Source of the DNA: Orobanche coerulescens
Lineage: Eukaryota; Streptophyta; Magnoliopsida; Lamiales; Orobanchaceae
Direction: 5' to 3'
Length of the DNA stretch: 64,000 nt
NCBI GenBank assembly: GCA_033398695.1
Contig: CM065816.1
Span: 135,629,358-135,693,357 of the forward strand
Positions 1 to 64,000 of the stretch are shown piece after piece. Every line of letters starts with the position of its first letter. The stretch's first letter is position 1. The notes beneath the pieces were generated by a model. The model ran no database searches. It had not been told where the DNA came from and saw only the letters and a program-made list of their open reading frames with translations. The position numbers were made by a program, and so were the translations under genes.

Positions 1-687
1 CCTCTAGGGATACGTATTGCCGTGAGTGTGCGTATCGCGAACTGTGGTTAGCCACCCAAGGATGTCCGACGGGGCTCTGCGGGGTACGATGGCCGTGAGT
101 CTCGTACCAACGGTTAACTTTGAATTGTGATTTGTTGGAGATAACGTGTTTTGTGATTGTACATCATAAATATTCCGGAATATAAAATGTTTTCTAAAAT
201 GACTTTTTGGCGCATGTATTCATCTGATTAGAATGTAGTTCAAATGGATTGTACTTGCACTAGCAGTTGTCGCTAACCCCTTAAATGGGGGAAATACTTT
301 TTGTATTTCAGGTATCGATCGTGGGGACAAACGAGCACTTGAGCCGTATGAGGATGATGGGCAAGCGTGATACTGATCAGTAGTCATTTGTTGGTGTTCA
401 GTTCAGTTTATTATTTTTCATGTCTGGTTTTGGGACTTTTGTATTATAAAATTGGTTTAAGTACTCGAGTACTTCTTATTTCAAAATTGTTAATGTTGTG
501 TTCCCGTTTGGGGAATTGGATTGATGTTGGATTCTAATTGTCGAGTTGTAGTCTTTTAATTGGATTGTCGTTTTATTGATGATTGTTTGTCGTTGTTGAA
601 TGTCTTGTTGGTACGTTATCCTGGTGGATTCCACAGTGTGGGGTCCACGGCGCTGTAATATGCCCTGAATGTCTTGGGGGTGTTACG
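1..687 (+). repeat. 5' LTR of element A (3' portion only)
   Basis: Near-identical to 6994-7680. It ends TGTTACG where the 3' LTR ends TGTTACA, and the primer binding site follows six bases later. Confidence 0.93.
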
Positions 688-692
688 GAATA

Positions 693-704
693 TGGTATCG
701 GAGC
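693..704 (+). other. Primer binding site of element A (tRNA-iMet type)
   Basis: TGGTATCGGAGC lies just inside the LTR. It matches the initiator-Met tRNA 3' end (TGGTATCAGAGC) except for one A-to-G change; element B keeps the exact sequence. Confidence 0.85.
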
Positions 705-908
705 CAGGTTTATGGATACCTAGGCTGTCGGTTATTTGGGTCTAGTCGAGTGTCGTTTTTGGGACAGTATCACTGCTATGCCATTATCTCAGTACGCCGG
801 TGCTCGTAAGTTTTCCTAACTTGACTCGTTTCACGTTCTGTTCTATTCCTGTCTTAGTATCTTATTGTGTTTTGCATTTGAATTGTACTTACCCGTTGCT
901 TCTTCAGA

Positions 909-3900
909 ATTCCTGCTGGTAGAGGACGCGAACGCGGTCGCGGATGCGGTAGGGGACGTGGCGCAGCCGGTGTGGCGGCCATGTCCGATCACTTGGGAAC
1001 TGATTCGGCGATGCCTTCCTTGTCGAACAGTGTTCCCCCTAGTTCCGGAGGTCAGCAGGACCAGTCTGCTAGCTCCGGTAATGCACACGAGAATGTTGGA
1101 GTGGCCAACATTTTGCAACAAGTAGCGAACCAGATGACGCTACTGACTCAGGCCGTTCTAGTCGGCCAAGCTAATGCCAACCCGGTTCCGCCTACTGGAT
1201 CCGGCAGTGATAAGCTACTTCAGGATGTGATTCGTATGCGTCCTCCGTAGTTTGATGGTGCTTCCGACCCTTCTGGTTGGGAGAATTGGCTATTCGAGAT
1301 GGAGAAAGTATTTGAGGCTACTAATTGTTCTGAGGAGAGGAAAGTACCCATTGCTCAGTACTTCCTCGCCAAGGAGGCAGCAACGTGGTGGCAAGCGGTG
1401 AAACCGCGTGACCGGGTAGCTACGTGGGCAGAGTTTCGGGATCTGATGGAAGACGAATTCTGTCCATGGCCAGTGAAAGAGGGGAGGATCCGAGCCTTCT
1501 TTGAGGCTAAGCCCCAAGATGTCCCTATATCTCAAGCTATCAAAGACTACAATCAACAGTTGCATTATGTGAGAAACCAAGTCCGAGATGAGCTTGATAA
1601 GATCCGCCACTTTGATATGCGGATGAAACCGAGGGTGCACCACTACATGTATGGTCTGGGGTGCACGACTTTGAAAGATTATCAGAATAAAGCGATGGCT
1701 TACGAGATGTCGTTTTCTGCGACAGAGACGGCAACCGAAGGGAAGAAGCAGAAGACCTCCGGTCAGTTTTCGGGAGGCAAGTCAGGAGGGTATCCGAAGG
1801 CTCAGTCTGGTTCGCGAGTCTTCGGGAGCCAGTCGCCATCAGTTGGTCGAGGAAACGGTTCTAGGTCTGCTCCTACTGGTTCCGTTCGTGGTCCTACGTG
1901 CTTCAACTGTATTCGTCCGGGCCACATGATGAGTGAGTGTGATAGGCCTCCGATTCAGTGTCTTGCTTATGGTCGGATTGGTCATCGTGCTAAGTTTTGT
2001 ACGGATGCAGCTCGGGATCCAGTTACTCAGATATCAGCACCAGCCGCGGGAGAGCCGAGTGTGAATCAGGCACCGACAGTTCCTCAGCCGCAGCAGAGTT
2101 TTGGTAGAGGTCGAGGTCGTGGTCAGCCTTCTAGAGGGGTAGATTCTAGTGCGGGGTCTGTTCCGCCCCGAGTGTACGAGATAAGACGAGCAGGGGATCC
2201 TGACGCGACGGTGGCTACAGGTACCGCCCACATCCTTGATCATCCTGTTTCCGTATTGTTCGATTCTGGTGCTACGCATTCTTTTATATATATGGATTGT
2301 GTGCGTCGTCTGCATATTGATTGCTTGGTTGCGTGTGAACCATTTTTTGTTAAACTTCCTAGTGGGGATAGCATCGTGGGGGATCGTGAGGTTAGAGATT
2401 TTCCAGTGAGTATCGCGGGGAGGGTTTGGCCTTCTAATCTGATTGCGGTAGATATTAGAGATGAGGATTTGATTCTGGGTTAGGATTGGCTGGACCGTCA
2501 TGGGGCGATCATGAATTATAGAACGAGGACTGTTTCGATGTTAGCCTCTGATGGTACCGAGCATTCTTTTGTGGGGCGTAAGCGGAGTATCCAGAGATTA
2601 CTGATCAGCGCTTTGAGGGCGGTGAGACTTCTTCGGGGAGGTTGCACGGGCTATTGGTGTTACGCTTTGAGATCGGAAGAAGGGGGAGTCCAGCTCTCGT
2701 CTATTCCGGTAGTATGTGAGTATCCTGACGTTTTTCCAGACGAGTTGTCGGGTTTGCCGCCGGACCGAGAGGTTGAGTTTACCGTCGATTTAGAGCCGGG
2801 GCAAGCCCCGATTTCTAAGACGCCATACCGTATGGCGCCTGCCGAGATGCTTGAGTTGAAGAAACAGTTGGGAGAGTTGCTAGACATGGGGTATATTCGA
2901 CCGAGCGCTTCGTCTTGGGGCGCACCAGTCCTGTTTGTGAAGAAGAAGGATGGGTCACTTCGTTTATGTATCGACTACCGAGAGTTGAACAAAGTGACCA
3001 TCAAAAACAAGTATCCGCTCCCGAGGATTGATGACTTGTTTGATCAGTTGCAAGGGTCAACCGTGTTTTCGAAGATTGATTTGAGATCTGGGTATTACCA
3101 GCTCCGAGTGAAGGATACCGATATTCCGAAGACAGCCTTTCGGACGAGATACGGTCACTACGAGTTTGTGGTTATGCCTTTTGGGCTAACCAACGCCCCA
3201 GCTGTGTTCATGCAGCTTATGAACAAGGTCTTTATCGAGTACCTCGATAAGTGTGTAGTCGTTTTTATCGATGACATACTGATTTACTCGAGGAGCGAGG
3301 AGGAGCACGCCCGTCATTTGCATATCGTTTTAGATATTTTGAGAACTCAGCATCTTTTTGCGAAGTTCTCAAAGTGCGAGTTTTGGTTACGAGAGGTAAT
3401 GTTTCTCGGTCATGTGATCTCGGCCGAGGGTGTTTGTGTGGACCCACATAAGGCAGAGTCAGTGTTGGATTGGGCACCGCCCAAGAACGTGAAGGAGGTC
3501 CGCAGTTTTCTAGGATTAGCCGGGTATTACCGTAGATTCGTCGAGGGGTTCTCTAAACTGCCGACCGGCCACTCGATTATTACGAAGTCGAGAAGTTTGT
3601 GTGGACCAATGAGAGGCGTAATAGTTTTGAGGAATTGAAGAAGCGGTTGGCGACCGCTCCGCTTTCGCTTTACCGAGTGGTAATGATGGTTTCTCCGTTT
3701 ATAGTGATGCTTCGGGCCAAGGGCTCGGATGCGTACTTATGCAGCACGGGAGGACGATTGCCTATGCTTCCCGTCAGTTGAAACCGTATGAATTGAATTA
3801 CCCTACGCACGATCTTGAGTTGGCCGCAGTCGTATTTGCGTTGAAGATCTGGCGTCATTATTTGTATGGCTCGTCGTGTCATATTTTCACCGATCACAAG

Positions 3901-5601
3901 AGCCTGAAGTACATTTTCACCCAGAAAGAGCTTAATATGAGACAGAGGAGATGGCTGGAATTGATTAAGGATTACGATCTCGAGATCCTCTATCATCCAG
4001 GCAAGGCTAATGTCGTAGCAGATGCCTTGAGCCGGAAATCGGTATCGCTTCGGGCACTTGAGTTACTCACGGCCCAGTCGGGACTTCAGCGAGAGTTTAT
4101 GAGGTTGAGCATTGAGATTGTACTGCCAGAGAGTTCCGGGCAGTTGCGTACTCTTGAGATTTCTTCATCTCTGGTCGATGACATAAAATCGGGACAGCTG
4201 GAGGACCCGATGTTTATTCAGCTTCGAGAGAGTGTAGGGAAGGGGAAAGCCCCGGGATTTGTTATTCATGAGGACGGAGTGTTGAGATTCCGAGGTCGGT
4301 TGTGTGTTCCGAACGACTCGGAATTGAGACAGAGTATTATGCGAGAGGCTCATGCGTCACCTTACTCAGTCCATCCGGGCTCGAGTAAAATGTATAAGGA
4401 TTTAAGAAAAAAATTTTGGTGGAACGATATGAAGAAGGAGGTAGTTCGGTTTGTGGCTAAGTGTTTGACTTGTCAGCAAGTCAAGATTTAGCATCAGCGG
4501 CCAGCTGGGTTATTGAAACCACTTCCCATCCCGGAATGGAAGTGGGAGGATATCTCTATGGATTTTGTCACGGGTTTGCCGAGGACGAAGACTGGTATGA
4601 ATATGGTGTGGGTGATTGTAGACCGACTGACTAAGTCGGCACATTTTCTGGGCATCAAGGATACTTGGGGTCCAGAAAAGTTGGCTCGTATTTTTATCGC
4701 TCAGATAGTGAGGCTTCATGGTACACCGAGGACCATTATTTCAGACAGAGATGGCCGATTTGTATCGCATTTTTGGCAGGCGGTACATAAGGCATTGGGG
4801 ACACAGTTACGTTTGAGCACTTCGTTCCATCCCCAGACCGATGGGCAGTCCGAACGTACCATTCAGACGTTCGAGGACTTGTGGCGCGCGTGTGCGTTAG
4901 ATTGGAGTAGTAACTGGGAGGAGCATTTGGCCTTAATTGAGTTTACTTATAATAATAGCTGGCACGCGTCGATTAAGATGGCACCGTATGAGGCACTTTA
5001 TGGCCGACGTTGCCGATCACCGGTATGTTGGGATGAGCCGTCCGATTTGGTTGGCACCGAGCCGGACCTTGTGTTGGAGACGAGAGAGAAAGTTGAATTG
5101 ATTAGGAAGAGAATGTTGGCTGCCCAGAGTCGACAAAAGTCTTATGCGGATGTTAGGCGTAGACCTTTAGAGTTTGAGGTGGGAGATCATGTTCTGTTGA
5201 GAGTGTCTCCGACGAAAGGAGTTTTACGCTTTGGGAAGAAGGGGAAACTCAGCCCGAGATATATTGGACCTTTCGAGGTATTAGAGAGAGTCGGTGAGTT
5301 GGCATACCGTTTGGCTTTACCTCCGTCGCTGAGTCATGTGCATAGCGTATTTCACGTTTCCCAGTTGAGGAAGTACGTTCCGGACCCGTCCCACATTATT
5401 GACTTTGGGGACGTGGAGATTGAGAAGGATGTTACGTTTGAAGAGAGGCCCGTCAGAATTTTGGAGCGTCGTGACAAGCAGTTAAGGCACAAAACCATTC
5501 CTTTGGTTAAGGTGCAATGGTCGAGGCATGGAGTAAAAGAAGCGACGTGGGAGTTAGAGGAGGATATGCGTTCAAGGCATCCCGAACTTTTTGATTCTTA
5601 A
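909..5601 (+). pseudogene. gag-pol polyprotein of element A (broken)
   Basis: Gag, protease, RT, RNase H and integrase can be followed in order. Visible motifs are the gag knuckle CFNCIRPGHMMSEC, the protease LFDSGATHS, the [12 protein letters not shown] and FIDDILIYS, and the integrase HPQTDGQSER, with a chromodomain-like end (KVQWSRHGVKEATWELEEDM). Breaks: the gag start seen in copy B is ATT here (909); TAG at 1248, where B has CAG; TAG at 2481, where B has GAG; a scrambled stretch with a frameshift between about 3560 and 3740; TAG at 4489. The second gag knuckle reads CLAYGRIGHRAKFC, so one zinc-ligand Cys has become Tyr. The element cannot make a full polyprotein. Confidence 0.93.
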
Positions 5602-5624
5602 GTTTCGGGACGAAACTTTATTTT

Positions 5625-5636
5625 AGAGGGGGAGAA
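5625..5636 (+). other. Polypurine tract of element A
   Basis: AGAGGGGGAGAA directly precedes the TGTAATATCC start of the 3' LTR, the expected plus-strand priming site. The same tract precedes the 3' LTR of element B. Confidence 0.88.
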
Positions 5637-7680
5637 TGTAATATCCGTAATTTTCCATTTTTAGCAGTTTCCATTTTTGGTGTATGTCTATTTTTATCGA
5701 CTCGCTTGTAACCGTTTCGACATTTTGAATCTACTTTGTTCTTGGAGTTTTTCCATTTGGATGAGTTTTAATGATGTTTTCACGAAATTTCGTTTTATGG
5801 CATGTTTTGCCGTATGAACGTTCAATTCTTGTAAAACTCGTTCGTTTTCGTTGTTTCTTGGTTTGTACAAGTTCGTATGATTGAGTTGGTCGTGTTGAGA
5901 CTTTCAGTTTGTAAATCCGACGTCGTTTCGTGATTTTCGGTCATTTGGGCCATTTTTGTAATTTCCTAATAGTTTAGGGAATCTTATTTTCGTTTTCGCA
6001 TTACGGACCCTCCGGTGGTCGGAATTGTATTTTTTTTCAGCGCTTAGCTCCGTCGTCTTGTATGCTTCGCGCCTATATTCCTGGATTCTGGTCTCGTCGT
6101 GCATTTCGTGTTTTATACCCTCGGCTGACTTCACTGCGATGTGACATCGATCTTTGAATCTACATGTAGGTAGCGCACGCTACCCCTGTTACCTTGCGTG
6201 CGCTACCGATGAGCAGTTAGGATACGCTAACTCCCTATTGTTAGCGTACGCTAGCGAATGGTGGCAGTAGCCACTGTACCTATCACGGCCCCGTTAGCGC
6301 GCGCTACACATGACGGTTAGCGTGCGCTAACTCCACTGAATATATAAGTCAGCGGACAGTTTCAGAACAGCAGTTTATTTCTTTTCTCTTCGTTTCTTCG
6401 ACGTGCGACCTCAGAGGCGATTTCCACCGGTTCTATTCGGAGTTCTCTTCAAATTCCATCACGGTAGAATCGAGCCATCATATTATCATCAGCATAATCA
6501 TCATCCATCGTCCGAATTCAAGGTATTTTCGTCTAGAACCCTAACTCGTCAGATTTGGGGGGTTTTACGGGTTTTGCTAATTGGACTCGAATTATTCCAG
6601 TATGTTGTGATATTCCTCATTGATTATTGTTATTGGGTGATTCCCAATCCGTTTTCTCTATTTTAATCCGCGAATTGTTGATACGGGGAGATTTTACGTA
6701 AACCCTCGCCCGTATCGATTGAACGTTTTTGTCGTATCATGTAATCGGGGTTATGGGTGTATTCCGATCGGTTATTATTGTCCGTTGGGACTGAACTATG
6801 TTGATCCTTCGTTTAGGAGAACGATGCTTTCCACCCGGGCCGTTCGTAGTTGTGTTTCACTTCCGTTTCTTCAAGAATGTCTCAAAGGCAAGTACTTTAC
6901 ATTTGTTTACATGTTCTAGTATTTGAATTATGGCTGTATCGTGGTTGTTGTGGATGGTTATGTGTATGTTCACCTAGGGACGGTCCGAGGGGGCCTCTAG
7001 GGATACGTATTGTCGTGAGTGTGCGTATCGCGAACTGTGGTTAGCCACCCAGGGATGTCCGACGGGGCTCTGCGGGGTACGGTGGTCGTGAGTCTCGTAC
7101 CAACGGTTAACTTTGAATTGTGATTTGTTGGAGATAACATGTTTTGTGATTGTACATCATAAATATTCCGGAATATAAAATGTTTTCTAAAATGACTTTT
7201 TAGCGCATGTATTCATCTGATTAGAATGTAGTTCAAATGGATTGTACTTGCACTAGCAGTTGTCGCTAACCCCTTAAATGGGGGAAATACTTTTTGTATT
7301 TCAGGTATCGATCGTGGGGACAAACGAGCACTTGAGCCGTATGAGGATGATGGGCAAGCGTGATACTGATCAGTAGTCATTTGTTGGTGTTCAGTTCAGT
7401 CTATTACTTTTCATGTCTGGTTTTGGGACTTTTGTATTATAAAATTAGTTTAAGTACTCGAGTACTTCTTATTTCAAAATTGTTAATGTTGTGTTCCTGT
7501 TTGGGGAATTGGATTGATGTTGGATTCTAATTGTCGAGTTGTAGTCTTTTAATTGGATTGTCGTTTTATTGATGATTGTTTGTCGTTGTTGAATGTCTTG
7601 TTGGTACGTTAGCCTGGTGGATTCCACAGTGTGGGGTCCACGGCGCTGTAATATGCCCTGAATGTCTTGAGGGTGTTACA
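5637..7680 (+). repeat. 3' LTR of element A
   Basis: Starts TGTAATATCC and ends GGTGTTACA, 2044 bp, with short inverted ends TGTAA/TTACA. U3 holds the palindrome cluster and TATA box listed separately. Family members in the window are the two LTRs of element B and a reversed solo LTR (23899-34327). Confidence 0.93.
6171..6348 (+). promoter_or_regulatory. LTR promoter: palindrome cluster plus TATA box
   Basis: At least five copies or near-copies of a palindrome of the form TTAGCGTGCGCTAA lie here: TAGCGCACGCTA (6171), a half-degenerate copy near 6194, GTTAGCGTACGCTAGC (6240), GTTAGCGCGCGCTAC (6291) and GTTAGCGTGCGCTAAC (6315). A TATA box, TATATAAG (6341-6348), follows the last copy by about 10 bases. 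The position in U3 directly before TATA suggests enhancer elements; the binding factor is not known. Confidence 0.75.
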
Positions 7681-7682
7681 CT

Positions 7683-9941
7683 TTTGCTTACCGACGAATG
7701 CCATTTGGTCTGTGTAATGCACCTGCTACTTTTCAGCGGTGTATGATGAGCATTTTCTCTGACATGGTTGAGCGGTTTTTGGAAATTTTTATGGATGATT
7801 TTTCTGTATTCGGGTCTATCTTTGATGAATGTTTACACCACTTAACCCAAGTGTTGGTTAGGTGTAAGGAGAAGAATCTTGTCCTAAATTGGGAAAAATG
7901 TCATTTTATGGTTAAAAAAGGAATTGTCTTAAGACATGTGATTTATGAAAAAGGAATTTGGGTGGACAAATCTAAAGTTGATTTAATATCCAGTCTTCCA
8001 CCCCCACGAACGATTAAAGAAATTCGGTCATTCTTAGGCCATGCTGGTTTTTACCGTCGATTCATCAAAGATTTTAGCAAAATTTCAAGGCCATTATGTA
8101 ACTTACTTTCAAAAGACACACCTTTCGTATTTGATGATCATTGTCTAAAAGCTTTTAAGACACTCAAATCTATGTTGAGCTCTGCACCTATCATCAAATC
8201 TCCGAACTGGAATCTTCCTTTTGAAATAATGTGTGATGCATCCGACTATGCCGTCGGTGTAGTATTGGGTCAAAGAGAAAATAAATTGCCAACTGTAATA
8301 TATTATGCAAGTAGAACTCTAAATGATGCCCAATTAAATTATTCTACAACTGAAAAAGAATTGATTGCAGTCGTTTTTGCCTTAGACAAATTTCGACCTT
8401 ACTTGATTGGTTCGAAAGTCTCCGATCATGCTGCATTAAAATATCTTCTTTCTAAGAAAGATGCTAAACCTCGCTTGATCCGTTGGATTCTATTGTTACA
8501 AGAGTTTGACTTAGAAATTCGAGATAAAAAAGGTGCTGAAAATGTTGTTGCTGATCATTTGTCTAGGCTAATCGTGAATTTTACTGATAAAGAACCTCCC
8601 ATTAATGAAACTTTCTCTGGTGAACAACTCATGTCTGTTTCTCAAATACCTTGGTATGCCGACATTGTCAATTACCTTGTTACTGGTAACATGACATCTC
8701 ATTGGAATAACCAAGATAAAACAAAAATTTTAAACGAAGTAAAAAAATTCTTTTGGGATGATCCATATTTGTTCAAATATTGTCCTGATCAAATCATTAG
8801 ATAATGTGTGCCAGAACATGAACAACAAAATATCATTTCCTTTTGTCATGATCATGCCTGTGGAGGTCATTTTAGTTCAAAGAAAACGACTGCTAAAATT
8901 CTGCAATGTGGTTTTTATTGGCCAACATTTTTCAAAGATACACATTCATATTGCAGCACAAGTGATAGATGTCAAAGATTAGGTCGAATTTCTAAACGAA
9001 ATATGATGCCTTTAAACCCAATTTTAATTATTGAAATATTTGATGTTTGGGGCATAGATTTTATGAGACCTTTTCCAATTTCTTTTGGCAATCTTTACAT
9101 CCTTGTGGGCGTCGATTATGTTTCAAAATGGGTAGAAGCAATTGCTTGCAAAACAAATGACCACAAAGTCGTGGTAAAATTTTTAAAAGAAAATATTTTT
9201 TCCAGATTTGGAACACCACGAGCAATTATAAGTGATGGAGGTAAACATTTTTGTAATAAATTTTTGAATCATTTATTTAAAAAATATGGTGTTACACATA
9301 AAGTTGCTACTCCTTATCACCCTCAAACAAGTGGACAAGTTGAAATTTCAAACAGAGAAATCAAACATATTCTTGAAAAAACTGTTAATTCTACAAGGAA
9401 AGATTGGTCTTTGCGATTGAATGATGCATTGTGGGCTTACCGTACTGCTTTTAAAACTCCCATCGGAATGTCTCCATTTAGGCTTGTCTTTGGAAAACTA
9501 TGTCATTTGCCTGTTGAATTGGAACATAGAGCATACTGGGCCATAAAACGATTAAATTTTTCATTAGACATGGCTGGAATTCATAGGAAACTTCAACTAA
9601 ATGAATTGGAAGAAATCAGAAATGATGCTTACGATTGTGCAAGGAAATATAAGGACAAAATGAAATTTTTTCATGATAAACACATTTTGAGAAAAACTTT
9701 TTCTCCTGGTCAAAAAGTCCTTTTTAACTCTCGTTTGTTATTATTTCCAGGCAAGTTGCGTTCACGATGGTCTGGTCCATTTATTATTCATACGGTCTAT
9801 CCTCACGGAGCTGTAGAAATTGAAAATCCAAAAAATGGTAATATTTTCAAAGTAAATGGTCAACGGTTAAAACCATATTTGGAATTGAAATCTTTTGAGG
9901 TAGAAGAGATTCTTCTTAAGGACCCCGATATTGTGAATTAA
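7683..9941 (+). pseudogene. Athila-type pol, 3' part: RT (partial), RNase H, integrase
   Basis: The frame opens at the RT segment [17 protein letters not shown], runs through the RT active site FMDDF, then RNase H (DASDYAVG), then an integrase with an HHCC-like zinc region near 8850-8980 and the D,D,E core residues in [17 protein letters not shown] and HPQTSGQVE. It ends in the conserved tail [15 protein letters not shown]. One TAA stop (8802-8804) splits an otherwise open frame between RNase H and integrase. The zinc region reads CSTSDRC where one more Cys is usual. With only one stop visible, the copy is young or recently active, but its N-terminal half is cut off by element A. Confidence 0.9.
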
Positions 9942-10060
9942 TACTCCATTGTGTTTGCCCGGTCAAGTGGAGGATAACGGTACTCTGTGGCTTGTAAAGT
10001 CGGATTTTTCAGTTTCCCACAACAACTGATTTTGTAGATATTTTTTTTTTATTTTAAATT

Positions 10061-10606
10061 ATGGAACAAACTTTGAAAACAATTGAAAAAAGATTTCCCT
10101 TTCTTAGTAAAAAGGTCATTTTGAAACTTTACCAAACCAGACTTGAAAGGATGAGGTTGCTTATGAATAACGGCATACCTTTTGATATTCGATTCATTAT
10201 TGAAGCCAAAGTGAGAATAGCGGGTGAATTCACGGAAACACCAACTAGATTTTTACCAGAGCTTGGAAAAAGTTCATATGCCAAGAAACGGCGAGCAAAG
10301 AAAATCACCGTTTGCTACAAATGTGCTAGGTGGAACTGTGATTCAAGATGTCGATCTTTAAGAATTCCTTCCACAAATAAAGAAGATAAAATTCAGTTCA
10401 TCAAGGATGGTCTGAATAAGGAGAATTTAGATGATATCGAAATTTCTCTTGACACGCATCCTAGTGGACTCGTACATTACGGGATTCGATGTTTGTGGAA
10501 TAAATTCAAACGTAATATGAACAAATGCCTTGGGAATCTGACGTTAAAAGACCCTGTTTGCCAATTTGTAAGAAAACTGGATGGGAAGCTTCTCCCCGAC
10601 TCATAG
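10061..10606 (+). CDS. 181-aa cysteine-rich basic protein, resembling plant-virus nucleic-acid-binding proteins
   Basis: An intact ORF starting 120 bases after the pol stop of the Athila-like element. Residues 75-81 form a basic patch (KKRRAKK), followed at once by a Cys cluster, Cys85-x2-Cys88-x4-Cys93-x3-Cys97, and then the segment IQFIKDGL (111-118). A basic patch followed by a zinc-finger-like Cys cluster and a short hydrophobic/charged block is the layout of the small nucleic-acid-binding proteins of carlaviruses and vitiviruses, several of which suppress RNA silencing. That link is my inference from motif order. The first 65 residues are alpha-rich with no signal peptide or membrane segment, arguing against an env protein. 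Function is unproven; it could be a lineage-specific retroelement protein. Confidence 0.6.
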   Translation: MEQTLKTIEKRFPFLSKKVILKLYQTRLERMRLLMNNGIPFDIRFIIEAKVRIAGEFTETPTRFLPELGKSSYAKKRRAKKITVCYKCARWNCDSRCRSLRIPSTNKEDKIQFIKDGLNKENLDDIEISLDTHPSGLVHYGIRCLWNKFKRNMNKCLGNLTLKDPVCQFVRKLDGKLLPDS

Positions 10607-10720
10607 AAGGCGTTTAAGCCGTTTCTGAACGTAAAATCAGAGGAAGATGTGAGCCACAATCACAACTACTGTACATACATCTGAGTATCTTTACTTTTTG
10701 TCATTTTTTTAGATTTTCTG

Positions 10721-10745
10721 AATAAAAAATGTGATACGCAATAAA
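10721..10745 (+). terminator. Two poly(A) signal candidates after the cysteine-rich ORF
   Basis: AATAAA at 10721-10726 and 10740-10745, 115-140 bases after the stop codon at 10606 and before the next TATA box. This suggests the cysteine-rich ORF ends its own transcript here. Confidence 0.5.
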
Positions 10746-10826
10746 TGCATTCATTATTCTATTGAGTAGTTGAAGCGCAATTAACGCGGTCACAGATTTG
10801 ATAAATCTTTTTACTTTATTTTGCAT

Positions 10827-10835
10827 CTATAAATA
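10827..10835 (+). promoter_or_regulatory. TATA box for the LOG-like gene
   Basis: CTATAAATA lies 82 bases before the ATG at 10917, with a pyrimidine-rich leader between. The spacing fits a plant core promoter with a start site near 10860. Confidence 0.6.
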
Positions 10836-10916
10836 AACATTGCAGTTGTTTCTTTTCTGCATCCCTCAAACTTGTATTCTTTTCATTTTCTCTCTAAGTA
10901 ATTTTCTTTTCCAAAA

Positions 10917-11573
10917 ATGGAATCATCATCTTCCACAAAAAGATTTAACTCCATCTGCATTTTTGGTGGAGCTAGTCATGGGAAAGAGGCTTGCTTTACT
11001 GAAGCAGCCCACAACTTGGGTCGTACCTTAGGAGAAAAATGCATTCATGTAGTTTACGGAGGAGGAAGTCTAGGATTAATGGGACGTGCTGCTGCTTCTG
11101 CCTATATGGAAGGAGTAAAAGTGTTGGGAATCATTCCAAAACCTCTGGCTGGAAGTAAAATCACCGGAGCAACCATTGGAGATGAGTTCAGAGTTGTAAA
11201 TATGCAAGACCGCGTAACTCACATGATAAATAATGCCGATGCCTTTATCACCCTTCCCGGTGGTTTTGGCACTCTTGAGGAATTTTTTCATGTGCTTACC
11301 AGAGCCCAGCCAAATGTTTATACGAAACCAATAGGTCTGCTAAATGTCAATGGTTTCTTCGATGGTTTACTATCTTTCATCAACTACTCTTCTGAAAAAG
11401 GTTTTATTTCTGAGCATGCTAAACGAATCATAGTTGTTGCAACAACACCAGAAGAGGTGATCAAAAAACTTATTGCATTTGTTCCTGAACCAGACCCAGC
11501 TCTAGCTAATATTGTTTGGATGGAAGATTTCATTGTGCGGAAACGCAAAATTGATACATTCCTTTCCCTCTGA
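10917..11573 (+). CDS. LOG-like cytokinin riboside 5'-monophosphate phosphoribohydrolase, intronless, inside a retrotransposon
   Basis: A 218-aa protein, full length for the LOG family (about 200-230 aa). It carries YGGGSLGLMG (47-56), the signature PGGFGTLEE (114-122) with the catalytic Glu at 122, and Arg99 at the place of the catalytic Arg in the usual MHxRK segment; here that reads NMQDRV, so the following Lys is Val. Known LOG enzymes release free-base cytokinin from the riboside monophosphate in the cytosol or nucleus. The start is in good context (AAAAATGG). There is no intron, whereas the classical plant LOG genes I know of have several, so a retrocopy is plausible; however, a divergent plant subfamily with this GGFGTLEE form exists and its intron content should be checked. 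The frame is undamaged, next to a pol with one stop. Confidence 0.88.
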   Translation: MESSSSTKRFNSICIFGGASHGKEACFTEAAHNLGRTLGEKCIHVVYGGGSLGLMGRAAASAYMEGVKVLGIIPKPLAGSKITGATIGDEFRVVNMQDRVTHMINNADAFITLPGGFGTLEEFFHVLTRAQPNVYTKPIGLLNVNGFFDGLLSFINYSSEKGFISEHAKRIIVVATTPEEVIKKLIAFVPEPDPALANIVWMEDFIVRKRKIDTFLSL

Positions 11574-13310
11574 TATCCCACTTCATTCCTCTTGTTGTTT
11601 TTACTTTTTAGCAGGTGTAAAAATCGTGAAAATGATGGCAGCTTAAGGAGTTTCTTTTCGACCTCTTGACGTGCATCTATCCACGATTTATATATTGTTA
11701 TTTCTATTACTGCACTTTTTTTCGTTTGTTTTTAATAAAAGCATTGATGGCAGCGTAAGGCGACTCTTCGGACTCTCTTGAAGCGCATCTAGGTTGTTTG
11801 TGTTATACTTCCGGGTATATATTTTCTTTTGTTGTTTTGCCACACTTATTTCTTGCAGGTCCAAAAAAAAGGCTTGAGCGAAGCGTCGTCTTTCATAAAT
11901 AGTGAAGCCTTATTTAAACCCTAACTCCATTTTTCTTTTTACACAATAAGGATATTGTTTATCATTAAGTGTGGGGGAAGGTGTATATCTATATCTATAT
12001 ATATATATATATATGAAATATTAAAAAAAAAAAAGAGGTTGAAAATCACGGCACCATTTTCTTGAGAAAACGTTAGTGAAAAAATCATTTTTGGGATGTT
12101 TCACTGGTTTTGATAATGGATTGGATGAAGGTGTATGGGATTTAGCACACAACACCCTTTTTGTGAGTTTTGAGCCTTAGAGCAATCCTTATATATATGT
12201 TCTATATTTTTTGTTGTGTGGTCAAACATATTGTGTTCATTCTAAAACTTGCTCATTTATACATTTCGAGACTACATTCATAAACTCTTGCATTAAGATG
12301 ATAAAGGCAATTAGGATTAACCCCTTGTTGGCTTATATTTTTCCCACCCATTACATTTTATCCTTAGAAGCCCCATTGAGCCTGAGCCTATTTCTTTGAT
12401 CAAGCACATTACTTTAGCCATTATCCATTCTTGTTGATGACTCATCCATTTGCACCCTCTAGTCAAAGATTTAATTGTGAACTAGATGTGTGACAAATAG
12501 GGACCGATGTTCATAAGAGTATTGTGGAGATTAAGAGCTTTTGTTGAAAGTGAAAGGGTGTGAAGTACGTTGGAGTATTGAACCGAATAAAAAAATATAA
12601 AAAGGCCAAAAAAAAACGACCTGAAAGAAAAAAAGAAAAAGCGGGAGGTCAAGTGCGAAAATCATCACTATATATATACATAAAATAGCACTTGAACTAT
12701 CCCTTGAGTAATACATAATTCCTTCCAGAAGATCCATTGCATACTTTTTCTTACACAAGAGTATGACCTTACCAGATAAATATTCAATTACCATGTACAG
12801 AATAACTTGAGGATGATGGTTTGAGAGTTTTCATTAGAGAAGGGGGGGTGTGGATTGTTATTTGTAGGATTTGTTATGCATCTAAATTCACAATTGATCT
12901 TGGCTAGCAAACCTCATAATTTTCCCTTTATCCTACCCATACCCAAAGCCACGTTACAACCAAAAGAAAGACCTTTTGATTTATGCATGAGTTTATTTTT
13001 AAGTAGTGGAGATTTGATTTTTGACCAAGCATATGATAATGACACATTATGCTTTGATATGAGTGAACTCTTCTCGAATATACCATATATACACTTGAGT
13101 GAAGAGTGATATCCACCGTGAGGGTATTGAATCTTTTGGCATTCGATTCTCAATGAAGTTGTTAGAATTTGGTGCGGCATCCTATTTTTCTCTGATCTCA
13201 CTTGGGTCATGATCACTTGTTCTCTCTTGATATTGGTTTTGTCATGATTTTTTCAGCATATGAGTATTATAACTCGGGTATAAGATTTGCCCGAGGACGT
13301 GCAAAAGATA
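11574..13310 (+). other. Non-coding region of element E between LOG and the 3' LTR
   Basis: No supported gene. It holds a TA dinucleotide run (about 11985-12014), an A/G-rich stretch (about 12600-12650) and an extra polypurine-like tract, AAGTGTGGGGGAAGG, at about 11965, which resembles the true tract at 13311. Long non-coding spacers before the 3' LTR are common in Athila elements. Confidence 0.6.
11734..11739 (+). terminator. Poly(A) signal of the LOG-like gene
   Basis: AATAAA lies 161 bases after the LOG stop codon, in a T-rich stretch. A short direct repeat (GATGGCAGC-TAAGG form) flanks it at about 11634 and 11746. Confidence 0.55.
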
Positions 13311-13324
13311 AGTGTGGGGGAATT
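13311..13324 (+). other. Polypurine tract of element E
   Basis: AGTGTGGGGGAATT directly before the TGTTTAG start of the LTR; G-rich tracts of this form are usual for Athila/Tat elements. Confidence 0.7.
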
Positions 13325-14860
13325 TGTTTAGTATATTTTGAGTAATATTTTTATTAGTATTTTATATATATAATTATGTGTTGTGTGATAATTTATTCGT
13401 TTTACCATATATTTATATTATTTCATTTTGTTAGAATTTTCTATAATTTTATGTCATTTTTGGATAATTAATTGGAATAAAATTATATCTGCAGGTTAAC
13501 CAACCGGTACAAGACAGATCAATTGGTTCAAGGGCGATATTTTTACAAAATTCAAATATAGTCACGACTAGTCTCATTTTATTCGTCTCGTCGAGACGAT
13601 CGTTTTAAAAAAAATTCATCCGAATCTGAGTTCGTATGAAGAAGTTATGACCGTTCGAAGGACAATTAAATAGACGGACCATATTGTGCCATGTGTCAAC
13701 ACCCGATTGGACCGGAAATTCAACTCTCTGCTAATGTCATCCATGACATCAGCATTAATGGGCAGCAGTGTATTATTGGGGGTGGGATTTTAAAATGTTA
13801 AAAATTATTATTTTATTAATTTTGTAGTAGTATAAATTTGGAAGGGATTCAGTGCGATGCTGACACCATCTTTGTCTTGCACACCCACCGTCGGATCACA
13901 CACATCCGCACGGGTGTGTGTGTGCGCGTGTGTGATCCGACGGCGGATCTGGTGCACAGCATGGTGCTGTAATGCACCAGATCCGAACCCAGTATAAATA
14001 GGGGATGAATGTGTAGTGTTTTGAGAAATAAAAATATTATGTAATAAAATTATATTTGAGTAATAATATTATGGAATATTTATTTATTTGTGTTGTTATT
14101 ATGAGTGAGTAATTTTCTTTTACTGGGGTTATGATGAAATCATGTCTATATTATTATTAATATTTATATAATAATTCCAAATAAATATTTTTAACGATTA
14201 TGATTTTCGCTTCAATAGGGGAATATTATTTCATCAATTATATCACGTATTTTTGATAGTTATAAATTCCCCATTGCTTTGTGATTATTGATATTAGTTA
14301 ATTTCTTTGATTATTTGTTTTCCATTAAATTGGATACATATAATGCTTAGAAATTACATTTTTCAAGCATTATATGGAAATAGTGAGATTATAATTTTGT
14401 TTTCCATTAAATTAGATACATATAATGCTTAGAAATTACATTTTTCTAAGCATTATATGGAAGGAAAATCTATATTTGAATTATAATTTTGTACTTATTG
14501 TCAAATATATAGGGAAATAGTGAGATTGATTTCAGAATCTATTCCCTGAATTTCTTGGAATTAAAATATAAAATAAATAATAAATAGACATTGGTGGATT
14601 CTAAACCCTAGTAAATTATTTAAAATCAATTTGTCTAAAATCTACTTAAAAATTACTGTTATTTAATGCAATTATTATAACCATTCAAAAATAAAATTAT
14701 TTAGGACTAGGTTAGAATTTAATATAATTTGGTTCAAAACGATAGGAATAATTTGACTTCACTATTATAGTCCTCCCTGTGGAATCGACCTTGCACCGCA
14801 TATCTACATCGAAAAAATCGTGCGCTTGCGAGTATTAGACTAAAGAATCAACCAACAACA
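13325..14860 (+). repeat. 3' LTR of Athila-like element E
   Basis: Starts TGTTTAGTAT just after the polypurine tract. Near its end it has CTCCCTGTGGAATCGACC, a segment typical of Athila/Tat LTR ends, and finishes near AACCAACA. The exact 3' border is uncertain by a few bases, because the 5' LTR is outside the window. A TATA box lies at 13993-14000 (TATAAATA). It also contains a near-duplicate of about 60 bp around the AAGCATTATATGGAA segments (about 14330-14465). Confidence 0.7.
13888..14000 (+). promoter_or_regulatory. Two hairpins followed by TATA box in the Athila LTR
   Basis: The first inverted repeat has perfect 16-bp arms (13888-13903 and 13928-13943, beginning CCGTCGGATC). The second has perfect 12-bp arms (13945-13956 and 13973-13984, GGATCTGGTGCA and its complement) plus an inner 4-bp stem. 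TATAAATA follows at 13993-14000, 8 bases after the second hairpin. Confidence 0.75.
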
Positions 14861-14985
14861 GTTGTCGTTGTAGTAGAGAACCTAAGTTGCTTAGGTTGTT
14901 AAGAAACTAGGCAGGGCTTGGTGTATGGATTTTGTTGTTTCGGTGTTTTTTAATGACTACTTTAGTTAATAAAATCAGATATTTA

Positions 14986-16215
14986 CAAAAAAAAAAAAAA
15001 AAAGAAAAAAAAAAACATGTTGGCCGCTCAAGGCAAAACAAAAAAATCGATGGCTGGAGATCCGTCCACGGCCGCAAGAAGAAAACGAAATGCCCTGCAG
15101 CCGGCAGCCCATTGAGGATAGGCTCGCGGGTACAAGAAAAAATAAGGAAAAAAAATGGTCTGGTTATCGAAAGTCTGTGGCCGGCCGTCACGGGCCCACC
15201 CTAGAACATGTTGGCAGGTGGCAAAAAGCAAAACGGCCTGATTATTGGAGATTTATCGGCTGCCGTCAGGGGCCCGTCCTAGAACATGTTGGCAGGTGGA
15301 AAAAAATAAAGATATCAGTCGTCATAGTTTTGTCGGCCGTTGTAGGCCCGTAGAGAATAGATCTGCGGGTGGTGGCCAAAAAAAACCAAAAAAGCTACCC
15401 GATCGCGGGATGTCCAACGGCCGACAGTCGCGTCAGAAAATAGGCGAGCAGGCGTCAGCCAAACAAAATATGTATAAAAAGATATGCCCAGTCGCCGAAG
15501 GTCTATTAGCAGCGACGGGCTTGGAGAATAGGCTGGCAATTGAAAAAAAAAATTACTCGCAGCCGTGCTGGAAAACAGGTCTTTAGGCGGCCGAAAAAAA
15601 AAAGAAAGTGCTCGGTTTTCCGAATTTCTATAGGTGGCCGTTGGTGGTCCATTCGGAGAAGAGTTGGACAGGCGACTACCAAAAAAGAAACACCATCGTC
15701 GAATGTTTGTAGGGGCTGGTGGCAAAAAAAACATTATCCGGCCCAGAGGCCCGGCAAGCCGCCACCGAAGGTTTGCCGAGAGCCGTGAGAACAGTTCAGC
15801 AAACGGCAGAAAGAAGAAGGAAAAAAATAGACTGTCTTTGGAGGTTTGCTAGCTGCGCTGCCGACAACCGCAAATAGAAAAAGAGAAAAATAACATTACC
15901 TAGTCTCCAAAGACCCGAAAAGCCGCCATCGGGGGTCTGCCAGTGGCCATCGGAGAACAGACCGACTGGCGACAAAAATATATAAGGAACAAAACATATT
16001 GTCGGAAGTCTGCCGGTGATAGCCCGACCAGAGAGCAGGCAGGCAGGCGGCCGCAAAAAAAAAAAATTGTCCGGTCGCCGGTGTCCGCCAGAGAAAAGAA
16101 TGACAAGCGATAATAAAAAATAAACCGTCATCGGAGATCAGTCGGAGGCCGCTGCAAAAAAATATCCGGTCGCCGGATGCCCAGTAGGCGGCCAAAAAAA
16201 TGACTAGCTGTTGGT
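14986..16215. repeat. Degenerate tandem-like array of A-tracts and GC-rich blocks
   Basis: Runs of 6-15 A alternate with GC-rich blocks of the general form GGTCGCCGGAGGTCTGCCGG, at spacings of roughly 80-100 bp. One pair of near-identical units shares CTAGAACATGTTGGCAGGTG at 15201 and 15279 (78 bp apart). Other units are strongly diverged. Open frames here are by-products of the composition, and no gene is supported. It looks like an old minisatellite or the internal repeats of an unrecognised element. Confidence 0.65.
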
Positions 16216-16439
16216 AACCCACCGGAGGTTAGAAAATTATTTGTTCCTTTGATTTAATATCCTAATGGACTTGATTGGATAATCGGGTGGTGATTCTAAG
16301 GCGTATGATCTGAGCCAGGGGTTCTGCAAATGCATCATTTCGAGTGGATAGGAGTGCGATATTGACCAATGTGTCGAAGCATCTATAAAAATCATAAAAT
16401 ATATAAATTATCCTCATTTTGGATGGATGGATCCATAGA
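16216..16439. other. Unassigned sequence
   Basis: No gene or repeat recognised. Confidence 0.5.
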
Positions 16440-16499
16440 AATCTTCTTGTATTCAGTGTAAGAATGGAAAGTTTGCTCTTTTGTCTTTATCGTGGGAAG

Positions 16500-16935
16500 A
16501 TCTTGCTCATAATTTGAGTAATATTTCGTGTAAGTGACTCCAGTAAGCAAGTTTTTTGGGTCATATTTTAGAGCTCGAGTAAGCATCGAGTCACCATTCG
16601 AGTCACCTTTCGAGTAATCCAGTTATACGGGTAAGAATATGGGTAAAGCTATGGAGCAATCATTGGAGTCATAATTTTTCACGAGTAAACCATTCAAGTA
16701 AATAATGAGTAAACATTTCAGTAAATATTCGAGTAACATTTGAGTCACAATTCGAGTAACTCGGGTAAACAAATGAGTAAGAGTTCGAGTCATATTTTGT
16801 CACGAGTAAGCATTTGAATAAAATTGTGAAGCAACCACTGGAGTCATATTTTTCACGAGTAAGCATTCGTGCAAGCTTCCTAGTACTTTCACCATTCGGG
16901 TAGCGTAATTATTGGGAAAATAGATAAATACTATG
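16500..16935 (+). repeat. GAGTAA/GAGTCA motif array, left side of MULE-1
   Basis: About twenty copies of (C/T)GAGTAA or GAGTCA in one orientation, often preceded by TTC or CA (e.g. ATTCGAGTCACC, CACGAGTAAGC). Dense subterminal motifs are typical binding sites of DNA-transposon transposases. Confidence 0.65.
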
Positions 16936-17259
16936 CTCGAGTAACTCCTGACGTCCATTCGATTGTCTCTCAGAACTGTTTTTATTTTTCTGAAAAATTA
17001 TCTCACATCAGGAGTTCTCTCTCTTACCCGAAGAGCAAAGATTATTGCGAATGCAAAAAAAATAAAATGTATGTCTTGCTTAATTTTATTAATAATAGAA
17101 TTTTATCTCTTGCATAGCTTAATTTCAACTAATATTTACTTGAAATATTAGAAAATATTGAAATACTAAATAATATGTGTAAACATTAAAAATTTTGGTT
17201 TTGTTTAATCTCATTTAGATTCTGCAAATTTATATAACCGATGAGTTTCTGAAAAAAGT

Positions 17260-18470
17260 TATCATCCATTCATGTGGCAAGATTTAGACTATCACGGTGG
17301 AAAAAATAGATGTTAGTTGTACCAGTTGGTGGAATGAGTTATACAGTATTGGTAAACAATGTTCACTATATTGTTAAATGTGATAGAACAAAATATATTT
17401 ATGATCTATTCTCATATGATTGTGAAGGGAAAAAAGAAGAAAAATGAAGGTAAATAATGATTTTGATTTAAATTACTTATTGTGATTCAATGCGGACCAT
17501 GTGATTTTTGTGAGCCTTCATACTGCAACTACCAATTATGATAACATTCAGTTAAGTTGTTATCCCATATTTTCAAATCATCACACAATGGAACTCATTT
17601 CCAGATCTCAAAGTACTACTGCTGATTTTAATTTTTCTGAGTTCAACAACTTTCTTTCGACAATTCCCTCATTTGTTCCAAAATTTGACATAATCGGGTG
17701 TAGCTCTTTCCCGGTACCTTATAATTTTTAATTGCATGAATTATATGATTGACTGAGGTTCAAACACTATGCGAATCCCTCAAGAATTTGATGGTTGCGC
17801 TCCTATAAACAATTTATGTGATAGTAGTGGTAATATGGTGATGGTGATGGTGATGGTGATGCTGGTGATGGTTATAGTGGCAATGATAATGAAGTTAGAA
17901 ATATTGATGATATCGATCATGAAGATGCCGAGGTTCAAAAACTTTGGTTTGGTAAATTTTGCAAATATTGTGGTAAAAAGGTATATTTAATAAAAGATTT
18001 GAAAAGGAGGTGGAACCACAACCTCGGTGGAGGCGCTTTGTAACCGAAGAAGGTGCTCCATTCCCTCCCTCTAATTCCGAGCAGAAAATTCCAAGCAAAC
18101 TTCCATATATATCACCTTCTGGAGTTGATGATGATATGGAGGAAACATTTGATCTCACAAATAAAATACCATTACATAAAGGATATGTATTTATCTTAAA
18201 AGATAGATTAAAGAATGATGATGGGCGATATCATTTGGGAAACAAAACGGGTTATCGTACTCTGAATCTATAAGACTTGTTATAATCACGTGCACAAGTA
18301 AAACATGTAATTTCGTATTAAGCGCCTTACAGAGGGGTGGATTTTGGAGAGTACATTCATTGAACGAACATACCTTTTAGTTTGACCCAAATCCCAAGAC
18401 ACCTAAGCAGTTGACTTTTAAAATGCTCGTGAATACATGTCTGGAAAACTGATAGCGGATGAGGAGATAA
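17260..18470 (+). other. Probable 5' coding remnants of MULE-1
   Basis: Short open stretches only. One (18010-18273, 87 aa) is acidic and ends RTLNL; no domain is recognisable. A GGTGAT repeat lies at about 17834-17872. Position before the transposase core suggests the N-terminal part of the same decayed gene, but I cannot show homology. Confidence 0.3.
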
Positions 18471-19737
18471 TATTGGGAATCGGCACCCCACTTAGAATGG
18501 TGGATAAAATAGCGGAGTAGAGTTTTCAAACTCTTTTGCGTTTGCGGAAGCGTATTTAAATTGCGGAAGATAAACGGCACAAGATTTATATAGTTTCGGC
18601 CAAACGTGCCTACGTCCTCTCTCTGTATCTTTTTCTATAGGCTCAAGATCAACCTCTACACCTCATCTTCTATCGGTCCGAGGGATACCATTACAATCTC
18701 GTCTTCTATCGTTCCGAGATAAACCATACACTCTTATCTTTATGTCGGTCCAAGATAAACCGTTTTCCTTTTCTATCGGACAAGGAAGCAACCTATCTAG
18801 CTTTCTATTGGTACTAGACAAACCTCTCTTAGATTTAGATATGATTCTAATAATGCCGGATCAACGATCCTAATAACACTGAATCAATCTACAATCCGTA
18901 TCTTTCCTCTCGTGTATATGTTTTCGTGTATGGACACTCAAACACTTATCAATTAAGAATAAATATAACAACGATAGTGTATACAATGATATCAAACGTA
19001 TGTATGATTTTCTCAGAGTTGTTGTCTTGAATGATACCAAATGGTTTGGTATTTATAGGCAAATTCTCTCAAATAGCCGTTACTGGCTGTCTTCATTAGC
19101 GTGCTCTATTGCCTTTGTTTGGCATGCGCTAACCCGTCTTATGTACGTTAACATTGCATGGTTACGTACGTTAACTGTTCTTTTCTTCAGTCCAGTAGCT
19201 TCTGCCTTTTTCGTTAGCGTGCGCTAATATTAACGTGTAGTGTGCGCTAGCTGGTCTTCGTTTACAACGGTCTGGTGCTAAAAGTCTTCTGTCCAACGGA
19301 CATATTTCAAACTTAGCGTGCGCTAAGTTATTGTCATAGTGTGCGCTATCTATTCAAACTTCACTTTTCAGATTCCGCGTGATCTCCGTGTTGAAAGTCT
19401 TCACAATGGATATATTCCTTCGTTAGTGTGCAGTAGCTTCTTTTCCTAGCGTGCGCTAACTCAGTCATTTAGCATGTGTTATTCACTTCATGTAGCGTGC
19501 GTTAAACCATCAAGTGGCACTTCAGGTGAGTCTTCAGGTGATATGTACGTTAATCCTATAGACATCGCGTACGTTAGCTTCGATAATATGAATTTCTTTG
19601 TTTTTCAGTCCGGTTCGAGCGTCTTCGACTTCTTTGTTGTTTTGGTTCGTTCTATTGTTGTTTTCTTTGATCAACAACACATCAATAACTCATCATCAAA
19701 ACCATTTTATAATTATGTGGAATAGAATATTCCAACA
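18471..19737 (-). repeat. 3' LTR of element D (element runs on the minus strand)
   Basis: Begins TATTGGGAATCGG (the TG terminus mutated to TA) and ends ATTCCAACA on the + strand. It contains a palindrome zone at 19080-19580 and, on the minus strand, the TATA box CCTATAAATACC (19048-19059). Confidence 0.88.
19080..19580 (-). promoter_or_regulatory. Palindrome cluster in the left LTR of element D
   Basis: Multiple copies of TTAGCGTGCGCTAA and variants, plus GTACGTTAAC-type copies. Read on the minus strand they precede the TATA box at 19048-19059. Confidence 0.7.
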
Positions 19738-20234
19738 ATACCCCCCTTTTTGATGATGACAAAACAACAACTTTCGATGGGATTATATACCTGCAAAAAT
19801 ATAAAACATTACAGATCAAAGTTTTCGGCTTTGTCCGTTTCGTTAGTTTTCTTCTCCCCATCTTTTGTTTTCTCCTTTTTAACTCATTCTCATTTTTTTT
19901 CTTTTTCAACTTCTTTTATTTTCGACTTTCTTCTCCTTCGTCTTTTCTCCCCTTTTCATGATCGGTATTATATTTTTCTCATCATCTTCCATGACTCGTA
20001 TTCTTATTCTCCCATCATTTTTATCGACATTCACCCATTCTCATATTCTCCTCTTCTTCTCCCCTTTTTTGTCATAATCAAAAAGTGCAATAATAGCAAT
20101 AAAAAAAGATAAAATTAAGTATGACAATTAACGGGTAAAACTCCCCCTGAAAAATATATTTTCCCATTTTAAAAATAATGGTAACTCCCCCTCAGTTAAA
20201 TACCAATTTTGAAGATATCAATTTTGATTTTTGG

Positions 20235-21761
20235 GGATCCAACTGAGAGTTGGTTTTTTATTTGATACATAGACGATATTTGGTATTGTGGTTCTTTTAG
20301 GAATCCAAACCTTTTTAATTTTGATAGTCCGTCTTGGGCTTTTGCAAATCGAAACATGATGCTCAATTTTCAAACATTTATCATCGGGGTATTTTAAAAT
20401 TTAAGGATTCGATTTTATTACATGGTTTGAATCCTAACCCCTATTTGTTAAAAGAGAATTTTTGAACGGAAAACAATTGCTCAAATTTTTTATTTCCGCA
20501 AGAAAATTTATTTGTTAACTCCTTAAGTTCATTTTGAACTTTTAAAAGATCATCTTTCAATTTATTCTCCTTAACAAGGCACATAGAATGATCATTTTCA
20601 AAAACTTCCCCCTTTTCTTTTATTTTGGAAATTTCGATTTCCAATACTTTATTTTTCACTTTTAGGAATTTATTATCAATTAAAGCATTTTGAAAAATGG
20701 TATGTAAAAGTTCGAATGCTTCAAATAATTCATCGTGAGACGAGGTACTAACCTGGCTCGACGTCGCTTTCGTCGAATGAACTCCTTGCCATGAGTGCGA
20801 GGTTATTTTAAATATATTCATCATTATCCTCTTCGTCACTCAACGTAGCTATTAATACTTCTTTCTTGGAAGTCGAGCCTCGAAAATTTCTAGCAAAGTG
20901 GCCTGGTTTACCACAGTTTCGATAATTATTGTTGAATTTCTTTGACTCGCTCGAGTTGATGTCTTTTCTTCGCCGGTTTAATAAGTTTTGGTACTTATTT
21001 ATATTTTTGGCATAATATGCCAATTCTTCATCATCTTCGTCCGCCGGGATGTCTTTGTTTCTTGACATCTTAGCTTTCAGAGCTATAGATCTTTCCTTCG
21101 GTTTCGACTTAGCGTTTTGAGATTTAAGAACTATCTCGTAGTTTATTAGTGAACCAACGAGCGCACTAAAATCAAGATTATTTAAATCTTTCGATTCCAT
21201 AATCGTCGTAACCGTCCCGTCCCATTTAACAGGTAGTGATCGTAGGATTTTCTTTACTTTTTCACTACTTGTTAATGGTTTCCCAAAACAAGCTAGTCCA
21301 TTAGTAATGACCGAAAGTCGGTCGAGCATGTTTGTTATGGACTCGTCACTTTTCATCATAAATAGCTCGTAGTCGTGGAGGTGCATATTTATTTTCGTCT
21401 CCTTGACTTGAGATGTTCCTTCATGAGTTGCCTCAAGCATTTTTCAAATCTCTTTGGCACTGTCACATGATGATATCCGGTTGTGTTCTTTCGGATTTAG
21501 AGCACAATATAATAATTGCATCGCCTTGCAATTATAATGGTCGTTTTTCCAATCCGTATCATCATACTCTTCAAAGCTTTTGAGAGTGCCGTTTGAATTC
21601 ATCGAAATTTTCGAACCAAGACATATGACTTTCCATAGCTCGATATCATAGGCTCAGATGAATATCGACACTTTCTTCTTCCATGTCATAAAATTCGATC
21701 CATCAAAAAATAGAAGTCGGTTTAAGGCAAGACCTTCGACCAGTGCAAATTGGAGCGCCAT
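20235..21761 (-). pseudogene. gag of element D (broken)
   Basis: Starts MALQFALVEGLALNR at 21761 and aligns through its length with the gag of element F (UBN2/copia-type gag: TWKKK, WKNDH, ETKINM-LHDYELFMM, KKILRSLP). Stops fall in the first third (SIFI*AYD and KEI*KML) and the frame shifts near 20830. The zinc knuckle reads YRNCGKPGHFARNF, so both the first and last Cys of the CCHC box are lost. The C-terminal part is Lys/Glu-rich and coiled-coil-like. A pyrimidine-rich + strand stretch (about 19840-20070) lies between it and the 3' LTR. Confidence 0.82.
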
Positions 21762-21814
21762 TGGATCTTTTTCTCTTCGGATGTAACTTTAAGAGATACC
21801 TCTCCGATACCAAT

Positions 21815-23083
21815 TGTTGGGAATTGGCACCCCACTTATAATGGTGAATAGAATCACAGAGTAGAGTTTTCAAACTCTTTTGGGTTTGCGGAAGCGTATT
21901 TAAATTGCAGAAGATAAACGACACGAGATTTATAGAGGTCCGGCCAAACGTGCCTACGTCTTCTCTCCGTATCTTTTTCTATAGGCTCAAGATCAACCTA
22001 TACACCTTGTCTTCTATCGGTCCGAGGAATACCGTTACAATATCGTCTTCTATCGGTCCGAGATAAACCGTTACACTCTTGTCTTTATGTCGGTCCAAGA
22101 TAAACCGTTTTCCTTTTCTATCAGACAAGGAAACAACCTATCTAGCTTTCTATTGGTACTAGACCAACATATCTTGGGTTTAAATATGATTCTAATAATA
22201 CCGGATCAATGATCCTAATAACACCGAGTCAATCTACAATTTGTATCTTTTCTCTCGTGTATATGTTTTCGTGTATGAACACTCAAACACTTATCAATGA
22301 AGCACAAATACAACAACGATATTGTATATAATGATATCAAACGTATGTATGATTTTCTCAGAGTTGTTGTCTTGAATGATATCAAATGGTTTGGTATTTA
22401 TAGGCAAATTCTCTCAACTAGCCGTTAATGGCTGTCTTCATTAGCGTGCATTATTGCCTTTGTTTAGCGTGCGCTAACCCATCTTACGTATGTTAATATT
22501 GCATTGTTACGTATGTTAACTGTTCTTTTCTTCAGTCCAGTAGCTTCTGTCTCTTCCGTTAGCGTGCGCTGATATTAACGGGTAGCGTGCGCTAGCTGGT
22601 CTTCGTTTACAACAGTCTGATGCTAAAAGTCTTATAGCGTGCGCTAAGTTATTGTCATAGCATGCGCTATCTGTTCAAACTTCATTTTTCAATTCAAACT
22701 TCACTTTTCAAATTCCACGTGATCTCTGTGTTGAAAGTCTTCACAACAAATATATTCCTTCGTTAGTGTGCGTTAGCTTCTTTTCCTAGCGTGCGCTAAC
22801 TCAGTCATTTAGCATGCATTATTCACTTCATGTAGCGTGTGTTAAACCATCAAGTGACACTTCAGGTGAGTCTTCAGGTGATATGCATTACGTACGTTAA
22901 TCCTATATACATAGCGTATGTTAGCTTCAATAATATGAACTTCTTTGCTTTTTAGCCTGGTTCGAGTGTCTTTGACTTCTTTGTTGTTTTGGTTCATTCT
23001 ATTGTTGTTTTATTTGATCAACAACACATCAATAACTCATCATCAAAACCATTTATAATTATGTGGAATAGAATATTCCAACA
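21815..23083 (-). repeat. 5' LTR of element D
   Basis: TGTTGGGAATTGG...ATTCCAACA, 1269 bp on the + strand. Minus-strand TATA box CCTATAAATACC at 22393-22404, preceded by the palindrome cluster at 22440-22925. Confidence 0.9.
22440..22925 (-). promoter_or_regulatory. Palindrome cluster upstream of TATA in the 5' LTR of element D
   Basis: Copies include TTAGCGTGCGCTAA at about 22468, 22560 and 22786 and several one-base variants (e.g. GTAGCGTGCGCTAG, CATAGCATGCGCTA), with a few GTACGTTAA forms. Confidence 0.72.
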
Positions 23084-23088
23084 GACAA

Positions 23089-23892
23089 TATCTCTGAAAC
23101 TAGTTATGGCTCAACTTTAAGCTAAGCATTATTTGACAATCCTTTATGGCTTGGCATTGAGCATTAAAAACCATGTTATTTCGGTGATATGGAGACCCAA
23201 AGATTCTTTCAAAATGATTCTCTCGTACTTGCATATGTTTGAGGTGACAAATCCCAGTACCATAGCTGATTACGTGGTTGATACTAGAGATTTAAGATAT
23301 ATACATTAACTAGATTGGTTATTTAGACCAATCATTATTGTTGATAGAACACACTTGAAGGACAAGTATAGAGGAATATTGTTTGTTCTTGTTATAAAAG
23401 ATGGGATTGGAGACGTTGAGTGCGATAAGTCGTGGAAGTTGTTCGTGTAAAAACTGAAAGCATCATCTGATTGTCCAAGAGACATCTTGATTGTTTTTTT
23501 GTGGACATAAATATATAGCAAATGCTATAGAAAAAGTATTCTCACTGACACATCACCGGTTATGTTGTTACCATATTCAGTAGAACTTAGATAAGTATGG
23601 TCAACATCTGGTGGTAATTTCCAATGTAGCTTACAGCTATCGTATTGAGGATTATAATAGGCATATGAAAAATTTAGAAATAATATGTACAGCTGCAGCC
23701 GGACACCTAAAAGAAGCTATTGGTGAGAATAGATGGGCTCGTGTGAAGTGTCTAGCCTGGTGATTCGAGGTTATGAATTTAAATGCTATGGAAAGCATGA
23801 ACAACCTTCTTCTCTGGGCTAGAAGGTTGTCCGTTTGCTGATTTCTCGAGGTTACTCGGACTGTGGTAGAGGAATAGGTATTTGAATGACAC
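23089..23892 (+). pseudogene. mudrA-type transposase core of MULE-1 (decayed)
   Basis: Translated across several stops, the stretch gives the order of a MULE transposase: SYLHMFEVTNPSTIADYVVDTRD, then RPIIIVDRTHLKDKYRG (first catalytic Asp), GIGDVEC-KSW, SSDCPRDILIV, later VAYSYRIEDYNRHMKNLEIICTA, and NAMESMNNLLLWARRL. At least six in-frame stops are visible. The 3' SWIM/zinc region is missing: the solo LTR begins at 23899 and no transposase resumes after it. It cannot be active. Confidence 0.85.
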
Positions 23893-25210
23893 ACATAATG
23901 TAACACCCCCAAGTTATTCAGGGTATATTACAGCGCCGTGAGCCCCTCCGTGGGGCCCATAAGGCTAATCATACGCGGAATTATAAAAATTGACAGAGAA
24001 GTCCAAATACAACGAAATGAAGGACAATACAAAGGGTATTCAACCATATCCAATGTATTCAAATACATCCCAACCCAAAATCAATACCTCGGCAACACAG
24101 GCCGGAACATCAAGGAAACTGAAAAACAATACTCGAGTATTCAATAACCATTCCAGTACAACAACACTGGATGGAGGAACACAAAACATAACCGGAAACA
24201 AGACACAGTATCACGCTTGCCCATCATCTTCATGCCGACCCGATACCTGCCTGTCCGCTCTCCTGGAACCTGAAATACATAAAAAGTATTTCCCCCATAA
24301 AGGGGTTAGCCGTCGAATAGCTAGTGCAAGTACATCGAATATGAAATACAATACTCCTCGATAATAAAGCGAAGGTAACCGTCAATTTATCAATTCAAGA
24401 CTAGTATTCCGGAATAACTAAATCTCATAGAATCACATCAATACATACATGATCAACCACGGAACCGCACCACAGGCTACGGAACCCTCAGAGGACCCGT
24501 CGGTCCGTCCCAGAGTGGTTAACTCATATTATCCGTGGAATCGCACCAGAGGCTACGAAACCCTCAGAGGACCCGTTGGCCAATCCCAGAGTGGATATAA
24601 ATTAACATGCCATTCATATATCTTACTTTCAAAGTCGAGAGCGTACATTCATAAATATATACTTGCCTTTGAGACATAGAGAAATTGAACGAAAAAAAAA
24701 GTATGAGTTCGGTAGGTCCAAGAACACACTCCCGGTACCTAAACGATTCGTAAGGGATATGATAATCAATAATCCATACTCACAAATCACGAAGAAACTC
24801 CCGAAACCCGTCCACAATTCACGAAAATACAAGGGTAAACAACTAGAGGTTGGAAAATCACCCAAACCCTCACAAGTCCGAACACGGCACAAACTAATCC
24901 GTAAAATTATAGGAAAAGCATGTATACGGGGTATATATATCATAATCTCAAGATTCTCAAGCTTCAAACCAGATAAACCGAACGAATCTAAGAAAAATCC
25001 CCAAATTCCCAAAATAGGGTTCTAAGGATTTTTTACCTTGATTTGGACGATAGAATGGATTAGATGTTGTTAAATCCTTGTTCTACAACCAAAGATGTTG
25101 ATATCTGAAAAAAGATCGCTTCCAAACTCCCCGAATCGCCTAAACCCGCTGCTCCCGATCGGAAATGTGAGAAGAATGAGAAAAATGACGAAATGGAAGT
25201 CAACTGTCCA

Positions 25211-25746
25211 TTATATACTCGCCCAGTCTAGCGCACGCTATGCCTATAATATTAGCGTGCGCTAGCGGGGTCACCAGGTAGTCCAGTGGCTTCTGTCGGC
25301 CCCGTTAGCGTGCGCTACTCGCCTTCCTTTAGCGTGCGCTAGCCGAAAATGGTGTCCAGAAATCGGAGTCCTGAACCTACTGTCCTCTGCCCTGCTCAAG
25401 TCTTAGCGTGTGCCACCGCGATAGCATAGCGTGCGCTACGCTGCCCTCATAGCGTGCGCTAGCTGAAGCCTAGCGTACGTTACCTGGTAGTCCAGAAAAC
25501 CTGACAACTTCATTGCCTCTGCCGACCCAGCCCGTTAGCGTGCGCTACGGAAGTATTAGCACATGCTACTAACCATGAATAGCGTGCGCTAGCTAACTCT
25601 TAGCGTGCGCTAATTGCTAGTCCAGAGAGCAGAATAAGTTACTGGTTCCGACCTGACTGGTCCCTTAGCGCGCGCTACGACTCAAAGCTAGCGTGCGCTA
25701 CTCAAGGAGAATTAGCGTGCGTTAGCCTATGCCTAGCGTGCGTTAT
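25211..25746 (-). promoter_or_regulatory. Longest palindrome array, with TATA box, in the solo LTR
   Basis: Sixteen exact or near copies of TTAGCGTGCGCTAA over about 520 bp (25228-25746), against five or six in the LTR of element A. On the minus strand they precede the TATA-like AGTATATAAT (25211-25220). Confidence 0.8.
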
Positions 25747-25816
25747 TTCTCTGACCCAGAACACTTCCGCAAGGTCTAAACAACACAATAGTGATCCAAA
25801 CAACGTACGAAACTCT

Positions 25817-26958
25817 TGTTGCTACCCAAAATATTATCCGGAGATAGATATTGCTTGAATGGATGGATAGCAAACAAATGCGAGAACACTTCCGTGGGAA
25901 AAGATAAATAACACAAGAATTGCCGGGGTTGTTAGTCCCGGGCTTGAATGCTCTCGCGAGATTTTATTAATACGAATATTCTGGGATACAAGTATTAATG
26001 TTAGAATCTATTACAATGAGTGTAAAGACTTCTAGTTATCTTAGCTTGTGAGCGTGTAGATTGCCGGAAGAACCAGATTTAATGCTCTGTGAGTTCTTGT
26101 AACAACGTTGATGAATAGTGACGGCGGTGAGAGATCGACAGTCCCTCATGGCATGTGTTAACTGTATGTTTGGGCTCATGGGCTCGTGAGTCTCTCTGAA
26201 TCTGCACTGTGGAGACTTCTTGCCTCTGCCGACCGTCTTCTGGATGAGAGGTACTGAGGGAGAAGTCCTGAGGTAGATTCGGGAGAGGAAGCTGGGAGCT
26301 TGATAGTATGTATAATTGTATATATTTTCTCTGAACTTAATGGAGAATGCTTGAACTGAATGAAGAATTCGTGAACTGAACGCGGAACCTTTCTCCAGTA
26401 GAAGGAGGTTCTCTATTTATAGCACTTGGACCTGCTGGGCGATCGCCTTTGCTGTATTATAATAAGCGGGCGATCGTCTTTTAGCACATGGGCTTGTCTC
26501 CTTAAAGTCTGCAGGAGTTGCTGGCAGCCAGCCGCGCGGTCCAATGAGAAGCCTGCACGCGTCTGAGTCGCTGTCACGGGCGGTCCCACCTTGTGCCTTT
26601 CGGCGGGCTTGTCGGTAGGTAAAGCCGCCCTGTCAGAGACAGCTGTTGGTGGTCAATGATCCATGAAATGCGGATCTTGTCTTGGGTCTGCACATGGGCA
26701 CTGCTTTGAGATCTATTCTTCGTGGACTTTGACGGACGATGGTCCCTGTTCGTGGCGTAAGACGGTCGTCCTCAGCCGGGCACCATGGTCGATCGCTAGG
26801 TGCCAAAGGTCGATTGCCTTGGGAGTCGATCGCTAGATACCCTGAGGCGGTCTGGTATCTTCGGTTAGGCGGCTTCGCCATAGTTTGATTGGTTGTGGAC
26901 TTGATCGCTCGGCCTTGCAGTCGATCGCCTGTCGAGGTGAATAAATCTTGACACAACA
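25817..26958 (-). repeat. 3' LTR of element C
   Basis: 1142 bp, TGTTGCTACCC...ACACAACA. Nearly identical to 33086-34228, with small differences such as GGCGATCG/GTCGATTG variants. Confidence 0.92.
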
Positions 26959-27478
26959 ATTTCCCCCAGCTCGCTCCTATGTTGGAAACGTGGGGCGAGG
27001 TGGTTCTGCTGGCGATCGCTGAATTATGGCGAGTGACTTTGCATTTTACTGAATTGGCGATCGTCTTTGAGCTGATTGATTCTGAATTTGGACGACCTGA
27101 TAGGTCGCTGAAAAGAGCGGGAGATGGCAGCGGATGCGGAAAAGTATCTGGGGCACGTGTCGGGTTCCTGTTGGAGGAGACCGACGGTCATTAATGACTC
27201 CTCGTCTGACGCGTCCTTGAAAAGACGCGTACGCGGGTCTCAAGGGGGTCAATAAATGCGACGGTTGCACTTCCGACCCCTGGGATTCCTCTTAATTGCA
27301 TAGGAGTCCTTGCCACCTCCTATAAAAAAGCGTAGTGTCGCAGTGTTCATTCCTACGCGCATTTATCGGAGAAAGAAGGTTTTGCTGAAGATTTTTCTGG
27401 AGACTTTGATTTCCGATCGTCAGTCGATTCCATCTTTGGTAAGAACACACTCCTCTTCTCCTTATCTTGAATTCGAGA

Positions 27479-30146
27479 ATGTCTGGAATACCTTCTTCGT
27501 CGGGAGTGGGTACCTCCTCCGCCGCTGGGACTTCTAGCGTCCGTGGAGGATCCTCCGCAGATTTCCACCTGGAGACAGCCGCTGAAGCAATCCGCGCCGG
27601 CATCGATCCCGCGGAAGTCGAGGCGTTATTTAATGAGGCCGACATCGCTAGGGAGGCGGAGGTTGAGCATCGACGGTCGCAGATGGAGAGGGATTTGGCG
27701 GTGAGGACCTACTGGGAGCGGCATAGCGCCTTTGGCCAGGCCTATGTGGCCTTTGCTGAGATTATGGAGAGGCTGGCCGGTCCGTTTCCAAGATTCGATT
27801 TCCGGGAGTACTCGATCGCTAATCCTTATCAGCCTCCTAAGCGATCGCTATTTCGAGCTGCGCAGCGATCTCTATGGTCTCTTGGCCAAATCAGGAGTTC
27901 GGCGACCAGGAGGGATCTGGCCGTCTGGAGGACGAGGTTCCATATCCCTTCAGATGTGGATCTCTTTGTGCCGGCCGAGAATGAGAGAGCTGATCAGCCT
28001 CCGGAGGGGATGGTCGCAGTGAACGAAGCGATCATGGAGGCGGGGTTGCGATTTCCTTTGTCGTTCTCCGTCTCCTATCTGCTGGCTGCTTGGAATTTGG
28101 CGCCGCTCCAGCTAACGCCGAATGCCTGGCTTCAGATTATCTGCACTCTGACCTTGTTCGGCGGTCAACGACTGTACCGCCTCCTTTCGCCATCGGAGAT
28201 GAACCACCTGTTCAAACTGACGGTTCAGAAAGGGTCGGTCGGAGGCTACCATATTCAGGGCCGATCCGATCGGGTGATCCTTGGAATACCGAACAAGGTG
28301 CGAGGCGATCTGACGAAATGGTTCTGGGTCGCCGGTGCCTAAAAAGCCTCAGCGAGCGACAACCCCACTGGCGAGCTGAACATTCCCACTGGCTTTCGGG
28401 AGAGAAATCCCGGTAAGGGTTCAGACTCTCCCTTTGTTTGGATATGTTCTGAACTGATCTAATTTGATTTCGTTTTTGCAGGTTTCCATATTCCGGCGAT
28501 CGAGGAGCTACCTTTCGATTTCCTGGTCGTCTGGGAGCGGATACGAAGTTTGCCGGACGACGAATTGGACGCTAACCGGATCAACAAGGAGAGTCGTCGG
28601 TTGTCCGCTCGCCTATTCCGTTTTCCGAGACACCTCTCGGTCTCAGGTACGAATTTCTACGATCTCCACTTGCTGGGCGATCGTCCTGTTGGAGGAAAAT
28701 GACTAACTGTGGCTTGATTGTTCTCATTGCAGAGGTTCGCTTTCCTCGCTTTCTGGAATCCCCACCGGAGATAGCTATGTCGAACCCTGGAGTTCTGGGT
28801 CGTCTCCGCCAGAGGAAGTCGTCTCGGGCTCCTCCTGTGGCGTTACCTATTATTCCGGAGGTGGAGCCTCGCGTAGAGCCGATCGTGGCTGAGGATGAAG
28901 TTCGTGAGGAGGGGCTTCAGACGAATCGTAAACGGTAGAGGTCGGGAGAAACTCCAGTTTCTGCCCCTGCCAGCGAGGTGCCGATCGCTGCGCCTCCGAT
29001 CACTGTTGTTCCTCCGGCGACTGAGTCTGCGCCCTCTGCGACTTTCTTGCGGGAGATGGCTATCGCCAATGCTGAGACCCATCGTGGGAAACCATACTTC
29101 GGCTGCGATCCCGAGAGAGCCGAGAGGTAAATTTAGCTTGTTGAGTTGAAACTGGTTACTCGCGTAGGAGATGTGTTAACTTTTTTTTTGTGTTGATGCA
29201 GGATCCGTCGCACAGATCCATCTTGCCCGCCGATGGTGTTGGATTTCTTAGCGAGCCGATCTCCTCGCCAGTCCTGTGCATCCCGCAATACGTTAACCGG
29301 GCCGTTTCTGCTCTACCGAAGGCTTGGACGACCGATCTAGGTGTGATCGCTCGTCAGCGATCTGGGAGTACAATGCAGGCTGTTCTCGCCCTTTCTCTCC
29401 AGACGGCGACCATGGCTACCCAGGCTGTGCAGGAGTTTGAGGGGCATCCTTCCATCACTCACCTGCATGCGGATCTCGAGGCGGCTCAGAAAGAGAACGC
29501 CGAGTTCGCCGACAAGATTGTGGCAATGGAGAAGGACTCCTTGGACGTGGCTAAGCGGGCGAGCCAAGAGCTTGAGCTGGTGAGGAAGGATGCCGAGATG
29601 TCTCGGGTGACGGTTGATCGATTTCGGGACCGGATGACAAATGCCGTACGCTCGCAGAAGGACGCTGAGACAGAGGCCGATCGACTGAAGGTGACCATCG
29701 CTCGGCTGACTAGCGAGCTGGTGGAGTCGAGGGAAAAGATGGCTGCAAGGGAGGCCGAGCTCCAAGGTGCGTAACAGGCGATGGCGGAGCTGAAAGGGGA
29801 GGTAGAGGCGACCAAGGCCAATCCCTTTCTTAACTTGGAGTTTGTCAGCGAGTTCGCCTATTATATGGCGTTCGCTGACTCGATCCGAGCTGCTAAGAAG
29901 GGAGGGCTGGAGGTCGGCCCTCTTGCTAAGAATTTCAAGGTGTATGCGTTGGAGCATCCCCTTCATCCTGCTTTCTCCTTGACGATTTTGGACCTCTCGA
30001 AACTCGGCGTGGATTTGAGCTGGTATCCGACTCCGGCGAACCTCGTTCATCCTGACGCTCTGGAGGACGGGGAGGTCGCTCCGAAAGAGGGCGAAGGGGA
30101 GCAGGTCGATCCGGTGGTTGAAGGCGAAGGCCAGGCGGGGGCCTGA
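27479..30146 (+). pseudogene. Antisense-strand ORF of element C: putative gypsy-type transposon domain plus coiled coil
   Basis: The first segment (to about 28410) ends with a block matching the plant 'putative gypsy-type transposon' domain (SYLLAAWNLAPLQLTPNAWLQ, then GRSDR-ILGIPNK and KWFWV). Introns are likely at about 28411-28480 (GTAAGG...GCAG), 28647-28731 and 29129-29200. A later part (29460-29770) is a long charged coiled coil, followed by a globular C-terminal piece ending in an acidic tail. In-frame stops at 28340 (TAA), 28936 (TAG) and 29773 (TAA) break it. Function of this family is unknown. Opposite strand to gag. Confidence 0.72.
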
Positions 30147-30239
30147 GGCTCTTCTTTCTTGTTTGCTTTAGCTTTTTGCCTTGTAGTTTTGTAGCTTTAT
30201 TTATGTAGTACTTAGGCCTTCGGGCGACCATGTATGTAC

Positions 30240-31423
30240 CTTTGAGATTTCGAGTAATGAAATGAATATTGGTCTTTCGATTTATCACTTGAACGATTGC
30301 TATTTTTGAGTCTTTTGCTTGACTTTGTACAAATGTGTGAGGAGAGATTGTTGCAAGTGTAGGTCTACGTGAATTGATAAACTCATATAGATAACTTTTT
30401 ACAACAAATTCGATCGCTGCACAAACATCTGAATAATGTCGATCGCCGTATGTAATTGAATAGGGACGATCGTCGAGTATATATCTCCGCACTCTTTTCC
30501 CCCTTGTTTTTGTTCACTTAGTGAAAGTAAGGGGGCGAAAATAAATCGTTGAGTGAGCGGTCTTCAAGTTTGTCGAATCCTCGAAAGGAGCCGTCCATCT
30601 CGGTCTTGAGGAGCCGTGCACGATCGCGGAATTCTATGGACCGACCTCCCCGACCGTGTCTTATGCACGAGCGACATTCCGTCTGATGGCTAAGTTCTCG
30701 TGACTCACTTAATTGGTAGGGTCCTCCGAAGGCTGCGCCTCGCCTCGTATTTAAACGAAGGGCGTGCGGTCTCAGTCTAGAATATTCCTTGCGCGGGGCG
30801 TCATCGGATTAATCAACTCCACTTCCGCGGCTTGTTAGCTCTGCTTCCACCTCGGGCTGCCATGAAGATGGCGACCCTCGACGGTGTACATTGAGACAGG
30901 GGTAGGGACGCGTCACATTGTCCGGATCCATCATGTTAGATGATGAACCTTTGAGGGCGGACGATCGTGTCCACTGATTAGTTTTGGAGGGCCCTCAGAC
31001 TACGCCGGTCTCGTATTTAAACGAAAGGCGGGCGATCTTGGCCCAAAGGGACCTTGCATGGCCGAAGCAGTCGGTTCCATCGACTACCCGGACCATGGCT
31101 GCACTCTTCTACCTCGGATCTTTATGTTGGATGCCGACCTTCGACGGTATACGTTGTGCGGGGGAAGCGATCTCGTGCCTTAGTCCATCATGTTAGATGA
31201 TGAACTGTGGATGGCGAACGAGTCCTCCGGTTTCGAAGTGTTCGTCCAGGCAGTAGCCTTCGGTTTGATGAGGTGGGAAATCGGGGAGAGACGTCCGAGG
31301 TTCCCTTCTCTTGATTTGAAGCATACGGTCGCCGAGGTTGATCGAGGGGTAGGCTCGTATGAGCTTTCCAGCTTGTTCGCGTTCGACTCGAGCGACCGTG
31401 TTGGGAGATTGGAGGGGCTCCGG
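30240..31423. repeat. Non-coding spacer of element C with a 258-bp tandem repeat
   Basis: CCATCATGTTAGATGATGAA occurs at 30929 and again 258 bp later, and TCGTATTTAAACGAA recurs at about 30748 and 31009, showing two diverged tandem units. No gene supported. This is where pol would be expected. Confidence 0.65.
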
Positions 31424-32962
31424 CTAAGCCAATAAGCTGTCCAACTTGCCTTCCTCGAACAATTTCCAGAGTTGTTTGAGGAGGTCGCGGCATTGGTTGG
31501 TGCTGTGACCGGGACTCTTATGGTAAGCACAATACTTATTGTGGTCTAGATGAACGTGGTCCCTTATCGCCTTTGGCTTGTTCAGCGGTTCGCGCCCTTT
31601 GACGGCGTAGTAAATGCGGGCCGGAGTTTGGTTGAACGTATGGAGGAGATGGGCTTTCATGTCCTCGAAGGTCTTGCAATCTCCGGGTGGCTTGGCGACC
31701 GCCTTCCTGGTTTTGGCGATCGCCGTCTTTCAGACAGGAGGTGGCGTTTCCTCGCCTTGGCGGAGGGTGAGCAGCTTCTGCCTGGCCAGAAAGTCGGGAG
31801 CCTTGGCACGGAAGATCGCGTAAGTTGGGGGGATGTCCTTCGTCAAGTGTCTGAACATGGGTGAGTGACCGTAGAATCCCCCCAGGACTGAATAGAGAGC
31901 GATCTCGTCGCTGATGGGCTCGCCGGTAAGGACGATTTTGTCCACTCGGTCGATGTAATCTGCGTCGGATTCATCTTCCCCCTGCCTGATCTTCATCATG
32001 CGGTGGGGGCCTTCTGGTCTGGCGACCTTGGCGGCGAAGTATGACGTGAAGTCGTTCGCCAGTTTCTCAAAGGAGACGATCGATCGTGGTGGTAGCGAGA
32101 CGTACCACCTATGGGCCAGCTCGCCCAATGTTAACGGGAAGATTCGGCACTTGGTTGCATCTGATGCCCCACACCCGGTCATGTAGATCCGGAATTTACT
32201 TAGGTGGGTTTCGGGATCTGACCTCCCTTCGTATAGAGGCGTTTTGGGAGGAGCGGTCATTCGTTGCATGGGGGCGAGCTCGATGTGGGTCGCGAGCGGC
32301 TCGGTCGGTCCGATGATCTTTCTGCTGGTGCTTGCCCCAGTGTCCAAGAGTGCCTTCATCTCGTCGAGCTGGCGTTGGATAGCGGCCATCGTCGTGGCCT
32401 GGCTGCTCGCGGCTAGGCGATCAGAGCGGGAGCCGAGGCGATCTAGTATTGATCCCCTGGCGTTCGGAATGGGGGCTAAGAGGCTGATCTGCCTTCGGCT
32501 GGGAGTTGGGTAGGCCGAACTTCTGGTGACGGACTCGGAATCCGTCGTCTCGAGGTTGGGGTCAGATTGCCCCGGTCGCCATGATGGATCGCTCCCCAGG
32601 CGACTGAACACGGAACCGTCCGATCTAGCGAGAGTCTTTTCTCGCGACTTGGGGCTTTCTGACGATCGCTCGCCCAGTAGCCCCTTGAATTTCCGTTTGC
32701 CCACGCGGCGGATGGCCGAGGGAGTAATAGCGGGAATTGTGCATGCTCTCCGTCGCTCCTTTAGGATGGCCATAGCCTCCTCGATCTGCTCCACAGTTTG
32801 GATCTGATCGAGTGATAGGCTGGGACCACCCCTCAGATGCGGGATCGAGAGTCTCGCATTCCTGCGACTTCCCTCCGCCATCGGCTGGGGCTCAGATTGA
32901 GCCGGAAATCGGTGTCCGGTGGTTTGGAGAGTGGCTCTCTTCGGTGCAGAGGTGGATGCCAT
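31424..32962 (-). pseudogene. gag of element C (Tat-like, one stop)
   Basis: Begins MASTSAPKRATLQ at 32962. A retrotransposon gag domain is visible (MTAPPKTPLYEGRSDPETHL, then RWYVSLPPRSIVSFEKLANDF, then KIRQGEDESDADYIDR). A stop just before 31730 interrupts it; downstream in the same frame comes YCAYHKSPGHSTNQC, the short knuckle of Tat-type gags (C-x2-H...H-x4-C). The frame ends near 31424 with no protease after it. Confidence 0.85.
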
Positions 32963-33085
32963 GATTCTGAAGGTTTTCTTTGAAGCGCAGTGAGTGTCAC
33001 TTCAAGTATATGCCTCGAGAACAGTGAGTGTTCTTCGGGACGATAGGAAAAAATGAAGGTTCAGGCCCCTTCCTCTAGCGCCAAT

Positions 33086-34228
33086 TGTTGCTACCCAAAA
33101 TATTATCCGGAGATAGATATTGCTGGAATGGACGGATAGCAAACAAATGCGAGAACACTTCCGTGGGAAAAGATAAATAACACAAGAATTGCCGGGGTTG
33201 TTAGTCCCGGGCTTGAATGCTCTCGCGAGATGTTATTAATACGAATATTCTGGGATACAAGTATTAATGTTAGAATCTATTACAATGAGTGTAAAGACTT
33301 CTAGTTATCTTAGCTTGTGAGCATGTAGATTGCCGGAAGAACCAGATTTGATACTCTGTGAGTTCTTGTAACAACGTTGATGAACAGTGACGACGGTGAG
33401 AGATCGACAGTCCCTCACGGCGTGTGTTAACTGTATGTTTGGGATCCTGGGCTCGTGAGTCTCTCTGAATCTGCACTGTGGAGACTTCTTGCCTCTGCCG
33501 ACCGTCTTCTGGATGAGAGGTAGTGAGGGAGAAGTCCTGAGGTAGATTCGGGAGAGGAAGCTGGGAGCTTGATAGTATGTATAATTGTATATATTTTCTC
33601 TGAACTTAATGGAGAATGCTTGAACCGAATGAAGAATTCATGAACTGAACGCGGAACCTTTCTCCAGTAGAAGGAGGTTCTCTATTTATAGCACTTGGAC
33701 CTGCTGGGCGATCGCCTTTGCTGTATTATAATAAGCGGGCGATCGTCTTTTAGCACATGGGCTTGTCTCCTTAAAGTCTGCAGGAGTTGCTGGCAGCCAG
33801 CCGCGCAGTCCAATGAGAAGCCTGCACGCGTCTGAGTCGCTGTCACGGGCGGTCCCACCTTGTGCCTTTCGGCGGGCTTGTCGGTAGGTAAAGCCGTCCT
33901 TGTCAGAGACAGCTGTTGGTGGTCAATGATCCATGAAATGCGGATCTTGTCTTGGGTCTGCACATGGGCACTGCTTTGAGATATATTCTTCGTGGACTTG
34001 GACGGACGATGGTCCCTGTTCGTGGCGTAGGACGGTCGTCCTCAGCCGGGCACCATGGTCGATCGCTAGGTGCCAAAGGGCGATCGCCTTGGGAGTCGAT
34101 CGCTAGATACCCTGAGGTGGTCTGGTATCTTCGGTTAGGCGGCTTCGCCATAGTTTGATTGGTTGTGGACTCAGTCGATCGGCCTTGCAGTCGATCGCCT
34201 GTCGAGGTGAATAAATCTTGACACAACA
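33086..34228 (-). repeat. 5' LTR of element C
   Basis: 1143 bp copy of 25817-26958. The inside edge is followed (minus strand) by the primer-site-like TTGGCGCTAGAGG. Confidence 0.92.
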
Positions 34229-34327
34229 ACTCTATAACAATATCGACAACATCACAAAGAGTTTACAGAGCTACAAAATAGGAAGAACGGCAAGGTCAAA
34301 CAGTCAATAAAAAGTACGGGTATTACA

Positions 34328-35250
34328 CGTAACACATGACTCGAATTGTGAATATATGTGAGTCATCAATCGAGTCATCCAAACGAGTAATACATATATG
34401 AAACTACCATGTACATAAATCTATATTCGAGTAACCCTATCGAGTAATATAAAAAATAAAAAAAATGTGTAAACGAATATAAGAACACATTTGAGTCATT
34501 ATATTCGAGTGACTGATATACTCGAGTTAGGATAAACATACTTGATCACGAGTCACCAGATCACGAATAATACAGAAACAAAACTAATGCAATACATAAT
34601 AACGTGGTTCGAACCAACATATTCGAGTCACTTTGTATTTGAGTATGACGATTAAGAAAATAATTGAGTAAATATCCGAGATACCTGATTTCGATGGTTC
34701 CATATCTAGCAGCGGCAGAGAAGGTGGTGTAAGAGTCGGCGGCAGCAGCAGCGTCATTCAGGGGAAAAGTTGAAATTGCCATTTCTAGGAAGATAATTAC
34801 ACGAATGATTTGATGTTACTCGAAAAATGATTCACTCGAATGATTCACTCGTATTATTGCTTTAACTCACTCATGTATGTTGTTCGAATAGAGAGATGTC
34901 TCACTCATGTATGGCTTTATATAAGGCTGAAACATAAATGAAAGATGACTCGAATAGAGTTACTAAAAAATGACTAGGTTACTCGGTTATGACTTACTAC
35001 TCAAATGAAGGATTTGACATTACTACTTTGTTACTCGGATGGTCTTACTCGAATACAAAACGCTGACTTAAAATTTAGTGACTTGAGTGGGTCCTTATAA
35101 CAATTTACTCGAAAGTACTAATTCGAATACTTTACTCGAGCTATGAAGTATGACTCAAATACTTACTCGAATGTAGATCTTACTCAACATTGTGCATTAT
35201 GACAAATTACTCATAAAGTGTATTATATGACTTGAATACGTTCGAGTAAA
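34328..35250. repeat. GAGTAA/GAGTCA motif array, right side of MULE-1, in two opposed blocks
   Basis: 34328-34690 has motifs reading GAGTAA/GAGTCA on the + strand; 34800-35250 has them reversed (TTACTCG/TGACTCG). The two blocks point at each other across a GC-richer 100-bp stretch (34690-34785). Confidence 0.65.
34690..34782 (-). other. Exon-like segment between the opposed motif blocks
   Basis: On the minus strand an ATG at 34782 opens a short coding stretch beginning MAISTFPLNDAAAAAD, ending near a possible splice donor (AG|GTATCT). Base composition differs from the flanks. It could be a first exon of a captured or transposon gene; no homology is recognised. Confidence 0.3.
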
Positions 35251-35555
35251 AGACAAATTCGATAAGTGGGTATCAAAAAACATGTTGTTAGACTTAGGGT
35301 GCAAAAAGAAATCTATGATATGTAAAGGGGTGCAGTCACATATTCCAGTATAAAGAATTATTTTAATACATCACTAATACACATGTTACTCCTAAGAATA
35401 TAAATTATTCCTTCGACCCATTCAATTTCACTTAAAAATAATTCCTTATACAATTTATTACTTTTACCTAATTCACATTACCTAATCTCCAATTCTCCAC
35501 CTACACACTCATCTAGATATATTTTACCTTTCAATATCAACAATACACTCACCAT
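35251..35555. other. AT-rich sequence, possible left arm of a Stowaway-like MITE
   Basis: ATTCCTTCGACCC near 35411 has an inverted partner (GGGTCGAAGAGAAT) at about 36252, suggesting an old MITE that was later split by the hAT-like element. Weak support. Confidence 0.35.
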
Positions 35556-36164
35556 TAGACCTCACAAAATGGGCCCAGGTCCGTGGACCTGGCCAGCCAA
35601 CCTATTTTTAGACGGGCATTGGGCTCCATTTTTCTGGTCCAAAAAAGCCTTGTGTTATAATATTTTAAATTTTTTCCTTATGTGTTTTGTTTGATTATGT
35701 TACATATATCTTCATTATTGATGTTATTTTATATTTGTATGGAAATTTGTGGTTACTTTGTTGTATCTCATATGAATATTAAATATGATTTTAGATAGTG
35801 TAATGGTGAATAATCTAATGATCAAACAAAAATAATTGCATATCTATTTTTTGATTGTGGTAATCTCGTAAATGATTTAATGATCATATAAAAATATTTT
35901 TTATATTTAATTTTTTGATTGTGGTATTATATTAAATGATATATAATCAAATAAATATATTTATATACTTATTTAGTATTTTTATATTATATTATATTGT
36001 ACTTTAAAAAGAAGAAGCTAGGGCGCGCGGTCCCGATCAAGCCCACTCGCAGCGGACCACCGGCCTCATTTTTTAGGCTAACGAAAAAAAGGGGCCTTTT
36101 AAGCCAGCAAAAAAAATTCCGTCCGTTTTTTGCCTGACCCGTTAGGGTCTTATTTGTAGGTCTA
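35556..36164. mobile_element. hAT-like non-autonomous element
   Basis: Terminal inverted repeats TAGACCT(C)ACAAA and TTTGTAGGTCTA bound a 609-bp stretch. The flanking 8-mers CTCACCAT (35548-35555) and TTCACCAT (36165-36172) differ by one transition; an 8-bp duplication is diagnostic for hAT. No transposase is present. Confidence 0.68.
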
Positions 36165-36458
36165 TTCACCATCAATATTTACACAAACTTTCAATCTATC
36201 ATTCGTCTATTTTGAATGAAATTTTTTGCACCATCTAACAACTTTTAATTAGGGTCGAAGAGAATGTATTACTTAAAATTCTAAATTTAATTTCTCATCA
36301 ATAGGTGGAATATTTTTATTATGCTTTTAGCCCAATGCCACGGAAAAGTCAGAAAAAGGACAAGTAAGGGGGTGGCAATGGTGCCTCTCAAATATCACAT
36401 AACCTCCGAAACAACCAATAATATCACTCCACCTAGCTTAACCTCCCAAACAACTTTT

Positions 36459-37499
36459 TGTTGGATACCGATTCGGATATTGCGCCGTTTGCGGAAGCGT
36501 AAATAAAAAGTGCGGAAAATAAAGGACACGAGGATTTATAGAGGTTCGGCTATAATCGAGCCTACGTCCTCTCTCGGTATCTTTTTCTATAGGATCAAGA
36601 TAAAAACCTCTACGCCTCTCTTCTATCGGTCGAGGTATAACCGTTACAATCACGTCTTCTATTGGTCCGTGATAAACCACTCGTACTTGTCTTTGCGTCG
36701 GTCCAAGTTAAACCGTTTTCCTTTTCTATCGGACAAGGAATCAACCGCTCTAGCTTTCTATGGGTACTAGATAAACCTCACTTAGATATCGATTGCGATT
36801 CTAATAATACCGGATTCTTGATCCTAATAACACCGAATCCAATCGTATCTTTTCTTTTACCACTCGTGTATGTTTTCGTGAATTCTCACTCAAACACTTA
36901 CAATTAAGCTCAATATCAACAACAAGAATGTGTGTAATAATATCACAAGTATAGACAATTTGCTCAAGGTTGTTGTACTCAAACAATACCATAGGGATGG
37001 TATTTATAGGCTCCATCTTCAAACTAGCCGTTAGCTGCCAGACTGCTCATTACGTACGTTATATGCTCTCCATTACGTACGTAAGCCTCATTACGTACGT
37101 TAACCATGGCTGGTTACGTACGTTAGCATCTTCACAAAACAGTCCAGTGAGTTTCATCATTTGAGTTACGTACGTTAGCCTTTCCTTTGTTACGTACGTT
37201 AAGATTACATCACTGATGACGTCATATATCCGTTGTATGCTTTGCTGACTTTGACTTCTCCAACGTTCACTTGTTTGAAATCCTTTACGTACGTTATACA
37301 ACCTTCATTACGTACGTTAAGCTGCTACCATTACGTACGTTAATGATCACATATTACGTACGTTAGCTTTGTGTTTTTCCAGCTTTTTGCACTTCGTTTT
37401 CCTTCGATGCTTGCTTCGTCTCTTCGTTGTTTTGTTTTGCTTATCAACATTAATCATCAAAACACTTTTAATTTATGTATGGAAGTAAATGTTCCAACA
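36459..37499 (-). repeat. 3' LTR of element F
   Basis: TGTTGGATACCG...GTTCCAACA on the + strand, 1041 bp. Contains nine TTACGTACGTTA-type palindromes (37050-37365), all with the full ACGTACGT core, and minus-strand TATA CCTATAAATACC at 36999-37010. Confidence 0.92.
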
Positions 37500-37971
37500 A
37501 TCTCCCCCTTTTTGATGATTACAAAACAACACTTCGTTAATGGGATTTTCCTGCAAAAATACAAATATATGTATATCTTTACAGACCAAAGTTTTTGACT
37601 TTGTCCGTTTCGTTAGAATCTTCTCCCATTTCTTTTTCGAGTCCTTCTATTCTTTTCTCCATTTTTAAATTTTCATCGTCTTTTCGATGTCTCCGCATTT
37701 TTCTTTTTCTGTCATTTTTTCGACTTCTCCTTTTCATTTTTGAACTCTTTCGTTTCTCCCCTTTTAGGGTAATCCCATTTTTCTTATTTTCCTCCTTTCT
37801 CTCCCCCTTTTTGTTTTCATCAAAAAGTGGATGAAATAACAATTGAAATAAATAATACCAATATAAAATATGCATGATACAATTTATGAATATTTGCATA
37901 AAGGGTAAAAACTCCCCCTGAGAATAATATCTCCCTTAAAAAAAATACTCCCCCTGAGTAAAATACAAAAA
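37500..37971 (-). other. Polypurine tract and purine-rich spacer of element F
   Basis: On the minus strand a purine-rich stretch with repeated CAAAAAGGGGGAG blocks runs up to the LTR; the block at the LTR edge (37500-37515) is the polypurine tract. Element D has the same arrangement. No gene is supported. Confidence 0.6.
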
Positions 37972-39508
37972 TCAATTTTTGGGGATCCAACCTATAGTTG
38001 GTTTTTGTTTAGAAACGTAGACGATATTTGAAACGATTGTTCCTTTAGGAACCCAAATTTTCTTAATTTTTATCGTCCGTCTCGGGCTTTTGCAACTTGA
38101 AATATGATGCTCGATTTTCAAACACTTTTCGCAATGGGGTATTTTAAGATTAACGGATTCGTTTTTCGATCGTGGCTTGAATCCTAACCCCTCTTTATTC
38201 AAAGTAAATTTTTGAACACCAAGCATTTGTTCAAATTTCTCGTTTCCGCACGAGAATTTCTTTGTCAAAGATTTAAGCTCGGTTTGGATTTTAACGAGAT
38301 CATTCTTCAAAATATTTTCATTTTCAATACATTTTGAATGATCGATTTCAACAGATTTTCCCTTCTCGATAATTTTGGAATTTTCAATTTCCAAAGATTT
38401 AATTTTAGACTTAAGGGATTTGATTTCCGATAATGCATTTTGAAAATCCGTATGTAATAATTCAAATGCATCAAAAAGTTCATCACGGGAGGATGTACTT
38501 ACCTGGCTTTCGACGTCGCTGTCGTCGAACGAACTCCGGGCCATGAGAGCGAGATTATTTTGATTGATGAAATCATCGTCTTCATCTTCATCGCTCCAAG
38601 TAGCCACGAGAACCTCCTTCTTGGGTTTGACACGACAATGCTTAGCGAAGTGGCCTGGTTTTCCACATAATCGACAAGAGTTGTCGAATTTCTTAGATTC
38701 GCCCGAGATATCCTTCTTCCTCCGGTTTAATAAGGTTTGAAACTTATTAATGTTTTTGGCATAATATGCCGATTCTTCGTCGCTTTCCTCCACCGGAATT
38801 TCTTCTTTCTTCCTCGACATCTTAGCCTTCATGGCTAACGATCGCTCCTTCGCCGCTTGACACTTCGTGATTTTAAAACAATCTCATAATTGATTAGTGA
38901 ACCAACAAGGGCACTAAAATCGAGCGTGTTGAGGTCTTTAGATTCCATAATCGCGTCACGGTGCCGTCCCATTCGCTAGGTAGTGATCGTAAAATTTTCT
39001 TAACTTTTTCACTACTAGATAATGGTTTGCCAAACGAAGCTAGTCCATTGGTGATGACCGAGAATCGGTCGAGCATATTGGTGATGGACTCGTCACCCTT
39101 CATCATGAATAACTCGTAGTCATGGAGAAGCATATTTATCTTCGTCTCCTTGACTTGAGTCGTCCCTTCGTGTGTGATTTCTAGAATTTTCCATATTTCT
39201 TTCGCACTCTCACACGATGAGATTCGATTGACCTCTTCCGGATTTAAGGCACAAAATAAGAGTTGAGTAGCCTTACAATTTAGATGGTCATTTTTCCAAT
39301 CGGCATCGTCGTATTCTTCGAAAGATTTGAGCGTACCGTCGGATTTGATTGGAACTTTCGGGCCAAGGCAAATAATCTTCCAAATTTCGATGTCGTATGC
39401 TCGGATGAATATCGACATCTTCTTCTTCCACGTCAAATAATTTGAGCCATCAAAGAATGGTGGTCGGTTGAGAGCAAGGCCTTCGACGGGAGCCATTTGA
39501 AAAGCCAT
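37972..39508 (-). pseudogene. gag of element F (frameshifted)
   Basis: Begins MAFQMAPVEGLALNR at 39508, with the copia UBN2-type gag signature (FFDGSNYLTWKKKM, DADWKNDHLNCKA, KETKINMLLHDYELFMM). The frame shifts at about 38840-38950, after which the second half (37972-38832) has an intact CCHC knuckle CRLCGKPGHFAKHC and a charged coiled-coil-like tail ending IGWIPKN. Length and order match element D's gag. Gag would package RNA; no other enzyme is encoded. Confidence 0.85.
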
Positions 39509-39565
39509 TTTGGATCTTCTCCTCGGATGTTAAGCCGCGTATTGGAGTACCGCTCCGATACCAAT

Positions 39566-40603
39566 TGTTGGATACCGATTCGGATATTGCGCCGTTTGCG
39601 GAAGCGTAAATAAAAAGTGCGGAAAATAAAGGACACGAGGATTTATAGAGGTTCGGCTATAATCGAGCCTACGTCCTCTCTCGGTATCTTTTTCTATAGG
39701 ATCAAGATAAAAACCTCTACGCCTCTCTTCTATCGGTCGAGGTATAACCGTTACAATCACGTCTTCTATTGGTCCGTGATAAACCACTCGTACTTGTCTT
39801 TGCGTCGGTCCAAGTTAAACCGTTTTCCTTTTCTATCGGACAAGGAATCAACCGCTCTAGCTTTCTATGGGTACTAGATAAACCTCACTTAGATATCGAT
39901 TGCGATTCTAATAATGCCGGATTCTTGATCCTAATAACACCGAATCCAATCGTATCTTTTCTTTTACCACTCGTGTATGTTTTCGTGAATTCTCACTCAA
40001 ACACTTACAATTAAGCTCAATATCAACAACAAGAATGTGTGTAATAATATCACAAGTATAGACAATTTGCTCAAGGTTGTTGTACTCAAACAATACCATA
40101 GGGATGGTATTTATAGGCTCCATCTTCAAACTAGCCGTTAGTCGCCAGATCGCTCATTACGACGTTATATGCTCTCCATTACGACGTAAGCCTCATTACG
40201 ACGTTAACCATTGGCCGTTACGACGTTAGCATCTTCACAAACAAATTCAGGTGAGTTTCATCATTTGAGTTACGTACGTTAGCCTTTCCTTTGTTACGTA
40301 CGTTAAGATTACATCACTGATGATGTCATATATCCGTTGTATGCTTTGCTGACTTTGACTTCTCCAACGTTCACTTGTTTGAAATCCTTTACGTACGTTA
40401 TACAACCTTCATTACGTACGTTAAGCTGCTACCATTACGTACGTTAATGATCACATATTACGTACGTTAGCTTTGTGTTTTTCCAGCTTTTTGCACTTCG
40501 TTTTCCTTCGATGCTTGCTTCGTCTCTTCGTTGTTTTGTTTTGCTTATCAACATTAATCATCAAAACACTTTTAATTTATGTATGGAAGTAAATGTTCCA
40601 ACA
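39566..40603 (-). repeat. 5' LTR of element F
   Basis: 1038 bp. Four palindromes here (40155-40230) read TTACGACGTTA, one base shorter than the TTACGTACGTTA of the partner LTR, while the later ones (40270-40470) are intact. TATA on the minus strand at 40106-40117. Confidence 0.92.
40106..40470 (-). promoter_or_regulatory. TTACGTACGTTA palindrome cluster upstream of TATA in element F
   Basis: Same arrangement as in element D, but with an ACGTACGT core in place of GCGTGCGC. ACGT cores are typical of plant bZIP-type sites; that is an inference only. Confidence 0.68.
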
Positions 40604-40816
40604 CTTTTTCAAACCTCCCAACCCTTTTTAGTGGCAACCATACCTTTTTAAACCTCCCAAACTACCATTTTTTTATTATTTTTTATTTTCATAATTAAAT
40701 AATTTAATAAAAACATAACATTTCATTAATAATTAAAACTAAAATACATAATACATGAAAAAAAGCATAAATTAAATGAAAATTACATAATACGTAAAAT
40801 AAAAGATAAGAAATAA

Positions 40817-41385
40817 CTAGTCATCAAGGTATGCTAAGTTTTGAACATCTACGTGCTCCGTAAGATCATATAGGAGACGATAATGGATTTGTTCGTCGAG
40901 TAACTCCGGTAGTACACTATCGTCATATACTGGCGCGACCGGCGGATCCATTATATAAACCGGTGATATTGCCTCCTGGTCGTCTTTTAAAATCATATTG
41001 CACAATATGATACACGTATTAACGACATGTCGAATCTTTTCTACCGACATAGCACGGAGAGGACGACTGAGAATCATCCATTTTCCCTTTAGACGACCAA
41101 AAGCTCGCTCGACATCTTTTCTTGCAGACTCTTGTAACTTCTTGAACCTTTTTTTCCTTCGGGTCATTGGGATGCTTATATGCTTTAACAAACGTAGAAT
41201 ATGTAGGATAGATTCCATCGGTAAGATAATATCCACGTTTGTAAAGACGTCCATTTACAGAAAATGAACTGTTTGGCGCCGTTCCATTTCGCTCCGTAGT
41301 ATACAATGGAGACTGGTTCAAAATATTGATATCGTTGTTCGCACCAGGAGGACCAAAAAATGAATGCCATATCCAACGGCTAGAA
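40817..41385 (-). pseudogene. PIF/Harbinger transposase (DDE_Tnp_4), C-terminal part
   Basis: On the minus strand: WHSFFGPPGANNDINILNQSP, then VNGRLYKRGYYLTDGIYPTYSTFVKAY, then a frameshift near 41150, then ESARKDVERAFGRLKGKWMIL and RHVVNTCIILCNMILKD, ending DVQNLAYLDD. This is the C-terminal half of a PIF/Harbinger nuclease, including the last catalytic acidic residue (DVERAFG). The N-terminal half is absent. Confidence 0.88.
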
Positions 41386-41597
41386 TATTACCGTTTGATT
41401 TTTTTTAATTTTTTTTTTTTTTTTTTTGGTCCAAGATCCAACGACTCTATATTAATTTCCGACGTCTCTTTTTTTGTTCCATGATCTATATTAAGATTTT
41501 CAAAAGCAAAAAGCTGCAAGACTGACGGGAAAGTTATGGAATATAAGGGACCCCACAACCCATAGATGGGTCTGGGTTACTCATCGGGCAATGGTGC

Positions 41598-42495
41598 TAA
41601 CCATTCTTTGCTCGAGTACTCGGATATTGACGTACTCGATTAAATGAGTACACTAATATACTCATATGTTTGATCAAATGAATACTATTGTAATTATAAA
41701 ATATGAGTATAGTTTTATTCTTAATATATATATATATATATGGCTGTTAGCGATTCAAGTGTACTCGAGAATCGCCCGAAAATCGCCCGAAAACCGTCCG
41801 ATAATAACTCGGATCGATACTCACTCGAAATGTTAGCAGTCCGAATATTGGTACCAAAGTTAGAACCAAAACTGATAAGGACCGAAACTGTTAACCCGGT
41901 AAAAAAAAATTGGTAATTTTTCGTTAATATAATACTGTATAAGGCATAAGTACATATATAAAAAATAAGTTTAAACGATCTTATCTCTTAATTTCCTTAG
42001 CATACATTTGAAAAAAACCCCCATTCTTGTATCGATTATGAGGTTTTAGTGATTAGGACTTTTTATGATCCAAGATACCGAGAACCCGCTCGAAATACCC
42101 GGGATCGATATTCACCCGAAACGTTAGCGGTCCAGATGCAAGTATTGAAGTTGGGACCCGAAATCGGTTAGGACCGAAACCGGTAATACTTGAGGCCTTA
42201 ACGGTCCAGACCGGGGAAGACAATACCCAGACCGAACCGGACCGAAAACAGTTTTATTCTTAATGTATATATATACAGTACAATTTTATTCTTAATATAT
42301 ATATATATATAGTACTCATATAATCAGTCAAATAAATATACAAGTATTCATATAATCGGTCATGACTCATGAGTATTGGAATACTCCAGTATTCTTTGAT
42401 CGGTACTGAAATATATTAAAGCATAACTTAAATACGGAAGGCTTTAAGCACCATATCTGTTCTTGTTACTCGTCACCCATTAATCACGATAAAAA
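41598..42495. repeat. Diverged direct repeat rich in accgaaac and ATAT runs
   Basis: GATCGATACTCACTCGAAA (41811) recurs as GATCGATATTCACCCGAAA (42103), 292 bp apart, with similar sequence following (GGACCGAAACTG / GGACCGAAACCG). TA runs occur at about 41722 and 42296. No gene supported. Confidence 0.55.
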
Positions 42496-42746
42496 TACTC
42501 TCTATGCCCCGCTTAAAATTTGAGACAGTGTATATTTGGTGTATTTTTTATAGGGACTGGTGTAAGTAATAATGACGGTATATCTGTTATTGAAATTAAA
42601 AAGTAAAAAGCAATAAGTGTGTGGTGGAAAGTAAAATTAAAAATTAATTGTTTAATTTGATTATGTAAATATAATAGTACATATTTACTTTTTAAAGAGA
42701 CCAAAAAATAAACAAATGTAAAGTATTAAGTGGGACGGTGAGAGTA
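42496..42746. mobile_element. Stowaway-type MITE
   Basis: Ends TACTCTCTATGCCCCGCTT and AAGTGGGACGGTGAGAGTA, imperfect inverted repeats of the plant Stowaway (Tc1/mariner) type, bounded by TA. About 250 bp, no coding. Confidence 0.75.
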
Positions 42747-42837
42747 ATAATCATCTTTTTTTTCATCTCCAGACTGAACTTTCTCGCTTTCCTATAAATA
42801 GACTCCATATGATGACTAAAACTCTGTTCTTTTGATC

Positions 42838-42935
42838 GAATTAATCAATCGAATCGAATCAATTGAATCGAATCGAATCGATTCGAATTGAATCGAATCG
42901 AATCAATCGATTCGAATCGAATCAATCAATCAAAT
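42838..42935. repeat. GAATC pentanucleotide repeat
   Basis: About 95 bp made of GAATC/AATCA units with several GAATCGATTC palindromes. Confidence 0.85.
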
Positions 42936-42943
42936 ATATATTA

Positions 42944-43135
42944 AGAGTAAATAATAATAATAATAATATAATATTAAAAATAATAAATATAATAAAATAA
43001 TAAGAAAAATAATAAAATAATAATGTGATAATAATATAATTAATTACAATCATAATAACAAAAATGATAAAAACTAATAAACATGCCCTAAATGTCTCAA
43101 ATGCCACAAAAGTATCAAATGTCACAAATAATAAT
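42944..43135. repeat. TAA-rich microsatellite block, left copy
   Basis: TAA units with embedded unique words (ATTAATTACAATCATAATAA, ATGTCACAAATAATAAT). The same block in the same order occurs at about 56374-56575. Confidence 0.85.
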
Positions 43136-43416
43136 CTAGATTTTATTTTGTATAGTTTTTCCCGTTTTACTACATTCGTCCCCTTAAAAGATTTATATTT
43201 GATTTATTTTCATTTTTTAGAAAATAATTGGATGTGATATGTCAGGCTAAAAATTAAATCAAGGCAAATTTTAAAGTATATTTCTTCGTCAAATTTTCTT
43301 TTATATCTTGAAGAAAGAAGATAATTTTATAATATAAGAGATTATAATATTTTTTGGTAGTGTGCATCTTAAAATATCATTCTTCCCTTTCTCTTGCTCC
43401 TCTTCTTTTTTGTGTT

Positions 43417-43480
43417 AAATTTAATAATAATAATAATAATCATAATAATATAATATAAAATAATAATATTAATCATAATA
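43417..43480. repeat. TAA microsatellite at the 5' border of the non-LTR element
   Basis: TAATAATAATAAT-type sequence directly abuts the GC-rich start of the non-LTR element (GTGCGGC at about 43481). Confidence 0.85.
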
Positions 43481-43976
43481 GTGCGGCTATCAAATGGCAG
43501 CTCCCAGCCTGGCGGCGCGTGGGGGCGCGTAATGGATTGTTTACATCATCGGCCGAAGACCGATTGTTCGCCTCTCCGAGACGTTCTTGCCCTCCACGTT
43601 TCAATCTATTCCGACAATGTTTACCTATGCGAATCTAGTCTGCAAATTCCGGCAGAAAACTCAATATTCGCCGGAATTTCTTTTGCCTTTTCTGGCCACG
43701 TCCGTGGCTCAAACTCTCGCGCACCACCCGTAATAGGTTCCTGCTGTAATTCCGATCATTTCCTCTCTGGTCCCTTCAGTTGACTCGCGGTTTCCGGCCG
43801 GTGACGTTTCTTGGTCAACTATTGGCCGCGGCCACCTTTTTGCAGATTCCGGCGAGGTCCGACCACCTCTCGGTCGCAGACCACTTCCGTTGGATCCCCC
43901 TCGTCGAGCTGCTTCCGTTGCATATTAATTCGACCAGGGCTGCCCTCTTGTTGTTTTGGGTTGTTGTTGCGTTCCC

Positions 43977-45584
43977 ATGCCTGACGTCGTTCGGTTTCAC
44001 TGTCCTTTTGTGGGTCTTTCTGGTTGTCGTGATGGTGGTCATGGCCTTGTTCGCACCTCACTGCTTACACATCTTCGTGATCGGCATTGTACTGGGGACG
44101 AACGGGTTATTACGCGCCACTCCCTTTCCACTTCTCTTTCGGTTTATTCCGACGCTGAGCTTACTTTTAAGCGTATGGGTATTTGGTTGTGTGGGGTTTG
44201 CTTTAAGACTCATACTTTTCGTGCTAAGTGTCGGCATGGTGGAGGTCCTGATTTTGTCCTGACACTTGATGGTGGTGATGGTGTTGTTCGTTATGTTCGA
44301 TATGATTTGCCGCGTCCGTCGACTCCGTCTTCCTTATCTCCTGAGGATGGCGCTGTGCCTTGTCTTTTGAATGTTACTACCCTTGATCGTTTGTTATCCA
44401 AGGGTTTGCGCACTGTCAAATCCATTCCTCCTAAGTGTCGTTTGGGATTTTCTCGGGTTTTTAAGGGGGCTCTTGATGCTGTGGCTTCCCCTCCTGAGGA
44501 CGTCACTTGCTCGGTCGGCTTGCTTGTATTGCCTCTTTGTATACTTAGGACCTTCTCCCCTAGGAGCAATCTTGAATGTCGGTCAGCGATCTTGCGTCAG
44601 CGTCAAGAGGAGAGTATTACCAGTGCCATTCGTACTTGGGGCGAGCCTGGTGGTAGCCTGCAGCTTCTGCAAGAGGCTTTAGCCGAGGTTTCTCCTTCGT
44701 TTGGGGTGGACGTGGACGACCACTTGGAGGAGCTTAATATTCGACAATGTAGGCGGAAAATTTGTGATGGTCATTATACGGCTGCGGTTAGGGTGCTTTC
44801 TTCGTCGGGTGTTGCTCCTTACTGTGATGATACTTTGGAGGCTTTACGAGATAAGCACCCACTTGCTCCATCCCCCGTCTTGCCGTCTTTGCCCCCTGAT
44901 CATCCTCCTCTTGTTGTTTCGGTGGATGTTGTTTTGGACATGATTAGGAGTTTTTCCGCGCGGCACCTCTTGTGGGCGGGATGGTCTTCGTGCTCAGCAT
45001 CTCTTAGATTGTTTCAGTGGGGCTGTTGTTGCTATTTCTGATGATTTGATCACCTCTATCTCTCAGGTGGTTAATATTTTCCTTGAGGGTCGGTGCCTGC
45101 AGGTCCTGGGTGAGTACATTGCTAGTGCTCCTCTCACCCCGCTTGTTAAACCAGGTGGTGGTATTCGTCTGGCTGCCGTGGGCACCGCTTTGGAGGCGTC
45201 TTGTCTCTAAGGTTGGTGCTGTTTTAGTTGGGCCGTCGTCGTGTGGTTATTTTGATGGTCTTCAGTTTGGTGTCGGGGTGTCCGGTGGAGGAGAAGCTAT
45301 TCTGCATGCCTTGAACCGGTTTGTTGAGGAGCGCGGCAATGATGTGGGCCTTTCCATGTTGTTGGTTGACTTCCAGAACGCCTTTAACATGGTCGACCGC
45401 GGGGCTATGTTACGTAAAGTTCATCTTCATTGCCCTGTTCTCTCCCGTTGGGTTGAATTTTGTTATTCTGCTCCTGCCTGCCCGGTTGTATTATGGGGAG
45501 CATAGTCTTTTGTCTTCTCAGGGGGTTCAATAGGGAGACCCATTGGGCCCTTTGCTGTTTGCCTTAGTTTTGCATCCCTTGGTG
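43977..45584 (+). pseudogene. Non-LTR retroelement ORF, 5' part: zinc fingers and RT up to the fingers/palm
   Basis: From ATG at 43977 (MPDVVRFHCPFVGLSG) there is a C2H2-like finger (HCPF...C...H-LRDRHC) and a second Cys/His group (CGVCFKTHTFRAKCRHGG), as in N-terminal DNA-binding parts of R2-like proteins. RT begins near 44920 (PLTPLVKPGGGIRLAAVG) and shows motif A, LLVDFQNAFNMVDR, and then GDPLGPLLFAL. Breaks: extra T near 44958, extra T near 45193, a TGCC duplication near 45480 and a TAG in the motif before GDPLG. Element B interrupts the frame at 45590. Confidence 0.75.
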
Positions 45585-45589
45585 TGTTC
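45585..45589 (+). other. Left target-site duplication of element B (TGTTC)
   Basis: TGTTC directly precedes the LTR; the identical 5-mer follows it at 54758-54762. Confidence 0.93.
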
Positions 45590-47622
45590 TGTAATATCCG
45601 TAACTTTCCATTTTTAGCAGTTTCCATTTTTGGTATATGTCTATTTTTATCGACTTGCTTGTAACCGTTTTGACATTGTGAATTTACTTTATTCTTGGAG
45701 TTTTTCCATTTGGATGAGTTTTGGTGATGTTTTCACGTAATTTCATTTTATGACATGTTTTGCCGTATGAACGTTCGATTCTCGTAAAACTCGTTCGTTT
45801 TCATTGTTTCTTGGTTTGTGCAAGTTCGTATGGTTGAGTTGGTCGTGTTGAGACTTTCGTTTTGTAAATTCGACGTCGTTTCGTGATTTTCGGGCACTTG
45901 GGCCATTTTTGTAATTTCCTATAAGTTTAGGGAATCTCATTTTCGTTGTCGCATTACGGACCCTCCGGTGGTCGGAATTATATTTTCTTTCAGCGCTTAC
46001 CTCTGTTGCCTTGTTTACTTCGTGTTTATGTTTCTGGATTCTGGCCTTATCATGCGTTTTGAGTTTCGTACCTTCGGCAGCAGCATTCTGGTCTGGGCAG
46101 TGCTGAACTGCTGTGTTGGTAGCGCACGCTACTCCTTTTCCCTTGCGTGCGCTATCGATGTGCAGTTAGCGTACGCTAACACGTTACTGTTAGCGTGCGC
46201 TAACGAGTGGTATTTAGCCACTGGACTGTTATAAGCCCCGTTAGCGCGCGCTACTTGTGTTAGTTAGCGTGCGCTAACTATGCAGTTTAAATAGATTAGC
46301 GGCAGTTCAGAAACAGCATTTTTCACTCTTTTCTTTCGTTTTCTTCACGGGGCGACTCCAGAGGGCAATTACCTTTAGTTCTGATCGGAGAATTCTTCGT
46401 ATTCCATCACCGTAGAATCGTGTTAGCATATTACCATCAGCGTAATCATCCTCCATCGTCCGAATCAGAGGTATTTTCGTCTAGAACCCTAAATTGTCAA
46501 TTTTGGGGGGTTTTCCGGGACTAGCTTATTAGACTCGAATTATTCTAGTATGTTGTGATATTCCTCATCGATTGTTGTTATTGGATGATTCCCAATCCGT
46601 TTTCCTCGAATTAATCCGTGAATTATTGATACGGGGAGATTTTGCGTAAACCCTCGTCCGTATCGATTGATCGTTCGTTATCGTAGTTTGTAATCGGGGT
46701 TATGGGTGTATTCCAATCTATTATTGTTGTCTGTTGGGACGGAACTACGTTGATTCTTTGTTTAGGAACCGTCGTTTTCCACCCGGACCGTTCGTAGTCG
46801 TGTTTCATTCCCGATTCTTCAAGAATGTCTCAAAGGCAAGTACTTTACATTTGTTTACATGGTCTAGTATTTGAATTGTGGCTATTCGTGGTTGTTGTGG
46901 ATGGATATGTGTATGTTCACCTAGGGACGGTCCGACGGGGCCTCTAGGGATACATATTGCCGTGTGTGTGCGTATCACGAACTATGGTTAACCACCCAGG
47001 GATGTCCGACGGGGCTCTATGGGGTACAGTGGCCGTGAGTCTCGTACCAAGGTTAACTTTGAATTTTTTTGTTGGAGAAAATGTGTTTTGTGCTTGTGCA
47101 CCGTATAATATTCCGGAATATAAATGATTTCTAAAATGATTTTGGCGCATATATTCATCTGATTAGAATGTAGTTCAAATAGATTGTACTTGCACTAGCA
47201 GTTGTCTCTAACCCCTTAAATGGGGGAAATACTTTTGTATTTCAGGTACCGGTCTTGGGGACAAGCGAGCATTCGGGCCGTACGAGGATGATGGGCAAGC
47301 ATGATACTGTTCAGTGGTCAATTGTTGGTGTTTTGTTCCGTTAGTTGTTATTGATGTCTTGTTTTGGGATTTTTGTATTATAAAATTGGTTTAAGTACTC
47401 GAGTACTTCCTTTTTAAAATTGTTAATGTTGTGTTCCCGTTTTGGGAAATGGATTTGATGTCGGATTTTATTTGTCATATTGTAGTCTTTTATTTGAATT
47501 GTCGTTTTGTTAATGATTGTATGTCGTTGTCGAATGTCATTTTGGTACGTTAGCCTGGTGGATACCACAGTGTGCGGGTCCACGGCGCTGTAATATGCCC
47601 TGATCGTCTTGGGGGTGTTACA
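45590..47622 (+). repeat. 5' LTR of element B
   Basis: TGTAATATCCG...GGTGTTACA. Palindromes (46120-46280: e.g. GTTAGCGTACGCTAAC, GTTAGCGTGCGCTAAC, GTTAGCGCGCGCTAC) precede the TATA-like TTTAAATAG (46286-46294). Confidence 0.93.
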
Positions 47623-47627
47623 AAATA

Positions 47628-47639
47628 TGGTATCAGAGC
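47628..47639 (+). other. Primer binding site of element B
   Basis: TGGTATCAGAGC, exact match to the initiator-Met tRNA 3' end, six bases inside the LTR. Confidence 0.9.
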
Positions 47640-47837
47640 TTTAGGTTTATGGATACCTAGGCTGTCGGTTATTTGGGTCTAGTTGAGTGTTGTTTTTGAA
47701 CAGTATCATTGCTACGCCATCATCTCAGTACGCCGGTGCTCGTAAGTTTTTCCTAACTTGACTAGTTTCACCGTTCTGTTCTATTCCTGTCTTAGTATCT
47801 TGTTGCGTTTTGCGTTTGAATTGTACTTACCTGTTAC

Positions 47838-48358
47838 TAGGGGTGAGCAAAACCGAACCGGGAAACCGAGAAACTGGAAAAAACCGACGAAACCGAAACC
47901 GAAAAACCGAAACCAAATCAAAACCATCGGTTTGGGTTTAGAATTTTGAAAAACCGAAAACTCGGTTTCGGTTTCGGTTTATACACTAGAAACCGAACCA
48001 TTAAAACCGAACCGAACCGATATCATTTAATATATATATATATTTCGTAAATTTTATATGTTTATATGCATTATGAAGAATAGACAAAACAGTATCCTGG
48101 TCTGGTGGTTAGGATGTTGGTAGTCCGCGCATTGGTCCCGGGTTCGATTCCTATCCAATGCACATTTTAAGTTTTTTTTGCTTGTTAAATCCAAAAATCG
48201 GGTTGGTTGGGTTTAAAACCGAAACCGACCCGTAAAAACCGAAAAACCGAGAAACCGAACCCATTGGGTTGGTTTCGGTTTCGGTTTGATTTTTTGAAAA
48301 CCGAAGCTTGTCGGTTTGGGTTCGGTTTTAGCCTAAAACCGACCCATGCTCACCCCTA
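47838..48358. mobile_element. hAT MITE with empty-site proof
   Basis: Inverted ends TAGGGGTGAGCA and TGCTCACCCCTA, flanked by the 8-bp duplication CCTGTTAC (47830-47837 and 48359-48366). Element A at about 890-905 is the empty site, with one copy of the related CCCGTTGC. The interior is rich in AACCGAAACC-type words on both strands and carries a tRNA-like segment (48092-48163). No transposase. Confidence 0.92.
48092..48163 (+). other. tRNA-like segment with A- and B-box words inside the MITE
   Basis: TGGTCTGGTGGTTAGGA resembles a Pol III A box of tRNA-Glu type, and GGTTCGATTCC is a perfect B box, about 40 bp apart. A 7-bp stem (GCATTGG/CCAATGC) encloses the B box. The cloverleaf does not close, so this is not a working tRNA; a SINE- or tRNA-derived piece is likely. 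Confidence 0.55.
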
Positions 48359-48375
48359 CCTGTTACTTCTTCAGA

Positions 48376-51300
48376 ATGCCTGCTGGTAGGGGACGCGGAC
48401 GCGGTAGGGGACGTGGCGCAGCCGGTGGGGCGGCCATGTCCGATCACTCGGGAACTGATTCGGCGATGCCTTCTTTGTCGAACAGTGTTCCCCCTAGTTC
48501 CGGAGGTCAGCAGGACCATTCTGCTAGCTCCGGTAATGCTAATGAGAATGTTGGAGTGGCTAATATTTTGCAACAAGTAGCGAACCAGATGACGCTACTG
48601 ACTCAGGTCGTTCTGGTCGGCCAAGCTAATGCCAACCCGGTTCCGCCTACTGGATCCGGCAATGACAAGTTACTTCAGGACGTGATTCGTATGCGTCCTC
48701 CGCAGTTTGATGGTGCTTCCGACCCTTCCGGATGGGAGAGTTGGCTATTTGAGATGGAAAAAGTATTTGAGGCTGCTAATTGTTCTGAGGAGAGGAAAGT
48801 ACCCATTGCTCAGTACTTCCTCGCCAAGGAGGCAGCAACGTGGTGGCAAGCGGTGAAACCACGTGATCGGGCAGCCACGTGGGCAGAATTCCGGGAATTG
48901 ATGGAAGACGAGTTTTGTCCATGGCCAGTGAAAGAGGGGAGGATCCGAGCCTTCTTTGAGGCTAAGCCCCAGGATGTTCCTATTTCTCAAGCGATCAAGG
49001 ACTACAACCAACAGCTTCATTATGTGAGAAACCAAGTCCGAGATGAGCTTGATAAGATCCGCCACTTCGATATGCGGATGAAACCGAGGGTGCGTCATTA
49101 CATGTCTAGTCTGGGATGCACAACTTTGAAAGAGTATCAGAATAAGGCGATGGCTTATGAGATGTCGTTTGCTGCGACAGAGACGGCAGCCGAAGGGAAG
49201 AAACAGAAGACCTCCGGCCAGTTTTCGGGAGGCAAGTCTGGTGGGTATCCGAAGGCTCAGTCTGGTTCGAGAGTCTTCGGGGGTCAGTCTTCGCCATTTG
49301 GGAGAGGAAACGGTTCTAAGTCTGCTCCTACTGGTCCCGTTCGCGGTCCTACGTGCTTTAACTGTGGTCGTCCCGGCCACATGATGAGTGAGTGTGATAG
49401 GCCCCCGATTCAGTGTCTTGCATGCGGTCGGATGGGACATCGTGCTAAGTTTTGTACGGATGCAGTTCGGGCGCCAGTTACTCAGATATCAGCCCCAGCT
49501 GCGGGAGAGCCGAGTGTGAATCAGACACCGACAGTTCCTCAGCCACAGCAGAGTTTTGGTAGAGGTCGAGGACGTGGACAGCCTTCTACAGGGGGAGCTT
49601 CTAGTGCGGGGTCTGTTCCACTCCGTGTGTATGAGATGAGGCGATCCGGAGATCCCGACGCGATGGTGGCTACAGGTACCGTTCACATCCTTGACCATCC
49701 TGTTTCCGTATTATTCGATTCTGGTGCTACGCATTCTTTCATATCTATGGATTGTGTGCGTCGTCTGCATGTTGATTGCCTAGTTGCTTGTGAGCCTTTT
49801 GTTGTTAAACTTCCTAGCGGGGATAGCATCGTAAGGGATCGTGAGGTTAGAGATTTTTCAGTGAGTATCGCGGGAAGGGATTGGCCCTCTAATCTGATCG
49901 CGGTAGATATTAAAGATGAGGATTTGATTCTTGGTGAGGATTGGCTGGACCGTCATGGGGCGATCATGAATTATAGAACGAGAACCGTTTCGATGTTAGC
50001 CTCTGACGGTACCGAGCATTCTTTTGTGGGGCGTAAGCGGAGTAACCAGAGACTCCTGATCAGCGCCTTGAGGGCGGTGAGGCTTCTTCGGGGAGGTTGC
50101 ACGGGTTATTGGTGTTACGCTTTGAGATCAGAAAAAGGGGGAGTCGAGCTCTAGTCTATTCCGGTAGTGTGTGAGTATCCTGATGTCTTTCCAGACGAGT
50201 TGCCGGGTTTACCGCCGGACTGAGAAGTTGAGTTTACCGTCGATTTAGAGCCGGGTGCAGCACCGATTTCTAAGACGCCATACCGTATGGCGCCTGCCGA
50301 GATGCTTGAGTTGAAGAAACAGTTGGGAGATTTGCTAGACATGGGGTATATTTGACCGAGCGCTTCACCTTGGGGCGCACCGGTCCTATTTGTGAAGAAG
50401 AAGGATGGGTCACTTCGTTTGTGTATCGACTATCGAGATTTGAACAAAGTGACTATTAAAAACAAGTATCCACTCCCGAGGATTGATGACTTGTTTGATC
50501 AGTTGCAAGGGGCAACCGTATTTTCGAAGATCGATTTGAGATCGGGGTATTATCAGCTCCGGGTGAAAGATTCTGACATTCCGAAGACGGCCTTTCGAAC
50601 GAGATACGGTCACTACGAGTTTGTGGTTATGCCTTTTGGGCTAACCAACGCCCCAGCCGTGTTCATGCAGCTTATGAACAAAGTCTTTATCGAGTACCTC
50701 GATAAGTGTGTAGTCGTTTTTATCGATGACATCCTGATTTACTCGAGGAGCGAGGAGGAGCACGCCCGTCATTTGCATATCGTGCTAGATATTTTGAGAA
50801 CTCAGCATCTTTTTGCGAAGTTCTCAAAGTGTGAGTTTGGTTGCGGGAGGTTATGTTTCTCGGTCATGTGATCTCAGCCGAGGGTGTTCGTGTGGACCCA
50901 CATAAGGTAGAGGCAGTGTTGGATTGGGCACCGCCCAAGAACGTGAAGGAGGTCCGCAGTTTTCTGGGATTAGCCGGTTATTACCGTAGATTTGTCGAGG
51001 GGTTCTCTAAACTCACCCGACCACTGACGCAATTGTTACAGAAGTCGGAGAAATTTGTGTGGACCGAAGAGAGACAGAAGAGTTTTGAGGAGTTGAAGAA
51101 GCGGTTGATGATCGCTCCCATTTTGGCTTTACCGAGTGGTAATGAGGGTTTCTCAGTTTTTAGTGATGCTTCGGGCCAAGGGCTCGGATGTGTACTCATG
51201 CAGCACGGGAGTACGATTGCCTATGCTTCCCGTCAGTTGAAACCCTATGAGTTGAATTATCCTACGCACGATCTTGAGTTGGCCGCAGTTGTGTTTGCGT

Positions 51301-53041
51301 TAAAAATCTCTCATCGTGTCAGATTTTCACCGATCACAAGAGCCTGAAGTACATTTTCACCCAGAAAGAGCTTAATATGAGACAGAGGAGATAGTTGGAG
51401 TTGATTAAGGACTACGATCTCGAGATTCTTTATCATCCGGGCAAGGCAAATGTGGTGGTAGATGCCTTGAGCCGGAAAGCGGTATCGCTTCGGGCGCTCG
51501 AATTGCTTACGGATCAGTCGGGACTTCAGCGAGAGTTTATGAGGTTGAGCATTGAGATTGTGCTACCAGAGAGTTCCGGGCAGTTGCGTACACTTGAGAT
51601 TTCGTCGTCTTTAGTCGACGACATTAAGTCGGGACAGTTAGAGGACCCGATGTTTGTTCAGCTTCGAGAGAATGTGGAGAAGGGGAAAGCCGCGGAATTC
51701 GTGATACATTAGGATGGTGTGTTGAGATTCCAAGGTCGGCCTTGTGTTCCGAACGACTTGTAATTGAGGCAGAATATCATGAGAGAGGCTCACGCGTCGC
51801 CTTACTCAGTCCATCCGGGCTCGAGTAAGATGTATAGAGATTTGAGGAAAAAATTTTGGTGCAACGACATGAAGAATGAGGTAATTCAGTTTGTGGCTAA
51901 GTGTTTGACTTGTCAGTAAGTCAAAATCGAGCATCAGTGGCCAGCCGGGTTATTGAAACCACTTCCCATTCCGGAATGGAAGTGGGAGGATATATCTATG
52001 GATTTTGTCACGAACTTGCCAAGGACGAAGACCGGAATGAATATGGTGTGGGTGATCGTAGACCGACTGACTAAGTCGGCACATTTTCTGGGCATCAAGG
52101 ACACTTGGGGTCCGGAAAAGTTGGCTCGTGTTTTTATCGCGCAGATAGTGAGACTTCATGGTACGCCGAAGTCTATTATTTCGGATAGCGACGGCCGGTT
52201 TGTATCGCACTTCTGGCAGGCGGTACATAAGGCATTGGGGACACATTTGCGTTTGAGTACATCCTTCCACCCTCAGACCGACGGACAGTCCGAGCGTACC
52301 ATTCAGACGTTCGAGGATATGTTGCGCGCGTGTGCGTTAGACTGGAGTAGTGACTCAGAGGAGCATTTGGCCTTGATTGAGTTTACTTATAATAAAAGTT
52401 GGCACGCGTCGATTAAGATGGCACCGTATGAGGCACTTTATGGCCGACGTTGCCGATCACCGATATGTTGGGATGAGCCGTCCTATCTAGTTGGCACCGA
52501 GCCAGACCTTGTGTTAGAGACGAGGGAGAAAGTTGAGTTGATTAGAAAGAGAATGTTGACTGCTCAGAGTCGACAAAAGTCTTATGCGGATGTTAGGCGT
52601 CGACCATTGGAGTTTGCGGTGGGAGATCATGTTCTGTTGAGAGTGTCTCCGTCGAAAGGAGTTTTCCGTTTCGGGAAAAAGGGGAAGCTCAGCCCGAGGT
52701 ATATTGGGCCTTTCGAGATATTGGAGAGAGTCGGTGAGTTGGCATACCGTGTGGCTTTACCTCCGTCGCTGAGTCATGTTCATAGCGTATTTCACGTTTC
52801 CCATTTGAGGAAGTACGTTTCGGACCCGTCCCACATTATTGATTTTGGAAACGTGGAGATCGAGAAGGATGTTACGTTTGAGGAGAGGCCCGTCAGGATT
52901 TTGGAGCGTCGAGACAAGCAGTTAAGGCACAAAACCATTCCTTTGGTTAAGGTGCAATGGTCGAGGCACGGAGTAGAAGAAGCGACGTGGGAGTTAGAGG
53001 AGGATATGCGTTCGAGGCACCCCGAGCTTTTTGATTCTTAA
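48376..53041 (+). pseudogene. gag-pol of element B (broken)
   Basis: From ATG 48376 (MPAGRGRGRG), gag and protease are open to TAG at 50152. Both gag knuckles are intact (CFNCGRPGHMMSEC, CLACGRMGHRAKFC). The protease site is LFDSGATHS. Downstream, RT (FIDDILIYS), RNase H and integrase with chromodomain-like tail are recognisable, but broken by TGA at 50221 and 50353 (both CGA in A, as expected from CpG decay), a 1-bp loss near 50836, a deletion of about 20 bp near 51310, and stops near 51392, 51710, 51760 and 51916. The last 362-aa stretch (51953-53041), covering most of the integrase, is open. Confidence 0.93.
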
Positions 53042-53076
53042 GTTTCGGGATGAAACTTTATTTTAGAGGGGGAGAA

Positions 53077-54757
53077 TGTAATATCCGTAACTTTCCATTT
53101 TTAGCAGTTTCCATTTTTGGTATATGTCTATTTTTATCGACTCGCTTGTAACTGTTTTGACATTGTGAATCTACTTTATTCTTGGAGTTTTTCCATTTGG
53201 ATGAGTTTTGGTGATGTTTTCACGTAATTTCATTTTATGACATGTTTTGCCGTATGAACGTTCGATTCTCGTAAAACTCGTTCGTTTTCATTGTTTCTTG
53301 GTTTTTGCAAGTTCGTATGGTTGAGTTGGTAGTGTTGAGACTTTCGGTTTGTAAATCCGACGTCGTTTCGTGATTTTCGGGCACTTGGGCCATTTTTGTA
53401 ATTTCCTATAAGTTTAGGGAATCTCATTTTCATTGTCGCATTACGGACCCTCCGGTGGTCGGAATTGTATTTTCTTTCAGCGCTTACATCTGTTGTCTTG
53501 TTTACTTCGTATTTATGTTTCTGGATTCTGGCCTTATCATGCGTTTTGAGTTTCGTACCTTCGGCAACAGCATTCTGGTCTGGGCAGTGCTGAACTGCTG
53601 TGTTGGTAGCGCACGTTACTCCTTTTCCCTTGCGTGCTCTATCGATGTGCAGTTAGCGTACGCTAACACGTTACTGTTAGCGTGCGCTAACGAGTGGTAT
53701 TTAGCCACTGGACTGTTATAATCCCAACGGAATCAACTACGATAACGAACGATCAATCGGTACGGGCGAGGGTTTACGCAAAATCTCCCCGTATCAATAA
53801 TTCACGGATTAATTCGAGGAAAATGGATTGGGAATCATCCAATAACAACAATCTATTATTGTTGTCCGTTGGGATTGAACTACGTTGATTCTTCGTTTGG
53901 GAACCGTCGTTTTCCACCCGGACCGTTCGTAGTCGTGTTTCATTCCCGATTCTTCAAGAATGTCTCAAAGGCAAGTACTTTACATTTGTTTACATGTTCT
54001 AGTATTTGAATTGTGGCTATTCGTGGTTGTTGTGGATGGATATGTGTATGTTAACCTAGGGACGGTCCGACGGGGACTCTAGGGATACATATTGCCGTGT
54101 GTGTGCGTATCACGAACTATGGTTAACCACCCAGGGATGTCCGACGGGGCTCTGCGGGGTACGGTGGTCGTGAGTCTCGTACCAAGGTTAACTTTGAATT
54201 GTTTTGTTGGAGAAAATGTGTTTTGTGCTTGTGCACCGTATAATATTCCGGAATATAAATAATTTCTAAAATGATTTTGGTGCATATATTCATCTGATTA
54301 GAATGTAGTTCAAATGGATTGTACTTGCACTAGCAGTTGTCGCTAACCCCTTAAATGGGGGAAATAGTTTTGTATTTCAGGTACCGGTCTTGGAGACAAG
54401 CGAGCATTCGGGCCGTATGAGGATGATGGGCAAGCATGATACTGTTCAGTGGTCAATTGTTGGTGTTCTGTTCCGTTAGTTGTTATTGATGTCTTGTTTT
54501 GGGATTTCTGTATTATAAAATTGGTTTAAGTACTCGAGTACTTCCTTTTTAAAATTGTTAATGTTGTGTTCTCTTTTTGGGAAATGGATTTGATGTCGGA
54601 TTTTATTTGTCGGATTGTAGTCTTTTATTTGAATTGTCGTTTTGTTAATGATTGTATGTCGTTGTCGAATGTCATTTTGGTACGTTAGCCTGGTGGATAC
54701 CACAGTGTGGGGGTCCACGGCGCTGTAATATGCCCTGATCGTCTTGGGGGTGTTACA
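53077..54757 (+). repeat. 3' LTR of element B, rearranged
   Basis: Starts TGTAATATCC after the tract AGAGGGGGAGAA and ends GTGTTACA. About 330 bp present in the 5' LTR are missing after 53721, including the proximal palindromes and TATA, and about 120 bp (53730-53850) are inverted relative to 46573-46693. Confidence 0.9.
53722..53852 (-). other. Inverted segment inside the 3' LTR of element B
   Basis: The complement of this stretch matches the 5' LTR at about 46573-46693, including CGGGGAGATTTTGCG and GAATTATTGATA. ATCCCAACGGA at 53722 is also the inverse of TCCGTTGGGAT at 53868, so the breakpoint has a short inverted repeat. Confidence 0.85.
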
Positions 54758-54762
54758 TGTTC

Positions 54763-56320
54763 GATCCGAGACTCCTTTGATTTATGTTTACAGGCTTGGT
54801 ACCTGGATGATGGCACTATTGTTGGCGATACTTTGGTCGTGGGGAAGGCCCTGGAGCTGATTATGGAAGTTGGACCTCAGTCGGGTCTTCACCTTAATGT
54901 TGATAAAACTGAGGTTTTTTGGCCTACGGAGGATCCCCGGAGTCGGCTTCCTGGTATCTTCCCCCTACTATTGCTCGGCTCGTCGGAGGTGTCAAGGTCC
55001 TGGGTGGACCGGTCAGTATGTGTCCTACTTTCGGCAGCGCGCTTGTGTTGAAGCGAGTAACCCGGACCGTAGAGCTTATGGACTTTGTTGCTAGGATTGG
55101 TGACCCTCAGTGCGAGTTGCTGCTTCTTCGTGCTTGTACTGGTATTTCTAAGCTCTACTTTGCTCTGCGTACTTGCCCCCCTCTGGTTTTTGGGACGGCC
55201 CAGTTGTCTTTTGATGCGGCGCTTCGTTCTAGCTTGGAACGTATTGTCACCGCGACCGGCCCTGGCTTTGGTGATTGGCAGTGGCGTCTCGCTACTTTCC
55301 CCTTCTCTTTTGGGGGGCTTGGTGTTTATGCTGCTGCTGATGTTCTTCATTTTGCCTTTCTTGCGTCCCGCCTGCAGTCTGATGCGTTGCAGGCTAAGCT
55401 CCTTCATCCTTCTGGGATTATTGCCCCGGGAACTTGTTTTGATGCTGCTGTGAGAGTGTTTACTGAGACTACGGGTTCAGATATCCTACGCCGTCTGAGT
55501 GAGATCGCTGCCCCCAAACTTATGAAGAAATTGGCAGATATATATTTCGCAAAGGTGGCCGCTACCGCTGAATCTGACTACTCTTTAACCACTCGACAGG
55601 TTGCATTATGGAAGTCCCAACAGGGTGGACACACTTGTGATTGGCTTCGTGCGGTTCCTATTTCTGGATTAGGACAGACCATGAATGGGCGGACTTATCA
55701 CGGTGTTCTGAGCTATCGGCTGGGTATTCTCCTGTTTTCGGTATCTCGGCCGTGCTCGGCCTGTTCTCGGGTCTTTCATGGCGACGTCTTCGGCGATCAT
55801 GCCGTGTCCTGCTCTGGTACTGTTGGGGTTGAGTATCGCCACAACCTGGTTCGTGACAGCCTTTTGGATATCTGTTTTCGGTTTGGGATTTCGGCGGCTA
55901 GGGAGGTGGATGTTAGTTTGTCGACGGGCATGACAAGCCCCTTCGTCCAGCGGATTTGTTGTTGTATTCCTGGGACAGGGCAGGGATGTGTGTGTGGATT
56001 TGACTGGTTCCTCCCCCTTAACCCAGTCTGCTATGGTTGACTATGCGCCTGGACGAGTTGTGATTGATGTTGCTCGGCGTAAATGTGCCAAGTACCAGGA
56101 CTTGTGTGAGCCGCGGGGATATGGTTTCTTACCCTTCTCGTCTCTTCGTTGGGGGAGTTGGAGACGGGTGCTATTGCATTTCTAAAATGGGTTCAGAAGA
56201 TTTCGGTGTCTCACGATGTTGGGAGGCATGCTGCTGCTCATATTTTTACTCGAGTTGGTTTTGTTATTACAAAAGGAGTGGGGGCCTAGATAGTATCTCG
56301 GCTTCCCACTAATTTCTTGT
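54763..56320 (+). pseudogene. Non-LTR retroelement ORF, 3' part: RT palm, knuckle, endonuclease-like C-terminus
   Basis: Resumes with RT motif C, AWYLDDGTIVGDTL, then GLHLNVDKTEVFWP, then a long thumb/linker region open from about 54990 to 55950. A Cys/His knuckle CSACSRVFHGDVFGDHAVSC follows. The C-terminal stretch reads RPADLLLYSW, then VCVDLTGSSPL, then RRKCAKY: a P-D...D...K layout as in restriction-like endonucleases of R2-type elements. Frameshifts near 54945, 55925 and 55985 break it, and the final part is recovered in another frame (56012-56185). The endonuclease reading is an inference. Confidence 0.7.
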
Positions 56321-56358
56321 AAAATGTTTTTCCTCTAATAAAATTTGTTTTTATAGTA

Positions 56359-56797
56359 ATAATAATAAAAGAATAATAATAATAATATAATAATAATATT
56401 AAAAATAATAAATATAATAAAATAATAAGAAAAATAATAATAAATAATAAAAAATAATAACGTAATAATAATATAATTAATTACAATCATAATAATAAAA
56501 GTAATAATAGTAATAAATATGCCCCAAATGTCCTAAATGTCACAAAAGTATCAATATCACAAATAATAATAATAATAACAGTAATAATAACAATAATAAT
56601 AATAATAACAATGATAATAATGATAAATAATAATAATAATAATAATATTAATCAACAACAATAATAAATATTATTATTATTAATAGTAAATATTATTAGT
56701 AATAATAATAATAGTAATCAACAACAGCAACAATAATAATAATAACAATAATAATAATCAAGATCAATAATAATAATAATTAAGTAATAATAATAAG
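56359..56797. repeat. TAA-rich microsatellite, right block
   Basis: About 430 bp of TAA/TAAA/CAA units, with the same embedded words as 42944-43135. Directly follows the 3' end of the non-LTR element and may include its tail. Confidence 0.88.
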
Positions 56798-57065
56798 GGA
56801 TCTCTCTTTTTTAGTACCAAACCATAAAAGTAACAAGTTATATATCCCCATTCATAAAACTATAATTTTTTGATACCAAAATGTGTTAAAAGACTTTATT
56901 ACCCTTAAAGTCTACCAATAAGAGAAAAAAAAACTAAAAAAGAAAAAGAAAGATTATTAAAACTAAACAACAATAAAAAAAAGGTCCCACAACTCAATAT
57001 TCCAAAAAACTCTCCTCCTCTCTGCAAAAAAAGTCTCCCGTCGTGAAACCCTTCGCCGCCGTAAA

Positions 57066-59591
57066 ATGTCGACCTCCGACTACCACGGAGAATCAAGACG
57101 CCAAGTTCCGCTAGCGACACTCCATCCGAAGAGCAATTCGCCAATGAGCCGGTTAGTGTATTTTCATTCACACACGATCGTGCCACGACGGTTGTTCATC
57201 TTCCCACGATCGTCTTGAAGAAGATGAGACCATCGTGGACACGATGGTCTTTCGTGGGCACGATCGCTACACACGACGGCCGCCGATCGTGTGTGCCGTC
57301 GTGCTAGAAGTGCAAAGCTCCGCCTTGCACACGATCGCAGCACACGATCGCTTCCCGTCGTGTGAACCGTCGTGTGGCACACGATGGTCTTCACACGACG
57401 GGCATCGATCGTGCATGCGATCGTGTGCAAGGCGCACTTTTTTTTCGCTCTCTTAAGCATTTTATCATATTCTTATGAGTTGTATGTCCATATTGCAGAT
57501 CAAGTTGCGTATGGAAGAGACCTACATTGCGTTTTGTTACACGTCAAGTGAATCTTTACATACGGGAGGCGGTATTTAAAGAGATCATTGAGACATTAAG
57601 GAGTATGGGCCGCAATTCCGTTGCCGATCGAGCTATCGAGAGCTTGACCGAGGGGTCTGGGCGCTTGATAAAAGTTAGGAGGAATGGGAGTTCAAATACC
57701 GCCCTACATCACTTGATTGCTCGTCAATCGAGGGTGATCAAATCCCCGGATGAGTCGTGGTTCCGTGCTCATGGGAGGACCATTCGTTTTACGGCCCGTG
57801 ATTTCGCCTTGATCACGGGACTCCATTTTGGAAACTCTACCTTCCATCCCCAGGACGACCATCTCCTTCCGTCCGACGGTATTTTCCACAGAATACTCCA
57901 TGGCAAAAACATTAAGGTTAGTGTTCTGCGGAAGAGGTTCAATGCTCGAGATTTTGGTAGAGACATAAGAGATTATCTCAAGGTTGCCAATTTGCTTATA
58001 TACTACTACTTTATCCTATGTCGTGACGACATGATGGTCGAGACATGGGCATGGGCATTAGTGGAGGATTTCGAGCAGTGGGATATGTTTCCTTGGGGTT
58101 CTTATGCCTTTGGGGTTTTATCTTACTACATAGGCAACGTTGCCATGAAGGAGGGACAAGAGCACAAGGACTATCACTTCTATGGTCCTGTTTGGGCTTT
58201 ACAAATATGGTCGTATGAGATGATTCCTGTATTGGGAGCATTGTGTGGTAGTCGATATAAAACTGTCCAAGTCCCCCGGTGTTTGATGTGGACTACGAGG
58301 AAGATGTTTTGTGATTTCACTCATTTCTTCGACGATAAGGTACATAAATTTGTAAACGTATTTTCTCCTAACTTCACTCATCTCTTCAACATTATGTGAT
58401 TGCCCATCTAATGGTATGCTTTAATGACTATTGTTGCAGCACAAAGTACTTCCCTCTTTACCGCATCTGGAGGAGGATGAGGCTGAGTACTACTACCTGA
58501 GCTTTGAGAATGGCTCGCCTTATGACGTTAAATTCATTAAGCCTGTAAGAATAGCCGTGAGGAATAAGGAGGATGAGCCTGCGCCGATCCCGAGGAAGAA
58601 AGTTATGGATAGGTTGAAGAAGGCTGCCGGAAAATTGATTACATATGAGTCGGCACATAAAGTGTCGAAGCGACGCCGGCAGAGTACCCCACCAGTACAT
58701 GGTGCAGAGACATCGGACCGGGAGAGGCAGCCAGAGAGGGTGTGTTGTGTCCACGGACTTCCTTGTCCGGACCACACCCAGGACACGAGCAGGGATGAGT
58801 ACTTCGATCGCCGTTTGAAGGCGATCTTGTACGACGATTCTGAGTCCGGATTTATTGCTCGAGTTTCTCGCCGGGTGCTTTCTGGGATCGTGGATTTCTT
58901 CGGACCTATGCATAGGCGTTCTAGGAGCCCGGTACACTACTCAGCTGGGAGCCATGATAGGCCTCGTCATTCTGCATCTGATAGCAGCGCCCGGCGGAGG
59001 ATTCCTGACCCTCCACGTCACTCAGTCTCTGGCGCAGCACACAGTCACCATTCTCATCGTCAGCCTAGTCATCATTCGAGTCACCATTCTCAGCGTCAGC
59101 CGAGTCACCATTCTCAGCATCCGCCTACCCACCATTCTGAGGTCCAAAGACAATACCATTCTCAGATTCATCATTCTGTTGAGCGGACTCAGCAGCCCCT
59201 TGATTACGAGCATCAGTATGAGCCATTTGAGGCGCCGTTTCAGCAGTATGGGACGATGTTCGACTGGTTTCAGGACGAGCATCATTACAGTTCGATGTTT
59301 CGCAGTGAGGGTGGTGGTCCTGAGCAGCAACCTCCATTTCAGATCGAGCAGCCAGTTTTTGAGATCGAGCAGCCGACTGTACAGCTCTCTGATCGTTATA
59401 GTTGTGAGAGGGATGCTGAGGGTGACGAAGATGGTGAGAGTGCCGGAACGCAGCATTTGGGTGAGCGTAGTCTTCCACCGCGAGTGAGTCGACCATCCGC
59501 CGCTCTTCGAGAGCCTTTTGTGGTTGCGCCTCCCGGAGATAGCGAGGCTCAAGAAGTTGTACCTACGCTTAGGAGGGAGCAAACCACGTGA
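57066..59591 (+). CDS. DUF1985 protein with Ser/His/Gln-rich C-terminal region (three-exon model)
   Basis: Exon 1, 57066-57151 (MSTSDYHGESRRQ). Intron 57152-57498 (GTTAGT...GCAG). Exon 2, 57499-58339. Intron 58340-58439 (GTACAT...GCAG). Exon 3, 58440 to the TGA at 59591. The phases fit across both junctions. Exon 2 shows the DUF1985 pattern: DESWFRAHGRTIRFTARDFALITGLHFG, later LVEDFEQWDMFPWGSYAFGVLS and WALQIWSYEMIPVLG. Exon 3 is low complexity, with repeated HHSQ/PSHHS units (about 59040-59170). DUF1985 proteins are usually joined to a C-terminal Ulp1 protease; here the Ulp1 part follows in another frame from about 59570, so the gene is probably frameshifted. Function of DUF1985 is unknown. 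Confidence 0.72.
57165..57435. repeat. CACGATCGTG palindrome array inside intron 1
   Basis: At least ten words built on CACGATCG, CGATCGTG or CACGACGG within 270 bp, e.g. CACACGATCGTGCC (57172) and CACACGATCGCAGC. The array fills most of the intron of the DUF1985 gene. Confidence 0.75.
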
Positions 59592-60481
59592 TGCTATTGT
59601 CCGGTGTTTGGTGACTGGGCATGCTCTCACCATGGCGTTATTTGACCGGATAGAGTCTACCCGTGAAGACTATGATGCCGAGGTGATAGACTGTTATGTG
59701 CTTGCGACTCGAGCGAGGCTTCGGAGGGGAGTCCGTAGTGTTGGTGTCGTTAGAGTTTGCACAGTACTTGCCGGCTCCCTATTTTACGAAAGTTATATAA
59801 CCTACTCACTTGTATATCATTGGTTTGATATCGATCTTTTTAATTTTGTGGTTTGGCTTTTTGTAGTTAGTTTTGGCCAACGAGTTTGCAAGACTCCATC
59901 CGGATGATCCACTTGGCATCAAGGTGACGGGGAAGCCGGTTTACAAGGAGTGGAAAATTCCTAAATGCATCGAGGACTACATGACAGTCTTGATACACCA
60001 CATGCGGTTCCATGGTTAAATTGCAACGAAGTAAGTTTGAAATTTATATTTATAAATAATTGACGATTTGTTGCCATTTGAAATTTATATGTATAAATGA
60101 TTCGCTATGTTTGATGTGATGATCTTATATGATTACATATTGTGTTTGAACAGATCATTGCCATTTGTTGCCTCGACCAAAGCCACGGGTGACTATCAAG
60201 ATTGACATCATAGCATGGACCGTGGAGTTGTACGATTCCTTGTCACACCACCACGAAGATGGTCGTACCGATTCAACCAATCACGACCGATTATGCATCC
60301 GATGCCTCGTGTGCTAGCTCAATCCGGGTATTGGATGAACAACCAATCGAAAACGAAGTATGACACGGAGATGAGTTTCAAAATTATGCCACGAGAGCTA
60401 CGGTTCATACAAAACGACAATCACGCTTGTGGCCCCTTCGCGTGCATGTACTTGGATCGACTGCCTCTCGCAAACCTGTGA
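59592..60481 (+). pseudogene. Ulp1-type (C48) cysteine protease remains
   Basis: Continues the DUF1985 gene in another frame: SKPRDAIVRCLVTGHA and DRIESTREDYDAEVIDCYVLATRARLRRG, a possible intron 59792-59866, then LANEFARLHPDDPLGIKVTGKP, a TAA stop at 60017, a possible intron 60031-60153, then IAWTVELYDSL. In a third frame the active-site block QNDNHACGPFACMYLD (60410-60457) carries the Gln and Cys of the Ulp1 catalytic set. The His/Asp region is recognisable only in part. Stops and frame changes make it inactive. Confidence 0.75.
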
Positions 60482-60820
60482 GCAAGGCACCAAATCAAGG
60501 AACTTAATGAAAGATATATTAAGAAATATCGATATGGCCTAGCCGCTAAAATCTTTATGTTGTCTTTAGACATGTAGAATGGTTTATGTTGTGTTGTACA
60601 ATATTTATGTTGTATTTAGACGCTTTGGATGAATGTGTCGGTGTTGTTAAATCCAATGTGTTGGCCTCGTTACACGCGATGGATGCACACGATCGTGGCC
60701 ATCGTGTGTTGCGATCGTGTGCAACCTTCCCACGGTCATGCGTCCCGATGTCAGCTGCGCGCACGATGGTCCGGCATGACCGTGTGCAAACGATCGTGAG
60801 TACCATCGTGGAACGGGCCG
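60482..60820. repeat. Spacer with CACGATCGTG-type palindromes
   Basis: Palindrome words from about 60685 to 60820 (CACACGATCGTGGCC, AACGATCGTGAG and others). No gene. Confidence 0.65.
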
Positions 60821-62045
60821 CACACGATCGTGTGTTCAATCGTGGCCACGACCGTACACGATCGTGTGCATATGAACTTTTGGTATTTTTGCAAATTTGA
60901 AGTATTGTGTTATCTAGAATGATGTTTTGTGATTCAAACATCGCATGTTCAAACATTAATTACAATATGGCTTCTTATACGAACTCCTATTTGTCATTTC
61001 GTTGTAATTCATTAGTATATGAGGTCATTCATCCAGATGATTGAACTTATCCGCACGTACTAATAGAACAATTGGACGACACATGATATGCAATATATTA
61101 TGGTAATTCAATCAATAACTTTTTATATAAGTGTATCATTAACAAATAATTGTTAATATATAAGTAACAACACCTAAATTGACGAGTAATTTGAGAAATT
61201 GGTGAAAATTCTTGACGTTCTTGTGCACACGATCGTGTGTTCAATCGTGGCCACGACCGTGTACACGATCGTGTGCATATGAACTTTTGGTATTTTTGCA
61301 AATTTGAAGTATTGTGTTATCTAGAATGATGTTTTGTGATTCAAACATCGCTTGTTCAACCATTAATTACAATATGGCTTCTTATACGAACTCCTATTTG
61401 TCATTTCGTTGTAATTCATTAGTATATGAGGTCATTCATCCAGATGATTGAACTTATCCGTACGTACTAATAGAACAATTGGACGACACATGATATGCAA
61501 TATATTATGGTAATTCAATCAATAACTTTTTATATAAGTGTATCATTAACAAATAATTGTTAATATATAAGTAACAACACCTAAATTGACGAGTAATTTG
61601 AGAAATTGGTGAAAATTCTTGACGTTCTTGTGCACACGATTGTGTGTTCAATCGTGGCCACGACCGTGTACACGATCGTGTGCATATGAACTTTTGGTAT
61701 TTTTGTAAATTTGAAGTATTGTGTTATCTAGAATGATGTTTTGTGATTCAAACATCGCATGTTCAAACATTAATTACAATATGGCTTCTTATACGAACTC
61801 CTATTTGTCATTTCGTTGTAATTCATTAGTATATGAGGTCATTCATCCAGATGATTGAACTTATCCGTACGTACTAATAGAACAATTGGACGACACATGA
61901 TATGCAATATATTATGGTAATTCAATCTATAACTTTTTATATAAGTGTATCATTAACAAATAATTGTTAATATATAAGTGTTAACACCTAAATTGACGAG
62001 TAATTTGAGAAATTGGTGAAAACTCTTGACGTTCTTGTGCACACG
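60821..62045. repeat. Tandem repeat, about 407-bp unit, three copies
   Basis: Units begin with CACACGAT(C/T)GTGTGTTC at 60821, 61226 and 61633, and a fourth start is at 62040: periods of 405, 407 and 407 bp. Units are almost identical, each with two or three CACGATCGTG palindromes at its start. No coding. Confidence 0.93.
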
Positions 62046-62362
62046 ATCGTGTGTTCAATCGTGGCCACGACCGTGTACACGATCGTGTGCATACGTGGAT
62101 ACAGCGCCAATTTGACACCTGGTTGCCAACGTGTCACACGATTGGAACACACGATCGCGGCGATCGTGTACACGGTCGTGTGCATACGTGGATACAGCGC
62201 CAATTTGACACCTGGTTGCCAACGTGTCACACGATTGGAACACACGATCGCGGCGATCGTGTACACGGTCGTGTGCATACGTGGATACAACGCCAATTTG
62301 ACACCTGGTGGCCAACGTGTCACACGATTGGAACACGCGATCGTGTACACGATCGTGTTCAC
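62040..62362. repeat. Tandem repeat, 93-bp unit, three copies, palindrome-rich
   Basis: CATACGTGGATAC starts at 62090, 62183 and 62276 (93 bp apart). Each unit holds CACACGATTGG, ACACGATCGCGGCGATCGTG and similar words. 93 is divisible by three, which explains long spurious frames through it. Confidence 0.93.
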
Positions 62363-62374
62363 TTCAAAGGTCAA

Positions 62375-62480
62375 ATTATTTTATTATAAAGTCCCGTCGG
62401 TCCCCCTTTATTATAAGTCGATCCCCCTTTTATTATAAAATCCCGTGTCCCCCTTTACTTTAAAATCCCCTCGTGTCGGA
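62375..62480. repeat. Short CCCCCTTTATTATAAA-type repeats
   Basis: Four diverged copies of a roughly 28-bp TCCCCCTTTATTATAAA unit. Confidence 0.65.
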
Positions 62481-62557
62481 CGGTCTCCACCCCTTTTGCA
62501 CTTCAAACCCTAATCAATTAACCTCGCTTAAAATTCATTAAAATCAAATACGCGAAA

Positions 62558-62911
62558 TGAGCGGCCGATTACGAGAAACCGATTTAGGAGGAAGCGAAGC
62601 ACCACCACCAAAAAGAAGGAGGAGGATACCTACTCCCAACCCACCATACAGAACTAGGCCGAGAGGAAGATACTCAATGCTCAGAGTAAGTTTTTTGATT
62701 TTGTTGTATGTGTAGTGACTATCATTGCAAATTAATGTGTTCCATGAAAAACACTGCGAGCACTCCAGTCATACTAGATGGTGATGATGATAATGATTTG
62801 GAGATTTCTGAGAGTAAAAGCAAAAAATTTATTTTGGAAGAGGAAGTTCATGAAGACGGTGATACAAGACTAAAGATACAGCAGCAGATTGGGGAAAAGG
62901 GATCCAATTGA
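62558..62911 (+). CDS. Small two-exon gene of unknown function
   Basis: Exon 1 from ATG 62558 (MSGRLRETDLGGSEAPPPKRRRR) to a strong donor GTAAGT near 62687; acceptor near 62713 or 62756; the second exon is acidic (DGDDDNDLEISESKSKKF) and ends KGSN at 62911. The first part is basic with a possible nuclear localisation signal (PKRRRRI). No family is recognised. It lies between the palindrome repeats and the mudrA 3' end, so it is probably a transposon gene. The intron as modelled is unusually short, so the exon join is uncertain. Confidence 0.45.
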
Positions 62912-63299
62912 TTGTTTTTGTTATGTTATTATTAGATATTTTGTGTGATGGTGATTAAATTTTGTTTTGTAAAGTTATATGCTTTGGAACTGTAAACTAT
63001 TGCTCTTTGAAGTGAGCTACTTTGTTATGGTTAATGTTTGGCTCCATAGTCACCTTTATTTGCTTTACATTACTGAACACTTAAATTTCAATTCAAAGGT
63101 AAAGAAAATATACACAAAATTATGCATTTCAACTAATAATCAGAATACTGAATTAATACATGGTCCATCGAGGATCAAAATATCAACACATGATTGTTGC
63201 TAGTAAGTCACAAAATATAAAAATACATAAGCAATTTAAGTTTCACGGTATGGACATCCCCTTATGTCATGGTCATCATTACGGCAAATGCTACACCTC
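62912..63299. other. AT-rich spacer, no gene seen
   Basis: Probable 3' regions of the small + strand gene and of the minus-strand transposase. Confidence 0.5.
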
Positions 63300-63690
63300 T
63301 TCTTCTACTGGCGCCTTTGCCTCGGTTGTGCATCGATTTCTTGAGTTTCTTCAGGGATATTCAAATCCACACCCCCTATGGGAATGAATGCTTTGCAAGA
63401 TTTTCTATTGTGGCCGGTTCCTTTACACCTACCGCACACCTGAGGCCGTCCACCTGCGTGCAAATTTTCAACAGCGGACCGTGCGCGACTCATCCTTGGT
63501 CGGCCGGCTTGTCGTACCTCTTCTGGAGGTACGCAAACGATGAATGAGATCTCCGGTGGGACACTCCACTCATCAGGATGTGGGATGGGACTAATATGCT
63601 CCTTATAAGTCTCTCTAAGGCCTTGTTGCTTGAAATAACGCTAACAAAATCATACACGGACAAACCATTGCCGGCGCGCCTGTTACAATA
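63300..63690 (-). pseudogene. mudrA-type transposase, C-terminal exon (frameshifted)
   Basis: On the minus strand: an acceptor near 63688 (TTGTAACAG), then GLSVYDFVS, a one-base insertion near 63637, then ETYKEHISPIPHPDEWSVPPE and GRPRMSRARSAVENL, then the zinc knuckle CGRCKGTGHNRKSC and a stop near 63305. This is the usual end of MULE transposases (post-SWIM segment, proline block, knuckle). The rest of the gene should lie to the right of the window. Confidence 0.82.
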
Positions 63691-63784
63691 AGCAATTATG
63701 TCAAGGATGTTGTATAGGATAATGTATTTTTTATTGATGAGGTGATAAATCCAGACCATCCCTGTTTTGCAAACGATGGGAAAA

Positions 63785-64000
63785 CACGACCGCGTCGATC
63801 GTGTGTTACGATCACGGGGATCGTGGGGTCACGATCGTGTGTTACGATCACGGGGATCGTGGGGTCACGATCGTGTGTTACGATCACGGGGATCGTGGGG
63901 TTACGATCGTGTGTTACGATCACGGGTATCGTGTGTTACGATCGTGCCCATTGTGTTACGATCGTGCACATCGTGTGTCCCATCGTGGGTTACGATAAGA
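63785..64000. repeat. 36-bp tandem repeat of CACGATCGTG type
   Basis: GATCGTGTGTTACGATCACG recurs at 63797, 63833, 63869 and 63905 (36-bp steps), then degenerates into GTTACGATCGTGC units to the window end. It lies where an intron of the minus-strand transposase would be. Confidence 0.92.

Follow-up and report, generated by a model that had tools for sequence, protein, structure and literature searches.

A LOG-family gene kept as cargo by an Athila-like retrotransposon lineage in the broomrape Orobanche coerulescens

A reading frame of the LOG family lies inside an Athila-like LTR retrotransposon in a 64,000-nucleotide stretch of the Orobanche coerulescens genome (hereafter the window). Does this gene belong to the element or to the host, and, if the element carries it, what may its product do? 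The initial annotation had described an intact intronless frame of 218 aa with the PGGFGTLEE signature and Arg99 between the integrase and the 3' LTR, and ORF, Pfam and residue alignment bore out both the frame and its location: the signature occupies residues 114–122 and Arg is found at position 99. The frame matched PF03641 (E 4e-36) and PF18306 (E 2e-11), and its top solved-structure relative was 2A33 (Arabidopsis At2g37210, AtLOG3; E 3e-52). It shared 48% identity with AtLOG3 and 41% with AtLOG8 (1YDH). The start codon lies 975 bp past the pol stop codon of the window copy (9939–9941), and the polypurine tract (PPT) follows about 1.73 kb past the LOG stop, in agreement with the 1.7 kb first given (Table 1).

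Table 1. Features of the LOG-bearing element and of the insertion nested in it (window positions unless a contig is named)
Feature	Position	Strand	Basis or remark
5' LTR of LOG-bearing element	C16:135621983-135623306 (= L029:1626-2949)		upstream of window
Nested Tekay/Del-like element	1..7680	+	5' LTR remainder 1-686, 3' LTR 5637-7680; TSD CTTTT
Athila-like pol, end of RT and RNase H	7698..8804	+	ORF and Pfam
In-frame stop in pol of window copy	8805-8807	+	
Integrase (zinc-binding H2C2 and rve)	8808..9941	+	same frame as upstream pol
NABP ORF, 181 aa	10061..10606	+	Viral_NABP/Carla_C4-like; Pfam; between integrase and LOG
Block of about 1.1 kb	10561..11700	+	NABP end, TATA region, LOG, first bases after; edges approximate
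TATAAATA (TATA region)	10828..10835	+	about 80 bp 5' of LOG ATG; in 24/24 loci tested
LOG-family ORF, 218 aa, intronless	10917..11573	+	ORF, Pfam, solved-structure match
Noncoding region from LOG to 3' LTR	11574..13324	+	
AATAAA after LOG	11734..11739	+	candidate poly(A) signal
PPT-like TGTGGGGGA	11970 and 13313	+	13313 is the PPT proper
3' LTR	13325..14860	+	TG...CA; TSD GTTGT at 14861-14865

The LOG-bearing element was structurally complete, with LTR ends TG...CA, a flanking 5-bp target site duplication (TSD; GTTGT), a primer binding site (PBS) of the TGGCGCC type and a PPT. Its matching 5' LTR was located in 9 kb fetched upstream of the window. LTRs, TSD, PBS, PPT and the order RT-RNaseH-INT are general to Ty3/gypsy elements; the narrower assignment as Athila-like is one that we presume from hallmarks of the lineage and from the name used in the initial annotation. 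The PPT core TGTGGGGGA was present twice, 0.4 kb 3' of LOG and directly ahead of the 3' LTR. A second element, which we take to be of the Tekay/Del lineage, was inserted in the RT region and interrupts pol; a chromo domain match within it (4513–5601) was below the cutoff.

The LTR pair of the LOG-bearing element differed at 29 of 1310 positions in three aligned BLAST pieces (K2P 0.0225), and that of the nested element had a K2P of 0.0194. These pieces were preferred for dating over a full MAFFT alignment, in which 67 differences in 1325 positions were inflated by a misaligned repeat. Assuming 1.3e-8 or 7e-9 substitutions per site per year, the LOG-bearing element would have inserted about 0.9–1.6 My ago and the nested one about 0.75–1.4 My ago. 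The nested element is thereby dated as no older than its target, as nesting requires. For three further copies, the 5 kb upstream was searched for a 5' LTR; this recovered one in part (336 bp, 98%) and no match for the other two.

Judged from the window by itself, the element could simply have inserted next to a LOG gene of the host, or this copy could be a one-off capture. The 3.65-Gb assembly was searched with LOG, and the best 150 of 14,291 candidates were scored; all were 90–100% identical to the query over nearly its full length. In a hand count 119 of the 150 had no stop, a proportion that does not apply to all copies because the list is ranked by protein similarity. The exact pattern M-Q-D-R-[I/V/M]-x-H-M of the element LOG occurred at 5,022 places genome-wide, its reversed pattern at none. 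Among the matches listed, the nearest database proteins were from Orobanche; one O. gracilis gene model, P0112 (OROGR_024430), had a Copia-type gag domain (PF14223) fused to a LOG domain.

Twenty ten-kb loci were chosen from the LOG list before any was read (C561 and C1–C19 except C16, with C1 taken twice). Element sequence flanked LOG on both sides in all 20, and the stretch before LOG, LOG itself and the noncoding DNA after it were each found in every locus. NABP, a further reading frame of the element described below, was at least partial in 19 (missing in L018, pieces only in L020 and L016), the integrase in 17, and an LTR in the same orientation was seen in 12. These loci came through LOG, so copies lacking LOG are invisible to that set. 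The reverse approach started from the noncoding DNA after LOG: the best 40 of 2,011 candidates were scored, 39 besides the window, and LOG was fetched beside the best 20 of these 39, leaving out one locus already in the set. At least 85% of LOG lay beside 18 of the 20. One locus of the first set, L014 (C8:13250900-13260899), held two NABP–LOG copies that diverge in opposite orientation, about 0.25 kb separating the two integrase ends.

A host LOG gene beside the element was rejected on the same element flanks at 20 of 20 loci, which also excludes the refuting case named in the initial annotation, namely that the element had landed next to a host gene. Since these loci are spread over 18 of the large contigs C1–C19 and one small contig, the element motif recurs at thousands of places, and the single host LOG examined is split by introns and keeps the canonical pocket, we regard an accidental neighbour or a one-off capture as practically negligible. 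It is almost certain that LOG is cargo of the element and under selection.

Carriage alone could be passive. A functionless LOG that hitch-hikes and has merely not yet decayed would fit the 20 copies picked by their flanking noncoding DNA, of which four were free of stops and frameshifts and 16 broken or incomplete. It would also fit the mean pairwise within-family dN/dS of LOG, 0.67. The integrase gave 0.41 over 12 copies and NABP 0.36 over 15, values not strictly comparable with it because the LOG copies were picked regardless of LOG and the integrase and NABP loci through it. Net pN/pS, the between-family minus the within-family differences, isolates change during replication. Between two subfamilies it was 0.10 for LOG (bootstrap 0.04–0.20; 12 copies and the window, six frame-disturbed rows dropped), or 0.11 (0.05–0.24) with all 18 copies and the window, two of the 20 having been dropped for coverage in both counts. 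The corresponding value for NABP was 0.28 (0.19–0.39). Against a third family (eight copies, 87–90% DNA identity), LOG gave 0.24 (0.14–0.39) and 0.29 (0.19–0.48). The copies of the second subfamily and third family were chosen by their rank in protein similarity, and such a choice lowers dN somewhat. As estimated from these alignments, net ratios of 0.10–0.29 with upper bounds under 0.5 indicate purifying selection on LOG in the replicating element lineage. Open frames of 215–217 aa in Rehmannia and Paulownia, 59–64% identical to the window LOG and in one clade with it, likewise speak against mere hitch-hiking, which we consider very improbable.

The canonical LOG motif M-H-x-R-K-A-E-M, searched as a DNA pattern, occurred at 17 places in the genome, and reversed at none. 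In the one that was read (L067), introns separate four pieces, which hold the motif, the PGGYGTLEE part, the block that follows and the C-terminal end; this host LOG had the canonical pocket and a C-terminus unlike that of the element LOG. With whole AtLOG3 or a 45-aa AtLOG3 peptide as the genome query, no host LOG was recovered as element copies swamped the results, and the peptide missed L067 because an intron falls inside it. In a tree of 38 rows, which held no Lamiales host LOG, the window LOG grouped with Rehmannia, Paulownia and others in a clade of 33 rows (support 100/98), outside which AtLOG3, AtLOG8 and three Xanthoceras rows were placed. The Orobanche and window rows formed one group (100/100) with the species mixed inside it, Rehmannia rows fell in two groups, and Paulownia rows stood together along with other rows. 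We infer that a spliced plant LOG mRNA was captured long ago and gave rise to the intronless element LOG. Of the earlier proposal that the element captured a cellular LOG gene and keeps it, carriage and retention thus hold, from the flanks, the reverse approach, the net ratios and the intronless frame; capture through a spliced mRNA is our reading of how it arose.

Further LOG-like families were present in the genome (L065, L066). L066 comprised degenerate frames of another family at C15:69555326, 69561258 and 69567193, spaced by about 5.9 kb as if in a tandem array, and pairs of LOG-like frames at 5.4–5.8 kb were also seen on C1, C3 and C4.

Similarity between the subfamilies was uneven along the element. 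Compared with the window, subfamily 2 (L028 and L033–L036) was about 68% alike in the aligned part of the integrase, 50–76% before NABP and 77–79% in NABP, then 89% in the stretch before LOG, 93–94% in LOG and 90–92% in the first 124 bases after it, and dropped to 48–65% beyond about 11820. Sliding windows put the block at 10561–11700 at 82–97% alike, mostly over 90%, with the minimum around 10801–10980. L033–L036 were each 92–100% alike to L028 throughout, and two control loci of the window family were 88–99% alike to the window throughout. The noncoding stretches of the block were alike too, although selection on LOG adds to its similarity. The simplest reading is that the LOG block was apparently exchanged between element subfamilies. 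Within it, TATAAATA is a possible LOG promoter, present in all 24 loci tested, which had been chosen through LOG, and the AATAAA after LOG may serve as its poly(A) signal or terminator.

Besides LOG, the element carries a second extra ORF that was absent from the initial annotation. This NABP ORF scored above gathering for PF05515 (30.7 over 23 bits) and PF01623 (27.9 over 20.9 bits), and holds a basic stretch followed by a CxxC zinc-binding motif. These features are shared with the cysteine-rich or nucleic-acid-binding proteins of carlaviruses, from which the element protein differs in its 181 aa and its place in a retrotransposon. The available text of PMC8839810 presents such carlavirus proteins as nucleic-acid-binding silencing suppressors and symptom determinants, and links one cysteine-rich protein (CRP) to cell proliferation. 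There were 192 related proteins at E 0.001, and the 120 listed included Orobanche, Populus, Xanthoceras, Acer and Rhamnella; a Melia protein fuses an integrase with the NABP domain. Among viral contigs, 76 pattern matches to NABP relatives were obtained and none was confirmed.

NABP was joined to LOG in one O. hederae and one O. gracilis gene model. Two of 11 Orobanche NABP tags adjoined one of 92 LOG tags, a count of two that chance placement reached 14 times in 20,000. In other plants, NABP and LOG matches on contigs of the same length (2425, 1386 and 2128 bp) hint weakly that the pair may occur there too; a 905-bp contig common to both was discarded as too short to hold the two. At least one paired one-base gap in the NABP frame relative to the window was seen in 15 other copies, suggesting a short compensated frame change either in the window copy or in the others.

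Foldseek on a structure model gave the type-I LOG fold for the element protein, which shares with plant type-I LOGs (AtLOG3, AtLOG8) the PGGxGTxxE motif and the catalytic Arg99 and Glu122; Glu121 is retained as well. It differs from them in being intronless, in its moderate identity and in its prenyl pocket. Of Met96, His97, Lys100, Glu125 and Trp129, residues named in the available text of PMC4979012 as are the catalytic ones, four are replaced (Q97, V100, H125 and R129 in the window) and only Met96 is kept. Because of these replacements we class the protein as a LOG-fold homologue and not as a cytokinin-activating enzyme. Among the Orobanche proteins listed as matches, 10 of 94 have His at position 99, so many genomic LOG copies are probably dead.

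The initial suggestion that the element may alter cytokinin is thus unsupported as it stood: a cytokinin role is doubtful because four of the five prenyl-pocket residues are replaced while the catalytic residues stay. An enzyme that still frees free-base cytokinin, keeping cells dividing or meristematic and so favouring heritable new insertions, would agree with the retained Arg99, Glu121, Glu122, GGxGT and Met96, the type-I fold, the long purifying selection and a partner resembling carlavirus CRPs (one tied to proliferation; PMC8839810, in part). Against it stand the pocket positions, now Q, V/I, H and R, and position 100, which is M or I in all 23 relatives compared from Rehmannia, Paulownia and other sources. 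In the portion of PMC4979012 available, alanine substitution of AMP-site residues of CgLOG nearly abolished activity except for S19A, the mutants not being individually named. On balance we hold this role to be possible and rather unlikely.

LxLxL is an EAR-like motif. It lies inside the last 14 residues of all 23 non-Orobanche relatives, and is absent from three Xanthoceras rows and from two Arabidopsis fragments whose true ends are missing. Together with the changed pocket and the different end of the host LOG, this could suggest a non-enzymatic role, in which the LOG fold binds nucleotides or proteins and a basic C-terminal LxLxL tail is the working part. Such a role is improbable: none of the 95 Orobanche and window rows has the motif (most end in FLSL), the tail is disordered in the structure model, the catalytic Arg and Glu are retained, and the Arabidopsis fragments lack the ends that matter.

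We therefore return to a resident gene with a rebuilt pocket. An Athila-like lineage keeps LOG beside a carlavirus-type NABP ORF and copies it along with the element, the block apparently having passed between subfamilies. LOG expression would start at a TATA promoter within the block or depend on the RNA of the element. Its product would serve the element by acting in the host cell as a nucleotide 5'-monophosphate N-glycosidase, whose substrates would replace, or be added to, the classical prenylated cytokinin nucleotides. As a whole, this explanation, with lineage-level selection, a changed prenyl pocket and a non-classical substrate, appears quite likely to us. Enzymatic activity is likely, and the view that the main substrate is not a classical cytokinin nucleotide is somewhat favoured. 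Rather more speculative, and in our opinion improbable though worth stating, is a two-gene host-manipulation module. In it, a virus-type nucleic-acid binder that possibly suppresses silencing would act with a LOG-derived N-glycosidase whose rebuilt base pocket serves to destroy or clear away some nucleotide other than a cytokinin, such as an immune signal of nucleotide type or a damaged cDNA precursor; the LOG half would move between subfamilies as a promoter-bearing cassette.

The initial annotation knew of no LOG-bearing LTR retrotransposon. The accessible text of PMC9289625, which cites Steinbauerova et al. 2011 for it, reports a YgdH (LOG) domain in consensus sequences of Ty3/Gypsy LTR elements from Citrus sinensis and C. 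clementina, and without filter from Populus trichocarpa, so such elements were already described. They resemble ours in being plant Ty3/Gypsy elements whose additional coding sequence includes a LOG-family domain, and differ in the plants and in being recorded there in one sentence without position, partner ORF, selection or pocket. They may belong to the same lineage, with which NABP relatives in Populus, Xanthoceras, Acer and Melia would fit. According to the same text, Phalaenopsis Gypsy elements carry an AlkB-like 2-ODD m6A demethylase; this too is a host-type enzyme gene taken up by an LTR element, but a different enzyme, an RNA demethylase that was assayed there. Our literature searches returned no other title on a LOG-bearing LTR element. 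Term searches of the available text found Athila once, as a clade, with LOG, cytokinin and extra-ORF terms absent, in an Orobanche transposable-element study (PMC4381496), and no matching terms in Neumann 2019 (PMC6317226).

The copy number (the motif recurs about 5,000 times in a single genome), the selection, the NABP partner, the apparent cassette and the pocket changes turn a one-sentence record into a testable case. Should the enzyme prove active, this would be a retrotransposon that retains a nucleotide or hormone enzyme of its host for its own use. LOG gene counts in broomrape annotations will be dominated by element copies, which should not be read as cytokinin genes.

Within the 64-kb window, further LOG or Athila-like copies were searched for and none was found. 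A second Tekay-like element was present at 45590–54757; pieces of its LTR match that of the nested element at about 85–89%. An ORF at 57527–58399 contained DUF1985 (E 3.5e-14) and a weak plant mobile domain match below the cutoff. Two direct repeats (18473–19707 and 21817–23054), 3.34 kb apart and 91–93% alike, perhaps form the LTR pair of a short element; between them, on the minus strand, lies a gag-like ORF (20808–21440).
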